Shown here in pieces: positions 1-64,000 of a stretch of 64,000 bases of DNA. Every line of letters begins with the position of its first letter. Within the stretch, counting starts at the first letter, position 1. Source of the stretch: a virus; IMG/VR virus record IMGVR_UViG_3300009158_000034, positions 1-64,000 of that record. One strand, given 5' to 3'. The position numbers were made by a program, and so were the translations under genes. Below the pieces are notes generated by a model, which ran no database searches, was not told where the DNA came from, and saw nothing but the letters and a program-made list of their open reading frames with translations.

Positions 1-49
1 AAGTTGATCGCTCAATGGTAGACAGGTTTAATTCCTGTTAGGTGCACCA
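1..49 (+). tRNA. tRNA 3' end, cut by window edge
   Basis: The T arm (ACAGG, 7-nt loop, CCTGT at 22-38), the 3' acceptor strand TAGGTGC, discriminator A and encoded CCA are visible. The anticodon lies upstream of the window, so the identity is unknown. The T loop reads TTTAATT rather than the usual TTC start, and about 14 nt separate the likely anticodon stem from the T arm. Confidence 0.6.
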
Positions 50-239
50 AGTTTTGTAAGTGTGTATGTTGAGAAAGCATGGTGTCGAAAGCCATGTGAG
101 AGAATGGTACGAGTCCAACAAAATTGCAACGCTCAAGTATCAACTATTACTACGTACCTCTATCCTGTCGGCCGCTTTAAAGAAAATACAGGTAGAATGG
201 TAGCAATGAGTGAGGTGCTACTACTTACAAATTAATCAT
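50..239 (+). ncRNA. Structured RNA spacer 1 between tRNAs
   Basis: This 190-nt gap holds no convincing ORF. A 9-bp stem (TTTGTAAGT at 53-61 with ACTTACAAA at 223-231) closes it. Internal hairpins are visible at 77-97 (GCATGG/CCATGT), 160-195 (CTATCCTGT/ACAGGTAG) and 200-221 (GTAGCA/TGCTAC). It resembles the spacers at 446-602 and 1822-1933 in design, but not clearly in sequence. The function is unknown; it may be a stable RNA or just a folded tRNA precursor spacer. Confidence 0.35.
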
Positions 240-313
240 GCGGGGTTCGTAAAATGGCATTACCTTAGCCTTCCAAGCTAAAGTCAGGAGTTCGATTCTC
301 CTACCCCGCTCCA
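240..313 (+). tRNA. tRNA-Gly(TCC)
   Basis: The acceptor stem is GCGGGGT/ACCCCGC, the anticodon loop CTTCCAA sits in a TTAGC/GCTAA stem, and CCA is encoded. It reads GGA codons. Confidence 0.95.
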
Positions 314-319
314 TAATGT

Positions 320-348
320 TTGACATATATCTATCAATGATATATAAT
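320..348 (+). promoter_or_regulatory. sigma70-type promoter
   Basis: TTGACA at 320-325 and TATAAT at 343-348 are separated by 17 nt. Transcription would start near 355, just before tRNA-Leu(TAA), so this promoter probably drives the following part of the tRNA array. Confidence 0.8.
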
Positions 349-361
349 AGTGAAATGAAAT

Positions 362-446
362 GCGACTGTGATGAAATAGGTAGACATAGTAGACTTAAAA
401 TCTACCGCCGAAAGGTGTACCGGTTCGATTCCGGTCAGTCGTACCA
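362..446 (+). tRNA. tRNA-Leu(TAA)
   Basis: Acceptor GCGACTG/CAGTCGT, anticodon TAA in a GTAGA/TCTAC stem, a long variable arm (CGCCGAAAGGTG region) and encoded CCA identify a type II tRNA-Leu reading UUA. Confidence 0.95.
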
Positions 447-602
447 TAATATAGTGTATTCTTGTCAAAATGTTATAGGGATATAGCCTACCCTATATAT
501 AAAAGAAAGTGCTGCATATATAGATTACTTTGAATAATCTATGAACGAGGATGCACCACAAGGTACGGTGTTATGACATACACTGGGAGTATACTATATT
601 AT
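446..602 (+). ncRNA. Structured RNA spacer 2 between tRNAs
   Basis: No gene is visible here. The ends pair in a long stem: 446-464 (starting ATAATATAGT) with 584-602, about 19 bp including several G-U pairs. Inside are hairpins at 474-497 (TATAGGG/CCCTATA), 522-540 (AGATTA/TAATCT) and a CACC/GGTG hairpin near 553-569. A multibranched RNA closed by its own ends is the simplest reading. The outermost base overlaps the 3' A of tRNA-Leu. Confidence 0.4.
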
Positions 603-609
603 GGTAATT

Positions 610-686
610 GCCTTCATAGCACAATTGGTTAGTGCAAACGACTCATAATCGTTAGGTTACTGGTTCGAGTCCAGTTGAAGGCACCA
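610..686 (+). tRNA. tRNA-Met or tRNA-Ile (CAT)
   Basis: Acceptor GCCTTCA/TGAAGGC, anticodon CAT in an ACGA/TCGT stem, and encoded CCA. The 1:72 pair is a normal G-C, so it is not an obvious initiator. It could be elongator Met, or an Ile tRNA read as AUA if lysidine-modified; the sequence alone does not decide. Confidence 0.9.
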
Positions 687-721
687 GATATTACGGAGAG
701 TGACAGTTTATGCAACTGTAG

Positions 722-729
722 CATAAATA
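722..729 (+). promoter_or_regulatory. T4-type late promoter candidate
   Basis: CATAAATA matches the T4 late -10-like element TATAAATA at 7 of 8 positions. It lies 18 nt upstream of the endonuclease-like gene start at 748. Confidence 0.45.
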
Positions 730-747
730 CATTCATAGGAGATTGAC

Positions 748-1191
748 ATGAATGTAAATGAAAAAGGTACTGTAGGTCTGATTGAGGTTATCAGAGACCT
801 AACAAAAAAAGGATATGAGTGTTTTACCCCAATTCACGACTATAGCAAAGTAGATTTGATTGCGATGGCTAATTCTTGGGAAACATTTAAGATTCAAGTA
901 AAGTATCGGACTACTTTTAGGAATAGAATAGAAGTAGGTTTTAACTCAGTAGTCAATGGGAAAAAAGTCCCGATGGATTTGACTGCAATTGACGGGTGGG
1001 CAATTTATTGTCCCGAGTTAGATAAAGTCGTTTATGTTCACAAGAGTGAAGTAAACATAGAATTAGGTGGCTTTAGTTTTAGATTAGAGCCGGGAAAAAA
1101 CACATTCAATACTAGCGACGGTAAGACTAGATTGAAATTGTTTGATGAATACGGAGATGTGGCCGAGTGGTCTAAGGCAGCAGGTTGCTAA
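748..1191 (+). CDS. PD-(D/E)XK homing-endonuclease-like protein
   Basis: This is likely a DNA endonuclease of the group-I-intron-associated PD-(D/E)XK type (I-Ssp6803I fold). The expected acidic and basic residues line up: E13 in the first helix, D36 in VDLIA, then Q50-V-K52. The start has a good ribosome site (TAGGAGA) 7 nt upstream. The frame has no stop before the next gene and runs 39 nt into tRNA-Ser(GCT), so the last 12 residues (GDVAEWSKAAGC) are tRNA sequence. I-Ssp6803I itself lives in a tRNA intron, so placement within a tRNA array fits a tRNA-targeting mobile nuclease (inference). It is free-standing here; no intron is evident. Confidence 0.75.
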   Translation: MNVNEKGTVGLIEVIRDLTKKGYECFTPIHDYSKVDLIAMANSWETFKIQVKYRTTFRNRIEVGFNSVVNGKKVPMDLTAIDGWAIYCPELDKVVYVHKSEVNIELGGFSFRLEPGKNTFNTSDGKTRLKLFDEYGDVAEWSKAAGC

Positions 1192-1244
1192 CCTGTCGTG
1201 TCAAGTAATTGGCACCGTGAGTTCAAATCTCACCGTCTCCGCCA
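1153..1244 (+). tRNA. tRNA-Ser(GCT)
   Basis: Acceptor GGAGATG/CGTCTCC, anticodon GCT in a CAGGT/ACCTG stem, a long variable arm, a T arm with TTCAAAT and encoded GCCA. Its 5' part doubles as the 3' end of the upstream endonuclease gene. Confidence 0.95.
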
Positions 1245-1266
1245 AAGATTTTTAACAAGGAAAAAT

Positions 1267-1428
1267 ATGAAACCAAACAAGACTTTTAAAATGAGTAAGT
1301 CATTCAAACGATTGACTAGGACACTACCATTCAATACTGGTGATCAACGACATGCATTCAAGCGAATGATGATTGATGCTCAATTGATGGGTGGAGTACG
1401 CCCGGCTAGAGAAAAGTCAGAGAAATAA
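1267..1428 (+). CDS. Small basic protein, unknown (53 aa)
   Basis: The start at 1267 has an AAGG ribosome site 5-9 nt upstream (1257-1261). A longer frame begins at 1198, but that part is only tRNA-Ser sequence. The product is Lys/Arg-rich, with KTFKMSKSFKRLTRTLPF near the N terminus. I recognise no domain. It sits between tRNA-Ser and tRNA-Cys. Confidence 0.6.
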   Translation: MKPNKTFKMSKSFKRLTRTLPFNTGDQRHAFKRMMIDAQLMGGVRPAREKSEK

Positions 1429-1431
1429 TAT

Positions 1432-1509
1432 GTAGGGATGGCGGAGCGGCCCAACGCAACTGTCTGCAAAACAGTAACACCGCGAGTTCAAATCTCGCTC
1501 CCTACTCCA
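1432..1509 (+). tRNA. tRNA-Cys(GCA)
   Basis: Acceptor GTAGGGA/TCCCTAC, anticodon loop CTGCAAA in an ACTGT/ACAGT stem, discriminator T and encoded CCA. Confidence 0.92.
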
Positions 1510-1517
1510 AGTAAAGG

Positions 1518-1546
1518 TTGACAACAAACCTAAATTGTTGTATAAT
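1518..1546 (+). promoter_or_regulatory. sigma70 promoter with inverted repeat
   Basis: TTGACA at 1518-1523, a 17-nt spacer and TATAAT at 1541-1546 are perfect consensus. An inverted repeat ACAACAA-N7-TTGTTGT fills the spacer and touches both hexamers. The same arrangement recurs at 5033-5061, which suggests a shared operator. Confidence 0.85.
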
Positions 1547-1573
1547 AAATTTTTTAACGAAAGAGGTAATGAC

Positions 1574-1597
1574 ATGAAACGTTCAATGAAACGATAG
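1574..1597 (+). other. Possible 7-codon leader ORF
   Basis: Downstream of the 1518 promoter, an AGAGGT ribosome-like site precedes ATG and six more codons (MKRSMKR) before TAG. It is too short to judge. The 1598-1664 stretch after it holds nothing else I recognise except possible pairing around GGTTTAGGG. Confidence 0.2.
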
Positions 1598-1664
1598 TGT
1601 CATTCTTAAACCCCATGTATTGGTTTAGGGATGGCACATTAAAGACAAATTTAATACTGCTTGT

Positions 1665-1739
1665 CCCTTCAAGATGTTACGGTAGCATAGCGGACTCTTA
1701 ATCCGACAAGACTCAGTTCAATTCTGAGTGGAGGGACCA
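1665..1739 (+). tRNA. tRNA-Lys(CTT)
   Basis: Acceptor CCCTTCA/TGGAGGG (one T-G pair), anticodon loop CTCTTAA in a 4-bp CGGA/TCCG stem, T arm CTCAG/CTGAG and encoded ACCA. The fifth anticodon-stem pair is a mismatch, so this is a slightly degenerate tRNA. Confidence 0.8.
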
Positions 1740-1745
1740 ATATAT

Positions 1746-1821
1746 GGGGTTATGGTGAAACGGTTATCACAGCAGACTTTTAATCTGCCAGTTCCGAGTT
1801 CGAATCTCGGTGGCCCTACCA
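1746..1821 (+). tRNA. tRNA-Lys(TTT)
   Basis: Anticodon TTT in a GCAGA/TCTGC stem, T arm CCGAG/CTCGG and encoded ACCA. The acceptor GGGGTTA/TGGCCCT contains three G-U type pairs. Confidence 0.9.
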
Positions 1822-1933
1822 TATAAGAACACATTCAACGGCAAACAGGATACCTGGCAACTGGACGCAGGGGCTATCCCAAAGATGTAGGGCACTACCA
1901 CCGTAAAGTCAGGAAATGAGTGTGTTCCTATAT
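1822..1933 (+). ncRNA. Structured RNA spacer 3 between tRNAs
   Basis: A 112-nt non-coding spacer has ends forming a 17-bp stem: 1821-1837 (ATATAAGAACACATTCA) with 1917-1933, one mismatch and one wobble. An inner ACGG/CCGT pairing and a CCTG/CAGG hairpin are also visible. The 8-mer AACAGGAT at 1844-1851 is complementary to the conserved ATCCTGTT of the repeated RNA elements at 2050, 2421, 5080 and 5265. Function unknown. Confidence 0.4.
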
Positions 1934-1954
1934 GATGACTAAATAAAGAATAAT

Positions 1955-2044
1955 GGAAGATTGGTCGAGTGGTTTATGGCTCTAGTCTTGAAAACTAGCG
2001 AATCTTAAAAGGTTCCGTGAGTTCGAATCTCACATCTTCCTCCA
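1955..2044 (+). tRNA. tRNA-Ser(TGA)
   Basis: Acceptor GGAAGAT/ATCTTCC, anticodon TGA in a CTAGT/ACTAG stem, a long variable arm and encoded CCA. Confidence 0.95.
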
Positions 2045-2049
2045 AGTTA

Positions 2050-2113
2050 AGGATCGGTTCAGCAAATTTTATACATTTGACTTTTAATCAAAACCGTAAA
2101 AAACGATCCTGTT
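2050..2113 (+). ncRNA. AGGAT-ATCCTGTT RNA element, copy a
   Basis: AGGATCG at the 5' end pairs with CGATCCT at the 3' end, followed by GTT. Next to the stem is GTTCAGCAAA; the loop is A/T-rich, and AACCG in it can pair with CGGTT. Three other copies lie at 2421, 5080 and 5265. The two inner stem pairs change together between copies, which supports a real RNA fold. I do not recognise a known RNA family. Confidence 0.55.
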
Positions 2114-2115
2114 AT

Positions 2116-2190
2116 ATCTCCCTGGTGTTAGCGGCAGCACATCGGTCTCCAAAACCGCAAGGCAAGGTTCAAATCCTTGGGGGGATGCCA
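2116..2190 (+). tRNA. tRNA-Trp(CCA)
   Basis: Acceptor ATCTCCC/GGGGGAT, anticodon CCA in a CGGT/ACCG stem, T arm CAAGG/CCTTG, discriminator G and encoded CCA. Confidence 0.92.
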
Positions 2191-2200
2191 AAGAATAAAT

Positions 2201-2285
2201 GCCCTGGTGGCGAAATTGGTAGACGCACCAGATTTAGGTTCTGACGCCGAAAGGCGTGTCGGTTCGAGTCCGACCTAGGGCACCA
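2201..2285 (+). tRNA. tRNA-Leu(TAG)
   Basis: Acceptor GCCCTGG/CTAGGGC, anticodon TAG, a long variable arm with CGCCGAAAGGCG, T arm TCGG/CCGA and encoded CCA. Confidence 0.95.
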
Positions 2286-2298
2286 CAAAAACTCGCCT

Positions 2299-2334
2299 TG
2301 ACTGATGGCGTATAATGAGATAAGTAATCAGTCA
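2299..2334 (+). other. Intergenic stem-loop
   Basis: TGACTGAT pairs with ATCAGTCA (8 bp) across a 20-nt loop. TTGACT and TATAAT are present but only 7 nt apart, so they are not a normal promoter. It may be an RNA processing hairpin ahead of tRNA-Ala. Confidence 0.3.
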
Positions 2335-2341
2335 CGAATTC

Positions 2342-2415
2342 GGGGGATTAGTATAATGGGATTACGGCAGCTTTGCAAGCTGTTTATGAGAGTTCGATTC
2401 TCTCATCCTCCACCA
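2342..2415 (+). tRNA. tRNA-Ala(TGC)
   Basis: Acceptor GGGGGAT/ATCCTCC, anticodon loop TTTGCAA in a CAGC/GCTG stem, T arm GAGAG/CTCTC and encoded ACCA. Confidence 0.94.
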
Positions 2416-2420
2416 AGTTA

Positions 2421-2481
2421 AGGATGCTTCCAGCAAATAAAACAAACTTTTATTATCAAAAAAGCAAAACAGCATCCTGTT
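2421..2481 (+). ncRNA. AGGAT-ATCCTGTT RNA element, copy b
   Basis: The terminal stem is AGGATGC/GCATCCT followed by GTT, with TTCCAGCAAAT after the 5' strand and an A-rich 3' half containing AAAAAAGC that can also pair with GCTT. It is nearly identical to copy d at 5265. It lies between tRNA-Ala and tRNA-Val(GAC). Confidence 0.55.
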
Positions 2482-2485
2482 AAAT

Positions 2486-2562
2486 GCGTGATTAGTTCAG
2501 CATGGAAGAACGCTACCCCGACACGGTAGAGGTCAAAAGTTCGAATCTTTTATCACGCACCA
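2486..2562 (+). tRNA. tRNA-Val(GAC)
   Basis: Acceptor GCGTGAT/ATCACGC, anticodon GAC in a CTACC/GGTAG stem, T arm AAAAG/CTTTT and encoded ACCA. Confidence 0.93.
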
Positions 2563-2569
2563 AGAACAA

Positions 2570-2577
2570 CATAAATA
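2570..2577 (+). promoter_or_regulatory. T4-type late promoter candidate
   Basis: CATAAATA lies 3 nt before the next tRNA gene. It is a 7-of-8 match to TATAAATA, but could be chance in AT-rich spacer. Confidence 0.3.
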
Positions 2578-2580
2578 TAT

Positions 2581-2659
2581 AGCGGAGTGGGGGAGTATGG
2601 TCGTCCCCGCTAGTCTCATAAGCTAGAGAACGGTGGTTCAAATCCATCCTCCGCATCCA
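2581..2659 (+). tRNA. tRNA-Met(CAT), initiator-like
   Basis: Anticodon CAT in a CTAGT/GCTAG stem, T arm GGTGG/CCATC and encoded CCA after discriminator T. The acceptor pairs GCGGAG with CTCCGC, but positions 1 and 72 are A and A. An unpaired 1:72 is a hallmark of bacterial initiator tRNA. The three G-C pairs typical of initiator anticodon stems are absent, so the role is uncertain. Confidence 0.8.
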
Positions 2660-2664
2660 ATACT

Positions 2665-2901
2665 ATGACAGATTACGTATTAGCTTTTTTAGCAATGTTC
2701 CTTACTGATGTTTTTTACACGTACTACCTAAAGGCAGTGCAAGATGAACAAGCATTAAGAGCAAGTAGCTGGGCAACAATCATATATATTGTTGCAGCCT
2801 TTGCAATCATAGAGTATAATACTAATCATCTGTTATTGATTCCAGCAGCACTTGGTGCGTTTTGCGGCACGTTTGTTGGAATGAAGTTGAGAAAGAAATA
2901 A
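2665..2901 (+). CDS. Small membrane protein, unknown (78 aa)
   Basis: Three hydrophobic segments are visible: residues 4-21, 36-48 and 55-73, with a Lys/Arg-rich end (KLRKK). This suggests a small inner-membrane protein. It starts 5 nt after a tRNA without an obvious ribosome site. No family recognised. Confidence 0.6.
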   Translation: MTDYVLAFLAMFLTDVFYTYYLKAVQDEQALRASSWATIIYIVAAFAIIEYNTNHLLLIPAALGAFCGTFVGMKLRKK

Positions 2902-2948
2902 TTCGGAGTGTGGTCGGAGACTAAAAATCTCAATAATTGTCCTCCGAG

Positions 2949-2956
2949 CATAAATA
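2949..2956 (+). promoter_or_regulatory. T4-type late promoter candidate
   Basis: CATAAATA lies 5 nt before the ATG at 2962. A T4-type late start would fall almost on the start codon of the HNH gene. Confidence 0.4.
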
Positions 2957-2961
2957 GATGT

Positions 2962-3543
2962 ATGGAACTCATACAATATCAAAATAATGACGGGACTTTT
3001 ACTAGTCCCAAAAACGGAAAAATATATAAATCATTGAAGGCTTTTAGAGCGCATTGGTTTAACAATCCGGCTGGAGCAGGTTTTAAAGGATTAAATCTTA
3101 TAAAAAAAGATTGTCAATATTGCTCAAGCAAATATGGATTGTCTAATTTAAAAAGACATGAAGAAAAATGTTATTTGAATCCTAAAAATATAAGAGAATG
3201 CTTACATTGTAGTAAACCTATTAAGGATTATGTAGGTTCAAAGGGCACATGTAGTAGAAGTTGTGCTAACAGCTTTTTTAAAGTAGGTGAGAATAATGGA
3301 AATTTCAAAGGTGATTCATATCAATTTCTTTGTTTTTCTAATCATAAAAAAGAATGTATAGTGTGTGGAGAAAATAAAATTGTTGCGGTTCATCATTACA
3401 ACGAAAACCACGAGGACAATAGAATTGAAAATTTAGTTCCCTTGTGCCCCACACATCATCAATATATGCATAGTAGATATGCAGAAGAAATTAGACACAT
3501 AGTTGATAACTATGTAAATACATTTATACTCCGGTTCGCCTAA
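2962..3543 (+). CDS. HNH homing-endonuclease-like protein
   Basis: The C-terminal part carries an HNH module: ECIVCGENK, then VHHYNENHEDNRIENLVPLC, then HHQYMHS. It has the paired cysteines and His-His/Asn/His pattern of metal-dependent nucleases. Upstream cysteine pairs (CQYC, CLHC and CSRSC) look like zinc-binding DNA-recognition knuckles. A KNGKIYKSLKAF segment near residue 20 resembles a nuclease-associated DNA-binding repeat. The frame extends upstream to 2908, but that part has stem-loop character, so the start at 2962 is preferred. The stop codon lies 15 nt inside tRNA-Pro. It is probably a mobile nuclease acting at tRNA loci (inference). Confidence 0.8.
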   Translation: MELIQYQNNDGTFTSPKNGKIYKSLKAFRAHWFNNPAGAGFKGLNLIKKDCQYCSSKYGLSNLKRHEEKCYLNPKNIRECLHCSKPIKDYVGSKGTCSRSCANSFFKVGENNGNFKGDSYQFLCFSNHKKECIVCGENKIVAVHHYNENHEDNRIENLVPLCPTHHQYMHSRYAEEIRHIVDNYVNTFILRFA

Positions 3544-3607
3544 TCTGGTTATGGCACTTGCTTTGGGAGCAAGAATAATGTGAGTTCAAATCCCACACTG
3601 GAGACCA
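3529..3607 (+). tRNA. tRNA-Pro(TGG)
   Basis: Acceptor CTCCGGT/ACTGGAG, anticodon TGG in a CTTGC/GCAAG stem, T arm with TTCAAAT and encoded ACCA. Its first 15 nt overlap the end of the HNH reading frame. Confidence 0.94.
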
Positions 3608-3623
3608 AGTAAAGGAATATGTT

Positions 3624-3812
3624 ATGAGTAAAGGTAGTAGACCAAGACCATATAGTGTTAGTCAAAAAGAATATCTAGATAAGTTTGATGCAATCTTTCG
3701 CAAGCCCTCACCTAGAGAGATTGAGGATGCCCAAATAGAGCAAGAAGCATTTGACAAGATAGAAGAAAAGATGTATACTGCAAAGATAGAAGGAGATAAA
3801 CAATGCAAGTAA
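3624..3812 (+). CDS. Small charged protein, unknown (62 aa)
   Basis: An AAAGGAA ribosome site lies upstream. The product is hydrophilic with an acidic helix-prone middle (REIEDAQIEQEAFDKIEEK). It overlaps the parvulin gene by 10 nt, so the two are probably translated together. No domain recognised. Confidence 0.65.
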   Translation: MSKGSRPRPYSVSQKEYLDKFDAIFRKPSPREIEDAQIEQEAFDKIEEKMYTAKIEGDKQCK

Positions 3813-4072
3813 GAGCAAAACATATTTTAGTAGAATCATTGAACACCGCAGTAACTTTAAAAGAAAAGATTGCGATGGGAGAAGATTTTGGTGCATTAGC
3901 AAAACTTCATAGCAAGTGTCCGAGTGGACAGAATGGTGGAGATTTGGGAATGTTTAGTCGTGGACAGATGGTAAAGCCGTTTGAAGATGTTGCGTTTGGT
4001 AGTGATGTTGGCCAAGTAAGTGGCCCAGTACAAACACAATTCGGTTATCATTTGATTCAACGAACAGGATAA
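3803..4072 (+). CDS. Parvulin-type peptidyl-prolyl isomerase
   Basis: This is a single-domain PpiC/parvulin rotamase, 89 aa and close in size to E. coli PpiC. Family signatures are the N-terminal RAKHILVES, the central CPSGQNGGDLGMFSRGQMVKPFE and the C-terminal QTQFGYHLIQ. There is no signal peptide, so it should act in the cytoplasm as a folding helper. Ribosome site GAAGGAG precedes the start. It lies between tRNA-Pro and tRNA-Val. Confidence 0.93.
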   Translation: MQVRAKHILVESLNTAVTLKEKIAMGEDFGALAKLHSKCPSGQNGGDLGMFSRGQMVKPFEDVAFGSDVGQVSGPVQTQFGYHLIQRTG

Positions 4073-4079
4073 AAATTTT

Positions 4080-4154
4080 GCCTCGTTAACTCAGCGGTAG
4101 AGTAGCGCCTTTACACGGCGAATGTCGGCGGTTCAATCCCGTCACGAGGTACCA
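4080..4154 (+). tRNA. tRNA-Val(TAC)
   Basis: Acceptor GCCTCGT/ACGAGGT, anticodon TAC in a CGCC/GGCG stem, T arm with TTCAATC and encoded ACCA. Confidence 0.93.
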
Positions 4155-4163
4155 GGTTAGTAA

Positions 4164-4237
4164 GCGGGTATGATGTAATGGTAGCTTGTGACCTTGCCAA
4201 GGTTAGCGTGAGAGTTCGATTCTCTCTACCCGCTCCA
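4164..4237 (+). tRNA. tRNA-Gly(GCC)
   Basis: Acceptor GCGGGTA/TACCCGC, anticodon GCC, T arm GAGAG/CTCTC and encoded CCA. It complements the TCC tRNA-Gly at 240. This is the last tRNA of the array. Confidence 0.94.
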
Positions 4238-4247
4238 AAGATAAATT

Positions 4248-4802
4248 ATGGCACATCAACAACAATTTGATTTTATTCAAACATTGAAAACAAAATATCC
4301 ATCACACTTTGCTAATGCAAAGGTGTTAGAGGTAGGTAGTCTCAATATCAATGGGTCAATACGACAATTCTTCACTGAGTGTGATTACTTGGGAATTGAT
4401 GTTGGCCCGGGACTTGATGTTGATTTAGTTTGCGAAGGTCAAAAATTATATCATCCAGATGAAACGTATGATACAGTTGGCAGCTGTGAATGTTTTGAAC
4501 ACAATCCATATTGGGTAGAGACATTTGTCAATATGCATAGGATGACTAAACGTAATGGTCTAGTGTTTATGTCTTGTGCTACAACAGGTAGAGCCGAACA
4601 CGGTACTACTCGTACTAGTCCACAAGATAGTCCATTGACAGTTACGAATGGTTGGGAATATTATAAAAACTTAACCGAACAAGATTTTAGAAAACATATT
4701 TTTTACATGGATATTGACAAAATGTTTAGTGAATATGAATTTATAGTGGGTGCGCCGCATCCCGATTTATATTTCTATGGCATTAAAAAGGAGATAGTAT
4801 GA
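4248..4802 (+). CDS. SAM-dependent methyltransferase
   Basis: A class I methyltransferase fold is indicated by motif I VLEVGS at residues 26-31, an acidic strand end (YLGIDVGPG) near 46-54, and the GSCECFEH segment near 80, typical of the Methyltransf_11 group. The substrate is unknown; small molecules, sugars or nucleic acids are all possible. The stop overlaps the omega-subunit start by 4 nt (ATGA), so the two are translationally coupled. Confidence 0.8.
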   Translation: MAHQQQFDFIQTLKTKYPSHFANAKVLEVGSLNINGSIRQFFTECDYLGIDVGPGLDVDLVCEGQKLYHPDETYDTVGSCECFEHNPYWVETFVNMHRMTKRNGLVFMSCATTGRAEHGTTRTSPQDSPLTVTNGWEYYKNLTEQDFRKHIFYMDIDKMFSEYEFIVGAPHPDLYFYGIKKEIV

Positions 4803-5017
4803 CTGAAAGCAGAGCAAGATACACTAGCCAAGAGGCTGTAGAGATGATTGGTAATCGATTTGATATGGTTCTAATCGCTTGCATTAGAGTAAGGGAACTC
4901 AAGCGTGGTCATAGGCCTAAACTTGATAATCCTTTAAAGGCAGGACCCACAGTGGTTGCACTGATGGAAATTGAAAAAGGCCTAGTAGGCCGAGAATATC
5001 TTAAACAAGTAAGATAA
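4799..5017 (+). CDS. rpoZ: RNA polymerase omega subunit homologue
   Basis: The 72-aa product resembles bacterial omega along most of its length. It has ARYTSQEAVEMIGNRFDMVL at residues 6-25, matching the omega core (E. coli has AVEKIGNRFDLVL), then an Arg-rich helix, PTVVALMEIEKGLV near 50-63, and a short C-terminal helix. Omega binds the beta-prime subunit and helps assemble RNAP, and in some bacteria mediates ppGpp sensing. A phage copy would be placed to remodel host transcription (inference). An AAGGAG ribosome site and an ATGA overlap with the methyltransferase mark the start. It is shorter than E. coli omega (91 aa) and lacks the acidic tail. Confidence 0.88.
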   Translation: MTESRARYTSQEAVEMIGNRFDMVLIACIRVRELKRGHRPKLDNPLKAGPTVVALMEIEKGLVGREYLKQVR

Positions 5018-5032
5018 GTTACCCAAAATGTA

Positions 5033-5061
5033 TATACAACAACTGGATGTTGTTGTATAAT
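5033..5061 (+). promoter_or_regulatory. Promoter with overlapping perfect palindrome
   Basis: TATAAT at 5056-5061 has a weak -35 (TATACA) 17 nt upstream. A perfect 9-bp inverted repeat, TACAACAAC-TGGAT-GTTGTTGTA (5035-5057), fills the space. Transcription would begin near 5068, just before the structured RNA at 5080. The palindrome matches that at 1518-1546 in sequence and position. Confidence 0.65.
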
Positions 5062-5079
5062 ACACGTATTGAAGATTAA

Positions 5080-5251
5080 AGGATAGGTTCAGCAACACTA
5101 TATTACTATAGGCTGATTTACTTTCTCTGTTATTAACTGGAGCCTGAAAGGGCGTTGAAGGTTGGTAACAATGCGTAAGCAAGGATCGTATTTCTAGAGG
5201 AGTTTCGATAAGTCTCCTCAATAAAAACAAAAAGTAGACAACTATCCTGTT
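5080..5251 (+). ncRNA. Large structured RNA, copy c; candidate Ro60 partner
   Basis: The terminal stem AGGATAG/CTATCCT and flanking GTT match the other three elements, and GTTCAGCAA follows the 5' strand. Here the loop is expanded to about 140 nt with hairpins CTATA/TATAG, GGCT/AGCC, GCGTTG/CAATGC and GAGGAG/CTCCTC. The last has TTCGATA in its loop, recalling a tRNA T loop. A promoter ends 19 nt upstream and a T-rich run follows. Bacterial Ro60 proteins usually sit beside a Y RNA with end-to-end stem and tRNA-like module. This RNA lies directly before a Ro60-like gene, so a Y-RNA role is plausible but unproven. Confidence 0.5.
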
Positions 5252-5264
5252 ATTTTTTATATTT

Positions 5265-5321
5265 AGGATGCTTCCAGCAAATTTTAAACTTTTATTGAAA
5301 AAAAGCAAAAAGCATCCTGTT
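5265..5321 (+). ncRNA. AGGAT-ATCCTGTT RNA element, copy d
   Basis: Stem AGGATGC/GCATCCT plus GTT, with TTCCAGCAAAT and an A-rich 3' half, nearly the same as copy b at 2421. It ends about 15 nt before the ribosome site of the Ro60-like gene, so it may act as a 5' UTR regulatory element or as a separate small RNA. Confidence 0.55.
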
Positions 5322-5349
5322 GCATAATACACACAGAAAGGAGAAAACT

Positions 5350-6768
5350 ATGCAATTCGCAAACGCAATTTTAAACCAAGAGGCTCGTACCACTAATGGT
5401 ATGAAGGCTCGTCAATCAACCGCTAACGCATGTGTTGATTTGTTCTATAACATCGGTGCAAGCCGTGGTAAGAACATCATCCCGCAATTCACTGCGGCTT
5501 ATGTAGAAAATGCAGACCTAGCATTGCGTATCGTCCAATGGGCGCGTGATGTTCGTGGTGGTGCAGGTGAACGTGAATTGTTCCGTCAAGTCATGTTGCA
5601 CTTGGAAAAGACTAACCCAGCTGATGCTGTCCGTCTTATGTCTAAGGTGCCAGAACTTGGTCGTTTTGACGATTTGCTAGTTTTCCAAACCAGCGATATG
5701 AAGGCTAATGCCTACACTTTGCTTGGTGACTACTTGCGTCAAAGCAACGGTCTTGCTGCTAAGTGGACTCCACGTAAGGGCGTGATCGCGGCTGAGATCC
5801 GTGACTTCTTCGGTATGACTCCAAAGCAATATCGTAAGACTCTTGTTGGTATGACTACTGTCGTTGAAACACAAATGTGTGCAAATGACTGGGATAACAT
5901 CAACTACAGTCACGTTCCAAGTGTAGCGCATAGTCGTTACAAGAAGGCTTTCGGTCGTCATGGTACAACTTATGTTGAGTACATCAACAAGTTGGTCAAG
6001 GGTGAGGCAGGTGTGAAGATCAATGCTAACGCAATCTTCCCACACGATGTGTTGAAGGGCCGTATCACTGGATATGGTTCAGCATTAAACTGGTCTAAGA
6101 CCGAGTTGGATGCAATCGAAGCACAATGGAATGCATTGCCTAACTACGTTGGTGACGCTAATGTGTTGCCTCTAGTTGACGTTAGTGGCTCTATGACCAG
6201 CAAGGCTGGCACAAAGGGTGACACTACTTGCCTAGAAATCGCAGTTAGTTTGGGATTGTATTTTGCTGATAAGAACAAGGGTAAGTTCAAGGACTGTTTC
6301 TTGACTTTCAGCGACAAGCCAAAGTTGATGAACCTCAAGGGGCCTATCAACAAGAAGATTGACCAAATGGTCAGTTCTGATTGGGGCATGAGTACAAACC
6401 TACATGGTGCGTTCACTCAAATCCTTGACACTGCTGTCAAGAACAAGGTTTCACAAGCAGAAATGCCTGAGACACTGATGATTTTCTCTGACATGCAATT
6501 TAACGCTTGCGTTAGGTATGATGACAGTGCGATGGAAATGATTGCTCGTAAGTACGCCGAAGCAGGTTACGATTTGCCTAAGGTAGTTTTCTGGAACTTG
6601 AATAGTAGCGGAAACGCTCCAGTCAAGTTCGACAAGGGCGGTACCGCTCTCGTGTCAGGATTCAGTCCAGCAATCGCTGCTAGCGTATTGGGTGCAGACC
6701 CAGATGCATTCAGCCCAGAGGCTATCATGCTCAAGGCTGTGATGAACAGTCGCTACGATTTGATGTAA
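5350..6768 (+). CDS. Ro60-like TROVE/vWA RNA-binding protein
   Basis: The product is 472 aa. The N-terminal helical part (about residues 14-230) begins with TTNGMKARQSTANACVDLFY and contains RDVRGGAGERELFR and LGRFDDLL, typical of the TROVE/DUF2828 group related to Ro60. The C-terminal part (from about 275) is a von Willebrand A domain with an intact metal site, DVSGS, plus a downstream FSDMQF. Ro60 proteins form rings that bind Y RNAs and misfolded RNAs in RNA quality control. The start at 5350 has a strong AAGGAG site; an upstream in-frame ATG at 5320 falls in the RNA element and is disfavoured. The upstream elements c and d are candidate RNA partners (inference). C is common at third positions, which suggests high expression. 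Confidence 0.85.
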   Translation: MQFANAILNQEARTTNGMKARQSTANACVDLFYNIGASRGKNIIPQFTAAYVENADLALRIVQWARDVRGGAGERELFRQVMLHLEKTNPADAVRLMSKVPELGRFDDLLVFQTSDMKANAYTLLGDYLRQSNGLAAKWTPRKGVIAAEIRDFFGMTPKQYRKTLVGMTTVVETQMCANDWDNINYSHVPSVAHSRYKKAFGRHGTTYVEYINKLVKGEAGVKINANAIFPHDVLKGRITGYGSALNWSKTELDAIEAQWNALPNYVGDANVLPLVDVSGSMTSKAGTKGDTTCLEIAVSLGLYFADKNKGKFKDCFLTFSDKPKLMNLKGPINKKIDQMVSSDWGMSTNLHGAFTQILDTAVKNKVSQAEMPETLMIFSDMQFNACVRYDDSAMEMIARKYAEAGYDLPKVVFWNLNSSGNAPVKFDKGGTALVSGFSPAIAASVLGADPDAFSPEAIMLKAVMNSRYDLM

Positions 6769-6784
6769 CAGTCAATGATTCAAA

Positions 6785-6809
6785 CAATGCCCGGTTCGTC
6801 CGGGCATTG
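6785..6809 (+). terminator. Strong hairpin after Ro60-like gene
   Basis: CAATGCCCGG pairs perfectly with CCGGGCATTG (10 bp) across a TTCGT loop. No U tract follows, so it may be an RNA-stabilising 3' hairpin or a factor-assisted terminator. Confidence 0.6.
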
Positions 6810-6816
6810 CCATATC

Positions 6817-6845
6817 TTGACAAATAATGGTGAAGGTGATATAAT
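6817..6845 (+). promoter_or_regulatory. sigma70 promoter, leaderless type
   Basis: TTGACA at 6817, 17-nt spacer, TATAAT at 6840-6845. The spacer starts AATAATGG, a variant of the repeated WTAAATGG box. The predicted +1 falls on the ATG at 6852. Confidence 0.85.
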
Positions 6846-6851
6846 ATGTCT

Positions 6852-7160
6852 ATGCGTAAATTAAGCGAGAACGGAAAAGTAGCAGTATTATACAGCCCTG
6901 ACTTTGGTGCAGGATGGTACACATGGAATCAAGACCATCCAGAGATATTGTTCGACCCTGCAATGGTAAAACTTGTAGAGAAGGGACAGTATGATGAATT
7001 GGCTACTTATGTAGAATTGAAGTATCCTGGCATATATACAGGTGGATTGAGTAATTTGCAGGTAGAATGGATAGAAGAAGGTAAAAAATTCCGTGTAGTA
7101 GAATACGACGGTGATGAAAGTATACAAGTAGAAGATGATATAGATTGGATGATAGCATAA
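6852..7160 (+). CDS. Unknown acidic protein (102 aa)
   Basis: An earlier ATG at 6846 abuts the -10 box and would not be transcribed, so 6852 is chosen. This makes a leaderless mRNA without a ribosome site. The product is acidic, with an aromatic N terminus (GWYTWNQDHPEILFDP) and a C-terminal VEDDIDWMIA. No family recognised. It overlaps the next gene by 1 nt. Confidence 0.65.
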   Translation: MRKLSENGKVAVLYSPDFGAGWYTWNQDHPEILFDPAMVKLVEKGQYDELATYVELKYPGIYTGGLSNLQVEWIEEGKKFRVVEYDGDESIQVEDDIDWMIA

Positions 7161-7381
7161 TGTATAAAGTAAAGACAAAAGAACAACAACAAGAATTTTT
7201 ATCATTAGATTTGGCTATGGAATATGCCAAGCTAATCAATGAGTTCGTAACCATCAGTGGTGGCGAGTTTGAGATTGTAGGACGATTCGGTGTCGATAGT
7301 GTGATAGATGGAAAGACTCCTGATGGAGTAGCATACACTTGGAACAAGGCAAGCAGAATCGGCCGAGTAAAAAGGAACTAG
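7160..7381 (+). CDS. Unknown protein (73 aa)
   Basis: The start overlaps the upstream stop (TAATG). A helix-forming N terminus (KEQQQEFLSLDLAMEYAKLI) is followed by a beta-rich end (GGEFEIVGRFGVDSV). No domain recognised; probably co-transcribed from the promoter at 6817. Confidence 0.65.
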   Translation: MYKVKTKEQQQEFLSLDLAMEYAKLINEFVTISGGEFEIVGRFGVDSVIDGKTPDGVAYTWNKASRIGRVKRN

Positions 7382-7384
7382 TAT

Positions 7385-7519
7385 ATGGCTAATAAAAAAC
7401 AAGGTAATCTGACAGGTCCACCACAGTGGTGGAAGCACTTAAAAGATTGGAAGCGAGTGTTCTGGAAAACAGAACGACAAGCACAAAAGAAAGATATCTC
7501 TAAAAGAGAAAAGGAATAA
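7385..7519 (+). CDS. Small basic protein, unknown (44 aa)
   Basis: An AAGGA ribosome site is spaced correctly from ATG. The product is Trp/Lys-rich (PPQWWKHLKDWKRVFWK) and ends one base before the phosphoesterase start. The tight packing in the operon supports it as a real gene. Function unknown. Confidence 0.6.
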   Translation: MANKKQGNLTGPPQWWKHLKDWKRVFWKTERQAQKKDISKREKE

Positions 7520-7520
7520 T

Positions 7521-8111
7521 ATGCCATCAGTATTTTTAGTTAGTGATACACACTTTGGCCATGCTGGAGTATGTAGATTTACAGAGAGTGACGGAGTAAC
7601 AAAGATTCGCCCATGGACTGATCCAGCGGAGATGGATGAGGAAATGGTCAAACGTTGGAACGAAACTGTTAAGCCAACTGATAAAGTATATCACTTAGGT
7701 GATGTGGTCATCAACAAAAAAGCATTACCGACGATGGCTCGCTTAAACGGTGATAAAGTATTGATCCGTGGTAATCACGATATCTTCCCTGATAGTGAAT
7801 ATCGTAAGTACTTTAGAGAATTACGTGCATACCATGTTATGAATGGAATGATCTTAAGTCATATCCCGATTCATACAGAATCGTTAGGTCGCTTTGGTGT
7901 CAACATTCACGGACACTTACATTCAGCTAGAGTTATGAAATCTGGAAATGCATCTGGAGAGTATGTCACTAAAGTGATTGATCCTAGATATCATTGTGTA
8001 TGTGTTGAGCAAACTGACTTCAAACCTATCTTATTCGAAGATGTTATCAAACGTATCGAAGCCGAAGGTGGTAGTGTTGGATTTCGCAATGGCAATGGGC
8101 CAACGATGTAA
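7521..8111 (+). CDS. Calcineurin-like metallophosphoesterase
   Basis: All metal-binding motifs are in order: DTHFGH (residues 9-14), GDVV (about 60), GNHD (about 90), SHIPIH (about 115-120) and GHLH (about 130). This is a compact 196-aa phage type enzyme that hydrolyses phosphate esters in the cytoplasm. The substrate cannot be told. Ribosome site AAAAGGAA. A strong terminator follows. Confidence 0.92.
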   Translation: MPSVFLVSDTHFGHAGVCRFTESDGVTKIRPWTDPAEMDEEMVKRWNETVKPTDKVYHLGDVVINKKALPTMARLNGDKVLIRGNHDIFPDSEYRKYFRELRAYHVMNGMILSHIPIHTESLGRFGVNIHGHLHSARVMKSGNASGEYVTKVIDPRYHCVCVEQTDFKPILFEDVIKRIEAEGGSVGFRNGNGPTM

Positions 8112-8124
8112 TAGTCGCTAAAAG

Positions 8125-8150
8125 AAAATAGGACCTTCGGGTCCTATTTT
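8125..8150 (+). terminator. Intrinsic terminator
   Basis: An 11-bp stem AAAATAGGACC/GGTCCTATTTT with a TTCG tetraloop and trailing T run. It ends the operon started at 6817. Confidence 0.9.
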
Positions 8151-8182
8151 TATGGTTAAAATTTGTGTTTTTATAATATACG

Positions 8183-8190
8183 CATAAATA
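8183..8190 (+). promoter_or_regulatory. T4-type late promoter candidate
   Basis: CATAAATA lies 8 nt before the ATG at 8199. A TATAAT at 8172-8177 without a good -35 is also present, so the promoter class is ambiguous. Confidence 0.4.
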
Positions 8191-8198
8191 ACATTATC

Positions 8199-8657
8199 AT
8201 GTTTCAATTCATTACAGACCTATCACACACCTTATTAAGTTTTATCAAAGACGATCCTGTTCGTCCTGAGATACCTACAGATTTTAGAGTAAGCGACGGC
8301 AGAGTTGTCGCTGCACTAACTGATGAAGAACAACAACCAGAAGCAATGGTTTGTGTTAGCTTCCATGACTTTGTTCCTGAAGGCATTGAAGATTTGAAGA
8401 AAACTGCTCAAGTGCCCACAACGGCAATATTCTATACTATCTGGAGTTACAAGTCAGGTAAAGGGGCTGAGTTGTTAATTCAAGCGGTCAAAGGGATACA
8501 GGAGAAATATCCCAGCGTTACAAGATTTGTCACATTGAGTCCTAAATCTAATCTAGCCCGTAGATTCCATCTAAAGAACGGGGCTATTGTTTTCCGTGAA
8601 AACATAGACACTACCAACTACGAATACCTGACTGAGATTCCGCTAACTAATAGTTGA
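8199..8657 (+). CDS. GNAT-like acetyltransferase (tentative)
   Basis: The 152-aa product has a GNAT-like C-terminal half: a strand TTAIFYTIWSYKSGKG, a helix AAELLIQAVKGIQEKYP-like segment, then RFVTLSPKSNLARRFHLKNGA. This is the usual acetyl-CoA-loop, helix and back-strand order, though the Q/RxxGxG/A loop is degenerate. The in-frame ATG at 8163 lies before the promoter elements, so 8199 is preferred. The substrate is unknown. Confidence 0.55.
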   Translation: MFQFITDLSHTLLSFIKDDPVRPEIPTDFRVSDGRVVAALTDEEQQPEAMVCVSFHDFVPEGIEDLKKTAQVPTTAIFYTIWSYKSGKGAELLIQAVKGIQEKYPSVTRFVTLSPKSNLARRFHLKNGAIVFRENIDTTNYEYLTEIPLTNS

Positions 8658-8658
8658 A

Positions 8659-8687
8659 AACTATAGTTGCAACAACTATAGTTGCAA
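8659..8687 (+). repeat. Tandem palindromic repeat
   Basis: AACTATAGTTGCAA occurs twice with a 15-nt period (8659-8672 and 8674-8687). Each core AACTATAGTT is a perfect palindrome. It lies 22 nt upstream of the promoter at 8709, a position suited to a dimeric regulator. Confidence 0.6.
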
Positions 8688-8708
8688 AAATTGATAGTAT
8701 TCCGTAGC

Positions 8709-8737
8709 TTGACATTAAATGGAATAGGATGTATAAT
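8709..8737 (+). promoter_or_regulatory. sigma70 promoter, leaderless type
   Basis: TTGACA, 17-nt spacer starting TTAAATGG, TATAAT at 8732-8737. The predicted +1 is exactly the A of ATG at 8744. Confidence 0.88.
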
Positions 8738-8743
8738 ACATCT

Positions 8744-9085
8744 ATGAACAGTCAGAAAGCACCCCGTAAGCGCAGAACAGATCGTAATCAGGTCCTGTAC
8801 TATATCCAAGATGTAGTTACACAGGAAACTTATATCGGTTTGACTGCATTGTCATACAAAGGTAATGCGTTTCTTACACTACGCCGTCGTATGCAAAAGC
8901 ATATGCAACGGGCCTTGACTGAGAACAAGAATTGGGGCCTGTCTCGTGCATTGCGTGAACATGGTGCCGAGCGTTTTGTATTCGGTGTGATTGAGATTGT
9001 GCGTGGTAAGCGTCCTGCACATGAGCGTGAGACAGAATTGATTAACACATTGCAACCAGCATTGAACACTTTTGGAGTTAAGTAA
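8744..9085 (+). CDS. GIY-YIG family nuclease
   Basis: The 113-aa protein shows the GIY-YIG core: VLYYIQDVVTQETYIGLT near residues 14-31, then R-R and H in RRRMQKHM, a WGLSRALREHG helix, F-V-F-G-V-I-E, and the terminal E..LINTLQPALN. This gives a complete single domain, so it is likely a small endonuclease. The start at 8744 is dictated by the promoter; a longer frame from 8729 begins inside the -10 box. The gene is leaderless and heads a run of overlapping small genes. Confidence 0.85.
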   Translation: MNSQKAPRKRRTDRNQVLYYIQDVVTQETYIGLTALSYKGNAFLTLRRRMQKHMQRALTENKNWGLSRALREHGAERFVFGVIEIVRGKRPAHERETELINTLQPALNTFGVK

Positions 9086-9279
9086 TGACTATCAATGACG
9101 CATACAAATATGCTATGCTTATTCGTAAGCAGGCAAAATTGTATCATAATATTCGTTTTGCCGAAGTAGAGGCAAAGATGAAAGAAGAAGGACATCCTGA
9201 GGCTGATATCAAGTTAGTTAAGGATTGGATCAATCACTTTGCTAGCGGTAAAGCAAAACCAAAATGGGTAGAACAATGA
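9085..9279 (+). CDS. Unknown protein (64 aa)
   Basis: The start overlaps the GIY-YIG stop by 1 nt and a GGAG site lies inside the upstream gene. Largely helical and charged (RFAEVEAKMKEEGHPEADIK). No family recognised. Confidence 0.65.
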   Translation: MTINDAYKYAMLIRKQAKLYHNIRFAEVEAKMKEEGHPEADIKLVKDWINHFASGKAKPKWVEQ

Positions 9280-9533
9280 ACCACAGAATGCAAGAACTTT
9301 ATGATCTGGCTGACAAGTTTGCCAAAGAAAATCGTGTACAAAGCATTGATGCCCCAGGCAACAACTATTTTGAATTGTTTCACGAAAAGTTTGGTGAGTT
9401 GATTGTGCGAGACTGCATAGATGTTGCTAAAAACTGGGATGATCAATTGGTAAATTCCAATCTTGTTAAAGAATCAAATGCGGTAGGCATTGTGGCATAT
9501 AGAATTGCACGAAGATTTGGAGTTGAAGAATGA
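9276..9533 (+). CDS. Unknown protein (85 aa)
   Basis: An ATGA overlap with the upstream stop fixes the start at 9276; an in-frame ATG at 9264 lies inside the previous gene. The segment NYFELFHEKFGELIVRDCI is typical of small conserved myovirus proteins of unknown role. Translationally coupled in the 8744 operon. Confidence 0.7.
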   Translation: MNHRMQELYDLADKFAKENRVQSIDAPGNNYFELFHEKFGELIVRDCIDVAKNWDDQLVNSNLVKESNAVGIVAYRIARRFGVEE

Positions 9534-9817
9534 ACGATTTTATGTATGAACAACAACGGGAATCTATCACCGAAGATTGGGGTGATGAAATATCGTTGGC
9601 TCTACTTTCAGAAAAATTAAATCTGCCCCGGGTGTCCTACAGGATCTATTATTCCAAGGACAACCTAACTCGCAGAATTTTTATCTTTCGTGGCAACTGT
9701 ACACCAGCTGAGACTGCGATAATGTTAGGTTTGGGATTTACTTTTGCTAGTGATGGCGATACAGAAAACATCCCCGATCAACCAGTAGAGGAAGTAGAAG
9801 AGGAAGTCAAAGAATGA
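9530..9817 (+). CDS. Unknown acidic protein (95 aa)
   Basis: An ATGA overlap with the upstream stop and a GGAG site mark the start. The C terminus is very acidic (EEVEEEVKE). A strand-rich middle (SYRIYYSKDNLTRRIFIF) is seen. No domain recognised. Confidence 0.65.
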   Translation: MNDFMYEQQRESITEDWGDEISLALLSEKLNLPRVSYRIYYSKDNLTRRIFIFRGNCTPAETAIMLGLGFTFASDGDTENIPDQPVEEVEEEVKE

Positions 9818-10110
9818 TTGATTACAAATTCATTGGTTGGAAAAATACTGATGGCTCAGACAAGGTGTGGGGTGCCATCTACATGGAAGACAGAACTAAG
9901 ATCCGTCCTAAAGTATTGATCTTCTGGGGCCGTCGTGGTAAGAAACTGCAAACCAAGATGGATCGTGAAGGTTGGGACTTAGATAAATTGGTTCGAGAAA
10001 AACAAGGTAAAGGTTATAACACAATTTATGACTATGAACTGAAAACAGTCTATCCAGAATTTGAAAGTGATCTGGAAAAGACCACAATGTGGGCACTACT
10101 TAAACTATGA
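9814..10110 (+). CDS. Unknown protein (98 aa)
   Basis: Coupled to the upstream gene by an ATGA overlap. It contains KVLIFWGRRGKKLQTKMDRE and a C-terminal YPEFESDLEKTTMWALL. The WGRRGKKLQTK part suggests nucleic acid contact, but I recognise no family. Confidence 0.65.
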   Translation: MIDYKFIGWKNTDGSDKVWGAIYMEDRTKIRPKVLIFWGRRGKKLQTKMDREGWDLDKLVREKQGKGYNTIYDYELKTVYPEFESDLEKTTMWALLKL

Positions 10111-10319
10111 AAACCAAAGAACAAATCATCACCGATATGTGCTATAGCTATAGACATGATTATGGGCTACGCAAAGATCCTATCGATGACCCATCTTGGA
10201 CAAGTGGAATGACAGAGCAGGATGCCAAAATGCTTTACAAAACGATGGAACAGATATATAATAACAACATTGAACCCCTTATTGAATATTACAAAGGAAA
10301 ACAAAATGTTTCTAAGTGA
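10107..10319 (+). CDS. Unknown protein (70 aa)
   Basis: ATGA overlap with the previous gene. Helical, with CYSYRHDYGLRKDPIDDPSW near the N terminus. It overlaps the next gene by 14 nt. No family recognised. Confidence 0.6.
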   Translation: MKTKEQIITDMCYSYRHDYGLRKDPIDDPSWTSGMTEQDAKMLYKTMEQIYNNNIEPLIEYYKGKQNVSK

Positions 10320-10830
10320 AATTAACAACGCATATCAACATAAAATCACCGGTGGAGATGGTTATGGTTGGGACTGTTATGGTTCTAACACATGGTCTAT
10401 TGACTATACTAGTAAGTACGCACATGGCTATGTAATCTTTGATACAGTAACTCAAAGAGTTTATGAAGTGAATGTTAGCCCGGCTTTTGGTTCTTGGGGC
10501 ACTGATGAACATGAACCAAAGCCCTATCGTTATATTGATCCAGACTATCGTCTATCACATTATACTGAGGCAAAGGATCGTCATGTTGATGCTGACCAAG
10601 CATGGGATGATGTAAAGTGGGTTGACCTAGAAACTGAAGAAGATTTCATCGAAAAGGCAACTAAGATGTTCAATGGTGAAGGTTTTGATACCCGTATTCA
10701 AGTGCCCGTTGAACTAGATGATGATACACTATTGAAACTGACTATGGAAGCACATAAGCGTGATATCACATTGAACAAACTGATTGAGGAAATACTACGT
10801 GAATTGATTGTCAACGGTCCAGTAGCTTAA
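10306..10830 (+). CDS. Unknown protein with ribbon-helix-helix-like end
   Basis: The start at 10306 has an AAAGGA site; the longer frame from 10222 is out of context. Residues 1-90 are aromatic and Gly-rich (GGDGYGWDCYGSNTWSIDY). The C-terminal 50 residues (RIQVPVELDDDTLLKLTMEA then DITLNKLIEEILREL) have the strand-helix-helix pattern of ribbon-helix-helix DNA-binding proteins. It may be an autoregulator, but this is inference. Confidence 0.65.
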   Translation: MFLSEINNAYQHKITGGDGYGWDCYGSNTWSIDYTSKYAHGYVIFDTVTQRVYEVNVSPAFGSWGTDEHEPKPYRYIDPDYRLSHYTEAKDRHVDADQAWDDVKWVDLETEEDFIEKATKMFNGEGFDTRIQVPVELDDDTLLKLTMEAHKRDITLNKLIEEILRELIVNGPVA

Positions 10831-10851
10831 CTCGTTATATAGGAGAATATT

Positions 10852-11232
10852 ATGAAAAAACTTTCTGTGGTAATCGTATCATTAGCATTAAGTGTTAATT
10901 CATTCGCTGGTGGCAAAGATGATTGGGTAGCACCATTCATTGTAGGTGGAATAGTTGGGGCAGTTGTTGTCAACAACATGAAACAACAAGAACGACCTGT
11001 TAATGTAATTCGTGTTGACCCGGGATTTGATTGTCGTAGAGGTGTAGATTATCCTCACCATGCTTGTTATAATCGCCGTGAACCGAATGTGGCATATCCA
11101 GTAGCTAGTTATAGTGCTGCTCCGGTATATTTTAATTCATTCCCATCAGGTACTCCACCGCGTGGTTATCACTTTGAACAAGTTTATTTTGAGAATTGTA
11201 ATTGTCTCAAATGGACTATGGCACAAGATTAA
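10852..11232 (+). CDS. Exported protein with signal peptide, unknown
   Basis: The first 20 residues (MKKLSVVIVSLALSVNSFAG) are a classic Sec signal peptide with cleavage after SFA. A hydrophobic stretch (PFIVGGIVGAVVVNN) follows and may anchor it. The mature part has several cysteines (C61, C72 and a C-N-C near 117). Ribosome site TAGGAG. A periplasmic role such as superinfection exclusion or lysis control is possible but not shown. Confidence 0.75.
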   Translation: MKKLSVVIVSLALSVNSFAGGKDDWVAPFIVGGIVGAVVVNNMKQQERPVNVIRVDPGFDCRRGVDYPHHACYNRREPNVAYPVASYSAAPVYFNSFPSGTPPRGYHFEQVYFENCNCLKWTMAQD

Positions 11233-11233
11233 T

Positions 11234-11422
11234 ATGAATGTACAACAAAGATTGTTTATGTTAACATTGCAACTACGTATTTTATATTTTATGGCATCAG
11301 TTAAATCAGTTTGGCGTTCACTATATACAACCAGTGTGTGGTCTTATTTGATGTTTCATGGGTCATTGATTATAGCTAGTTTGTTCGGTATGGTTTTAGT
11401 AGTAAGTAACATTTTTAATTAA
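11234..11422 (+). CDS. Small membrane protein, unknown (62 aa)
   Basis: Starts 1 nt after the exported protein. One clear transmembrane segment near residues 38-58 (YLMFHGSLIIASLFGMVLVV) follows a basic amphipathic N half. A small single-span protein beside an exported one could be lysis-related, but nothing specific identifies it as a holin. Confidence 0.6.
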   Translation: MNVQQRLFMLTLQLRILYFMASVKSVWRSLYTTSVWSYLMFHGSLIIASLFGMVLVVSNIFN

Positions 11423-11430
11423 GGAATAGT

Positions 11431-11955
11431 ATGGGTAAGAAGAAAAGAATTGAATCAAAGATTGAACCTAGCAATCTTGAACCACTGTGGGCCAAGACAG
11501 GTGATAACTCTTGGATAGCAACATTGCAAGAGGATCCAGAGACAGGTGATATGATTCTGCCATTGCCAGAAGATTTAATGGAATCACAAGGCTTTGAAGT
11601 TGGTGATATACTGAAATGGAAAGATAATAAAGACGGGTCTTACAGTATTAGTAAGAAAGTATCCGAAGAGACTGAGTGGGTATTAGTTGAATGCGTTAGT
11701 ACATTCCGTCAACGCTATATGGTTGAAGTTCCCAAAGGTAAAACTCTATGGGCATTGGATACTGTAACAATGGAAGAAGCCAAAGAGTTTAGCCAAGAAC
11801 ATATTGGTGAACAGATTATCAGTCACCGTACTGTATCTAAGAAGGAAGCATTAGAATTGTGCGACCAAGATAATGCTTACACAAAGTCTTGGGACAAAGA
11901 AACAAAAATGAAAAACTTTTTCACTACATGGGAAGAACAGAATGGAAACGATTGA
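11431..11955 (+). CDS. AbrB-like-fold protein, unknown role (174 aa)
   Basis: Residues about 32-65 (GDMILPLPEDLMESQGFEVGDILKWKDN) have the swapped-hairpin pattern of SpoVT/AbrB proteins. The second half contains VECVSTFRQRYMVEVPKGK and is of unknown type. Ribosome site AAGGAA. It overlaps the next gene by 14 nt. Regulation of phage or host genes is possible. Confidence 0.6.
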   Translation: MGKKKRIESKIEPSNLEPLWAKTGDNSWIATLQEDPETGDMILPLPEDLMESQGFEVGDILKWKDNKDGSYSISKKVSEETEWVLVECVSTFRQRYMVEVPKGKTLWALDTVTMEEAKEFSQEHIGEQIISHRTVSKKEALELCDQDNAYTKSWDKETKMKNFFTTWEEQNGND

Positions 11956-12268
11956 TGTATTAGAAGTTCCTTATCAGCCCGCTAAAGATTGGAGTGATAA
12001 AGAATGGAATAAGTTTACCAAATGGTTGAATGGTATGCTTAAGGTAAACGAAAATGTTACTGTTACCTTTACCAAACAGGATGGTACTGAACGTGTAATG
12101 AATTGTACATTAAAGCCAGAACTATTGCCCGAAGCAAAGCCATTGGCTGAAGGTAAAACTCCGCGTAAAGAATCAACCACAAGCATCCGTGTGTTTGATA
12201 ATGATTTAAAAGAGTGGCGTAGTTTCACTACAAAAAATGTCACTAGAGTAGAATTCAGTATTCCTTAA
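11942..12268 (+). CDS. WYL_2 / Sm-like beta-barrel protein
   Basis: The pattern VTVTFTKQDGTERVMNCTLK followed by SIRVFDNDLKEWRSFTTKNV matches small phage proteins of the WYL_2 (Sm-like SH3 beta-barrel) group common in T4-like cyanophages. The function in those phages is not settled; a nucleic-acid or ligand-sensing role is usually assumed. Confidence 0.7.
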   Translation: METIDVLEVPYQPAKDWSDKEWNKFTKWLNGMLKVNENVTVTFTKQDGTERVMNCTLKPELLPEAKPLAEGKTPRKESTTSIRVFDNDLKEWRSFTTKNVTRVEFSIP

Positions 12269-12279
12269 AGGTAAGACAA

Positions 12280-12864
12280 ATGTTTAATATTAATTTATAT
12301 AATCCAGATTTTGTGATTGACTGTTCCAAATTAATAGATAGTAAAGATATCTATTCGGTAATGAGAAATCAAGGGATCGTAAAAGCCTATGTGTATGGCA
12401 TGTGTTTTAAACCTGGACCACTAGTAGCACATGATTTTTCTAAAGTTGGAAAAAGTTGCCCAGATTTGGGTGAAAAGAGAGAATACCAAGTTGGTGAGCG
12501 TATTACAAGACAATTAAGTTGGGTTCCGGGTTGGGCCGGCCCACATGTGCGTAGTGACCATGGTGCAGATTTTTGGTTTGGTATTGTTTATGATTTGATA
12601 CCAAAGGGATTGTTACCGGCAACTTTTAACAAGGATGATGTAACAATTGCTGTTTGGGATGTTTCTAAAAGAATGCCTATGGCAGATATTTATGGCGGTG
12701 AAGAACAAGCAACTGGTTGGGCTGAAGGAGAGTTAGCACATCAATATAAAAATATTTTTGGTAGACTTCCTCATCTTAATAAACAAGACCCTTCGCAAGG
12801 TAAGCACTACAAGAAAGGGTATGTACAAAAATCTATACTAGACCAATTTGTTCAATTTACTTGA
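12280..12864 (+). CDS. Unknown protein (194 aa), weak GIY-YIG resemblance
   Basis: Residues 35-90 read VKAYVYGMCFKPGP, then DFSKVGKSCPDLGEKREYQ, then GERITRQLSWVPGW. This recalls the Y-x-Y, K-x-G and R-x-x-Q spacing in some GIY-YIG phage proteins, but the catalytic set is not complete to my eye. The stop codon lies inside the -35 box of the next promoter. Confidence 0.6.
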   Translation: MFNINLYNPDFVIDCSKLIDSKDIYSVMRNQGIVKAYVYGMCFKPGPLVAHDFSKVGKSCPDLGEKREYQVGERITRQLSWVPGWAGPHVRSDHGADFWFGIVYDLIPKGLLPATFNKDDVTIAVWDVSKRMPMADIYGGEEQATGWAEGELAHQYKNIFGRLPHLNKQDPSQGKHYKKGYVQKSILDQFVQFT

Positions 12865-12889
12865 CAATAAATGGGTAGTGTGCTATACT
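12861..12889 (+). promoter_or_regulatory. sigma70 promoter, leaderless type
   Basis: TTGACA-17-TATACT; the spacer begins ATAAATGG. The TGA of the upstream gene is part of TTGACA. The predicted +1 is at 12896, one base before ATG. Confidence 0.85.
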
Positions 12890-12896
12890 ATGGGTT

Positions 12897-13049
12897 ATGA
12901 AAAAGCAAACACTCTCATTCGTTATTGAACAGCCCAAACACAGGGCTCACCGTGTGTTGTTTCAGAACAACACACCTTTCAAACCCAAGTCTGTACAATC
13001 CAAACTATTGTACAAGCGCAAACCTAAACATTCCAAACAGGAGTTGTGA
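12897..13049 (+). CDS. Small basic protein, unknown (50 aa)
   Basis: The ATG lies at the predicted transcription start, so the gene would be leaderless. The product is rich in Lys, Gln and Pro (FKPKSVQSKLLYKRKPKHSK). It is followed after 1 nt by the next gene, whose ribosome site (CAGGAG) lies in its last codons. A frame from 12925 crosses it in another phase and is not real. Confidence 0.6.
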   Translation: MKKQTLSFVIEQPKHRAHRVLFQNNTPFKPKSVQSKLLYKRKPKHSKQEL

Positions 13050-13050
13050 T

Positions 13051-13254
13051 ATGAATGCACATTTGATTACACTAGACCGCTTACTACAGATACACGATTG
13101 GCATTATGAGTTTAGTGATGACCACAGAGTCTGGCAGCGTGGCGTGGATCAATGGGATAGTATCAAAAAAGAACAGAAAAGATTGTTTGATTCGGGGCTA
13201 GCCACAGTAGAGGAAGTCCAAAAATTGACTAATAAATACGCCCCCAAATATTGA
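13051..13254 (+). CDS. Unknown protein (67 aa)
   Basis: Start at 13051 after CAGGAG. Contains HDWHYEFSDDHRVWQRGVDQ and a helical C half. The stop TGA is embedded in the next TTGACA. No family recognised, although the sequence looks like small conserved phage early proteins. Confidence 0.65.
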   Translation: MNAHLITLDRLLQIHDWHYEFSDDHRVWQRGVDQWDSIKKEQKRLFDSGLATVEEVQKLTNKYAPKY

Positions 13255-13279
13255 CAATAAATGGTTCTAGGTGTATAAT
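13251..13279 (+). promoter_or_regulatory. sigma70 promoter
   Basis: TTGACA-17-TATAAT with the ATAAATGG box after the -35; it overlaps the upstream stop codon. +1 is near 13286, giving a 23-nt leader with an AAAGGA site. Confidence 0.9.
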
Positions 13280-13308
13280 ACTCGTATTAACATATAAAGG
13301 AAATCAAA

Positions 13309-13557
13309 ATGAATTTGAAACTAAAAGCGGCACTATATACCGCAGGTCTTGTCGTAACAATAGTTGGTGCCAGTTTACTGGTTAGTTATATCGCTAGCAT
13401 AATGACCGCAACACAGGCTGTATACATACTTGGTGTATTTTGTATTAGTGGATTGGTATACACAATGTATGGAGTTATGCTGGCCCGTATGGAATACAAC
13501 GAAAGTTTGAACGAAAGTTTGAAACGGATGAATGAGAAATCGGTTGACATTAAATGA
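13309..13557 (+). CDS. Small two-span membrane protein
   Basis: Two transmembrane segments: residues 8-32 (AALYTAGLVVTIVGASLLVS) and 37-60 (AVYILGVFCISGLVYTMYGV), then a charged tail. Unknown function. The last codons overlap the next promoter. Confidence 0.65.
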   Translation: MNLKLKAALYTAGLVVTIVGASLLVSYIASIMTATQAVYILGVFCISGLVYTMYGVMLARMEYNESLNESLKRMNEKSVDIK

Positions 13558-13572
13558 GTTTGGGTATATAAT
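13544..13572 (+). promoter_or_regulatory. sigma70 promoter, duplicated cassette copy 1
   Basis: TTGACATTAAATGA at the -35 end and TATAAT at 13567-13572 (17-nt spacer). The sequence to about 13600, including the leader TAGAGTCTTAATCAGTTAA, is almost the same as at 14264-14320. Confidence 0.9.
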
Positions 13573-13604
13573 AGAGTCTTAATCAGTTAACTAAAGGAGT
13601 TTTT

Positions 13605-13883
13605 ATGACTGACATTTCTGAAATCAATCGTGCTATCATCTCTGGCAATTTTACTAATGACCAACTGACTAGCATCATTGATGCCGTCAAGTTTGCCCGT
13701 GCCCAGATCGCACAACAAAACAAGTACACCTTGACTGTCGGCACTAAAGTGAAATTCACTAATAGCCGTAGCGGTATGGTAATCATAGGCGATGTGCAAA
13801 AAATCAATCGCAAGTTTGTTATCGTCAAGACTGGTCCATTGAACACATGGCGTGTTCCGGCTAACATGTTGTCTGCTGCTTAA
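13605..13883 (+). CDS. Unknown small beta-barrel-like protein (92 aa)
   Basis: An N-terminal helical half (NDQLTSIIDAVKFARAQIAQ) is followed by a strand-rich half, TVGTKVKFTNSRSGMVIIGD then KFVIVKTG, resembling KOW/SH3-type barrels. Strong AAAGGAG site. Possibly RNA- or protein-binding; no specific match. Confidence 0.65.
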   Translation: MTDISEINRAIISGNFTNDQLTSIIDAVKFARAQIAQQNKYTLTVGTKVKFTNSRSGMVIIGDVQKINRKFVIVKTGPLNTWRVPANMLSAA

Positions 13884-13893
13884 GGAGTAAATC

Positions 13894-14109
13894 ATGGATA
13901 AAGTTTTTGTTGTAGTAGGTGCCGCAATCGTAGGTATTGCTGGTATTGTATTTCTTAGTTTTCTATTGAGTTGGCCCGTGATGTGGCTCTGGAATAACGC
14001 ACTAGTTGGAGCCGTTGTCGGTGTCAACGAAGTGTCTTGGGTCCAAGCATGGGGTATTTCGGTCTTGTTTGGGTTGTTGTTTAAATCTAATGTGAGCACC
14101 TCAAAATGA
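13894..14109 (+). CDS. Small membrane protein, unknown (71 aa)
   Basis: A hydrophobic N-terminal span (FVVVGAAIVGIAGIVFLSFL, residues 5-24) and a second from about 50 to 66 (WGISVLFGLLF). Site TAAGGAG. ATGA overlap with the next gene. Confidence 0.65.
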   Translation: MDKVFVVVGAAIVGIAGIVFLSFLLSWPVMWLWNNALVGAVVGVNEVSWVQAWGISVLFGLLFKSNVSTSK

Positions 14110-14267
14110 GCAAGATGGCTGAACTATATTACGACATTGAACTGATGCTAGAGCAGGGTGATCACCCTACTAAAATCTCTAAGATGCTGGAAATCCCTCT
14201 AGGAATGGTCTATGATGTACTAGAATCTTTCCCTGACCCTGATCAAGAATTGAGTACCGAAGGTTGA
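14106..14267 (+). CDS. Small acidic protein, possible HTH (53 aa)
   Basis: Coupled by ATGA to the membrane protein. The segment MLEQGDHPTKISKMLEIPLG has the helix-turn-helix spacing seen in small phage DNA-binding or recruitment proteins. The stop TGA is inside the next TTGACA. Confidence 0.6.
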   Translation: MSKMAELYYDIELMLEQGDHPTKISKMLEIPLGMVYDVLESFPDPDQELSTEG

Positions 14268-14292
14268 CATTAAATGGTTTTGGGTATATAAT
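14264..14292 (+). promoter_or_regulatory. sigma70 promoter, duplicated cassette copy 2
   Basis: TTGACATTAAATGG then TATAAT at 14287-14292 (17-nt spacer). It overlaps the upstream stop codon and repeats the promoter and leader at 13544. Confidence 0.9.
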
Positions 14293-14326
14293 AGAGTCTT
14301 AATCAGTTAATTACAGGAGTTAGTAA

Positions 14327-14740
14327 ATGGCTTATATGTGTCAAGCAAAGAAAGCAAAAATCGCCCCTAAAATCAAGGCTATTCTTGCTAAGTATAAGGT
14401 CAAAGGTTCGCTTGCTGTACGCAATCATTCCACCTTGGTATTGAATCTCAAGTCGGGTTCCATCGACTTCATCGCAAACTCCAATAAGGTTTGCACTAAT
14501 AATTTCTACCAAATGGCTCGTGGTTTCATCCCCAACACTAGCGGCTACGATCAGGTCAACCCCTATCACTTCAAAGACCATTATGATGGCGTGGCTCTGG
14601 ATTTTATGCGTGAAGTGTTTCATGCAATGAATGATGGCAACTGGGACAAGAGCGACATTCAATCCGACTACTTCAACGTGGGTTGGTACGTTGATGTTAA
14701 CGTGGGCAAGTGGGACAAAAATTACATTGTTGAGGCTTAA
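14327..14740 (+). CDS. LPD29-like domain protein
   Basis: The N half (KIKAILAKYKVKGSLAVRNH then TLVLNLKSGSIDF) and the C half (YFNVGWYVDVNVGKWDKNY) match the pattern of LPD29-type domains often carried by phage and plasmid accessory proteins. Their role is uncertain, with counter-defence often suggested. Site CAGGAG. Confidence 0.6.
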   Translation: MAYMCQAKKAKIAPKIKAILAKYKVKGSLAVRNHSTLVLNLKSGSIDFIANSNKVCTNNFYQMARGFIPNTSGYDQVNPYHFKDHYDGVALDFMREVFHAMNDGNWDKSDIQSDYFNVGWYVDVNVGKWDKNYIVEA

Positions 14741-14741
14741 T

Positions 14742-14993
14742 ATGAAAATTGATTCTAAACAAATGAAGTTTTTTGAGTTCCTCATGTCCTTGAATAAAGA
14801 ACAATTGCGAAAATATTTTCTTATGCTTGGACCTGAGGAATCAGAATATGTTAGCCAACTTGCAATACGAATCGGAAATCAAATGAAAATTGATTTGAAT
14901 TTAGAACTTGCTGAAATGCTTGATGGTGTTGAGGACCATGAGGAAGCAAGAAATCTCCTTAGTTACTTTACTCTTTCGGGTAAAGTGAAATGA
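14742..14993 (+). CDS. Unknown helical protein (83 aa)
   Basis: Start 1 nt after the preceding stop; the longer frame from 14631 lies inside the LPD29-like gene. All-helical and acidic (LNLELAEMLDGVEDHEEARN). No family recognised. Confidence 0.6.
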   Translation: MKIDSKQMKFFEFLMSLNKEQLRKYFLMLGPEESEYVSQLAIRIGNQMKIDLNLELAEMLDGVEDHEEARNLLSYFTLSGKVK

Positions 14994-15011
14994 TTTTGGT
15001 AACACAAATGG

Positions 15012-15040
15012 TTGACAACAAGTCCATTCTGTGTTATCAT
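15012..15040 (+). promoter_or_regulatory. sigma70-type promoter
   Basis: TTGACA with TATCAT 17 nt downstream; a TATACT at 15041-15046 is an alternative. The spacer begins ACAAG, unlike the WTAAATGG class. Confidence 0.7.
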
Positions 15041-15102
15041 TATACTAGTGCTGAGTAATATCAGTACATTTTTAAACTTAGCTTTATCTTAAAGGAAACA
15101 AA

Positions 15103-15495
15103 ATGGCTAAACAAACTTTTAAAGTCGCTGGTATGACTACTAACAATGGTAATACTAAGGTTCGTTTTACTGATGATATGGTTCGCCGTATCAAGCAGTT
15201 TACAAAAGGTGGACACACTCGTGTTGACTTTGTGGACTTGCCCAGTGAGATGACTAAAATTGAGGCTCTCAATTTTCTAGCTGCTCATGCAGACTTCCAA
15301 TCACCCGCAGATCAGGCAACTATTGCTGATACTCTTGCTGACAAAACAAAGGAAGCAAACAAGGGTACTGTAAAAGTCAAGGTCGCAAAGACCAAGGCTA
15401 AAGCAAAGCCTAGCATTGATGCTATCAAGGCTCGTGCTAAGAAAGAAGTTTCGGTAGAACAAGTTCTTGCCGAAGCAGGCGTTACTACACAGTAA
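15103..15495 (+). CDS. Unknown protein with Lys/Ala-rich tail (130 aa)
   Basis: The N-terminal 60 residues look like a small folded domain (FKVAGMTTNNGNTKVRFTDD). From about 85, a low-complexity basic run (VKVKVAKTKAKAKPSIDAIK) suggests nucleic-acid binding. A hairpin follows the stop. Confidence 0.65.
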   Translation: MAKQTFKVAGMTTNNGNTKVRFTDDMVRRIKQFTKGGHTRVDFVDLPSEMTKIEALNFLAAHADFQSPADQATIADTLADKTKEANKGTVKVKVAKTKAKAKPSIDAIKARAKKEVSVEQVLAEAGVTTQ

Positions 15496-15502
15496 TGCAA
15501 AG

Positions 15503-15519
15503 AGGGGCTATATGCCCCT
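15503..15519 (+). terminator. Hairpin after 15495
   Basis: AGGGGC/GCCCCT, a 6-bp stem with a 5-nt loop and no T tract. A weak terminator or processing site. Confidence 0.35.
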
Positions 15520-15539
15520 ACTTATAACAAAGGAAAAAT

Positions 15540-15728
15540 ATGAAACTCTCTGATAAACTTGCAAAATGCAATGACAGCCTAACTGTCAATATGTATGACA
15601 ACGGCTTTATGGTTGAAGTGTCTGGACAAAACTCCGAAAGTGATTGGAAATCTGTTAAGATTATGTGCCAAACATTGGACGAAGTCTATGCTGTAATCGC
15701 TGACGCCTCTAAAATGGAACGCAATTAA
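15540..15728 (+). CDS. Unknown protein (62 aa)
   Basis: Site AAAGGAAA. Contains CNDSLTVNMYDNGFMVEVSG and EVYAVIADASKME, a small alpha-beta protein of a kind common in T4-like phages. No function known. Confidence 0.6.
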   Translation: MKLSDKLAKCNDSLTVNMYDNGFMVEVSGQNSESDWKSVKIMCQTLDEVYAVIADASKMERN

Positions 15729-15738
15729 GGATTAATAT

Positions 15739-15951
15739 ATGGCAGTACTTGATACATACACACGGACCTACAACCCACGTAGGACTTTTAACCCTGCAAG
15801 TATGCAAGACTTGCGTGAATTGAAACACTTTGTTGAACATCATTCATGGAAAGAAGCCTGTCCGTTTGAACTGGAAGAACCCTTCTTGGAAATTCCAGCA
15901 ATGTGTATGTCAAGATACACTGAATATATGTTAACAAAACTTAAAGCATAA
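15739..15951 (+). CDS. Unknown protein (70 aa)
   Basis: Site AAGGA. Contains DLRELKHFVEHHSWKEACPF. It is the last + strand gene before the terminator that faces the - strand genes. Confidence 0.6.
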   Translation: MAVLDTYTRTYNPRRTFNPASMQDLRELKHFVEHHSWKEACPFELEEPFLEIPAMCMSRYTEYMLTKLKA

Positions 15952-15974
15952 AAAGCCCCGAAAGGGGCTTTTTT
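15951..15974. terminator. Bidirectional intrinsic terminator
   Basis: AAAAGCCCC-GAAA-GGGGCTTTT is flanked by A and T runs, so it can stop both the rightward accessory transcripts and the leftward glycosyltransferase transcripts. Confidence 0.92.
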
Positions 15975-15975
15975 A

Positions 15976-16872
15976 TTAACTCAATATTTCAACCCACTTG
16001 TCAATCACATATTTCCAATCATATGATTGTGCGTGATGTTGTATCTCTAAACATCTTTGGCGATATTTTTCTGGATTATTTTTATAGTAACTTAGTAACT
16101 CTACGGTCTGTTCTATAAATTCATGTTCTTCAATAGGAACAAAATGAGCACCAATATTTCCTACTCTAGTGTAGTGTCCAACTGGTGTACTTATAACTAA
16201 TTTGCCAGCAGCGCCTGCTTCTAATAAAGGTAGTCCTGCTCCTTCTTCTGTGCTAGCAACTAGTACTGCATCTACCCTTTTATAAAACCCTGGCATAGTG
16301 ATAAACGAATGATGATATGAACCAGCAGGGCTGATTTCTAATCCTGCTCGTTGTGTAGCAATCTCTAACAACCATGGTCGTTTAATCTTTTGATGAACAC
16401 CCACATCACCTAATTTCATACATCCAACCGTACGTAATGAATCATTTGGCTTACTATAAAAACTGTTAGTGTTAATACCTAATGGTGTAACAAACGCAGG
16501 TCTAGTAACACCTAACTGTGTACTGACTTCACTTAGCCATTCACTAACGGCTCCATATTTATGAAACTTGTCAAAGTCATCACGACCATGCATCTCAATC
16601 AATTCATCCATGTCTAATTTTGAATGACTGATAACTACACATTGTCTTGCGTCAAATATTTTATAGTTATACCCTAATAATCTCCATCCATGTGGAGTAG
16701 TGACAAACAAGTCAGTAGTATCGATTAACTCTTGCATCTCTGCTAAACTATAACTTTGATTCCAAGGTAGCAATTGACAATTAAATCCATATCCCCAAAG
16801 ATACTTTGCTAGTTCATAGTGAATGGTTCCAAATGCCCATGTGGGTTCCATATAAAATACTATTTTTTTCAT
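15976..16872 (-). CDS. Glycosyltransferase, GT4-like
   Basis: The 298-aa product has the Rossmann-pair layout of GT-B enzymes. The C-terminal half contains VDAVLVASTEEGAGLPLLEA, the E-x7-E-like donor-site signature, followed by GKLVISTPVGHY. The N-terminal half is divergent. It probably transfers a sugar from a nucleotide donor. It is the last gene of the leftward block and overlaps the upstream gene by ATGA. Confidence 0.8.
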   Translation of the reverse strand: MKKIVFYMEPTWAFGTIHYELAKYLWGYGFNCQLLPWNQSYSLAEMQELIDTTDLFVTTPHGWRLLGYNYKIFDARQCVVISHSKLDMDELIEMHGRDDFDKFHKYGAVSEWLSEVSTQLGVTRPAFVTPLGINTNSFYSKPNDSLRTVGCMKLGDVGVHQKIKRPWLLEIATQRAGLEISPAGSYHHSFITMPGFYKRVDAVLVASTEEGAGLPLLEAGAAGKLVISTPVGHYTRVGNIGAHFVPIEEHEFIEQTVELLSYYKNNPEKYRQRCLEIQHHAQSYDWKYVIDKWVEILS

Positions 16873-17702
16873 ATTGAGTCGTAGTTAATTATTTCTCTAG
16901 TGTCCGTGTTTATAACAATTCCATCATAGTTTAAAAACTTCTTAAGTATATTTCTAAAGTGATTAAACTCAAGATTGTTTATTGATATCACATCAAATGC
17001 AAAATATTCCTGTGTGACTAGATAGGCATTAAAATTACTTGCTATGACTTTCTTTTCAAACAATGAAGGTAACTTGTCTATATTAATAAACTCAGTATCT
17101 TTACTTAAGGCAGGAAGATAGAATAGATTTTTTATTTTTGGTAATTCAAATTTACCCCACCAATAAGCATACGTAGCCCAGAACTCACAATTATTTCTAT
17201 ACTCTAAATCAAACAAGTAAGGATCTACTATCTGCTTGACGTATGTTGAATTGAACCAATAGAAGTTACCTTTGAAGTGCCAGTGCCACATAGAACCAAC
17301 TAAATCAGCTCCTTGTTCTAAATGATATAAACAAGTATTGCTATTATCAACTACACCGTACATCATTAATGTTGCCCAACGTAATCCATTTTCAAATTCT
17401 AGTGTATCTGTCTTACTAGAGCCTTTGCAATGTAGATATAGTCCATAGAAGTCTGACTCGTTACTATCTTGCCACAATTTTCTTATTGCAGGGAATTCAT
17501 AGTGTGATGCAGTAAAGCCACTATTGACATATTCAATGTCTAATCCATCTAAGAAATCATATGGTGTCCAATCAACTGAATGAACTATGATTATTTTCTC
17601 GTTGTGTAGATTACTAGCTTTTAGTTTACCGATGATATGAAACAGACTGGCTTTAGTATTCGGTAACTCGTTACACGAAATGTAAATGCGAATCGGTTTC
17701 AT
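16869..17702 (-). CDS. Putative glycosyltransferase (GT-A-like)
   Basis: The segments MKPIRIYISCNELPNT, YGLYLHCKGSSKTDTLEF and GADLVGSMWHWHFKGNFYW resemble bacterial proteins of polysaccharide clusters that act on rhamnan or other glycans. I see no certain catalytic DXD. The frame extends upstream to 17753, but 17702 starts directly after the preceding stop and is preferred. Confidence 0.6.
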   Translation of the reverse strand: MKPIRIYISCNELPNTKASLFHIIGKLKASNLHNEKIIIVHSVDWTPYDFLDGLDIEYVNSGFTASHYEFPAIRKLWQDSNESDFYGLYLHCKGSSKTDTLEFENGLRWATLMMYGVVDNSNTCLYHLEQGADLVGSMWHWHFKGNFYWFNSTYVKQIVDPYLFDLEYRNNCEFWATYAYWWGKFELPKIKNLFYLPALSKDTEFINIDKLPSLFEKKVIASNFNAYLVTQEYFAFDVISINNLEFNHFRNILKKFLNYDGIVINTDTREIINYDSI

Positions 17703-17703
17703 A

Positions 17704-18273
17704 TCATTGTTTGAATACGCCATAGTATGCTTTGCCATAGCAACCAGATTCACGCAATGTCACTGTGCCTGAGCCTGGTAATGCAATGATATCATCTAGC
17801 ATAACTTTTGTTAACTCAAATGGATGTCCATCATGCGGTGGAATATCAATCCATTCAAATAGTCTAAGTACAGGTGCAGCATGTTTAGCATTGTTGATAA
17901 TGCGTTCTACGCTTTCAACGTGTTGTAGACAGTTATAAATCCAAACTTCATCGTATCCTTCTTCATCAACTAGTTCACCTGGTTGAACATTAACACTAAT
18001 GTTATGTCCAGCATAGCGTAGTTTAGTCCATTCAGGATAATCAATTGGATCACATACTTTACCTTCAGCTAGATTCTTACACTTGAGTAGCATAGAACTA
18101 GGGCCACCACCTATATCAAGTATGCGTTTGTTTTGTGCATCAAACGAATAACCTATGCGCGGTATTTCCATAAACTTAGCATATACATAATGCTTCTGAT
18201 CCTCATCAAAAGTATTAGCGCAATTGCCCCAATACTCTATTTCAAATTTGTGGTCGTCTTGATGGTCGCTCAT
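17704..18273 (-). CDS. SAM-dependent methyltransferase
   Basis: Motif [12 protein letters not shown] lies near residues 50-60, DPIDYPEW follows at the second strand, and [12 protein letters not shown] is motif IV-like. The start at 18273 overlaps the upstream stop (ATGA). In this setting it could methylate sugars (inference). Confidence 0.75.
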
Positions 18274-19388
18274 GTTGGTAACACTTTCTTCAGCCAATTC
18301 ATATCTGTTCTATCTTCATGCATTTGATACCAGCCTTTTCCAGTATGTACATCTAATACCATTTGGAAGTATTCTTCATACATAGGTGCAACACGTTCTA
18401 GTGTATAGTTTTCACCAAACTTTCTGCAATTCTTTGGATCAATATTGTGAATGTTTTTTGCTGCCCATACAAACTGGTCGAATGTATGACAACGATAGCC
18501 TGTGTATCCATGGACATTGTTCTCGGTGAAGCTACCCCAATCAGTTGTGATTGTAGGAGTTCCACTTAACAATAATTCAACTTGTACGCCGCCAAATGGC
18601 TCTATGTACATACTTGGAACAAACGCAGCTTTAGCGTTACTCATTAAGTCTTTGCGTTTAGCAACATCAGCATAACCTGCAAACTCTACATGAGGAGGGA
18701 ATGTTAAGTTTTCTGGATTCTGCCCTGCAATGATTAGTTTAGCACCAATAGCTTCTGTTGCTTGTATCGCTACTTGAATTCCTTTGCCATTGTATACACG
18801 ACCTAAGAACAAGAAGTAATCTTGCTTTTGTTCTTTGAACTCAAAGTCATCTGCATCAAAGTAGTTTGGAATAACAGCATCATACCAATCTTGTTTACAA
18901 GTACCAACTGCATCTAGACCATAGTATGCATGATAGATAGCGTAACTTTCAAATATCTTCCATCGTGCCCAATGTCCACCTGCATAACCGATGCCGGGTT
19001 CTACAACAATCATATCAGGATGTGCATCACAGATTGGTCTTACACCTGAACCCCAGAAAGGTAATATGAAGTCATTTGGTTGTTTACGTTTGCCAACTTC
19101 TCTGATAGCATTTGCATAGAATGTTTGATACGCATGGTCGTCTGTGCTGAATTTGAAAAAGTTTTTACGCCAATCATAATCGCCGTAAGCTATTTTCCAG
19201 TCTTCATTAGTGATTACGGTAACATGTTCATCGCAAACTAAATCGCTATCTTCATGACCATAATGAATGATTGTGTGCCCACGGGCCTTCATCATTTTGC
19301 CGAATTTTACAACTTTTTGAGTGTAGGCGCAAGCGTTGTATTCTTTACTTGTTACCGTGTGAGGGAGGCCTAGTATGTGAAATCTCAT
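18270..19388 (-). CDS. Glycosyltransferase family 4-like
   Basis: The 372-aa GT-B enzyme has [12 protein letters not shown] near residue 195, then [10 protein letters not shown], and the donor-site signature [20 protein letters not shown] near 260-280. It is the first gene of a four-gene coupled operon (GT4, methyltransferase, GT-like, GT4-like). Confidence 0.88.
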
Positions 19389-19430
19389 AGAGATATTTAA
19401 TACAGGCCTTGTGTTGCCGAAAAATAATTA

Positions 19431-19751
19431 TTAAACTGATGTTAATGTAATTGGGAATATATTGCCAGTTTTGTTCCCAACCCAGAAAATATCAATATAT
19501 CCGCCGCCCGGATAAGGATCCCAGGCATCAATAGTTGATGTAGTATTGTCCTGAAAAGTAATTATACTGCCTACCGGAAAGTTGCTAATAACTGTGGGAC
19601 TATATGGTATTCCTGCTGATACAGCAGACCAACCAGTTAACCCCCCGGTGTCGTTTAGTGGAATGACTAATACACTTGTGGTGCGTACACTTATCCCTCC
19701 ACCCATTTCTATTCCTGGTCCGATTGTTAAATGAGATACTGGTGCTGACAT
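19431..19751 (-). CDS. Small virion-associated protein candidate (106 aa)
   Basis: The N terminus LTIGPGIEMGGGISVRTTS matches that of the next gene (IIIGPGIDVGGGISISAGG), so the two share a conserved head followed by different bodies. This looks like a common attachment or assembly tag on tail adhesins. Site AAGGAA. Confidence 0.55.
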   Translation of the reverse strand: MSAPVSHLTIGPGIEMGGGISVRTTSVLVIPLNDTGGLTGWSAVSAGIPYSPTVISNFPVGSIITFQDNTTSTIDAWDPYPGGGYIDIFWVGNKTGNIFPITLTSV

Positions 19752-19794
19752 ATTCTTATTCCTTAAATTATAATGTTGTTTTGATATTCAAAAT

Positions 19795-20442
19795 TTAACC
19801 TTGCCAAGCACCGCCGGCAACTCTGTACCATATCTTGTAGTTCACAGTGTCTACTGCCACATCAATGATTTGACCATTGGTTTCAAAAATCGCATTGCCA
19901 GAATATATTTCGGTGCTGTTGGTCCAGACACTACCATCATCGTATATGCCAACGGCCTGGTTGGTACTTCCCAAATAGTCTCCATTGACAGTGCTAGTGC
20001 TGGCACTGCCCACACCAACTCCGTCATTGGACACAGAACCCGACCATGTGGTGTGAGTCACACTGAACATGCGTTTGGTACTGGGTGCAATGGCGATGTT
20101 GCCCCTGACAGCATTGTTGGCTGTAACCAGAGCCTGAGCAGTATCATCAGGATTGGTTGTCTGATACACATTGACCTCATTTGGATCATAATCTGACCAG
20201 TACCAGTTGTTTAAAAAAGTAAATCCTGCAGGTGTACCATAGGTACTGGCTGTATTGACTATAAACTTGGCAAGAGTAGTGCCATCAAATACGTTGACCG
20301 CAGGGTAGAGATTTTGTGGCAACCCGGCAATCACTGACAGACTGAAACCGCCTGTGTTGGTGGCAGGATCAGGAGATCCGCCACCTGCACTTATACTAAT
20401 TCCTCCGCCTACATCTATTCCTGGGCCTATTATTATTGCCAT
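19795..20442 (-). CDS. SPRY/lectin-like tail protein candidate (215 aa)
   Basis: It shares the IGPGI-GGGIS N-terminal tag with its neighbour. The C-terminal part (YDDGSVWTNSTEIYSG, then GQIIDVAVDTVNYKIWYRV) resembles SPRY or concanavalin-like folds used in phage receptor binding. A late-type promoter lies upstream at 20467-20474, with an AAGGAA site. Confidence 0.6.
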   Translation of the reverse strand: MAIIIGPGIDVGGGISISAGGGSPDPATNTGGFSLSVIAGLPQNLYPAVNVFDGTTLAKFIVNTASTYGTPAGFTFLNNWYWSDYDPNEVNVYQTTNPDDTAQALVTANNAVRGNIAIAPSTKRMFSVTHTTWSGSVSNDGVGVGSASTSTVNGDYLGSTNQAVGIYDDGSVWTNSTEIYSGNAIFETNGQIIDVAVDTVNYKIWYRVAGGAWQG

Positions 20443-20466
20443 ATTTGTGTTCCTTTTATATCTATG

Positions 20467-20474
20467 TATTTATC
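20467..20474 (-). promoter_or_regulatory. T4-type late promoter candidate
   Basis: Read leftward, GATAAATA (7 of 8 to TATAAATA), 25 nt before the ATG at 20442. Confidence 0.6.
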
Positions 20475-20476
20475 TT

Positions 20477-21316
20477 TTAAGGGTTGCTAATTGACTTTAT
20501 AACCCAGAAATCACTGCTCATACTAGTGTTTTGTATCACTTGAAACGGCATATAGAAGTAACCTCTATCTCCCCAACCTGTTCCCCAACTATTTCTAGCT
20601 ATGAATGTATTGTTATTCTTATTATATCCAACTAACAATACAGCATGTCCACCTAATAATTTCTCTTTTTTAGTGTCAGGATATGGCATAATACCTGTTC
20701 TTGCTACAATATTAGTGTCAAAACTTGAATACACGCTAAACCCAACAGTAACTGGATATCCACTAGTAATAGCATCTATTACTTGATTAAAGTCTGCTGC
20801 TCTTTGATATGATGTAACTTTTCTTTTTGCTGCATCAATCAATGCTTCTTTTGATGGAACACTTCTAAACTTGCTAATATTGTATGGCCATAAATTTTCC
20901 GTTGGCGCACCATATGTATAACATGCTTTGATCCCATCTCTTATGTATGCACCACTATCATAATTCACTGTGCCTATAAACAATCTCTCATAGTAATAGA
21001 TAAACAAGCGGCTTATGTCAAGTGTCCTATTTTGTCTTTTGTGTAGTAATTCTATCGCACCTGCTATTGCGTTACCGGTGCAGCTACCTAAATTACCTTG
21101 GTTCTCAATTAATGAACAGTACTGTCTTAAATCAACAACATTAGATTGTGTTTTGTTTGTTAATTGATATGGGTGATCTCTTGTATCTACTTTATCACGC
21201 ACCCAATGATATTTAGGAATAGTGAATAATGCTTTTGTTATTTTTTGAGTGATAGGTCTACGATGTAATCCTGGGTCTTGCTCAATGTCTATTATTGTTT
21301 TTATATCTTGTTTCAT
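20477..21316 (-). CDS. Papain-like cysteine protease (C1A type)
   Basis: The catalytic elements of papain are all present: Q-G-N-L-G-S-C-T-G near residues 74-82 (oxyanion Gln and nucleophile Cys), LGGHAVLLVGY near 222-232 (His), and RNSWGTGWGDRGYF near 241-254 (Asn). The 60-residue N-terminal stretch could be a pro-like segment or virion anchor. In a fibre cluster it may process a virion protein or digest host surface protein. No signal peptide. Confidence 0.88.
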   Translation of the reverse strand: MKQDIKTIIDIEQDPGLHRRPITQKITKALFTIPKYHWVRDKVDTRDHPYQLTNKTQSNVVDLRQYCSLIENQGNLGSCTGNAIAGAIELLHKRQNRTLDISRLFIYYYERLFIGTVNYDSGAYIRDGIKACYTYGAPTENLWPYNISKFRSVPSKEALIDAAKRKVTSYQRAADFNQVIDAITSGYPVTVGFSVYSSFDTNIVARTGIMPYPDTKKEKLLGGHAVLLVGYNKNNNTFIARNSWGTGWGDRGYFYMPFQVIQNTSMSSDFWVIKSISNP

Positions 21317-21320
21317 AATT

Positions 21321-21635
21321 TTAGAAAGTTATTGATCCTGAACTAGTCCAAGTATATATTCTATAACCATTTTCAATTGACACAGTTGGACTACCTGTAG
21401 TAGTAGATGCTGCTGCTTGTGAAGCTGGATAACGAATTATTACTACACCTTTACCGCCTGAACCACCGTTAGCGCCAGTTGAACCACTTATTAATCCTGA
21501 ACCGCCACCGCCTCCACCGCCACCAGCAACCCCGATGCCACCGCCACCGCCACCAGCAACTACTAAGTAATCAATACTAGTAGGTGGTAGTACTTTAGAC
21601 GGAAAAGTTAAGAAAAAGTTTTTAACTGTGAACAT
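21321..21635 (-). CDS. Short Gly-rich tail adhesin fragment-like protein
   Basis: The pattern IDYLVVAGGGGGG, a Gly-rich run, then GVVIIRYP, ending in YRIYTWTSSGSITF is the signature of Gly-rich tail-fibre tips. At 104 aa it is much shorter than usual and looks reduced. Its N terminus (MFTVKNFFLTFPSK) resembles that of the next gene ([14 protein letters not shown]), a shared anchor. Confidence 0.6.
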   Translation of the reverse strand: MFTVKNFFLTFPSKVLPPTSIDYLVVAGGGGGGIGVAGGGGGGGGSGLISGSTGANGGSGGKGVVIIRYPASQAAASTTTGSPTVSIENGYRIYTWTSSGSITF

Positions 21636-21638
21636 ATT

Positions 21639-24041
21639 TTATCTCGCTAAAGCATACTTGAATGGGTTCTCAGCAAATGCCATATAGATATACGTCCATC
21701 CACTAAAGTTTGCATACTCTGAATTGCGTTTAGGCTTGAACCCGTTGGACAGAATGTCAATACCATTTGAATCCACACCCTCTACTGCATTTAAATTCGG
21801 AAACAACTCATTCACCGATGCGTTATACGGGCTACGGCGGGTGTCCCAAATAGTCCACACCGTTGAACTGGTTGAGTTGCTTGAGGCTTTCACCATCACA
21901 AACCGTGAACGGAATCCCGTGTACACAAACGGCCCATCCGTAGAGCCATTGCCCTTGTAGCTGCCAAATGCGCTGTACCCTGCTACTGCGGCAAAGACGT
22001 AGGCAACGTAGGTTCCTGTGCTTTGGTTTGTATTAGTAATTGTTCCAACGCTAAAAACTGATGATGTAGGGGCGGTACTATTCCAAACTGTGGAGTTTAA
22101 TGTTTGTGCGGCTGTATCATTAAGCAATAAATAATATGCGGCAGAAGTTAGCGAAGAATGATAAACAACCCATCCATCAATCGCATTTCTATGCTTAACA
22201 ATCACCATACTTGGCGCAACACCAAGCCCGTGTCCTACTGTTGCCGCGCTACCTGTACCCGTGTAGGTCGCAATGCTGAACCCAGCCGTAGTGTTTGCGC
22301 TCACCGTGCTGGTGATAGAGCCGCTGGTGTTAGATACGTTGGTTCCAGCGTTGGCTTTCCATTGCCATGCAACGTATGTTTCGCCGCTGTTATTGCCTTG
22401 GTCGGCGGTGTTGAGCGTAAACCCGTTGGAGTTTACCGAACTCAAAATAGAGCCAGAGTATTCCGCTTGGGTCAGGTCGCTGCACAAGACATTGTTGATG
22501 CCACGATTGGTATCCATCAGCCTGTGGTCACGCGCCGCAGAGCGTGATTTTTGCCACACCCAATCTGGCTGCATCGCTGTGCCGTTGACCGTGTTGGCAA
22601 CCGTCAGAGTCGCGCCCGTACCTGTGTAGGTTGTAGCTGCCATGTACGCTGCACCATTGGGTATCGTAGGCGTGGACAGGTTGTAGGTGTTCAGCGCGAC
22701 AAAGCCAGTGGGCGGGGTGTAGCTAAATGGGCGCTGTCCGAAGTTGGCTGAGTAATTGAAATTTCCATTATTGTTTGACGAACCATTTTTAACACCAAAA
22801 GTCCAAAGTTGACCAGCCACATGGCTGTCATAACTTGTTATGTTGATTGTTGTATAAGAACCGCCATTTACCGCCCAGCCAACAGTTTGGTTGTCTAAAT
22901 CTAGTTTTACTTGAACAACATCACCCGTTGTCCAAGTAGGCGCTCCAATGTTTGCCGAAGAACTGTAAAAAACAGAACTGCTAGTCCTAATAACAATCAA
23001 TTGAGTGGCTTGGTAAAAACCACTTACATTAAAATCAAATGTACTCTGCAAAATTCCAATGGCATCTTCTAACCCCGCAGAGTTACAAGTGAATTCTGCA
23101 TACCACTTTCCAGAGGCAGAATACATTGTGGATGCAATTCCCTGATTTGAAGTTGAACTTACCGCTGTTAAGTTTCCGTTACTTGCTGTAACCCCAGAAT
23201 ATTTTGCCAACGGATTCAACGTAGCGTAGTTCGCCACTGTCGCGCTTGTCAGCGTTGGCACATCCGTCATGGAATCGTAGGTGGCTCCAGCGGTCACGCT
23301 GATGTTGTTTACCGTCCAAGTGTTGCCATTACCGCTAGAGTCAGTGCCTAACGCTGCGGCAGTAGCATAGCTATTGAATTTTAAATAGAATCCGTTTGTA
23401 CCGTATGTACCTGTGTATTTCTTTGGTTGCCATACCCCATACTGATTGTATGCCCCAAATGAAGATGGAGTTAATTGTTGCCCGTCAATGTTATACATCT
23501 CTGTAAAATATTGATCTCCGTATGTTGCTTGATTATAAGACCATCTATTAATCTCGTGAAACGTTGTATTGTTCCAATTAAAATCAAAATTTTGTCCTGG
23601 GTAGTTAGCAGTTGCAAATGATGTGATTTGCGAACCGTTGACATACATTTTAATTCTGTCGCTAGCAGTAGCTTGAGTTGTATCTACTGCTACAACAAAA
23701 TGATACCAAGCTGAGGGATCACGAAAAACTGCTGTTGTTAGCACAGTCATAGCATCACCGTAAAAACGTAATTGACCAGTGGGTGACCAATTTAACCAAA
23801 ACATATTCTGAAAACTAGGATCACGGTTGCCAGCACTAACAATCGTAAATTCACTTGAATCAAGTAATCCCCTTTTTATCCACATGCTGATCGTAAAGGT
23901 TCTTCTATTCCCCGCTACAGTAGGTGTACGATTTAGATATGCACTTGCGCTACTGCGAAATCTCAATGAATTGGAAATAGTATACACCCCTAATGGATTA
24001 TTAGAGGGTGCAGTTAAGCTGAAATTCTTACTTGCAAACAT
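21639..24041 (-). CDS. LamG/SPRY-domain receptor-binding protein candidate
   Basis: This is an 800-aa protein. Residues about 45-180 form a LamG/concanavalin-like domain (FTISMWIKRG, WYHFVVAVDTTQA, IKMYVNGSQI). Residues about 320-430 look SPRY-like (GKWYAEFTCNSAG, VQVKLDLDNQTVGWAVNGG). The remainder is made of strand repeats (VVYHSSLTS, GTYVAYVFAAVAGYSAFGSY) typical of bacteriophage tail adhesins. The DNA for roughly residues 95-780 is richer in G+C than its surroundings. It overlaps the upstream fibre gene by one base. Confidence 0.7.
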   Translation of the reverse strand: MFASKNFSLTAPSNNPLGVYTISNSLRFRSSASAYLNRTPTVAGNRRTFTISMWIKRGLLDSSEFTIVSAGNRDPSFQNMFWLNWSPTGQLRFYGDAMTVLTTAVFRDPSAWYHFVVAVDTTQATASDRIKMYVNGSQITSFATANYPGQNFDFNWNNTTFHEINRWSYNQATYGDQYFTEMYNIDGQQLTPSSFGAYNQYGVWQPKKYTGTYGTNGFYLKFNSYATAAALGTDSSGNGNTWTVNNISVTAGATYDSMTDVPTLTSATVANYATLNPLAKYSGVTASNGNLTAVSSTSNQGIASTMYSASGKWYAEFTCNSAGLEDAIGILQSTFDFNVSGFYQATQLIVIRTSSSVFYSSSANIGAPTWTTGDVVQVKLDLDNQTVGWAVNGGSYTTINITSYDSHVAGQLWTFGVKNGSSNNNGNFNYSANFGQRPFSYTPPTGFVALNTYNLSTPTIPNGAAYMAATTYTGTGATLTVANTVNGTAMQPDWVWQKSRSAARDHRLMDTNRGINNVLCSDLTQAEYSGSILSSVNSNGFTLNTADQGNNSGETYVAWQWKANAGTNVSNTSGSITSTVSANTTAGFSIATYTGTGSAATVGHGLGVAPSMVIVKHRNAIDGWVVYHSSLTSAAYYLLLNDTAAQTLNSTVWNSTAPTSSVFSVGTITNTNQSTGTYVAYVFAAVAGYSAFGSYKGNGSTDGPFVYTGFRSRFVMVKASSNSTSSTVWTIWDTRRSPYNASVNELFPNLNAVEGVDSNGIDILSNGFKPKRNSEYANFSGWTYIYMAFAENPFKYALAR

Positions 24042-26224
24042 TATGCATAAGCCTGAGCATAAGAACCATACCAGTTACTACCATCAGCTACGAAAGTTAA
24101 TATGTCAACTGCTGATGCTGTTGAAGTTATAGTAGGTGCAAGACCATTTGGCCATTTAACACTAGTGAACGTAGCTGTAGTCATACCTGTTGCTGCTTGT
24201 GTCAACTTAAGTATAAATGATTTTCCTGCTGTAGCAGTTGGCATAGTAAATGTACATGGAGTACTTGCAGTTAATGTAGCTGTAAGAACAGTACCGGCTG
24301 TTAATGATAATGTTGATGTAGCACCAACAGTACCTACTGCTTGTAATGTTTCTGTATAGTTAGTAACTGTTGGGTTGTTAGCTATACCAGTGATACTTAA
24401 GTTACCAACACTTAAATTACCAGTAACACTTAAACTAGTTAATGTTCCTGTGCTAGTGATATTTGGTTGTGCTGCTGTTGTTACAGTACCTGCAGTAGTT
24501 GCTGCACCGGATAATGCACCGGTAAATGTTGTTGCACTTACATTACCAGCACTGATATTGCCACTAACATATGCTGTACCTGTAACACTTAGTGTATTGG
24601 TTGGGGCTGTATTAGCAATACCTACATTACCATCTGATTGAATACGCATTTTTTCTGAACTATTGGTAGAAAACACCATTGGGTATGCGCCGTCAGAATA
24701 TAATACTCTTCCATTTGCGCCTGCTGCAAATGCGCCACCTATTGAAGTATCTATACCTATAAAAAAGTTACCACCACCAGTACTGACTTGCAATGCGGAT
24801 TGTGCTGTTGTTGCTGAGTTAATTCTTGCATAGGTTGCGCTTGCTGAATATACTTCAAGTAGTCTACTTGGCGTACTAGTACCAATACCCACATTGCCAT
24901 CACCTTGTATACGCATACGCTCTGATACGGTTGAAGGATAAGCCCCGCTTCCACTATAAAATCCTAAATTAACACTACCTTCTTGATTGGTGCCGTCATT
25001 AAATCCAACGATAGAACCAACTGCTCCTCTACCTGAAATTGGTCTAAATGTCAATGCAACACCATAATTACTACCCGTTGTTCCTGGTTGTTCTGCTGTT
25101 AATGTTAATGCTGATATAGTTTTTATATTTGCAGTGTTTATGGTAGTTAACGTTCCATAACTAATAGTTGCTTTACTTTCAACACTAGATGTTCCAATAC
25201 TCACGTTACCACTAGTGGTACTAAATAACGAATTACCAGTAACCGTTACACTTGATAATGAACCTGTGCTAGTAATATTTGGTTGTGCTGCTGTTGTTAC
25301 AGTTCCGGCTGTACCTGATGTTGCTACATTCAAGTTAGCTACTTGTGTAGTACTTGTTACTACGAAAGGAGCAGTACCTGTAGCCAATGTTGTAATATAT
25401 TGACCAGTAATGTTACTAGTAGTACCTGTGTAATTTGTTGCGCTTACGTTGCCAGCACTTATATTACCGGTAACAGTCAATACACTAGTTGTTTTATTAA
25501 ATGTTAGATTAGCATTGCCATTTGCAGCACTTGCATCATTAAATATGATTTGTGTATTACTACCAGCTACTGGACCAGTAGCACCCGTTGCGCCTGTCGA
25601 TCCGATTGTACCTGTTGCCCCAGTTGCGCCTGTACTACCTATTGTGCCTGTAGCACCAGTTGCTCCAGTTGCACCTGTACTACCTATTGTGCCTGTAGCG
25701 CCAGTTGCGCCAGTACTACCTATTGTACCTGTAGCTCCAGTAGCACCAGTAGATCCAATCGTACCTGTTGCTCCAGTTGCACCCGTTGCGCCTGTACTAC
25801 CTATTGTGCCTGTAGCACCAGTAGCACCTGTAGTGCCTACTACGCCAGTCGCGCCAGTTGCACCTGTACTTCCAATATATCCTGTGGCACCAGTTGCACC
25901 TGTAGTGCCTACTACGCCAGTCGCGCCAGTTGCACCTGTACTACCTATTGTACCAGTAGCGCCCGTCGCTCCAGTTGCACCTGTACTACCAATCGTACCT
26001 GTAGCACCTGTTGCCCCTGTACTACCATTTGTACCTGCCGTACCAGTAGCACCTGTTGCGCCAGTACTACCATTTGTTCCGTTATTGCCAGTAGCGCCCG
26101 TAGCACCTAAACCAGTAGCACCTGTACTTCCTTGATAGCCAGTAGCGCCCGTAGCACCTTGATCACCAAGTGCTGCTGGTTCCCATTGACTAGTGGTAGT
26201 GTTATAATATTTTAGTACTGACAT
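24041..26224 (-). CDS. Collagen-like tail fibre protein 1 (727 aa)
   Basis: The N-terminal anchor [20 protein letters not shown] is followed by Gly-X-Y repeats of the [12 protein letters not shown] type to about residue 218. The body then has strand repeats ([40 protein letters not shown]) and a C-terminal head. The same anchor starts the fibre genes ending at 28114 and 31497. Probably a trimeric fibre with a collagen-like shaft and host-binding tip. The + strand reverse frames rich in PVAP are shadows of the repeat. Confidence 0.85.
25575..26160 (-). repeat. Collagen-like coding repeat, fibre 1
   Basis: Imperfect 9- and 18-bp units encode Gly-Ala-Thr-Gly-Ala-Thr-Gly-(Thr/Tyr/Val)-(Ile/Val)-Gly-(Ser/Thr)-Thr. 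Codon choice varies between units, which limits slippage but still gives long near-identical stretches to the other fibre genes. Confidence 0.85.
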
Positions 26225-26246
26225 TTAATTATTTCTTTGTTTTATA

Positions 26247-26254
26247 TATTTATT
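26247..26254 (-). promoter_or_regulatory. T4-type late promoter candidate
   Basis: Leftward AATAAATA, 22 nt before fibre 1. Confidence 0.55.
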
Positions 26255-26255
26255 G

Positions 26256-26528
26256 TTATTCATTTACAAAAATGTTAACAAAAACTGTATTATCTTCTAA
26301 TGCTTCAATCTCATGCCATTCATTTGCTGCAAGGTCAATTGGTTGTGTATGTTTATCTATAACTTTTTCACGACCTTCTTTACGCAAAATACAACTTCCT
26401 GCGTTGCATACAGTAGCATGAGAAAATGTATGCTCATGTCTTGGTAATCCTTCTCCTTTGTTGGCATGGTAAACATTGAATGATGTTCCATTGTAATTAA
26501 ACAGATGTGTTGGGCCAATGTTGATCAT
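26256..26528 (-). CDS. Small cupin-like protein (90 aa)
   Basis: A single cupin barrel is suggested by RHEHTFSHATVCNAG (His-x-His, then His) and a later NEWHEIEAL, the usual two metal-binding motifs. It lies between fibre genes and could be a virion decoration, an assembly factor or a sugar-modifying enzyme. It overlaps the upstream gene by 1 nt. Confidence 0.65.
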   Translation of the reverse strand: MINIGPTHLFNYNGTSFNVYHANKGEGLPRHEHTFSHATVCNAGSCILRKEGREKVIDKHTQPIDLAANEWHEIEALEDNTVFVNIFVNE

Positions 26529-26746
26529 TAGAAACTCTGTAAGCCGTTATTTGGTAATATTATTTGTGTAATGTCAGTACGTTTTTTTATTGTACCATCT
26601 TTAAAATACCAATAGTCTGCGATTACATCATCTGTACATTCTGTCCAGTAGGTAGGATCACCTACCGGAAATACAACTTCTTCAACTTGTGCAACACGAT
26701 AACCATCTAATATAGGTTCATTGGGGCAAATCAATGCATATTTCAT
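26528..26746 (-). CDS. Unknown protein (72 aa)
   Basis: Contains YALICPNEPILDGYRVAQVE and DYWYFKDGTIKKRT, a type often found beside phage tail-fibre genes. Function unknown; coupled to the cupin-like gene. Confidence 0.6.
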   Translation of the reverse strand: MKYALICPNEPILDGYRVAQVEEVVFPVGDPTYWTECTDDVIADYWYFKDGTIKKRTDITQIILPNNGLQSF

Positions 26747-26758
26747 TATTCTATTCCT

Positions 26759-28114
26759 TTAATATTCAAATAATACAACACCAGATGCGCCGGCACCACC
26801 GCCTTGAGCGCCAGAACCGCCGCAAGCAGTATCAAAAGGTCCGCCGCTTCCGCCGCCGCCATAAGCGCCGCCGGCGATTGATCTAGCATTGTCTCCACTA
26901 CCAGCAGTACTAGCACCTCCACCAAAAATTGAACTGCCACCTGCTCCACCTCTAATATTACCGGTACCACCTTGGTTAATACTTCCAAGAGTGCCACCTT
27001 GCCCTTTTATATTCATATCACCATTGGAACCAATACCGCCACTGCCGGTGGCACTGACAGTTGTAATAGACTGAGTACCTGAAGCAACGCTAGATGTGCC
27101 ACCGGCACCTCCAACTGTTACCGCTAATGTATTGCCGGGCGTTAATCCACTAAGCCATTTAATAGCTGCACCACCCCCTCCCCCACCATTGCCGCCGCCA
27201 GTAGTACCATTACAAGCACTACCATTGCCGCCACCGCCCACAATGGTCATTTTGACTTTAGTGACACCTGCAGGTATAGTGAATGTGCCGTTAGAAGTAA
27301 AAACAGTTGAAGATAAGCCACCAGTAGTTCCACCTGATCCAGTAGCACCTGCTGCTCCGGTTGCACCAGAAAATCCAGTTGCACCTGTTGCACCGGGACC
27401 AGTAGCACCTGTTGTACCTGTTAAACCTGTAGCACCCGTTGCCCCGGTACTACCTATTGTACCAGTAGCACCCGTTGCCCCAGTTGCACCTGTACTACCA
27501 ATCGTACCTGTAGCACCCGTTGCTCCAGTAGCGCCTGTAGATCCAATCGTACCTGTTGCTCCGGTAGCACCTGTTGCTCCCGTACTACCAATTGTTCCAG
27601 TTGCACCAGTAGCACCTGTACTGCCTATAGTACCCGTAGCGCCTGTTGTACCCTGCGCTCCCGCATCAACTATTGTCCACGCAGTAAATGTACCAGAACC
27701 ACCACTATTAGATATAGTAACAGTCATTATTACGCCACCAAATGTAGCAATAGTACCTTCGATAAAATTAGCAGGAGTTGCAGTATTAAATACTCTTACA
27801 CGTTGTCCAACAGTAAATGCACTAGCAGATGCTAATAAGTTAGTAGTTAATGTAAATGTTCCACTTGATGCAATAGTTTGACTACTTGTAGATGTTAATC
27901 CAAAATACCCTAACCCTGTTGCTCCAGTAGCGCCTGTAGTACCTAAGTAGCCAGTTGCACCTGTAGCACCCGTTGCACCAGTTGTTCCAATATAGCCAGT
28001 TGCACCTGTAGCACCTAAACCGGTAGCACCAGTTGCGCCGGTAGTACCTTGACTACCAAGGGCTACAGGTTCCCATTGGCTAGTGCCGGTGTTATAAGTC
28101 TTTAATATTGTCAT
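26759..28114 (-). CDS. Collagen-like tail fibre protein 2 (451 aa)
   Basis: The anchor [20 protein letters not shown] is followed by a short collagen-like run (to residue 73), a globular insert (residues 76-150), a second collagen-like run (about 154-256) and a Gly-rich head with [11 protein letters not shown] through [10 protein letters not shown], the form of a Gly-rich adhesin tip. Upstream late promoter at 28124. Confidence 0.82.
27340..28060 (-). repeat. Collagen-like coding repeats, fibre 2
   Basis: Two Gly-X-Y tracts (about 27895-28060 and 27345-27655) are separated by a non-repeat insert. The units match those of fibres 1 and 3. Confidence 0.8.
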
Positions 28115-28123
28115 TTAGTTATG

Positions 28124-28131
28124 TATTTATT
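28124..28131 (-). promoter_or_regulatory. T4-type late promoter candidate
   Basis: Leftward AATAAATA, 9 nt before fibre 2, overlapping the end of the upstream gene. Confidence 0.55.
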
Positions 28132-28378
28132 GAGAATTATTTATGTTCAATGTAGCCTGATATGCTGTAATAACTTCAGGTGTCCATGTTACATTGCAAA
28201 TAGCTGCAACTTTAGCAGGTTGATTAGTAAGGACTTGGCCCGGTGTTAAACTTGTGCGGTGATAAGTTTGTGCTAATGTATTACCATCTTCTATGATGCG
28301 AGTTGCCTCACGATAAAGTATAGTGCCGTTCTCAGTAACAGTTATTTGATCTACTACAGTTTCTTTTGTTATTGCCAT
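28127..28378 (-). CDS. Unknown tail-region protein (83 aa)
   Basis: Contains VDQITVTENGTILYREATRI and LTPGQVLTNQPAKVAAICN, resembling small proteins next to fibre genes in many myoviruses. Role unknown, perhaps fibre assembly. Confidence 0.65.
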   Translation of the reverse strand: MAITKETVVDQITVTENGTILYREATRIIEDGNTLAQTYHRTSLTPGQVLTNQPAKVAAICNVTWTPEVITAYQATLNINNSQ

Positions 28379-28401
28379 TGCATTTTCCTTATTAGTTAAT
28401 T

Positions 28402-31400
28402 TTAATCTACCCAGTACGTAGCAGATCCTGAAGCGTATGTTATGGTGGTTGTTTCTTGAGAACCACCAATATAGACATACAACACGGAACGATTTCCAGT
28501 AAGTGTCATTAAACTTTGAATTCTTGTTGCGGGTCCATTTGTTCCCATATTACCGACAATTGATACTTCACTGTAAGTACCTACGTTAAATGGCAAACCA
28601 GAAACATACTGCGTTGTACCGGCAGCAAGAGAACTTCCACCATCACACTTAAACCAAATAGTTACTTGTTTTCCAATTTTTACATAAGTGCCACTTTTAA
28701 CGGTAAATGTTCCTGCGCCATTATTACTATCCACATTCGGTGTCCAAGTACCTTCTTCATAATCATCTAGCGTGTTAACATCAGTTGATGCAGATTGAGT
28801 AGCAGGGAATTTAATACCCATGCCAGATGTTGGCACAGCACCACCAAGACCTATGCCAAATGTATTAATCCTTACACGTTCAGAAGTGGTGCTAGCTGCG
28901 GTTGTATTGAATGTAATTGGTCCATTATTTTGTAAAGCTAATACGTTTACGCTATTGGCACCTCCCCACGCACTGTATGTTGAACCACCTGCAGCAATTT
29001 CTGCTTGCGGTGATGTTGAGTTATATAGTCTTAGTGACGATGCGCTTGCAGACGCGCCAGTTGATATAGCAACTTGAGTATCACCTGTTGCACGATAAAC
29101 AGCAAATCCTTGCCCTGATAAGTATGAAGATGGTGAACTTGTTCCAATTCCTACATTGCCACCGGCATCGATAAAAACTTTAGGACTATTTGAAGCAGCA
29201 GAAGGAACAGCCATATTCAATATTGGTGTAAACGGACCACCTGCTACTCCACCTGTACTTCCGTTGATTATCTGTCCAATTGAAAATGTACCAGCAGCAC
29301 CTAACCCAGAGTCATATATCCATTGCTGCCAAGTTTGATTAGTATTATTTAAATTGTTTAATGCCAATAATGCACCACCGGTTCCTGCAACTCCAACCCC
29401 GTTAATTGGTTGACCACTAAAAGTGCTTGATGTAGTACCTACCAAAAGGCTGCCAGTGGAGTCGATACGCACACGTTCAGTATTACTAATAAACCAAGCG
29501 TGATATAAACTTCCGATGCTCTGTTGATAAAACAACCCAGCCAAAGCAGATAACAAAATATCATTATTTCCAGAACGATATTTAAGATACCTATCAGCGT
29601 TTGCGCCTAAGAAATAACTAGAGTTAGATGGTACGTTTACGTCCCCGTTTACATCTAGCTTGTATGCCGGTGAAGTAGTCCCAATCCCTACGTTACCGCC
29701 AACCAATACCATTTGAGCAGTAGTTGGCACTGCGCCAGTGTATGCTGAGAAATTCAATCGTGCATTAGAAGAAGTTGCAGCAGTTGTCCATATTCTTGCA
29801 GCATCTGTTGAGTTAAAACCGCCAGTGTCATTGACACCAAATTGCAATAATGGAGCAGCAGCACCAACTGATATATCTTGTATAGATATTTTTGCAGCGC
29901 CGGCTGTAGCTGATACTACAGATAACTTTCCATATGTGCTTGGAGAACTTGTGCCAATTCCTACATTGCTACCATCCCATACTAGATTAGCACTAGCACC
30001 AGCTGATCCGCTATTATTAAATATAATTTGTGTATTACTACCAGCTACTGGACCAGTTGCCCCTATTGCCCCAGTTGCTCCAGTACTACCAATCGTACCT
30101 GTTGCACCTGTTGCTCCAGTAGATCCAATCGTACCAGTTGCACCTGTTGCTCCGGTAGCACCTGTACTTCCTATTGTACCAGTTGCACCTGTTGCCCCAG
30201 TTGCTCCAGTACTACCAATCGTACCTGTTGCACCTGTTGCGCCATACGATCCTGTTACAGATGTGTCAGCCCAAAGTATACTTGTATTTGCTGGTGCTGT
30301 TGCTTGTGTCACAATACCCGGTACACCTGTTGCACCAGTGGCCCCTGTTGTACCTACATATCCAGTTGCACCTGTTGTTCCTTGTGCGCCAGTTGCACCC
30401 GTTGCGCCAGTTGTACCTACATATCCAGTAGCACCAGTAGCACCTGTTGTTCCTACTACACCTGTTGCACCAGTAGCACCAGTACTACCTATATAACCAG
30501 TAGCGCCTGTTGCACCAGTACTACCTATTGTACCAGTGGCACCTGTAGCACCTGATGCTCCTGTATAGCCAGTAGCACCAGTAGCACCTTGAATACCTAC
30601 TGCGCCTGCTAAGTTTACAGACCAGGCAGCATATGTACCTGAACCAGTAAAAGTATTTTTAACAAATAACAATGCACCTGTGCCCGGGGTATAACTGATT
30701 ACAGTTCCATATTGAATGTTACTTACATTATACGCTACAATAATATCTTGTCCGGTAGTATAATCAACATTTAAATCAACTACTGTAATAGTTTGATTAC
30801 CAGAATTACCTAAAGTAAATGATGTATTTGATGTAGTAGAATATTTGTCTCCATCTGCACCTGATGCACCTGTACTGCCTATAGTACCCGTAGCGCCTGT
30901 TGCACCTGTACTACCTATAGTACCCGTAGCGCCTGTTGCACCTGTACTACCTATTGTACCTGTTGCTCCTGTAGCGCCAGTTGTTCCTACAACACCAGTA
31001 GCGCCTGTAGCACCTGTTGTTCCAACATATCCTGTAGCGCCAGTGGCACCAGTTGTTCCTTGAAAGCCTGTAGCGCCAGTACTACCTAATCCAGTAGCAC
31101 CAGTAGCACCCGTTGCGCCTGTGCTACCTCGTGTACCAGTTGCACCAGTAGCACCCGTTAGGCCTGTAGCGCCTGCTGATCCTGTAGCAGTAGTATCAAC
31201 CCATAGTATGTTTGTATTTGCTGGTGCAGTTGATTGCGCTATTATACCTTGAGCACCTGTAGCACCTGTTGTTCCAATATAACCAGTAGCACCTGTTGCT
31301 CCTGTACTTCCAATATAACCAGTACTGCCAGTGGCACCTAATCCAGTAGCACCCGTTGCCCCAGTACTACCTATTGTTCCAGTAGCACCAGTGGCACCTA

Positions 31401-31497
31401 ATCCAGTAGCACCCGTTGCCCCAGTTGTACCTTGATTACCAAGTGATGCTGGAACCCATTGACTAGTGGTAGTGTTATAATATTTTAGTACTGACAT
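28402..31497 (-). CDS. Collagen-like tail fibre protein 3 (1031 aa)
   Basis: The anchor [20 protein letters not shown] is nearly that of fibre 1. Two long Gly-X-Y tracts (residues about 20-215 and 305-500) flank a globular insert ([18 protein letters not shown] region). The C-terminal 530 residues carry [10 protein letters not shown]-type repeats and a beta-rich tip. No S74 chaperone end is seen. Late promoter at 31518. Confidence 0.85.
30045..31440 (-). repeat. Collagen-like coding repeats, fibre 3
   Basis: Gly-X-Y tracts at about 30850-31440 and 30045-30600. Units such as [12 protein letters not shown] recur across all four fibre genes. Confidence 0.82.
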
Positions 31498-31517
31498 TTA
31501 GTTATTTCTTTATTATA

Positions 31518-31525
31518 TATTTATT
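31518..31525 (-). promoter_or_regulatory. T4-type late promoter candidate
   Basis: Leftward AATAAATA, 20 nt before fibre 3. Confidence 0.55.
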
Positions 31526-31748
31526 GCGTAACGGTTATAGCCTTTAGTTCGTCAATGGTTGTAGCTATATCTGCTAAGTTGGTTATGTCTCGTAGTCTTT
31601 GTTTTTCAGCTACGATTGCAGAAGTGTCGGCACCTGTTTCTAACGCACGTTGAAATGCTACATCTTGTATAGTAAGCAACGGGCCACGTTCTTTTCGCAA
31701 GCGAGTTTTAGTAATTTCTTTAGCTTTATCTATATTGATAGTGATCAT
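31521..31748 (-). CDS. Small tail-fibre-region protein (75 aa)
   Basis: All-helical with KAKEITKTRLRKERGPLLTI then EKQRLRDITNLADI and IDELKAITV, a form very common in phage tail clusters (DUF4376-like). An ATGA overlap with the upstream gene sets the start at 31748; the longer frame to 31772 is unlikely. Confidence 0.7.
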   Translation of the reverse strand: MITINIDKAKEITKTRLRKERGPLLTIQDVAFQRALETGADTSAIVAEKQRLRDITNLADIATTIDELKAITVTQ

Positions 31749-31996
31749 TTTTGCTCCTGTTCTAAGTGCCATGCTTCTGAACCAATCCCGTAACCATCGG
31801 GGTTAGCAAAATCTGCTTCCCAAGCATCATAAAACTCAAAATCGTTTGGTATTTGTGACCTATCAATGATGTGATAGGGAATTCCAGCTGGTACATCTTT
31901 ACGTGCGATTTCTTCAATAGAAATACCACAATTAGGTGCAGGTATCACTAATGTGACACCACCTGTTTCTGATTCATGTATAATTACCTTTGACAT
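31745..31996 (-). CDS. Small tail-fibre-region protein (83 aa)
   Basis: Contains VTLVIPAPNCGISIEEIARK, PYHIIDRSQIPND and FEFYDAWEADFANPDGYGIG. It pairs with the helical protein downstream in many phages; the role is unknown. Confidence 0.7.
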   Translation of the reverse strand: MSKVIIHESETGGVTLVIPAPNCGISIEEIARKDVPAGIPYHIIDRSQIPNDFEFYDAWEADFANPDGYGIGSEAWHLEQEQK

Positions 31997-32004
31997 AATT
32001 TTCC

Positions 32005-37776
<5,772 letters not shown>

Positions 37777-37789
37777 TTATACCTTTTAT

Positions 37790-37797
37790 TATTTACC
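37790..37797 (-). promoter_or_regulatory. Weak late promoter candidate
   Basis: Leftward GGTAAATA, 6 of 8 to TATAAATA, 16 nt before fibre 4. Confidence 0.35.
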
Positions 37798-39073
37798 AAG
37801 GTGTCAATGCAATTCTCTGCCATATATCACTACCTACATAATATGTTGCGGTAGTAGCAGTTGAATTTGAACTGACTGCAACAGTTGTTCCGGCTACACC
37901 GTTTGTTCTTGATTGGCTAACTGTAATGTTTGGGCTAGATACTGTCTTAATATAATAAACTGTATTTGATATTAATCCACCTATATTGCCGTTAAATATT
38001 ATAGGTTCATTTACTGCACTTGTTATACTAGACAAATTACCTGATAATGTAATGACATTACCGCTGCTAGTTGTGCTAGTAACACTAGTAACACATGCGG
38101 TAGCATTATATGAATCAGTAGCTACATATACATATGATACTGGATTAGCATACATAGTTCCAGAACCACCTGCTAAGTTTACATTTGCACCACCAATAGT
38201 TGTTGAAACAGTAAAATATGTATTAGCAGACACATTTCTAACATAGTATGTAGTGCCTGCTGTGATATTAGCTTCAATACTAGTGCCAGTAAATATCACA
38301 GGCAAATCAGTATACAATTGAGTAGTATCACTAACACTAAAGTAATCTGCTGCGTTAGTAGTTGAAATTGTCAATTGATTAAATGATGGACCAACTGCCA
38401 CATCGCCTGTTACATCACCTTGCAATCCAGTTGGTGGAACAATTCTTTGCTGTATTTGTGTGGCTGCTCTTGGTCTATTGATTGGGCTAATATATAATGT
38501 ATTGCCACAATCAGTAGTAGTAATTAAGTAATTAAGTTGCGTTACCCCTGCAGGAGCAGTTACTGTAACTAATCCACCTATATTAGAGAAATTCTCAAGT
38601 GTGCTAATACCGTTGTTGTTAGCATTTGCTACTACAATATTACCGGAGAAAGTAATTACTGCTAATGAATTAGATACTGATATGTTTAATTGTACATTAG
38701 CTTGTGTTCCGGCAGGTGCCCAACTACCAAAGTTAAACGTAGTGTTTGATGCTACTGCACCATATTGAACATCACCTAAACTAGTATCAACTAACACAGT
38801 ACCGGCTAATGCATTGCCCAAATTGTATGTAGTTGATCTAAAACTTCTAACACTTGCATTGCTAATAAGAGTATTAGCCATATCATTGTTTAATGTAGTT
38901 CCAGTTAACGCTTGTTTAACTACTACTTTGTTTTGTAAATCTGTGATTTCAGTTCCAGCTGTGTTTAAGTTGGTAACGATAGATGCAAAGTTATCTCTGA
39001 ACCCTTGACTGTTATTGTTAACACCAGGCACTGGATAGTTTACATTGATTGAATTTGTGTTTATGGTACTCAT
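37793..39073 (-). CDS. Beta-rich tail/baseplate-associated protein (426 aa)
   Basis: An N-terminal segment NVNYPVPGVNNNSQGFRDNF and a coiled region resemble the start of the large protein at 42290-46585 (both place a DNF/NNFDQLF motif near the N terminus). The body has strand repeats such as TTYYVRNVSANTYFTVS and SNTVYYIKTVSSPNITVSQS. Probably a structural component of the tail-fibre network. Confidence 0.6.
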   Translation of the reverse strand: MSTINTNSINVNYPVPGVNNNSQGFRDNFASIVTNLNTAGTEITDLQNKVVVKQALTGTTLNNDMANTLISNASVRSFRSTTYNLGNALAGTVLVDTSLGDVQYGAVASNTTFNFGSWAPAGTQANVQLNISVSNSLAVITFSGNIVVANANNNGISTLENFSNIGGLVTVTAPAGVTQLNYLITTTDCGNTLYISPINRPRAATQIQQRIVPPTGLQGDVTGDVAVGPSFNQLTISTTNAADYFSVSDTTQLYTDLPVIFTGTSIEANITAGTTYYVRNVSANTYFTVSTTIGGANVNLAGGSGTMYANPVSYVYVATDSYNATACVTSVTSTTSSGNVITLSGNLSSITSAVNEPIIFNGNIGGLISNTVYYIKTVSSPNITVSQSRTNGVAGTTVAVSSNSTATTATYYVGSDIWQRIALTPW

Positions 39074-39094
39074 TGTTTTATTCCGTTATATATA

Positions 39095-39102
39095 TATTTA
39101 GT
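39095..39102 (-). promoter_or_regulatory. T4-type late promoter candidate
   Basis: Leftward ACTAAATA with further AT repeats, 22 nt before the ATG at 39073. Confidence 0.4.
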
Positions 39103-41656
39103 ATTGTGCATTATTCGGAAGAATAGTTTCTCTTGGGAATAACACATAAAAATCTTGACTGTTAAGAGGATTTGGTACAGGGTTAGCACTAGGTAAACCC
39201 GTCCAAGCAGGCGGATTTAAATTATTGTCCCAATCGTAGGTGATACTCTTATTAACTGAGAATCTATCAATATTAAAATTGATTTCATTTAATGAATACT
39301 TAACAAATTGTGCTTGTCCAGTTGTATAACTAGTATAACCCCAATTTTCTTCTATGTTAGCTTTAACTATATCAGCAAAACCAGGCTTTGTATAACAGAT
39401 AACCCATGCTTGAGTATAACCTAATGTTCCACCTGCTATGCCTGCTGCACGATTAGTAGGAGTATCAGGCTGTTGGCTTGTCATCCATAATGGTAATAAT
39501 GTACTATTGTAAACTTGCCCTAATACATTTGCTACACGATTACGCATGTTGTATAAACTATTTGGATACAATGTTCTAGCAAATCCAGGCGTTAAACTAG
39601 TATAAAATTCTAAATTGCCAGTTAAATCGTCAGCGAAACTTGTAAAAATATCTGTTACACTAGTATACCATGGGCCTAAATTTAAGTTTATTGGTCTTGG
39701 CCAATATATACTGCTCTCAATACTAACACCCTGTGGATTGACTAAATTATCTATTACACTACTATATACTACTTCATAAATTACATCGCCGTTTTCATCT
39801 TTTGCTACAGCAGTTTTTAATTCACCTAATATTATATTTCTCCAATAGTGATTTCTTGTTACAGCAGCAATATATTGTTGTATGTCACTAGCATAAATCC
39901 CGTACGCATGTTCATATATAATACTAGTTGCTTTACCAAAATAAACATCATTTGGTCTATATATTACAGCAGGTGGAATTAGTTCGTCATTATCTAATAA
40001 AGTAGCTAACAATTGTCTATCTTGTATACTTGGTGCTGCTTCAATATAAAGTATATCAGTTGGTTGACTATATTCTTGATAAACAGTAACAGTGAACGTT
40101 TTAGTTGATTGTATTATTGAATAAATAGGAGAATATGCTTGTATAGTGAATGTAAAATCAGTACTCATTCCACCTTCTAAGAATACATCTGTTGGTTGAT
40201 TAGCTACGATTCCCGTTATTTCCCCGTTATCTAACAATATTAAGTTAGGAGGTAATGTTCCAGAGTCTACTCTATACTGTAAACTTACATCAGATTCTGC
40301 TAATACTTTTAATATACTGGGTGTACCATTGAATACAGTTCCTAAATTAGAACTAGTTACCCATGTTATATCACCTACTATATCTAATGCAAGATTAAAT
40401 CCAAAGTTAAAGACGGGAGATCCTATATTTTCTCTACCTTTTTTAACTGCTTGTGCGGTGAATCTATAAGTATTGATTCCCGGTAATGATAATATGGGTG
40501 TACCTGTTATCCAACCAGTAGTACTACTATATGTTATTCCTGGCGGCAAACCAGTGCAAATATATGAAAGGTCGTTGCTGTCAAAATCATACCCAATCAA
40601 TTTAAATGCAAAATAGTTGTCACTTTGTGCAGTACCTATTTCTGCATTTTGACTAGGTGGTATAGGTGGTAACAGATAATAACCATAATATATATCAGTA
40701 TCTGGAGGATTGATAACCAATGGTCGTGTGTTCAATATAGTAGGTGGTCTAGTATTTGGTGGGTTACCTGGACCACCTTGACTTACTGATAAGTTTTGAT
40801 TTATAACTGTTATTGAATATGATTGTGTAGTATTGCCTAATCTACTAACTAATCTTAACACAAAATTGTATGACCTAATTGTAGGTGAACCAGTTGATGT
40901 TTGTGGTAATGTTACCGACATTGCTCCAACGTCATCTGATAATGAAAATGTACTACCATTCTGAGATACTGATATTGAAAATGCATTCAATGTAGTATCA
41001 ACTTCTTTAACATAATATACTTGACCGGGTGAAATAGTACTGATAGTATCACCAGTAAAATAAACAGGTCTTCCGGGCGTCACTCCGGATACAGTTAAAC
41101 AATACACATAATCATTTGCAGCTAAGGTCGATGTTGCAAGTGTGGTAACAATTGGCAATGTTTCCTCACTCAATGGAGGATTAGGATAACCTTGAATTAA
41201 TCCTTTATAATTAATTTCTAATCCAGGTGGTATTGTGCCTTCTTGCAATTCAACTACAGCAGGATTTGATGTATCTGGATCAGTGTATTCTATTTGTAAT
41301 TGAGTCCAAACACTATCTATTGTAGATAATAATATACCACTTGGAGTAGTAAACTGAGGCAATGCTGAACCTGAAATCAATATAGAAAAAGTTCTATCTC
41401 TTATGTTACCTAAATTATCAGTTGCTCTTATTGTAAATACAGTGGTAGTATCTTGTAAAACAAGTACAGGGATACCAGTTATATAACCGGTTACTGAGTT
41501 TAATGATAGATTGTCAGGTAATGTGCCTGCTAATAATATATATCCTACCGTAACAGCCGGGCTTACTGGCTCTGCTAATATTGAAAATGATATTGAATAT
41601 CCGTAAGGATATGATCCTAAAGAGCCTGCTGGTGTAATCCAAGTTGGTTGTGCCAT
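39098..41656 (-). CDS. Putative Ig-like (He_PIG) tail protein (852 aa)
   Basis: At least three repeats of the cadherin/He_PIG type are visible: LAGTLPDNLSLNSVTGYITG near residue 42, CTGLPPGITYSSTTGWITG near 365, and DSGTLPPNLILLDNGEITG near 458. The C-terminal third (YGIYASDIQQYIAAV, then TRAAGIAGGTLGYTQAWVICY) is non-repetitive. Such proteins occur on myovirus baseplates and bind surface carbohydrate. Confidence 0.7.
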   Translation of the reverse strand: MAQPTWITPAGSLGSYPYGYSISFSILAEPVSPAVTVGYILLAGTLPDNLSLNSVTGYITGIPVLVLQDTTTVFTIRATDNLGNIRDRTFSILISGSALPQFTTPSGILLSTIDSVWTQLQIEYTDPDTSNPAVVELQEGTIPPGLEINYKGLIQGYPNPPLSEETLPIVTTLATSTLAANDYVYCLTVSGVTPGRPVYFTGDTISTISPGQVYYVKEVDTTLNAFSISVSQNGSTFSLSDDVGAMSVTLPQTSTGSPTIRSYNFVLRLVSRLGNTTQSYSITVINQNLSVSQGGPGNPPNTRPPTILNTRPLVINPPDTDIYYGYYLLPPIPPSQNAEIGTAQSDNYFAFKLIGYDFDSNDLSYICTGLPPGITYSSTTGWITGTPILSLPGINTYRFTAQAVKKGRENIGSPVFNFGFNLALDIVGDITWVTSSNLGTVFNGTPSILKVLAESDVSLQYRVDSGTLPPNLILLDNGEITGIVANQPTDVFLEGGMSTDFTFTIQAYSPIYSIIQSTKTFTVTVYQEYSQPTDILYIEAAPSIQDRQLLATLLDNDELIPPAVIYRPNDVYFGKATSIIYEHAYGIYASDIQQYIAAVTRNHYWRNIILGELKTAVAKDENGDVIYEVVYSSVIDNLVNPQGVSIESSIYWPRPINLNLGPWYTSVTDIFTSFADDLTGNLEFYTSLTPGFARTLYPNSLYNMRNRVANVLGQVYNSTLLPLWMTSQQPDTPTNRAAGIAGGTLGYTQAWVICYTKPGFADIVKANIEENWGYTSYTTGQAQFVKYSLNEINFNIDRFSVNKSITYDWDNNLNPPAWTGLPSANPVPNPLNSQDFYVLFPRETILPNNAQY

Positions 41657-41657
41657 G

Positions 41658-42278
41658 TTATGTTGTTAAGTAATGCATCGCTATGTCATAGTGATGCTTC
41701 CTATCTTCTAACCCAATAGTACCACCATTGATACGTTTGGTTAGTGTCACGAAATCACCACTATCACAATATTGATTTAGTTTATTGTTATCCCAAAACC
41801 ATCCTGCACTTGATACAGCACCGTTTGGTGTTTCTAGGTAAGCTACTGTATCTTCTAAACTCATTCCTAAATCATTTGCAAATTTTGTATAGTTATCACG
41901 CCCGGTCAATTGAATCAATCCACGGCCACAAAAACGATATCCATCACCACTTGACTCGTCACCATTCTTCATGCGATTAGCATAAACACGGTTAGCAATC
42001 TTCTCTGGTTTTTTAGCATATTGATTTGCTATTTCATCATTGTGGAAATATTTACCAAATGTACCACGTAAACCCTTAGAACTATAGTTTAGATTTTCTT
42101 TGATAGCAGTATAACCACCACTCTCGTGTGCTGTCTGTGCTAAGAAGCCTGCTAGTCGTGCAGGATTATCGTTCATCTCATAATACTCTGCCACTGTGTT
42201 TAGTGGTTCTAAGTATCCCTCAAGTATACTTACTTTTGTCTTTGGACACATATGTGTTAATAAATCTAATGTTACCAT
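41658..42278 (-). CDS. GH19-like endolysin (chitinase class I fold)
   Basis: The 206-aa muralytic enzyme shows the GH19 signature AQTAHESGGYTAIKENLNYS (catalytic Glu in HES), then YANRMKNGDESSGDGYRFCG and GRGLIQLTGRDNY. It should cleave the glycan strand of peptidoglycan. The start at 42278 has AGGAAA upstream. No signal peptide, and no clear holin beside it. Its place among fibre genes leaves open a virion-associated role. Confidence 0.9.
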   Translation of the reverse strand: MVTLDLLTHMCPKTKVSILEGYLEPLNTVAEYYEMNDNPARLAGFLAQTAHESGGYTAIKENLNYSSKGLRGTFGKYFHNDEIANQYAKKPEKIANRVYANRMKNGDESSGDGYRFCGRGLIQLTGRDNYTKFANDLGMSLEDTVAYLETPNGAVSSAGWFWDNNKLNQYCDSGDFVTLTKRINGGTIGLEDRKHHYDIAMHYLTT

Positions 42279-42289
42279 ATTATTTCCTA

Positions 42290-45200
42290 TTATGCGTATG
42301 TTGCACCTATTGTATACCATTGCGTAGTAGTAGGAGCCATGTATTGTAATGTAGCATTAGCCCCTTGCGTAAATGCTGCGTTAGCTGCTTGACTATTAAT
42401 TATACCATTGGTTTGTGGATATACTAACAAACTATTTGCACTATTATTAGTAATGTAAACTACTGTTCCTGCTACTGCTGCTGGTAATCTAACACCTGTA
42501 CCAGAATTCACTGTACTTACTATATTAATTTCTGTAGTTAATCCTGTTGCTTGTGCTTGTGTTGTTCCATTAGCAGATATACCAGTAGTAACAGCGCGTG
42601 TTATGTAAGCAGTAGCTGTTATGTTTGCTGCCTGAACAGTTCCACTCGCAGTTACATTACCTGAGAATGTGGTGGCAGATATTGTGTTGGTTGCCAAATT
42701 AAATGATATACCAGTTGGACCAACCGCATGTGCATAATTTCCACTAGTACTACCACTGATAACTACTGGATAATATGTACCGGTTGTTTGTGCTGTAATT
42801 GCACCAAAATCACTTACATTAGCATATGCAACATTTAAGTTTGCTACACGGGTAGTGCTTTGTACACTTAGTGGTGCAGTACTTGTTGCTACATTACTAG
42901 TGAATGTTGTGGCCGTAACTGTTGCATTTACATTTAATCCTGTTAATGTACCAAGTGATGTAACATTAGGTTGACCATTACTTGCAGTATTGAATGTGGC
43001 TTGAACGTAATTGGCTTGTAATAAATTAGCACCTGCTAGTTGTGATGAACCACCGCTCATTGTGATATTACCATTGGCAGCAAATGTAAGACTTGTGAAT
43101 GAAGTACTGACACTTGTAATATTTGGTTGAGCGGCAGTTGTTACTGTACCGGCTGTAGTAGCACTACCTGCACTTACAGCGTATGTTGCATTGGCTACGG
43201 TTCCAGTAACATTAGCACCTACTAATGAACTTAATCCATTGCCGTTGCCAGTAAATACACCTGTGTTTGCTGTAAATGCAACCGCAGTGACTGTACCATT
43301 AACTCCCAATGATGTTAATGTACCAACACTAGTAATATTACCCTGTGCTGCTGTTGTCACGGTACCAGCAGTAGTTGCTGCACCTGACAATGCACCAACA
43401 AATGTAGTAGCAGTAATAGAAGCATTACCTAAATTAGCACTGATACTTGTATTGATTACCGCAGATGAATTACCATTTGCTGATGAAGTAGAAAATGTTG
43501 GGTATACTGTCGTAGAAGTAGATGTATTCTGTAATAGTGCAGCAGCGTTAGTTGCGCTACCTACGGTACCAGTAACATTAGCACCGACCAACGAACTTAA
43601 TCCATTGCCATTACCAGTAAATACACCTGTATTTGCAGTAAATGCTACCGCAGTTACTGTGCCGTTAACGCCAAGTGATGTTAATGTACCAACACTTGTA
43701 ATATTTGGTTGAGCCGCAGTTGTTACAGTGCCTGCTGTAGTAGCACTGCCTGCTGTTGCTACACTTAGATTAGCTACTTGTGTCGTACTTGTTACAACAA
43801 ATGGTGCAGTACCGCCGGCGACATTAGATATAAATTGTGGACTAGTTACATTAGCACTTGCTAATACTTGCGCCGTGCCTAAGTTACCTACATTAGCATT
43901 ACCATTTGCATTTAATGTACCAGTAATATTAGCACCAGTGCCAGTTGCTATAATTGTAGTAACCCCTGCTGCCGTAATGTTTACATTGCCATTTGATGAT
44001 GGGATGCTTATATTACTGTTACCATTTGCTAGTATACCGCCTATGTTACCTGTAATATTACCAACGAATGTAGTAGCAATCAATGCCCCATTCGCTAAGT
44101 TAGCACTAATTAGTGTATTACTTCCAAGAGCATAATTACCACTAGCACTTGCACTTACAAATACTGGATTCCATGTACCAGTAGTTTGTGTTGTTACCAC
44201 GCTAAAGTCACTTACATTAGCATATGAAACATTTAAGTTTGCTACACGATTGGTACTTTGTACACTAAATGGTGCACCAGTCGCAGTTGCTATATTAGAT
44301 ATAAATTGAGGACTTGTTACATTAGCACTTGCTAATACTTGTGCTGTGCCTAAATTAAGTACATTAGCATTACCGGATACATTTGCTGTACCAGTAATAT
44401 TAGCACCAGTTGATGTAACAACTAATCTGTTTGCACCTGTAACTGCAATAGCAATATTAGCATTGGCAGTTATTGATACATTGCTATTTCCGTTTTGTAG
44501 TAAACTACTGTTGATAGTAGTAATGTTACCAGTAGTAATGATAGCAGTAGCTGTACCTAAATTACCAACATTAGCATTTCCTGTCCCGGTGTTTAATGTA
44601 CCGGTAATGTTGGCACCAGTGCCAGTTACTGTTACTATGCTTGCATTACCCGCTACCCCAATTGTAATATTTCCATTGATTGTACTAATATCGACATTGC
44701 TGGTTCCGTTTGCAATTGAGTTAGCTGCACCATGTAATCTACCTACAAAGTAATTGGCAATTGCACTATTACCTAAGTTAGCATTGGCAGAAGTTAAATC
44801 GCCACTAAGGTTAGCATATGACCCGTCTACATTACCTAACCAACTTAAACCCCTAGCATTACCTAAATTATTATATGTTACTACATCACTACTAATACTT
44901 ACATTACTACCAAATGCAAATTCGCTATTGCTATTGTCCCATCCCATAAACGCAGTAACCGGAGTAGTAGTGTAATATTGTAATGCACTACCTCTATCTT
45001 TTCCGTCATTACTTGTTAATGGTGCACCATTAACGCCGCCGCCCAATGATATAATTGGATCTTCGACATTGAATGAATCAACATTATAATATGTTGTATT
45101 ACCTGCAACTATCAAATTACCTGCCATGTAGTTATTAGCGCCACCAAAGTAAGTACTACCATTTGCAATGTACAATGAATATGGATTAGTAATTAATGTA

Positions 45201-46585
45201 GTTCCTGAATTTGCTGGACTGTTTGCTATATAAAAAGTTGCTGCATTTGTAAATGTCACTGTTGCGTTAGTTGCTGTTAGTGTTGGCTGAGCAATTGCAT
45301 GTATTGCACCATTTGTTATGGTTGCACTTGCCAATGCTACATTATCTGTATATGTACTGGATAACGCACGAATACCTAAATTACCAGTTATAGTTGATAC
45401 ATTAGCATTACCTGTGGCTGCCCCTGTAATATTAAAATTATTTGCTTGTACTCTTCCATTGCCACCTGTAGTAGATATATTACCTGCTGTAACTATATCA
45501 CCAGTAATATTTGCTATACCTGAAATGTTTGCACCAGTTGAAGTAGCTGATATTGTAGCAGTTGTGTTGCCTGCAACAAAGATAGAAACTGTTGTATTTG
45601 CACCTATAGTAACATTACTATTACCATTTTGTATTAATGGAATATTAGCACTAGTAGTAAATATACCTTGTTCAGCACCTATGTTACCGACATTAGCATT
45701 ACCTGATATATTAGCAGTACCTGTAATATTAGCACCAGTGTCACTAACTACCATTGTGCTATTGCTAATGGCAGTAAATGTAATATTTGAATTATTTGTA
45801 ATAGAAATATTACTATTACCATTTGCTAATGTGCCTATAAAATTAGCACTGATTGTATTACCCGCTACTGTTAACAATGGAGTTTGTAATAAACCGTTTG
45901 CGGTAGTAAAAGTAAATCCTGAGTTACCAGAGAATTTACCTAAATTACTTCCACTACCTTGAAATTGAACTTCGGCAGCATTACCACCGGCAACACCATT
46001 ACCTGCTGTAACCGCTGACCAAGATAAATTACCTGCACCGTCAGTAACGATAGTATATCCAGCGCCGCCGCCCGGGATATGTAAATTACTTACGCTAGAT
46101 ATGTATGTATTTGAACCAGTAAAATTTGCACGACCTGCAACATTCAAACTAGTTAAATTTCCAAAACTTGTTAAGTTAGCTTGATAATTTGAATTGCTTG
46201 ATAAGTTACCATTAAAAATTGATAATCCATTATTAACATCGGCAAAATAGTTAGAGTATACTTGGTCAGGATTAATATCAATTACTAATGTCTGACTAGA
46301 CTGTGTAATTAATGCATTGCTTCCAGTATTACCGCCCCTACCCATTTTTAATGTGCTAGTAGAAACTTGTAAACATGCAAGATTGGCAGAAACTACAACA
46401 TTGCCAGTTGGGAAATTAACTGTAATACCTGCACCTGGTGTCCTGTTAATAGAAGTTACAGTAGTATTTGCGTTCGCACCAAAAAGTTGGTCAAAGTTGT
46501 TCTGTACTTTATTGAAGGCTGTGCGTATTGCATCTGCTGAAGGATCATCTGGAAACGTTCCAAAGTCTATGTTTTGTTGGCTCAT
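42290..46585 (-). CDS. Very large repeat-rich fibre/adhesin protein (1431 aa)
   Basis: The N terminus (SQQNIDFGTFPDDPSADAIR then FNKVQNNFDQLFGAN) looks like a virion-attachment head. The rest is dominated by short strand repeats: [31 protein letters not shown] and ATTFVGNITG. The [11 protein letters not shown] units also occur in fibre 1, linking these genes by recombination or common origin. The C terminus (GVRLPAAVAGTVVYITNNSA) is a small beta domain. Two late-type elements lie upstream. Confidence 0.75.
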   Translation of the reverse strand: MSQQNIDFGTFPDDPSADAIRTAFNKVQNNFDQLFGANANTTVTSINRTPGAGITVNFPTGNVVVSANLACLQVSTSTLKMGRGGNTGSNALITQSSQTLVIDINPDQVYSNYFADVNNGLSIFNGNLSSNSNYQANLTSFGNLTSLNVAGRANFTGSNTYISSVSNLHIPGGGAGYTIVTDGAGNLSWSAVTAGNGVAGGNAAEVQFQGSGSNLGKFSGNSGFTFTTANGLLQTPLLTVAGNTISANFIGTLANGNSNISITNNSNITFTAISNSTMVVSDTGANITGTANISGNANVGNIGAEQGIFTTSANIPLIQNGNSNVTIGANTTVSIFVAGNTTATISATSTGANISGIANITGDIVTAGNISTTGGNGRVQANNFNITGAATGNANVSTITGNLGIRALSSTYTDNVALASATITNGAIHAIAQPTLTATNATVTFTNAATFYIANSPANSGTTLITNPYSLYIANGSTYFGGANNYMAGNLIVAGNTTYYNVDSFNVEDPIISLGGGVNGAPLTSNDGKDRGSALQYYTTTPVTAFMGWDNSNSEFAFGSNVSISSDVVTYNNLGNARGLSWLGNVDGSYANLSGDLTSANANLGNSAIANYFVGRLHGAANSIANGTSNVDISTINGNITIGVAGNASIVTVTGTGANITGTLNTGTGNANVGNLGTATAIITTGNITTINSSLLQNGNSNVSITANANIAIAVTGANRLVVTSTGANITGTANVSGNANVLNLGTAQVLASANVTSPQFISNIATATGAPFSVQSTNRVANLNVSYANVSDFSVVTTQTTGTWNPVFVSASASGNYALGSNTLISANLANGALIATTFVGNITGNIGGILANGNSNISIPSSNGNVNITAAGVTTIIATGTGANITGTLNANGNANVGNLGTAQVLASANVTSPQFISNVAGGTAPFVVTSTTQVANLSVATAGSATTAGTVTTAAQPNITSVGTLTSLGVNGTVTAVAFTANTGVFTGNGNGLSSLVGANVTGTVGSATNAAALLQNTSTSTTVYPTFSTSSANGNSSAVINTSISANLGNASITATTFVGALSGAATTAGTVTTAAQGNITSVGTLTSLGVNGTVTAVAFTANTGVFTGNGNGLSSLVGANVTGTVANATYAVSAGSATTAGTVTTAAQPNITSVSTSFTSLTFAANGNITMSGGSSQLAGANLLQANYVQATFNTASNGQPNVTSLGTLTGLNVNATVTATTFTSNVATSTAPLSVQSTTRVANLNVAYANVSDFGAITAQTTGTYYPVVISGSTSGNYAHAVGPTGISFNLATNTISATTFSGNVTASGTVQAANITATAYITRAVTTGISANGTTQAQATGLTTEINIVSTVNSGTGVRLPAAVAGTVVYITNNSANSLLVYPQTNGIINSQAANAAFTQGANATLQYMAPTTTQWYTIGATYA

Positions 46586-46597
46586 GTTTGTGTTACC

Positions 46598-46616
46598 TAT
46601 TTATAATGTATTTATC
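46598..46616 (-). promoter_or_regulatory. T4 late promoter, perfect TATAAATA
   Basis: Leftward TATAAATA at 46598-46605 is an exact consensus, 12 nt before the ATG at 46585. A second GATAAATA lies at 46609-46616. Confidence 0.75.
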
Positions 46617-46638
46617 GTTTTTTAAGAAACGGTGAACC

Positions 46639-46665
46639 AAAAAAATACCCGACTATCGCCGGGCA
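46639..46665 (-). terminator. Intrinsic terminator
   Basis: Read leftward: TGCCCG, 8-nt loop, CGGGTA followed by seven T. It ends the transcript of the 46683-49241 gene. Confidence 0.8.
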
Positions 46666-46682
46666 TTTTAAGTACGGTTTTG

Positions 46683-49241
46683 TTATAGACCGCTTAACTT
46701 TAAATAGTCTTTTAACAAATCAGTAGACTCTTTCATTGGGCTACCTAATCCATCAACTCCCATGCGAGATGATTGACCAGACACAACTGGAATAGTTGTT
46801 TGACCAGTAGATTTTTGTTTATTCAATCCACCACTGATAACTTTAGTCATAAAGTCAATGTCAGCTTCAAATGCTGCATCTGTGCCGTTTTTACCGGCTT
46901 CATTAGCCCATTCGTCTAGCTTCTTTTCTTTTTTGTCTTTCTTGTCATCATACTCAATGTCTTTTTTTACTTTCTTACCAGCTTCTTCTGCCTTGTCATC
47001 ATCTTTACCTTTATGACCTTCGTCATATTCGATATCTTTAGCGACTTTTTTAGCGGCTCTTTCTGCTTTGTCATCTTTCTCACTAGTAGATTCTTCTGAT
47101 AAGAATGCTAATTTCTTGTAAAGATTAGCAAAAGATTCTGCTACTGTTTCACATTTACAAGGACTGCAATCACATTTTTTGCAAGTGTCATTTGCATTAC
47201 CTTCTGCTACGTTTTCAGTATCATCTGCATCAGTCTCTGCTTCAGCTTCGTCATCGCCATCTTCAGATACTGGTTTTGAATATATTTGACCTTCTTCTTC
47301 ATCTTCTCCTGCATCTGCGGTTGCTAATGCACTGTTAGCTGCTGCATTACCGGCAACATCAGCATTAGTATTATCAGCACCAGAATCCGGGGCATTTTCA
47401 GCAACTTCAAATTCCATTTGATCTTCTGATTCTTGTTCACCCATAACTGATTGTTGACCAGAACCACATTGATGATTCTCTTCCATCATACCGCCACATT
47501 CATTGCAAGTTTCTTCTTCACCGTGCATGTGACCTTCTTCAGACCCTTCTTCATCTGCGTAGTCGCCACCACTTTGCATCTCACCGCCAGATAACTTCTT
47601 CATCAATGCCATCATGCCGTCATGGTCATCAACTACTTCAATTCCACCTGGTGCTTGTGTTGAGCCTTGTGGTGCGCCGTACCCATTTTGTTCATCACCA
47701 CCAAATAAACCCATGCCTGCTGATTTGATGATAGATAATAATTGGTCTGCTTCACCGTCTTGCGCTGATACACTTACTGAATCAGGAGATCCTTGTTGAC
47801 CTTTGCTGATTGAAACAGTCATGCCTTCTGAAACTTTTTCTTCGCTTTCAAGTAGTGCATTCAATTGCTTGTCCAATGATTCAAATGCAAATTCTTCTAA
47901 ATTTGAATCATAGCGTGTTCTATCAGTAAATGTATTTCCACCTACTTTAAATTTACTACCGTGTGGTGTTTTAGCAAGACCGGCAGTGAAAGCATTGCCT
48001 TCGTCCATACCCATATCATCAGCACCATAGCTAGCCATTGTGCCTACTTCAGATGATACTTCATCAACTGCTGTACGACCTAAGATTGGCATCTGACCAT
48101 AGCACTCATCTAGTCCTTCTTTAAAGCCGTCGTGATAATGTCTTGCTTCTTCCATATCATCGTGTGTGCAATTGTATGGCATTTTTCTTAAAGCATGACT
48201 TTTGCCTTCAAGCCTTGCTGCTTGTAATCCGTGTTCCATACCTTCTTTCACTTTCTTTTTATCTTTTACGGCTTTTTTCATTGGCTCTTTTTTGTCACCG
48301 TCTTTATCCATATCTAAGAAGTCTGGTTTAGCAGCTTCTTTTACTTCTTTCTTAGCGAAAGGATTAACACCTTTCTTGCCTTCTAATACATCACGACTAG
48401 GAGTGCTTAGTGGACTTGATTGAGCAAAGTGCTGTGGCGCATCAGCTTCATGCATCTTGCTTAATGTCTTAGCAAGTTGTGCTTGCTTTTCTGTCTTAGC
48501 CGAATAATCTTCTTTGTGTGCTAACACCTTTGCTCTAAACTGAGCAGGAGTCATATTATGTGATTTTGCTTTTGCAGTGAATGCACCTTTATTTTTGGTA
48601 GCATCTTTGATCCAATTATCGCCTGTTTCTTTCATTGGTGCAACTTGTGAACCTGCACCTGCTGCAGGGGTAGCACCTGGAGTTTGTTGAGTAGGAGCTG
48701 CGCCCGGCTTTTGCATTGACATTGTACCATTCTTAGCAGCTTGAACTACGGCTGGGTCTTGTGTAGTGATAGCTGGCATATTAGGATTAGCAGGATCTTT
48801 AATCATAAATGCAGGTTTTGATGCCATTTGTTGTTGTTGCTTTTGTTGTGCTGTAGCAGGCATTGGTTGTACGGCTAACCCTGCTTCATTTACTGCTTTG
48901 TCCATATTATCAAAGTATTCTTTGAGACTATGTTTAACACTAGGCTTGCCACTTGGCTTAGGTGCTTTACCCATACCCATTGCTTGGCTTAATGCTGAAC
49001 TATCATATTTTTTAACTTCACCTGATGAATCAGCGGCCTTTGGAGGACGACCTTTGCCACGCTTAACAGCAGGAGCATCACTCATCTTAGATAGACTTGC
49101 ACGACCAATTGGTTTACCGTATTGATCGGTAACATCTTCTGAACCGTGTCTATTTCCATAACCGCCAGGGCCTGCTTTGTGAATAGTTGATCCGCTTTCG
49201 CTTAATTGGTCAAATGATTTTAATATATCTCTAATATCCAT
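46683..49241 (-). CDS. Large acidic disordered protein, virion-associated (852 aa)
   Basis: Highly charged and low in complexity. It has Lys-rich and Asp/Glu-rich blocks (DFLDMDKDGDKKEPMKK, EDDKAERAAKKVAKD-like repeats with IEYDE/IEYDD) and a Pro/Gln-rich region near 140-200. Two cysteine clusters occur: CNECGG...HQCG near 590 and CKKCDCSPCKC near 695, possible zinc knuckles. Its place next to terminase and head genes suggests a capsid-internal or scaffold-like protein, but this is inference. Confidence 0.6.
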   Translation of the reverse strand: MDIRDILKSFDQLSESGSTIHKAGPGGYGNRHGSEDVTDQYGKPIGRASLSKMSDAPAVKRGKGRPPKAADSSGEVKKYDSSALSQAMGMGKAPKPSGKPSVKHSLKEYFDNMDKAVNEAGLAVQPMPATAQQKQQQQMASKPAFMIKDPANPNMPAITTQDPAVVQAAKNGTMSMQKPGAAPTQQTPGATPAAGAGSQVAPMKETGDNWIKDATKNKGAFTAKAKSHNMTPAQFRAKVLAHKEDYSAKTEKQAQLAKTLSKMHEADAPQHFAQSSPLSTPSRDVLEGKKGVNPFAKKEVKEAAKPDFLDMDKDGDKKEPMKKAVKDKKKVKEGMEHGLQAARLEGKSHALRKMPYNCTHDDMEEARHYHDGFKEGLDECYGQMPILGRTAVDEVSSEVGTMASYGADDMGMDEGNAFTAGLAKTPHGSKFKVGGNTFTDRTRYDSNLEEFAFESLDKQLNALLESEEKVSEGMTVSISKGQQGSPDSVSVSAQDGEADQLLSIIKSAGMGLFGGDEQNGYGAPQGSTQAPGGIEVVDDHDGMMALMKKLSGGEMQSGGDYADEEGSEEGHMHGEEETCNECGGMMEENHQCGSGQQSVMGEQESEDQMEFEVAENAPDSGADNTNADVAGNAAANSALATADAGEDEEEGQIYSKPVSEDGDDEAEAETDADDTENVAEGNANDTCKKCDCSPCKCETVAESFANLYKKLAFLSEESTSEKDDKAERAAKKVAKDIEYDEGHKGKDDDKAEEAGKKVKKDIEYDDKKDKKEKKLDEWANEAGKNGTDAAFEADIDFMTKVISGGLNKQKSTGQTTIPVVSGQSSRMGVDGLGSPMKESTDLLKDYLKLSGL

Positions 49242-49251
49242 TTTCTTTTCC

Positions 49252-49881
49252 TTAACGGTTATATGCTGCGCCAGTCTTTGGCTTTGGTGGCATCTTAATA
49301 GTACTCATTGGACTTTTATCGCCCATTTTCTTATCATCTAGATATGGCTTGAACGGGTCAAACGAATCTGGTGTTTCTTTTCCTGCGTAAGGAATATCAA
49401 TCATACTGTCTTTAGTTTGTTCCTTGATTGATTGTAAATATGAATCACCATATGCTTTGCTTGCTGCTTTAGCATCTGGTTGCTCACCCATTTTTTCTTG
49501 GTCAAGCAATGGGCTATTTTTCATTTCGTCCTCATATCCAGCCATTTCACTATCAACACTTTCATCATAGTCAGTAGATACCATACGCACCATGTTAACA
49601 TTGTAACCACATAGTTGAGCAATCTGTTGTATCATTGGTTCTGTAGCTGGATATCTAAATTCAGCTTTAATCAATGTTACACTTTCATTCTCTAAATTAG
49701 GGAAACCATATGGAGATTTCTGTATTGGGGTACTTTTTGGTTCACTTATTTCCACTGGGTCAAACTTCTTTAGATTGAACTTAAACATATCTATAAAGTT
49801 TTTATCAATGGTGCCGGCAATTTTGATAGTATAATTGTAAGTATGTATACTTTCCATAATATGTTGTTTAAGGCTTCGCAT
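49252..49881 (-). CDS. Unknown virion-region protein (209 aa)
   Basis: The first 90 residues form an alpha-beta domain (YTIKIAGTIDKNFIDMFKFN) with VTLIKAEFRYPATEPMIQQI; the second half is acidic and disordered. It is paired with the acidic protein downstream and has a late promoter at 49901. Confidence 0.6.
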   Translation of the reverse strand: MRSLKQHIMESIHTYNYTIKIAGTIDKNFIDMFKFNLKKFDPVEISEPKSTPIQKSPYGFPNLENESVTLIKAEFRYPATEPMIQQIAQLCGYNVNMVRMVSTDYDESVDSEMAGYEDEMKNSPLLDQEKMGEQPDAKAASKAYGDSYLQSIKEQTKDSMIDIPYAGKETPDSFDPFKPYLDDKKMGDKSPMSTIKMPPKPKTGAAYNR

Positions 49882-49900
49882 GTTTTATTCCTGTATATCT

Positions 49901-49908
49901 TATTTATC
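49901..49908 (-). promoter_or_regulatory. T4-type late promoter candidate
   Basis: Leftward GATAAATA, 19 nt before the ATG at 49881. Confidence 0.65.
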
Positions 49909-49911
49909 TTT

Positions 49912-50388
49912 TTAAGTGGATTTTGATGCCAACATCTTAAGCAACTCGTTTCTGTCAAGTTCTCTACCTTCTCCTACAGGAGTAGCTTCAATCTCTTTCT
50001 CTCTACTTGCTTCTTTTTGATCTAATTGTGCTTTCTTTAGCTGTAAATCAATCATCTTTAGCTTCTTATTTAGTTTGGCAGTCTTTGCTGTGATTGCATG
50101 ACCAAGCATAGTTCCAGCGACATTGAATATTTCGCTAGCATATCTACTGTCAACTTGCATCCCTAAGTCCATCAAGTCTTTATAGCTATCTTGTGCTAGT
50201 GTAGCAAGACTATCCATCTCATCATCTGCGGCTTCTAATCCACGTACTTGAGGTAATGCTTGTTCTATTTTTGATAGACTATCTAATGCTTCAGTGGTGA
50301 TTTCCTGTGCATTGTCTGGGGTTGGTTTTGCCAAGCTGTCAATATCGTCTTGGGGAAGTTCAAAGAGTTCTTCTAGTTTTTTGGTCAT
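49912..50388 (-). CDS. Terminase small subunit (T4 gp16-like)
   Basis: The 158-aa protein matches the T4-type DNA-packaging small terminase pattern: LSKIEQALPQVRGLEAADDE, then DSYKDLMDLGMQVDSRYASE and IFNVAGTMLGHAITAKTAKL. The coiled central helices mediate ring assembly on DNA and stimulate the large terminase. The large subunit is not in this window. Confidence 0.85.
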   Translation of the reverse strand: MTKKLEELFELPQDDIDSLAKPTPDNAQEITTEALDSLSKIEQALPQVRGLEAADDEMDSLATLAQDSYKDLMDLGMQVDSRYASEIFNVAGTMLGHAITAKTAKLNKKLKMIDLQLKKAQLDQKEASREKEIEATPVGEGRELDRNELLKMLASKST

Positions 50389-50393
50389 AAAAG

Positions 50394-50401
50394 TATTTAG
50401 T
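50394..50401 (-). promoter_or_regulatory. Weak late promoter candidate
   Basis: Leftward ACTAAATA, very close (5 nt) to the terminase start; weak. Confidence 0.25.
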
Positions 50402-50838
50402 TACTTTCGTGACCCGTTTCTAAAAAGGTCATCTTCTGTGATTACTCTAAAAGAAAAACCTTGCACTTTACAATATGCCATTGCCGATTGCCATTTAGCA
50501 TGGTTTACTGCTACCACAGCCCTATCTCTTGCGCTTGCTACTCTGCTTTCAATCAGACTTTGTTTTTTAGGTTTAATTTCTACAACTTCTGCTAATTGTT
50601 TGCCATACTTGTTTTGATATACAACAAAAAAATCTGGTATATAATTATGAATTTTACCATCTAATGGACTACGATATGGGATAGCCATTGATTCACTTGC
50701 CCAATGTGTCACGTTTTTATTAGTGTCACAAAAGGTCATGAATGTTAGTTCCCACCCTGATCTATATTTAGGTTTATGCTTACCTACATACTTTTGTGGG
50801 TTTTTAGGAGTAAATATACCTTGTGCCCAATTAGCCAT
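50401..50838 (-). CDS. Head completion protein (T4 gp4-like)
   Basis: The conserved features of gp4/gp50 are present: AQGIFTPKNPQKYVGKHKPK, YRSGWELTFMTFCDTN, NYIPDFFV and EVVEIKPKKQ. The E-V-V-E-I-K-P-K segment resembles a PD-(D/E)XK active site. It acts in maturing filled heads for tail joining. Confidence 0.88.
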   Translation of the reverse strand: MANWAQGIFTPKNPQKYVGKHKPKYRSGWELTFMTFCDTNKNVTHWASESMAIPYRSPLDGKIHNYIPDFFVVYQNKYGKQLAEVVEIKPKKQSLIESRVASARDRAVVAVNHAKWQSAMAYCKVQGFSFRVITEDDLFRNGSRK

Positions 50839-50840
50839 GA

Positions 50841-51206
50841 TTATTGCACAATGTTTCGTGCGACTGATTGATTTGGTCTTGGTAAAACACTAGTACCATA
50901 CAGTGTAGTTTTGTTTTTAAAACTATTAAGATAGTATGCAAGTATTTGATTTATTTCCATCTTTTGTTTACCCTTAAGTTGATTTAATAAATCAAGAACT
51001 GGTATTTGAGTTTGTTGTGAAATTCTGAATAAAATAACAGTAAAATTATCAGCTATATCTACTGAATCACATATTGAAGTAAAGTATGAATGTACGATAT
51101 CATACTCATTAGGATTAACTATGAGGTTAAAAGAATAAAACGAATCAAAAATTCTGATTGTTTTATCTATTGAGTTAGATTTACGGTTGTCTATTACGCT
51201 TGCCAT
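50841..51206 (-). CDS. Conserved virion structural protein (121 aa)
   Basis: The segments IFDSFYSFNLIVNPNEYDIV and TQIPVLDLLNQL, plus a C-terminal PRPNQSVARNIVQ, match small structural proteins next to tail-tube genes in T4-like aquatic phages. The exact position in the virion is unknown. Late promoter at 51211. Confidence 0.65.
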   Translation of the reverse strand: MASVIDNRKSNSIDKTIRIFDSFYSFNLIVNPNEYDIVHSYFTSICDSVDIADNFTVILFRISQQTQIPVLDLLNQLKGKQKMEINQILAYYLNSFKNKTTLYGTSVLPRPNQSVARNIVQ

Positions 51207-51210
51207 ATTT

Positions 51211-51218
51211 TATTTATC
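51211..51218 (-). promoter_or_regulatory. T4-type late promoter candidate
   Basis: Leftward GATAAATA, 4 nt before the ATG at 51206, overlapping the upstream stop. Confidence 0.5.
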
Positions 51219-52542
51219 AATCAATAATTTGATTTCTATTTTTACCATATTGTTGGAACGCATAACTAGGAACTTGATATCCAGCTGGTTTGGCTCCTAA
51301 TTGTTCAGGGCCTTGTTGTGCGTTTACAGGTTGACTTGCTTTATTTTCTGTTGCAGTAGTTTCACCCGAAGCAGGGAATGTGAATGGATTATTTCTAGTA
51401 TTGCTTTGTTCTACCCCATTTGGCAATCCAGCAACGACTGGCGAAGGTGCTACATTTAATGTATTAGGATTTTTAATTGAATCATACGCAACTACACTAG
51501 GGTTATTTCTGCCACTACCATACCCATAGCCTACTATTGCTCCTGTACTACTAGTAACTGCGCCGCCTGCACTATCTACTAAATTTTGTGGTCCGGGAAC
51601 AGGACCATTTGCACCCTTAGGTGTTATAGTACTTAATCGTCTATCATAGCTTCCGTCATCACCAAATCCAGTAGGTATATTACTTGGATCCCGCCCATCG
51701 ATTGCACCTTCGTTATAAACTACTGTTTCATAATCTATGGACATTTGATTTTCCATAGTGCCTGTGTTTTGAGCATAGTCATATGTATCATGTGTAAATC
51801 TTGTTATGATAGGGTTTATTAAAGTATAAGCAGAAAACAGATGACGGTTAAATCCAAAGATAGTGATATTCTTAAAGAAAGGAATTTTAACTCCATCTGC
51901 GTTTTGATTCTCGCCTATATAACCCCAATCAGTGTTCCCTGTATTAGAAGGTTTATATTGTGTTCTATCATTGTATCTAGCTTCAGTTGGAATTATTATT
52001 GTGCCGCCTCCACCTTGTACTGGGGTGCCACCGGCACCTCTGTTACCGGAAAATACTACTTCAGGAGTTGTACCATCAAAGTAATAATAATTGTAATATG
52101 CTTTCCACAATGCTCTTATAGTTCCGCCTAGATTAGGCGTGCCCAATCCTGAACCATTGTCATCGTGAAATGTAACATCTATTGGATCGTATTTGATTTT
52201 TGTTTGTACAATTCTCTTACGATTGTACTGATTCAGTATAGCAGTTTCAATATTAAAACTAGGAAGTTTAACTGATTTAACTAGTACGCCGTAATCATTA
52301 CTAACTGCGCCCGGAAATGCTTCAGGGTTTATTTTGAAATAAACATGAAATAAGTATTTAAATTTGGGGGCGTTTCGATAATCGCCGTTTTTAAAGCCAG
52401 GGCCACCGCCTCCCCTAAATACTTTACTTGCGTGAGTGTAATCACGCAAGGTAGCTTGCCCGGATGTGGTTTGTCCCGGACGGTTTGGCAAAACACGCTG
52501 TATATTATTAGGTAGACTATTGTTATTAAAAGTATCAGCCAT
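51217..52542 (-). CDS. Tail-tube-fold structural protein (441 aa)
   Basis: The core carries tail-tube family marks: FKYLFHVYFKINPEAF, GVLVKSVKLPSFNIETAILN, then ITIFGFNRHLFSAYTLINPI and MSIDYETVVY. Length and position suggest a gp54-like tube initiator or a second tube-like protein. The C-terminal 120 residues are Asn/Gly/Pro-rich and disordered. Confidence 0.7.
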   Translation of the reverse strand: MADTFNNNSLPNNIQRVLPNRPGQTTSGQATLRDYTHASKVFRGGGGPGFKNGDYRNAPKFKYLFHVYFKINPEAFPGAVSNDYGVLVKSVKLPSFNIETAILNQYNRKRIVQTKIKYDPIDVTFHDDNGSGLGTPNLGGTIRALWKAYYNYYYFDGTTPEVVFSGNRGAGGTPVQGGGGTIIIPTEARYNDRTQYKPSNTGNTDWGYIGENQNADGVKIPFFKNITIFGFNRHLFSAYTLINPIITRFTHDTYDYAQNTGTMENQMSIDYETVVYNEGAIDGRDPSNIPTGFGDDGSYDRRLSTITPKGANGPVPGPQNLVDSAGGAVTSSTGAIVGYGYGSGRNNPSVVAYDSIKNPNTLNVAPSPVVAGLPNGVEQSNTRNNPFTFPASGETTATENKASQPVNAQQGPEQLGAKPAGYQVPSYAFQQYGKNRNQIID

Positions 52543-52563
52543 ATTTAATAGCCAACTAAAATA

Positions 52564-53202
52564 TTATAGACTACCACCAATACCAGTAGCGATATCTCCA
52601 ACTGTTCTCTGAATAGCTTCACCTACACCTACTAGACCGCCACCAGCTGATTGAATTGCATTATCATAGCGTAATGTTAGTGCAATAGTTACTGCTTCGT
52701 TAGTTGCATAGTTCAATGTGTTATAGTTTGCAGTTTGAATAAAGCAACCATATAATTCCCATGTTTCTAACACAACAGGACCTTGGGTTCCATTGCCGCC
52801 GTCTAGTATTTCAATATCAGTTTGAAATTTATAATCTTGACCACTAGCTGCACTTGCTTGTTCAACAAAGTCCATTTGCTTCTGTAATTGTTGTCCTACT
52901 AATGCAGACACAGTACCAGATGCATCATCACGAATGTTAATAGCAAGTGTTTGCCATGTTGCTTTACCTGCCAAATACATAGTTGAGTTATATACTGGTA
53001 TTGTTATTTCTTGAAATTGTACTTGTGGTCTAGCGCAGTCAATAACTTGCTTAGTTAAACTTACGGTATCACCAGCAGTTCCAATATTTAAAAAATTTAC
53101 TCTGAACCTAAATTGTAGTTTAGGCATTAATAAGCCCTGATTGCCGCCGGCATTATCAGATGCTACTGTCATGTTGAACAATGATTGTGAGGCTGTTGCC
53201 AT
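52564..53202 (-). CDS. Tail tube protein (T4 gp19-like)
   Basis: The 212-aa protein has LQFRFRVNFLNIG at the start of the fold, CARPQVQFQEITIPVYNSTM, AGKATWQTLAINIRDD and the terminal TIALTLRYDNA, the common gp19 pattern. It polymerises as the inner tube. Late promoter at 53225 and ribosome site AGGAGA. Confidence 0.92.
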   Translation of the reverse strand: MATASQSLFNMTVASDNAGGNQGLLMPKLQFRFRVNFLNIGTAGDTVSLTKQVIDCARPQVQFQEITIPVYNSTMYLAGKATWQTLAINIRDDASGTVSALVGQQLQKQMDFVEQASAASGQDYKFQTDIEILDGGNGTQGPVVLETWELYGCFIQTANYNTLNYATNEAVTIALTLRYDNAIQSAGGGLVGVGEAIQRTVGDIATGIGGSL

Positions 53203-53224
53203 TTTATGTTTCTCCTGTTAATAT

Positions 53225-53232
53225 TATTTATC
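53225..53232 (-). promoter_or_regulatory. T4-type late promoter candidate
   Basis: Leftward GATAAATA, 22 nt before the tail tube start. Confidence 0.68.
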
Positions 53233-53240
53233 TTAAATCA

Positions 53241-53266
53241 AAGATAACCCCTTTCGGGGTCATCTT
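53241..53266 (-). terminator. Hairpin between sheath and tube genes
   Basis: AAGATGACCCC-GAAA-GGGGTTATCTT read leftward, 11 bp with one mismatch. Only a short T run follows, so it may attenuate rather than stop transcription. Confidence 0.6.
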
Positions 53267-56200
53267 ATAATGCTTTTATCTCACCTGTGTTTAATACTCT
53301 AACTGGAATATAAATGAATTCAGCTGCCTTGACTGGTTCGATTGCAACATCTACCCACAACTCATTCCTATCTATTCTTGCAGGAGTATTGTTTGATTGA
53401 TCACAAATTACAAGATAATCATATATGCCTCGTTTTGCAACTAAATCAATCATCAATGTTTGTATTACACCTTGAATCTGATTACGTGTTAACGCATCGT
53501 TTGGCTCAAATACAAACGGTCTTGACGCTAACTCTAGTTGCCTACGAATATAAGCAATCAATCTAGCAACATTGGTTCTATCTAATGCACTTTGACTATC
53601 GTAACTTGTCTTGTTACCATAATTTAACAATCCAACACCAGTGAAGAATACTAATGGATTGATAAAGTTAATATATAATACATCACGAATTCCTAAGCGG
53701 GTCTTGATAGTTATAAATTCACCTGTAGTACTATCTAAATATCCAATGTTTGTAGCATTGTCAATGTTACCTCTACGTGTACCTGCTGCTGCTAACCAAG
53801 GATACGCAATTGTATCATTGCGTAAGAAAGTACGTAACATCATGTGACTTGGTGGAACTGCAACAATATTACCTGATAAGTCTGAAGTCAATCCACTTGG
53901 ATAGAACAAACCTAAGTAAGTATTGCGTGTTACACAACCTTCTTCACCTGTACTTGTAGCACCAGCTGCATTAGTTGCCCATGCTTGAATTGCAGTTGCA
54001 GTTGCTGGTAATCTCATTGGAGTATCACCTAGTATGTATGCTGTCTCACCGCGATCTGCGTTCAATACAACCATGTTAGGTTGTAGTTCTGGATAGTTAG
54101 GTGTAGCCATCAAGTTAAAGAAGTTATCTTGATCACGCAAATCAGTATTAGTATCAATTGCTGAACGCAATGCTTTTACAACCATTTGACGTTGTGCTTT
54201 ACGACCCATATATGGACTACCATTTGATTGTAAACCACTTACACTTAACCATGTTGCAGTCTCTGTTGGAAGAGGACCATCTGGGTATTTTGTGCCAGTG
54301 AAATAGTTTGATTGATACTCTTTAACATTGTATCCTGAACGGCGTGTGTTGAATAATAACATACCAGTTGGATATAGTGCAGGATCGGGTGCATCTAAAT
54401 CTAAGTAGTCACTAGTTAAAAGACTAGTGATTGTTGGAATAGGATCATCAACCACATTAGTGACGCCATTTGTTGCCCAACGTGCATCAGCAAACAATAC
54501 ACCAGTTGAACTAGTTTGGTTGCTATTATCAATCAATACCCACATATCTGTTGCACTGACAGTATCATACTGCCAACGACTGATAACTGGGTAATTTTCT
54601 AAATCGCTTGTGTCAATCCACAAGTCACCGTAAACTAATGCAGTGTCATCACTTTGCAAAGTTGGCTCAGTAGCACTAATGATAGGACCATTTGGATCTG
54701 TTGCATTTACGCCTGTAAATGAAGGGAAACCATTATTATCATAATTTATGTTTTTATAACCATTCCATTGACCATTGGCTTGAACCATGATATCAACTTC
54801 ATCAACCACGCTATAGTACCATGGTGTTCCGTTCGCTGGATTTGCAACTGGTGCTATTTCGTTTATCGTGTATGTTAAGTAACCCCAATTACTTATTTGT
54901 GTATTGAAAACATTATTTGCGTTTCCAGAAACAAAAGTCACCGCAGTTACTCCGCCGCTTCCATTTACTGATACAACTTCTAATACCAAATCATTTGTAG
55001 TAGTTGAACCTCCTAATAAAGCACCGCTTGTAGTTAATGTATTGCCAACTGAATAACCTGTGCCAGCTGCGGTTACTCCATTTCCAGTAATTTGATATGT
55101 ATCAAAAACATTAGTAGAAACTTGAATTGTGCAATTTGAGCCGGCTCCACCTGTTGTTGCTATTCCAGTATAAACATTTGTTTGGGCTGGCCCTATTTTT
55201 GTATAAGCTGTATTTAGAGTATAGTCTAATCCAACTTGAGTTAAAATACCAGCACTTTTACCTTGATTAGCACCTGCAGTTTGAATGTAATCATTTAATA
55301 TGATTTGACCGCCCTCAGTGTGAGTTAATACAATTGCTCCGTCACTGTTGACTTCAGCACTAGTATAGTCTATACTCTGTGCAGACCAAGCTGTGACAAA
55401 TTGCGTAGGAGTACAACTATCTGGAATAGTAACTTGATATTGACTTGATAATATGTTACTGTTTGGAATACTTGTTTGTACATATAATACTGCTGAACCT
55501 AAGCTATAGTTTAAATTAACAATAAAATTAGTTTCAGATCCTGTACAGACTGTAGGCCCAGCCGCTAGTTTTGTAAAAATGAACGTAGGAGAAGTTGACC
55601 CAATTCCTACCCCATTTAAATTATTAAATGAATTGTATTGTCCATATATACTTCCAACCGGAACTGCTTGTCCACCAGTAGCATCTAAACTAGAATCAAT
55701 ATCCCAATCGTCCATTGCTAGATTGACAGTTTGTGCAGTCCATGCAGCAGTCACTGCATTATATTTTGATATAATAGGATTTAAACCAAGACCGTTTGAC
55801 CCAACTTTAATCCAAACTGAACCTGTTGGGTGAGGATATTGTTGACTACTGGTCCATAGTGGCATTTCTGCTGAAGTACCATATTCAACTTTTGGTTGAT
55901 AATAAATTCCTGTATCTATACCTAAATCATCTAATACAGTTCCTGTCCCAGTTACAATTTCAAAATATGGATTATCTGTAGTAGGTTGTGATGAATATAT
56001 ATTTAATTTACCTGACACAACTGAAGCATTCACGTAACTATACCCTAAATTATTAATTGCTGTTGCAACACCGGCAACATTATTGTTAGTAGAAGCCGGA
56101 ACAGTTACTGTAATATTAAATAAATTGTTCACACTTATGATAAAAGTATCGGCTGCGGTTAATGTAGGATTAGAATTTGTTCCTTGCACGGTTGGCCAAG

Positions 56201-56861
56201 AGTTTGCCCAGCTTCTACTACCTAATAATACCCAATTATTACCTATTGATTTATAAAAATATTGATTACCGGCTCCATAGCTTGCACTATAGTTAGGAAC
56301 AACACAATAATCACCAATATTTCCAATACTATCTGCTGGATAATTACCTGTCAGATACGCTGTATCATTAATAACTATAGGAGTCTTTACACTAAAAGTA
56401 CCAGTGGTAGCATTAAATTGATAAATGCCCCAAGCACTGGTAGTAATATTTTGCCAGTATTCATTAGCAGTCGGTGCACCAGACGGACGACCAACTGTAC
56501 CTACGAACGCGGCTAAATCAATATCTGCTCTCAAGCAGTATACACGATTGGTAACACCAAGTGCAGAATATGCAGCTAATAAGCCATATTCATTTAACTC
56601 GTAACCTTGAATAGGTGTGCCATTGGTTGTTGTGTAGAAGAAAGGTACCCCATAGAAATCTGCTAAGTCTTTTTGACTTGTGATTTGATATAGTTTCCCT
56701 GCGTTAGCAGCAGTAGTACCAGCAGCTACACCAGTTCCAGAAGGATTTGATTTATTTTGTGCTGTTGCGAAAACTACTAGCGGTACTGAATTAGTTGCGG
56801 CTGGTAAATATTGACTTTGGTCAATGATTGTTACTTGTACGCCTGGAGATGTTAATGCCAT
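53265..56861 (-). CDS. Tail sheath protein (T4 gp18-like), enlarged (1198 aa)
   Basis: The N terminus (LTSPGVQVTIIDQSQYLPAA) and the C-terminal domain (VLYINFINPLVFFTGVGLLN, RPFVFEPNDALTRNQIQGVI, AEFIYIPVRVLN) are standard sheath features. T4 gp18 has 659 residues, so several hundred extra residues sit between about 130 and 850, with surface-type repeats (WQNITTSAWGIYQFN, then SYDWDIDSS-like segments). The inserts probably decorate the outside of the tail. Confidence 0.9.
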   Translation of the reverse strand: MALTSPGVQVTIIDQSQYLPAATNSVPLVVFATAQNKSNPSGTGVAAGTTAANAGKLYQITSQKDLADFYGVPFFYTTTNGTPIQGYELNEYGLLAAYSALGVTNRVYCLRADIDLAAFVGTVGRPSGAPTANEYWQNITTSAWGIYQFNATTGTFSVKTPIVINDTAYLTGNYPADSIGNIGDYCVVPNYSASYGAGNQYFYKSIGNNWVLLGSRSWANSWPTVQGTNSNPTLTAADTFIISVNNLFNITVTVPASTNNNVAGVATAINNLGYSYVNASVVSGKLNIYSSQPTTDNPYFEIVTGTGTVLDDLGIDTGIYYQPKVEYGTSAEMPLWTSSQQYPHPTGSVWIKVGSNGLGLNPIISKYNAVTAAWTAQTVNLAMDDWDIDSSLDATGGQAVPVGSIYGQYNSFNNLNGVGIGSTSPTFIFTKLAAGPTVCTGSETNFIVNLNYSLGSAVLYVQTSIPNSNILSSQYQVTIPDSCTPTQFVTAWSAQSIDYTSAEVNSDGAIVLTHTEGGQIILNDYIQTAGANQGKSAGILTQVGLDYTLNTAYTKIGPAQTNVYTGIATTGGAGSNCTIQVSTNVFDTYQITGNGVTAAGTGYSVGNTLTTSGALLGGSTTTNDLVLEVVSVNGSGGVTAVTFVSGNANNVFNTQISNWGYLTYTINEIAPVANPANGTPWYYSVVDEVDIMVQANGQWNGYKNINYDNNGFPSFTGVNATDPNGPIISATEPTLQSDDTALVYGDLWIDTSDLENYPVISRWQYDTVSATDMWVLIDNSNQTSSTGVLFADARWATNGVTNVVDDPIPTITSLLTSDYLDLDAPDPALYPTGMLLFNTRRSGYNVKEYQSNYFTGTKYPDGPLPTETATWLSVSGLQSNGSPYMGRKAQRQMVVKALRSAIDTNTDLRDQDNFFNLMATPNYPELQPNMVVLNADRGETAYILGDTPMRLPATATAIQAWATNAAGATSTGEEGCVTRNTYLGLFYPSGLTSDLSGNIVAVPPSHMMLRTFLRNDTIAYPWLAAAGTRRGNIDNATNIGYLDSTTGEFITIKTRLGIRDVLYINFINPLVFFTGVGLLNYGNKTSYDSQSALDRTNVARLIAYIRRQLELASRPFVFEPNDALTRNQIQGVIQTLMIDLVAKRGIYDYLVICDQSNNTPARIDRNELWVDVAIEPVKAAEFIYIPVRVLNTGEIKAL

Positions 56862-56913
56862 TTTATTTTTCCTTTAGTAAAATTATGAGGTTTACAACCT
56901 GATTGCATACTAT

Positions 56914-56921
56914 TATTTATG
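56914..56921 (-). promoter_or_regulatory. T4-type late promoter candidate
   Basis: Leftward CATAAATA, 52 nt before the sheath start. Confidence 0.55.
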
Positions 56922-56966
56922 AATAAATTGAAAAAAGTCGGTATAATAAAACCTTCGAAGGTTAAC

Positions 56967-56974
56967 TATAAATA
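56967..56974 (+). promoter_or_regulatory. T4 late promoter, perfect TATAAATA
   Basis: An exact consensus on the + strand, 4 nt before the ATG at 56979, so a late transcript would be almost leaderless. Confidence 0.6.
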
Positions 56975-56978
56975 CATT

Positions 56979-57332
56979 ATGATACTTCAACGTCCAATCT
57001 GTAAAAAATGTAACAGGAATCATGCGGCCGTAAACTATAAGCGCAATGAAGTCACACATTATAGAAGCATATGTGATGAATGCGGTAAGAAAAAGAAAAA
57101 GCAAAAACCACTCAAAGCTAACTGGACTAAGAGTGGTTACAAGAAAAAAGCCACATGCGATTTATGTGGCTTTAAAAGTCTATATCTATCACAGATAACT
57201 GTATTTCACATTGATGGGAATCTAGAACACATTGAGCATACTAATCTACGCAGCATATGCTTAAACTGTGTAGAAGTAGTTAAGAAAAAAGATGTTACTT
57301 GGCGCCGGGGAGACCTTGAGATTGACTATTAA
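56979..57332 (+). CDS. HNH-like zinc-binding protein (117 aa)
   Basis: Three cysteine pairs (CKKC, CDEC, CDLC) and a late CLNC are followed or flanked by VFHIDGNLEHIEHTNLRSIC, which recalls an HNH core with one His replaced or shifted. It lies alone on the + strand inside the - strand virion block and converges on the dNMP kinase gene, overlapping it by 38 nt. An alternative start at 56919 adds 20 residues. It may be a mobile nuclease or a conserved phage zinc protein. Confidence 0.65.
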   Translation: MILQRPICKKCNRNHAAVNYKRNEVTHYRSICDECGKKKKKQKPLKANWTKSGYKKKATCDLCGFKSLYLSQITVFHIDGNLEHIEHTNLRSICLNCVEVVKKKDVTWRRGDLEIDY

Positions 57333-57954
57333 TTATCTCATAAATCTTATTGTGTAAATCGTCAATTGTAGTGTTATTCTCTACGATGAAATCGTAGTTT
57401 AATCCTATACTACTATACTCGCTAGCATGAATTTTTAGTCTGTCTAACTTAGTTTTACTCACTGACCAACTAGCATTGCCATTTGGTCCTTTATTATATG
57501 ATACCGCAGCATCGTACCATTTAGGATCAGGTCCGCGCTTTACTCGTAGTGCTATTCCGTTTGCATTTTTGATAGCAGCAACCTCATTATCAAACCTACA
57601 GTCTGTGATTACAATATCTTCTTTAGTATTTATTAGCTTGTGTTCTACGCTAGCAACCCAGATATCATTGTGAAAGTGATTGCGACATACGTCTGTGCCC
57701 CAATATTGTAGTACCCACCTTGGTGTGATGTCCATTCCTAGACGATTGCTCCACCACTCGTCACGCTTTTCACGCCATGTTCTACTAGCTTTTGTCGTAC
57801 CTTCTAGATATTCTCGGTCCCAACCAAAGACTGCTGCTACTGCATCTTTGAGACTAGCAGCAAAGCTAACTCGTTTAAAACCATGATGTGTTGTGAGATA
57901 GTCGGCAATCGTGTCTTTACCTGAACCAATCAAACCAGTGATGCCAATAATCAT
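57295..57954 (-). CDS. Deoxynucleoside monophosphate kinase (T4 gene 1-like)
   Basis: A P-loop GITGLIGSGKDTIAD lies at the N terminus, followed by FAASLKDAVAAVFGWDREYL and IVITDCRFDNEVAAIK, the pattern of T4 gp1. It phosphorylates dNMPs for phage DNA synthesis. The start at 57954 has CAGGAG nearby; the frame to 57975 lacks that support. Confidence 0.9.
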   Translation of the reverse strand: MIIGITGLIGSGKDTIADYLTTHHGFKRVSFAASLKDAVAAVFGWDREYLEGTTKASRTWREKRDEWWSNRLGMDITPRWVLQYWGTDVCRNHFHNDIWVASVEHKLINTKEDIVITDCRFDNEVAAIKNANGIALRVKRGPDPKWYDAAVSYNKGPNGNASWSVSKTKLDRLKIHASEYSSIGLNYDFIVENNTTIDDLHNKIYEIINSQSQGLPGAK

Positions 57955-58017
57955 AAAAGAAAACTCCTGTAACATACTTATTATATTACAGTAATGTGAA
58001 AAAGAAAAGAGTTTAGG

Positions 58018-58815
58018 TTAACCTTGTACCCATGTCAATGGCTGACTGTAATCCACATATTTCTTCAATTCTTCGATTAGTAGTTCCATCGCTGCTTTGC
58101 CCTCTGCTTTCATAGCAGTACCGTTCAATGTCGTGCCGCCACCTGGACCGGCGATAGTGCTAAATTTCTCACGGGCTTCACCGATGATTAATTTAAGATT
58201 AGCTAAGATAAAGTCACCAATCCAAACACCAGCCCCAGGATCCTGCAGTAATATTTCTTCTGTCTTTTGTACGTCAGCCCATATCAATACACGCTCACCG
58301 GATCCTTTTGGATCACGCACAATACGCAATACTTTAGACACTGGGTTGAATGTGTATGTCACATAACCACCGAACATCCTTGCTGCTAACTCAACATAAC
58401 CTGCATAAAAGTCATATGTTGCCATACCACCTGCATAGTTATAGTTCAACAAGTAGGTGTTTAAAATAGCACTGCTGAACGGATCAAAACTGCTACTTGA
58501 TGGGCCAGTTTCTAAACCAATCGTTCTACGGAAAATACTACGCACATTGATAAACTCAGCAGGTAGAGTGTAAGTATCTACATTCTTCTCAATGGTCATT
58601 AGAATATAAGATTCTTCTGTAGCAGCTTGTGCCCGTTGACGATAGACCTTGATAGCGTAGTTGTACGCTGCCTCGTAATGTTGAGGGTCCAATTCTAAAT
58701 CAATAATACCGTCGCCTAAACGAAATGCTATGTTTTTGAAAAGACCTTCTTTTAACTCATCTAAAGTTAGACCAGATGGGGTAGAAAGAGGACTAGCGGT
58801 TGGATATGTTGACAT
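58018..58815 (-). CDS. Neck protein (T4 gp13-like)
   Basis: The 265-aa protein has FRLGDGIIDLELDPQHYEAA, IKVYRQRAQAATEESYILMT and TLPAEFINVRSIFRR, the form seen in aquatic T4-like gp13 proteins that join head and tail. Its partner gp14 lies at 60955 on the other strand. A late promoter lies at 58835. Confidence 0.78.
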   Translation of the reverse strand: MSTYPTASPLSTPSGLTLDELKEGLFKNIAFRLGDGIIDLELDPQHYEAAYNYAIKVYRQRAQAATEESYILMTIEKNVDTYTLPAEFINVRSIFRRTIGLETGPSSSSFDPFSSAILNTYLLNYNYAGGMATYDFYAGYVELAARMFGGYVTYTFNPVSKVLRIVRDPKGSGERVLIWADVQKTEEILLQDPGAGVWIGDFILANLKLIIGEAREKFSTIAGPGGGTTLNGTAMKAEGKAAMELLIEELKKYVDYSQPLTWVQG

Positions 58816-58834
58816 AAGTGTTACCTAATAGTAT

Positions 58835-58842
58835 TATTTATC
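58835..58842 (-). promoter_or_regulatory. T4-type late promoter candidate
   Basis: Leftward GATAAATA, 19 nt before the gp13-like start. Confidence 0.68.
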
Positions 58843-58849
58843 AGGTAAC

Positions 58850-59044
58850 TTATGGATTGGGAGATTTACCCTTCATGAACCTCAAGAAAGGTATTTCAGT
58901 TTCATCTACAAGCCGTGTTCTACCATCAAGGTGAGTGTATCCGTGTTTTGATTCTTTTTCGCAAACTGGACATAACCACCTTTCACCTAAATATAAGATT
59001 AACCAGACATGGCAATCGTCACAACTAGGACGACCTAAACCCAT
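58850..59044 (-). CDS. Small zinc-ribbon protein (64 aa)
   Basis: CDDC and CPVC pairs about 20 residues apart form a likely single zinc ribbon. Unknown partner. It overlaps the MazG-like gene by one nucleotide. Confidence 0.65.
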   Translation of the reverse strand: MGLGRPSCDDCHVWLILYLGERWLCPVCEKESKHGYTHLDGRTRLVDETEIPFLRFMKGKSPNP

Positions 59045-59484
59045 TACAAGTCCCCGTCTTGCCTATTCTCGCTGTAAAATGCATCAAACTGTCCACCGGG
59101 GTAACGTGATTCTAGTTTTCTTACATTCTCAGCAATCACTTCATTAGGATCTAGATTCAATGCACGACATGCATTAATCCAATACCACATAACATCGCCT
59201 AGTTCCCGTTTCATATGGTAAACAGCATCATCGGTAAGTGCTTTTCCTTGAAAAAGAATCTTCTTGGGCACTTCGATAAACTCACCACTTTCTGCTGCTA
59301 ATCCGAAACAGGCTGTAATCAGTAACGGGATGTTAACATCAGGTCCATGTTTCAATTCACCGTCAAACACTTCATAATTAGCATCTAATCGGTCGCAGGT
59401 GTCTATGAACGCAGTCAAACTAACACTGGGGTTACTAGTGACTGCTGCTACAAACTCTTGGTATTTATTTAAATCAATCTTCAT
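59044..59484 (-). CDS. MazG-like nucleotide pyrophosphohydrolase
   Basis: The metal-binding pattern LAAESGEFIEVPKK and KRELGDVMWYWINACRAL (E-x-x-E then E-x-x-D) is typical of MazG-type enzymes. They hydrolyse NTPs or ppGpp-like compounds and are frequent in aquatic phages. The 146-aa size fits a single domain. Confidence 0.88.
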   Translation of the reverse strand: MKIDLNKYQEFVAAVTSNPSVSLTAFIDTCDRLDANYEVFDGELKHGPDVNIPLLITACFGLAAESGEFIEVPKKILFQGKALTDDAVYHMKRELGDVMWYWINACRALNLDPNEVIAENVRKLESRYPGGQFDAFYSENRQDGDL

Positions 59485-59669
59485 ACATAATCCTTAAACA
59501 TTTGTTTTCTACCTTCTTCACCTAACGTACTGTTAAAAATTTCATCAGTACGCTGTAGCATTGCACAGGCTAGCATTAGCATTTCTTCCCTACTATCAGT
59601 CAATTCAATTGACTTGTCAATCAAAACCATTATTTCATCCATTCGGACTTTTACATGTTGTCTATCCAT
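59481..59669 (-). CDS. Unknown helical protein (62 aa)
   Basis: Overlaps the MazG-like gene by 4 nt (ATGA type). All-helical (DEIMVLIDKSIELTDSREEM). No family known to me. Confidence 0.65.
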   Translation of the reverse strand: MDRQHVKVRMDEIMVLIDKSIELTDSREEMLMLACAMLQRTDEIFNSTLGEEGRKQMFKDYV

Positions 59670-59670
59670 T

Positions 59671-60834
59671 TTAGAACGCTTTCAAAATAATCATGCTTTC
59701 GTTAAATCTTCCGTTCGGTGCTGCACCTACTGCTTTGATATCTTTGAAATACTTACGTGCAGCGGGTTTGCTTCCCATCACCTCTTTGATTTGCTCACCG
59801 GGCTTGCGTAGTGTTTTCATCTCGCTAGTGTTCGCATCAAACCCTAGCAGGGTGTTACCTTTAACACTGAACACTTTGCTGTACTCGTCAGCAATGTAAT
59901 GATGCAGTTTACGCTTACCTGTATCATACACCCACGCCTCACTTGCACCGTGAAGTTTAGTAGGATGCACACTAACTAAATCAAGTTTAGCTGCAACGTC
60001 CTTGAACAACTTTAAGTACTTAAGTTTAGCAACAATCTTCTCAACTGGGATTGCTTTGCGTTTACGCGGAGCCTTGCTTGCTTTCTTGATGCTGATATAA
60101 CTGTTCAAGTCACCTAGCACACCGTCAATGAATTTTAAAATGTTACGAATTTGAATCTTACCTAAAAACGCATAACCTTCTTTCAATGACTCGTCACCAT
60201 CACTTAGACGCTGGAATTCATCTTGCTTACGCTTCCAGATTTCAACAATGATTGGGATATGTTGTGGCATGACATTGTATTTTGCAACAATATCAACTGT
60301 CTTTTCTGACGCTTTGCCCTTAGTGACAAAATCGTCAATCATCCCTTCCATCTCACCTGCGGCATCTCGTGCTTTTTCACGCAATACTTCTTGAATGTTG
60401 GGTCGGGTGGATACAGTTTCTTCTTTCACAATACTAGTTTGACTAGTTTTTACTTCACTAGTGGTCAGTGATTTTACCAATCTTTTAATATCATTTTGTA
60501 ATGTGAGTTCTTCATGCTCAGTCAATTGTAGACCACGCATAGTCATACGTCCGACCCAGCACAATGTCATAATGAATTCGCTTTCATGCACTTTTCTAAG
60601 TAGTTTAGCATCATCTGTTCGTTTGTTGTAATCCAAATATTGGCACAACAATTCTTTTGCATCTTTTTTACTGTAGAATCGGTTGTACCATGTGAAACTT
60701 CTAGCAAGCGCCGAGAATCGTTGTTCAGTATCGGGCTGCACTGGGAAGAAGGGTTCTTCACCCATGTATTTCGTATCAGCATCACGTGGGTTGAGTGCTT
60801 TTACAAACTGGTCTTCTGTGGGTTTTCTAGCCAT
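59671..60834 (-). CDS. Conserved unknown phage protein (387 aa)
   Basis: Mostly helical, with a central coiled region (VREKARDAAGEMEGMIDDF) and a basic segment KKASKAPRKRKAIPVEK. The C half (LHGASEAWVYDTGKRKLHHY, FSVKGNTLLGFDANTS) looks like a small beta domain. It is transcribed from a sigma70 promoter of the early class rather than a late promoter, so it is probably not a virion protein. Confidence 0.65.
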   Translation of the reverse strand: MARKPTEDQFVKALNPRDADTKYMGEEPFFPVQPDTEQRFSALARSFTWYNRFYSKKDAKELLCQYLDYNKRTDDAKLLRKVHESEFIMTLCWVGRMTMRGLQLTEHEELTLQNDIKRLVKSLTTSEVKTSQTSIVKEETVSTRPNIQEVLREKARDAAGEMEGMIDDFVTKGKASEKTVDIVAKYNVMPQHIPIIVEIWKRKQDEFQRLSDGDESLKEGYAFLGKIQIRNILKFIDGVLGDLNSYISIKKASKAPRKRKAIPVEKIVAKLKYLKLFKDVAAKLDLVSVHPTKLHGASEAWVYDTGKRKLHHYIADEYSKVFSVKGNTLLGFDANTSEMKTLRKPGEQIKEVMGSKPAARKYFKDIKAVGAAPNGRFNESMIILKAF

Positions 60835-60864
60835 ATATTACTCCAAAGTTTCAATTGAATACGT

Positions 60865-60893
60865 ATTATAACACAGGAACCATTTAATGTCAA
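60865..60893 (-). promoter_or_regulatory. sigma70 promoter, early class
   Basis: Read leftward, TTGACATTAAATGG with TATAAT after a 17-nt spacer, the same box as the promoters at 8709 and 14264. It drives the 59671-60834 gene and probably those downstream. Confidence 0.88.
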
Positions 60894-60926
60894 CTGTTTG
60901 GGTAATACGCCCTCGTCTGTATTTAC

Positions 60927-60934
60927 GATAAATA
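60927..60934 (+). promoter_or_regulatory. T4-type late promoter candidate
   Basis: GATAAATA, 20 nt before the gp14-like start at 60955. Confidence 0.65.
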
Positions 60935-60954
60935 AGTAATAAAGTGAAATAAAT

Positions 60955-62661
60955 ATGCCTAGACTATCGCTTTGGCGTCCCAATAAAACGAACGATTACA
61001 ACTTTTTTGATAGAACAATATCAGAACAGTTCACCGCAGGTGCCACGGATTTGTATGTACATAAGTATATGGGTCCAACAAATCAAGGTCCATCTATAGA
61101 TTATACGCAACCTGAATACGATGTATTAGCCCCAACTAATATTCAAGACTTGTTATTCTTAGAAAACCGTGACAGAACATATGATCCAAACATCTATCGT
61201 TTGCGCGGCCACTATAATGTACAGAATTTAGACTTTGACTTAAGTCAATTTGGATTGTTCTTAAACAACGATATCATATTCATCACTGTTCATTATAACG
61301 ACATGATTGATTTGATTGGAAGAAAATTAATGGTTGGTGATGTTATTGAGTTACCTCATCTACTTGATTACAATCCATTAAAAGAAACTATACCAACTGC
61401 ATTGAAACGATTCATGCAGATTACTGATGCTAACTATGCTAGTGAAGGATTCAGCCCAACATGGTTCCCGCACTTATGGCGTATCAAGTGTGAACCACTA
61501 GTGGATAGTGAGGAATTTAGTCAGATATTAAGTGCCCCGATAGACCAAGATACATATCTTGGAATATGGGATAAAGATAAAACATATCCAGCTGGTTATG
61601 TAATTACGTTTGGTGACAAAAACTATAAATCGTTGATTGATGTTCCAATTGGAATTACTCCACCCGATCTTACATACTGGGAATTAGATACAGCAAGTAA
61701 CCTCAAAGATATTCTTGCTACTTACAACAAGAACATTGCAATTAACAATGCAGCATTACAAGAAGCTGAAAGACTATTACCTAAGTCAGGATATAATAAT
61801 AACAATCTATATATTGTTCCTACTTACGGGGAATACTCAAGTGATGGTGTTCCATCTAAAGCAATCAATAACCCTGCTCCACCCGTAGGAGTTAACACTA
61901 ACTCATCAGGTGCGCCGGTTGCTACAGGCACTGTTATGATGATGCGTAATGCAAAGTATAAAAATGCTAGTCCGGTTATTAAGATTTCTAAATCTATTGT
62001 AAAAAATATCTGGGATCAAACTGCGGATATGGAATATGAAAAATTAAATGTATTCAATACAGTTAATTTAGAAGTATTAACTCTTGCTCCAGTTAGAACA
62101 GATACTAATTCAGGACCAGTAAGCGGAGATAAAATATTAACAGTATATTCCATGGGTCAAATTACTGGACCATATGGTACCGCTGATAACACTTATGCTA
62201 CTGCCGACGCTAATCCAGAACTACCCGGCTTCACTGGCACTATCAGCACACAAATGGATTGGAGAGCAGACTGCGATCCAGCATTTCAGTTTATTGCACG
62301 TAGTAGCCCTCGCAGTTTTGGTTACACAACAGGCTACATGGATGGAAACGGAGAAGCACCAAATGGATTCCCAACTGGTGCTGGAATAAGTTTCCCACAG
62401 AATCCACAAGTTGGAGATTATTTCTTACGTATTGATTACTTCCCTCAATTGTTATTCCGTTGGGATGGTAAACTATGGGTAAGAATATCTCAAAATATAA
62501 GAACACAATCTGGATTCAGTTTAGAAAATCAATCACAGTTGTCGGGCTTTATTAATAACGTTGGTGAAACAAGACTGACAAATGGCACATTTGTTCCACA
62601 AAAACAAGCATTGTCAACCATATTAGGATTGACACCAGATACATTACCACCAGTCACTTAA
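60955..62661 (+). CDS. Neck protein (T4 gp14-like)
   Basis: The 568-aa protein opens with LWRPNKTNDYNFFDRTISEQ and TAGATDLYVHKYMGP, then DFDLSQFGLFLNNDIIFITV and VGDVIELPHL, as in gp14 of aquatic T4-like phages. It is larger than T4 gp14 (256 aa), with long Pro/Asn/Gly-rich inserts after residue 260. It forms the neck with gp13. Confidence 0.82.
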   Translation: MPRLSLWRPNKTNDYNFFDRTISEQFTAGATDLYVHKYMGPTNQGPSIDYTQPEYDVLAPTNIQDLLFLENRDRTYDPNIYRLRGHYNVQNLDFDLSQFGLFLNNDIIFITVHYNDMIDLIGRKLMVGDVIELPHLLDYNPLKETIPTALKRFMQITDANYASEGFSPTWFPHLWRIKCEPLVDSEEFSQILSAPIDQDTYLGIWDKDKTYPAGYVITFGDKNYKSLIDVPIGITPPDLTYWELDTASNLKDILATYNKNIAINNAALQEAERLLPKSGYNNNNLYIVPTYGEYSSDGVPSKAINNPAPPVGVNTNSSGAPVATGTVMMMRNAKYKNASPVIKISKSIVKNIWDQTADMEYEKLNVFNTVNLEVLTLAPVRTDTNSGPVSGDKILTVYSMGQITGPYGTADNTYATADANPELPGFTGTISTQMDWRADCDPAFQFIARSSPRSFGYTTGYMDGNGEAPNGFPTGAGISFPQNPQVGDYFLRIDYFPQLLFRWDGKLWVRISQNIRTQSGFSLENQSQLSGFINNVGETRLTNGTFVPQKQALSTILGLTPDTLPPVT

Positions 62662-62671
62662 AGAGTATATA

Positions 62672-64000
62672 ATGGCAGAATTTTTTTACGATAATCAGAT
62701 ACGCAGATTTTTAATACAGTTTGCAAAAATCTTTAGCAATTGGCAAGTTACTAAAGGCAAAGACCCGGCAGGAAATCTTATTGTAGTTAGAGTTCCTATT
62801 ATGTATGGTGATAGTAGCAGACAAGCTGCCACTATCATTGCTAACAATAGTGCTAGTAATTTGCCAAGTGCTCCATTAATAACATACTATATTACTGCAT
62901 TGGAATATGATCAAAAAAGAACTCAAGATCCTACCTTCGTGGACAAGGTATCAGTTAGACAAAGAGCATATAATAATGAAACACAACAATATGAAACTAC
63001 ACAAGGGCAAGCATTTAATGTTGAACGCTTGATGCCTGTGCCATACACTTTAAGATTGTCTGTTGATTTTTGGACTACTAATTATAATCAAAAATTAGAA
63101 TTGATTGAGCAATTAGGAACACTATTTAATCCTGCATTAGAGATTCAAAGTACAGATAACTTTATTGATTGGACTAGTTTAAGTGTTGTATATCAAGATG
63201 GATTGACTTTTAGTAGTAGACAGATTCCACAAGGTACAGGTAATCCAATTGATGTAATGACATGGAAATTTTATATACCTATATGGCTTAGTACTGCTGC
63301 TAAACTTAAGAAATTTGGTGTTATTGAAAAAATATTAGCAAGTATCTTTACTGCTAATGCATTATCTGATATACAGAATGATGATTTGTTAGTAGGCACA
63401 AGACAAAAAGTAACACCATATGGATATAAATTATTGTTGTTAGGTAATACATTACAAATATTACCACAAGCGGTTGCATTTGATCCAAGTAATTTCAATT
63501 TAGATTTACCTAATAATCCTAATACTGATATATATTGGTCTAGTGTATTAAATGTATATGGGGCAATTAAGCCACGCATCAGTCAAATTTGGTTAGAGAA
63601 TCCATTTATGGACCATGAGATTGTGGGTAACATCGTACCTAACCCTAATGATGATAGATTATTAATCTATAACATCGATCCAGATACACTGCCACAAAAT
63701 ACATTAGACCCAGTAGATGGAGTAATCAATCCGCAATTAACTGGACCAAATGCAGGATTACCTGGACCAGTCAATGGTCGTAGATATCTGCTTGTTGACA
63801 ATATAGGATCACCTGGAGATAGCACGGTTGCATGGGGAGATTTAGTAGCTTTTGCAAATGACATTGTTGAGTATAGGACTAGTGATAGTTCTTGGTTTGT
63901 TAGTTTTAATAGCCTAGCTACTACTCCAGTTACATTAGAATATGTAACTAATCTTAGTACTAATGTGCAATACCGTTTTGTTGATGGAACTTGGATGAAG
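62672..64000 (+). CDS. Conserved virion structural protein, partial at 3' end
   Basis: The frame is open from ATG at 62672 to the window end (443 codons). EFFYDNQIRRFLIQFAKIFS, VRVPIMYGDSSRQAATI, RLMPVPYTLRLSVDFWTTNY and FNPALEIQSTDNFIDWTSLS match a structural protein that follows gp14 in aquatic T4-like phages. The end is missing, so length and domain count are unknown. Confidence 0.75.
   Translation, partial: MAEFFYDNQIRRFLIQFAKIFSNWQVTKGKDPAGNLIVVRVPIMYGDSSRQAATIIANNSASNLPSAPLITYYITALEYDQKRTQDPTFVDKVSVRQRAYNNETQQYETTQGQAFNVERLMPVPYTLRLSVDFWTTNYNQKLELIEQLGTLFNPALEIQSTDNFIDWTSLSVVYQDGLTFSSRQIPQGTGNPIDVMTWKFYIPIWLSTAAKLKKFGVIEKILASIFTANALSDIQNDDLLVGTRQKVTPYGYKLLLLGNTLQILPQAVAFDPSNFNLDLPNNPNTDIYWSSVLNVYGAIKPRISQIWLENPFMDHEIVGNIVPNPNDDRLLIYNIDPDTLPQNTLDPVDGVINPQLTGPNAGLPGPVNGRRYLLVDNIGSPGDSTVAWGDLVAFANDIVEYRTSDSSWFVSFNSLATTPVTLEYVTNLSTNVQYRFVDGTWMK

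What the first reader, a model, noticed from the sequence alone, without database searches (positions are those of the whole stretch)
5080..6768. Ro60-like gene preceded by covarying RNA elements: candidate phage Ro60-Y RNA system
Seen: a TROVE/vWA protein with intact DVSGS metal site, directly downstream of a 172-nt multibranched RNA (5080-5251) with its own promoter-like site, and a 57-nt hairpin element (5265-5321). Both share the AGGAT...ATCCTGTT terminal stem with copies in the tRNA array. Known: bacterial Ro60 genes commonly sit next to Y RNAs built of an end-to-end stem plus a tRNA-like module. Inference: the phage carries an RNA-quality-control or RNA-degradation RNP, with the AGGAT family as its RNA ligand.
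Basis: partly seen in the sequence, partly recalled or inferred. Interest (0 to 1): 0.82.

Follow-up and report, generated by a model that had tools for sequence, protein, structure and literature searches.

The report
Phage Ro60-like protein and Y-like RNAs
A large phage carries a relative of the Ro60 RNA-quality-control protein together with a family of small stem-closed RNAs (stem, CAGCAA, variable middle, stem) that tends to travel with this protein branch in very different phages and some bacterial assemblies, sometimes wears the tRNA-like head of bacterial Y RNAs, and unexpectedly shares its signature with the Class I RNAs of social amoebae.

Summary
Window 5350-6768 encodes a Ro60-fold protein (AF2 model Z 15.9 to Ro60 of Thermus phage phiLo, 12.2 to Rsr; MIDAS intact); by sequence it is Pfam DUF2828+DUF7788, not TROVE. 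Four copies of one RNA element (2050-2113, 2421-2481, 5080-5251, 5265-5321) share a 7-bp end stem, 3 nt, CAGCAA, a variable middle, the closing strand and GTT. Tests that did not ask for CAGCAA return it as the top word. A covariance model finds the element in 17 of 18 virus records with the gene (7 of 8 not used for training), in 0 of 8 tested phages without it at E<1e-3, and near the gene in 7 of 11 bacterial-assembly contigs. In an Enterococcus and a mycobacterial phage the middle resembles the T-arm/acceptor/D-arm module of YrlA Y RNA. Best reading: Y-RNA-like ligands of a DUF2828-type Ro protein; the leader copy probably gives autoregulation. Binding is untested. Unforeseen: Rfam's Dictyostelium Class I RNA model, below its cut-off, picks out the same elements (stem, CAGCAA, CUGU end), suggesting a shared RNA family or convergence.

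The parts
5350..6768 (+). Ro60-fold protein, 472 aa: helical N-terminal part + vWA domain with intact MIDAS (D277xS279xS281, T349, D381); DUF2828-DUF7788 branch, PHROG_850
5265..5321 (+). 57-nt leader element AGGATGC-TTC-CAGCAA...GCATCCT-GTT, 28 nt before the start codon; probable protein-binding/autoregulatory copy (function inferred)
   Evidence: R1 63.6 bits; training member
5080..5251 (+). 172-nt multibranched CAGCAA RNA; expanded form of a ~114-nt core with covarying helices and a hairpin with a UUUCGAU loop; candidate Y-RNA-like trans RNA
2050..2113 (+). 64-nt CAGCAA RNA in the tRNA array, between tRNA-Ser(tga) and tRNA-Trp
2421..2481 (+). 61-nt CAGCAA RNA in the tRNA array, between tRNA-Ala and tRNA-Val; best match to the Dictyostelium Class I RNA model among 26 phage records (E 9.6e-6, below cut-off)
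5033..5061 (+). sigma-70-like promoter upstream of the 172-nt RNA (TATACA-17-TATAAT, 10/12); weak evidence
240..4237 (+). array of 16 tRNA genes in which two of the RNAs lie (context, not part of the RNP)

Best explanation
The gene encodes a Ro60-type ring protein of a separate sequence branch (DUF2828-DUF7788), and the CAGCAA RNAs are its dedicated RNA ligands, i.e. phage Y-RNA equivalents. Shown: a Ro60-like predicted fold; an RNA family with a covarying 7-bp end-to-end stem, CAGCAA mostly three bases inside it and usually a 3' GUU; interiors of very different length; and a strong tendency to travel with this protein branch. Inferred: the protein grips the stem plus CAGCAA (as Ro60 grips the closing stem of Y RNAs), while the variable interior is the effector module. 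That interior is a tRNA mimic in an Enterococcus and a mycobacterial phage and a multi-helix with a T-loop-like hairpin in the window. It would gate the ring or tether a partner such as an exonuclease or a tRNA-modifying or repair enzyme, giving the phage control over damaged or misfolded RNA, plausibly tRNA, during infection. The copy in the gene's own leader, just before the ribosome-binding site, most likely lets free protein repress its own translation until the RNAs are saturated.
For: Fold: the ten best rows of the AF2 model against PDB are all Ro60/TROVE entries, led by Ro60 of Thermus phage phiLo (Z 15.9/15.5 over 386/383 residues) and including Rsr (12.2); other vWA proteins start at Z 11.0. 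A profile of 22 homologues gives six weak PDB matches, four of them TROVE/Ro60 chains, best E 0.013. RNA family: word tests; covariation in all 7 stem pairs (rows chosen by pairing) and in 9 of 19 pairs of the 114-nt type. Co-occurrence: R1 hits 17 of 18 gene-bearing records, 7 of the 8 that contributed nothing to it, and 0 of 8 gene-less controls at E<1e-3 (Fisher p 0.0014 for the unseen set). Of 13 contigs above 80 kb taken by the RNA from the rows shown, 11 carry the gene. 7 of 11 bacterial-assembly contigs with the gene have an R1 hit at E<0.02; 9 of 11 have no tRNA in the held flanks. In 3 of 6 whole assemblies the only R1 hit at E<=0.05 lies about 0.3, 0.8 and 4.3 kb from the gene; 3 have none (only the best 150 candidates of each were scored). 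Y-RNA module: YrlA matches inside CAGCAA RNAs of EA1 (E 3.5e-9, 2.9e-6) and LeBron (1.3e-7), in short stretches of 471 and 311 bases. Two phages with true TROVE-type Ro genes have no R1 hit within 5 kb. Expression: in Listeria phage CKA15 the orthologue CKA15_055 is found in virions and very highly transcribed non-coding regions lie within 2 kb upstream; its authors proposed Y RNAs (PMC12282133, passages). Three CAGCAA elements lie in the unannotated gap before CKA15_055.
Against: No binding or RNA data exist for this phage. Staphylococcus phage Alsa_4 has the gene but no R1 hit. In the seven unseen phages the RNAs are not adjacent: 3-16 kb away in five, about 200 kb away in pEa_SNUABM_19, and at the other end of the linear record in Ahp1. 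Two of 13 RNA-bearing contigs lack the gene in the held sequence. Four of 11 bacterial-assembly contigs have no R1 hit at E<0.02, and some of these contigs may be prophage or mis-binned phage. The window's large RNA does not match YrlA; weak YrlA matches are common (111 of 274 genomes at E<=1e-3, only 2 over the cut-off), so the EA1 and LeBron matches, chosen after seeing tRNA-like pieces, need an experiment. The most transcribed region of CKA15 (26,236-26,727) is a different ~530-nt RNA without CAGCAA, and the passages do not place the other two regions. The AF2 model is moderate (pLDDT 69.6, pTM 0.50; residues 172-228 below 50).
Confidence: 0.74

Rival explanations
1. The elements are purely cis-acting: leader hairpins that regulate translation or attenuation of the downstream gene (autoregulation or a ligand-sensing leader), with no trans-acting RNP.
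For: 44 of 45 CAGCAA leaders have the hairpin shortly before the start codon; by eye, L015 and L075 show promoter-like site, hairpin and SD with nothing else between.
Against: Copies sit in the tRNA array 3 kb upstream (window 2050, 2421) and downstream of the gene in LeBron (L094), SEP9 (L096) and Salmonella phage BPS17L1 (L091); interiors become large structured RNAs and tRNA mimics.
Confidence: 0.12
2. They are processing or spacer signals of phage tRNA arrays that sit near the gene only because the gene lies next to tRNA arrays.
For: Two of four copies lie between tRNAs; many gene-bearing phage loci fetched have tRNAs nearby.
Against: Of the 7 bacterial-assembly loci with an R1 hit at E<0.02, 6 have no tRNA in the held flanks; gene-less controls T4 and D29, whose tRNA arrays were seen, have no R1 hit.
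Confidence: 0.04
3. A small mobile or selfish element spreads within these phages and only hitch-hikes with the gene.
For: Copy number varies from 0 to 10 R1 hits per record, and copies are short with conserved ends.
Against: Conserved structure with changing sequence, strong plus-strand bias around the gene and single hits near the gene in three whole assemblies do not look like transposition. Target-site duplications and empty sites were not examined.
Confidence: 0.03
4. The protein is a Ro60-fold vWA protein with a structural role in the virion, and the RNAs belong to another system.
For: CKA15_055 was detected in purified virions with 57.1% coverage (PMC12282133, passages).
Against: Co-occurrence of RNA and gene across phages and bacterial assemblies.
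Confidence: 0.06

Closest known systems
YrlA bacterial Y RNA (Rfam RF02553) with Ro60/Rsr
   Same: End-to-end stem that closes a module; in EA1 and LeBron the order T-arm, acceptor hairpin, D-arm, scored by the YrlA model at E 3.5e-9, 2.9e-6 and 1.3e-7; sits next to a Ro60-fold gene.
   Different: The outer stem is 7 bp with CAGCAA inside and usually a GUU tail, not the YrlA stem; all three matches are below the gathering score of 69; R1 does not hit three loci with YrlA-like RNAs; the window's 172-nt RNA has no YrlA match.
Ro60 / Rsr (TROVE, PF05731)
   Same: Whole-length fold match for several entries, Z 15.9-11.0; helical part plus vWA with MIDAS.
   Different: No TROVE or vWA_Ro60 Pfam hit; belongs to PF11443 DUF2828 + PF25043 DUF7788.
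Dictyostelium Class I RNA (Rfam RF01414)
   Same: About 60 nt, 6-bp covarying end stem with a conserved 5' G, 11-nt motif next to the 5' strand (consensus ends CAGCAA), variable middle, end CUGU (PMC7919456, passages; consensus); 15 of this model's 17 hits at E<0.01 in 26 phage records are R1 elements.
   Different: All below the gathering score (41.5); eukaryotic; the binding protein named is the RRM protein Rnp1A, not a Ro protein; interiors of phage copies can be far longer.
Putative Y RNAs of Listeria phage CKA15 (PMC12282133) and other reports of phage Ro60/Y RNA
   Same: CKA15_055 is the same protein family and was matched to Rsr by HHPred; highly transcribed non-coding regions upstream; authors raised Y RNAs. 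Phage Ro/TROVE proteins and YrlA in phages are mentioned in PMC7824862 and PMC7765460 (passages).
   Different: The passages I read define no motif, structure or RNA family; the region whose position is given is not a CAGCAA RNA.
T4 stable RNAs C and D
   Same: Stable RNAs in a phage tRNA array.
   Different: No CAGCAA-stem signature on reading, no R1 hit in T4, and T4 lacks the gene.

Membership tests
Ro60/TROVE protein family | Ring of helical repeats plus vWA domain (fold) | tested here: met
   Ro60/TROVE entries fill the ten best rows, Z 15.9 to 11.0, several over 348-386 residues, on a pLDDT 69.6 model; ring closure itself not examined
Ro60/TROVE protein family | Pfam TROVE (PF05731) or Ro60 vWA (PF25045) sequence signature | tested here: not met
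   hmmscan up to E 10 lists DUF7788, DUF2828, HTH_AraC and VWA_2 only; phiLo and Alone3 proteins do hit TROVE
Ro60/TROVE protein family | Metal-ion-dependent adhesion site DxSxS...T...D | tested here: met
   D277, S279, S281, T349, D381 invariant in 22 sequences
Ro60/TROVE protein family | Binds Y RNA stem and RNA 3' ends | not testable with these tools
   needs protein and RNA in vitro
Y RNA / YrlA (RF02553) | Score at or above the Rfam gathering score | tested here: not met
   window 4990-5360: no match at E<10; EA1 45.9 and 35.8, LeBron 39.8 bits against 69
Y RNA / YrlA (RF02553) | tRNA-like module T-arm, acceptor hairpin, D-arm | tested here: inconclusive
   present in EA1 and LeBron elements, not found in the window's copies
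Y RNA / YrlA (RF02553) | Gene next to a Ro60-family gene | tested here: met
   window 5080-5321 directly before 5350; L093, L094, L095, L231; not adjacent in the seven unseen phages
Dictyostelium Class I RNA (RF01414) | Score at or above the gathering score | tested here: not met
   best 33.8 bits against 41.5; 0 of 26 records over the cut-off
Dictyostelium Class I RNA (RF01414) | End stem with conserved 5' G, adjacent ...CAGCAA motif, CUGU 3' end, variable middle | tested here: met
   arm position 2 is G in 165 of 175 contexts with CAGCAA 3 nt inside; tail GTT in 118 of 175; Class I features from PMC7919456
Dictyostelium Class I RNA (RF01414) | DUSE promoter, dictyostelid genome, Rnp1A binding | not testable with these tools
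   phage genome; no eukaryote genomes are held

The most novel reading that the evidence does not exclude
CAGCAA RNAs are one ancient RNA family, the Y RNAs of a second (DUF2828-DUF7788) branch of Ro proteins, and the developmentally important Class I RNAs of social amoebae, so far reported as unique to that group, belong to the same family and are ligands of a Ro-type protein there too.
Probability: 0.28. Interest if true: 0.93.

Novelty: new variant of a known kind. Interest (0 to 1): 0.8.

Why it matters
This protein branch is in 673 phage records, but the papers found in my searches gave no defined RNA partner for it. A compact signature, stem plus CAGCAA plus tail, now names candidate RNAs in phages of Salmonella, mycobacteria, Listeria, Staphylococcus, Enterococcus, Campylobacter, Aeromonas, Vibrio, rhizobia and cyanobacteria, so binding can be tested in ordinary lab phage systems. 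A YrlA-like tRNA module on a different stem would show Y RNAs as two-part devices: a protein handle and an interchangeable head. The match to Dictyostelium Class I RNAs gives those RNAs a concrete, testable hypothesis.

Tried and rejected
YrlA identity of the window RNA: rejected for this copy, no match at E<10. preQ1-II match of the leader (22.8 bits against 47, E 0.14): rejected, mostly an SD match. T4 RNAs C and D: no signature on reading, no R1 hit in T4. TROVE membership by sequence: not met; NCBIfam gives nothing for three members. Rejoining the two halves of three tRNA-like interiors and running ARAGORN gave a tRNA call at 12 of 51 cut points for one element (EA1 3585) and at none of 55 for each of the other two, so I rely on the YrlA model. 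A stem-5 regex is noisy: window plus strand 10 hits, minus strand 8, ten Markov sequences 2-9; claims use stem 7 or R1. The looser element list had 268 plus and 74 minus entries, so about a quarter of such entries may be chance. Hits against the reading in gene-less controls: T4 132052 (RF01414, E 0.0024) lies inside gene 31.2, P-SSM2 42472 (R1, E 0.008) lies antisense in a helicase gene, P-SSM2 120938 (R1, E 0.06) was not looked at; RB69 and S-PM2 have R1 hits only at E 0.5-0.7. RF01414 also has one E<0.01 hit in W08 that is not an R1 element; 9 of 18 gene-bearing and 1 of 8 gene-less records have an RF01414 hit at E<0.01, and at E<=10 it rings in 8 of 14 well-known control genomes. The weak YrlA match of Alone3 (33.8 bits) carries little weight given. 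Rows: of 57 non-redundant short elements 8 that looked like in-gene hits and one other (L023) were left out, one was replaced by its window near-copy, and two more window copies were added, giving 50 rows (A3); 5 rows were then dropped for A4 (45 rows). A4 rows were chosen by pairing, so the 100% paired figure is by construction. One search also held eight loci of the window's own record (L099-L106); contexts were de-duplicated, occurrences were not. The listing shows only part of its 120 stretches, and one of the 13 contigs (G010) was already among the gene loci. VIA rows come only from Foldseek's own candidates. Literature: the Chen 2014 and Sim 2020 Y RNA papers are not held; that Ro60 grips the closing stem of Y RNAs is recalled.
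Full report
WHAT IS THERE. The window is bases 1-64000 of a 171,004-base virus record. A tRNA array of 16 genes (240-4237) is followed by small ORFs and then by ORF 5350-6768. Four copies of one RNA element lie on the plus strand at 2050-2113 and 2421-2481 (inside the array), 5080-5251 and 5265-5321 (in front of the ORF). Each begins AGGAT plus two more arm bases, then three bases (or fewer where the stem is longer), then CAGCAA; each ends with the complementary arm and GTT. The interior is short in three copies and long in the 172-nt copy, which folds at -48.7 kcal/mol (z -3.56).

IS IT MORE THAN CHANCE. Three tests do not presuppose the answer. Over the loci held at that point and window 1-7500, CAGCAA was the most enriched of 3882 hexamers following a 7-nt arm whose exact complement lies downstream: 252 distinct contexts among 587 occurrences, against a mean fraction of 0.083 (sd 0.033), and 36 of 376 on the minus strand. 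Asking only for stem7-N3-hexamer...stem7rc-GTT in 98 sources gave CAGCAA 108 times out of 554 distinct plus-strand contexts, the next word 7 times, and no word above 3 of 421 on the minus strand. Of 53 distinct leaders of the gene, 45 hold CAGCAA, and 44 of those 45 pair fully at the fixed geometry against 5 of 45 for the reversed arm; related sequences are not independent. Arms vary (58 distinct). In the 45-row alignment all 7 pairs show both-side changes; those rows were chosen by pairing, so only the variety of pairs is informative there. An alignment of the 114-nt form of the upstream RNA (15 rows) has three helices, 99.3% of cells paired and 9 of 19 pairs with both-side changes, against 0-1 when slid.

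THE PROTEIN. Sequence profiles put it in DUF2828 (1.3e-28) and DUF7788 (9.4e-46), PHROG_850 'RNA-binding protein'; TROVE is not matched up to E 10. An AF2 model from 20 homologues (pLDDT 69.6, pTM 0.50) matches Ro60 of Thermus phage phiLo best (Z 15.9 and 15.5 over 386 and 383 residues); the ten best rows are all Ro60/TROVE entries, down to Z 11.0 where other vWA proteins begin; Foldseek gives 9kop 2.0e-7 and Rsr 3.1e-7 as its only matches at E<=0.001. A 22-row profile gives six weak PDB matches, four of them TROVE/Ro60, best E 0.013. The MIDAS residues are invariant in 22 diverse members. The family is common: 673 phage records and 335 IMG/VR stretches, of which 80 were kept.

DOES THE RNA TRAVEL WITH THE PROTEIN. 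Covariance model R1 (45 short elements) was run on whole records. Of 18 gene-bearing records it hits 17, best E per record from 3.2e-14 to 9.8e-6. Eight of the 18 contributed nothing to R1; 7 of these are hit (Ahp1, DLP_6, KVP40, Ci1, Astolliot, pEa_SNUABM_19, phiM12) and Alsa_4 is not. Of 8 phages in which the protein profile finds no gene (T4, D29, S-PM2, P-SSM2, RB69, SPO1, 44RR2, rv5) none is hit at E<1e-3; three have hits at E<=1, the best 0.008 inside a helicase gene. Fisher p is 0.0014 for the unseen set. In the other direction, 13 contigs above 80 kb, taken for holding one RNA variant from the rows shown, were searched and 11 carry the gene. In the window and many loci the RNAs are adjacent to the gene, but in the seven unseen phages they lie 3-16 kb away (five), about 200 kb away (pEa_SNUABM_19), or at the other end of the linear record (Ahp1). 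Eleven contigs of bacterial assemblies carry the gene; R1 at E<0.02 gives 8 hits in 7 of them (three Roseiflexaceae, an Anaerolineae, an Alphaproteobacteria and an unnamed bacterium bin, and Aphanothece), and none in Novimethylophilus, a Chloroflexi bin, Prochlorococcus and Flavobacteriales. Nine of 11 have no tRNA in the held flanks. Some of these contigs may be prophage or mis-binned phage. In three of six whole assemblies (3.1-5.4 Mb) the only R1 hit at E<=0.05 lies about 0.3, 0.8 and 4.3 kb from the gene on its strand; the other three give none (best 150 candidates scored in each).

THE Y RNA LINK. Rfam's YrlA model has the order T-arm, acceptor hairpin, D-arm. In Enterococcus phage EA1 the CAGCAA elements at L093 3585-3705 and 3400-3524 fold into the end stem, T-arm, acceptor hairpin and D-arm, and YrlA scores them at E 3.5e-9 and 2.9e-6 in a 471-base stretch; in mycobacteriophage LeBron it scores the L094 5483-5607 element at 1.3e-7 in 311 bases. 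All stay below the gathering score; the outer stem is where they differ. As background, 111 of 274 genomes have some YrlA match at E<=1e-3 and only 2 exceed the cut-off. Conversely, R1 does not hit three loci with YrlA-like RNAs, nor 5 kb around two true TROVE-type phage Ro genes (phiLo, Alone3); Alone3 has a weak YrlA-like match upstream. So the stem plus CAGCAA may be the handle for the DUF2828 branch and the YrlA stem the handle for the TROVE branch, with an exchangeable head; two TROVE loci are few and this step is inference. The window's RNAs lack a YrlA-type head; the 172-nt RNA shows only a hairpin with a UUUCGAU loop that resembles a T-loop.

EXPRESSION AND PARTICLE. In Listeria phage CKA15 the orthologue CKA15_055 was detected in virions at 57.1% coverage, and three very strongly transcribed non-coding regions lie within 2 kb upstream; the authors discuss Y RNAs among other options (PMC12282133, passages read). 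In OR088597, three CAGCAA elements follow a TTGACA-17-TATCAT promoter-like site in the unannotated gap before CKA15_055. That gap is a natural candidate for one of the unannotated strongly transcribed regions, but the passages do not give its coordinates. The stated region 26,236-26,727 is a different ~530-nt RNA without CAGCAA.

THE DICTYOSTELIUM MATCH. The best Rfam match of the leader hairpin is Dictyostelium Class I RNA (E 0.0052). Run on 26 whole phage records, that model gives 17 hits at E<0.01, of which 15 are R1 elements (G000 2422 at 9.6e-6, six in LAh_8, and others), one is in T4 inside gene 31.2 and one in W08 is not an R1 element; none reaches the gathering score. Class I RNAs have a 6-bp covarying end stem with an invariant 5' G, an 11-nt motif next to the 5' strand, a variable middle, about 60 nt in all, conserved ends AAG and CUGU, and were reported as unique to dictyostelids (PMC7919456, passages read); the Rfam consensus reads CCUUACAGCAA. 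The phage consensus has the same order of parts: A-G start (G in 165 of 175), CAGCAA, C-U-GUU end. Homology and convergence on a shared type of protein are both open. Whether Dictyostelium has a DUF2828 or TROVE protein among its Class I RNA partners could not be tested here. One paper search for Class I RNA with Y RNA and Dictyostelium found nothing.

MECHANISM. Most likely the protein is a Ro-type ring whose outer face holds the closed stem plus CAGCAA, and the variable head decides what is done with RNA ends in the ring. A tRNA-mimic head and the frequent tRNA-array neighbourhood point to tRNA or small-RNA quality control in infected cells; RNA ligase genes lie within 5 kb of it in three of the 17 phage loci fetched (L085, L089, L095). 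The leader copy before the SD suggests feedback control of translation. Binding, ring function and feedback are all inferred.

VERDICT. It is a new variant of a known kind (Ro60-Y RNA) with a defined RNA signature for which no Rfam family reached its threshold on the window's elements (in eight phage loci the gathering hits were tRNA and tmRNA only), plus an unexpected cross-kingdom resemblance that deserves a direct test.

Noticed in passing
L231 2040-2572 (Listeria phage cka15, record about 26,203-26,735): A ~530-nt RNA with a 10-bp end stem followed by TAACATAAT; it covers the region 26,236-26,727 that the CKA15 paper reports as among the most transcribed; no Rfam gathering hit in the related L095 stretch.
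   Followed up: partly
window 4799-5017: 72-aa ORF matching RNA_pol_Rpb6/omega (PF01192, 1.8e-10), directly upstream of the RNA elements: a possible phage-encoded omega-like subunit.
   Followed up: no
L089 961-1077: A 117-nt tRNA call in Aeromonas phage LAh_8 whose middle (place of the anticodon arm) contains TTACAGCAACCC: perhaps a tRNA-like head mounted the other way round.
   Followed up: no
L028 4706-4912, L053 4677-4915 and other L loci: A second long class of CAGCAA RNA (about 190-260 nt, with GACCAGAAAATAAA near the 3' side) between the tRNA array and the gene; not modelled.
   Followed up: no
L236 and L238, just downstream of the gene: AAGGAATAATT(G/A)CAGCAAATT in two contigs without an obvious closing strand; may be a variant form.
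   Followed up: no
window 1840-1935: Structured-looking spacer between tRNA-Lys and tRNA-Ser (CAGGATACCTGGCAACTGGACGC...) of unknown nature, seen by eye.
   Followed up: no
window 748-1191, 2908-3543, 3803-4072: PDDEXK_5 nuclease-like, weak HNH-like and PpiC-type rotamase ORFs inside the tRNA array.
   Followed up: no
L254 5986-6218: manA-like RNA (47.8 bits, below its 55.2 gathering score) next to the Ro-like gene of Streptomyces phage Alone3.
   Followed up: no
L081 1728-2128: tmRNA-like gene (RF01850 and RF04321 matches) in Synechococcus phage BUCT-ZZ01; the record's table for this stretch lists CDS only.
   Followed up: no
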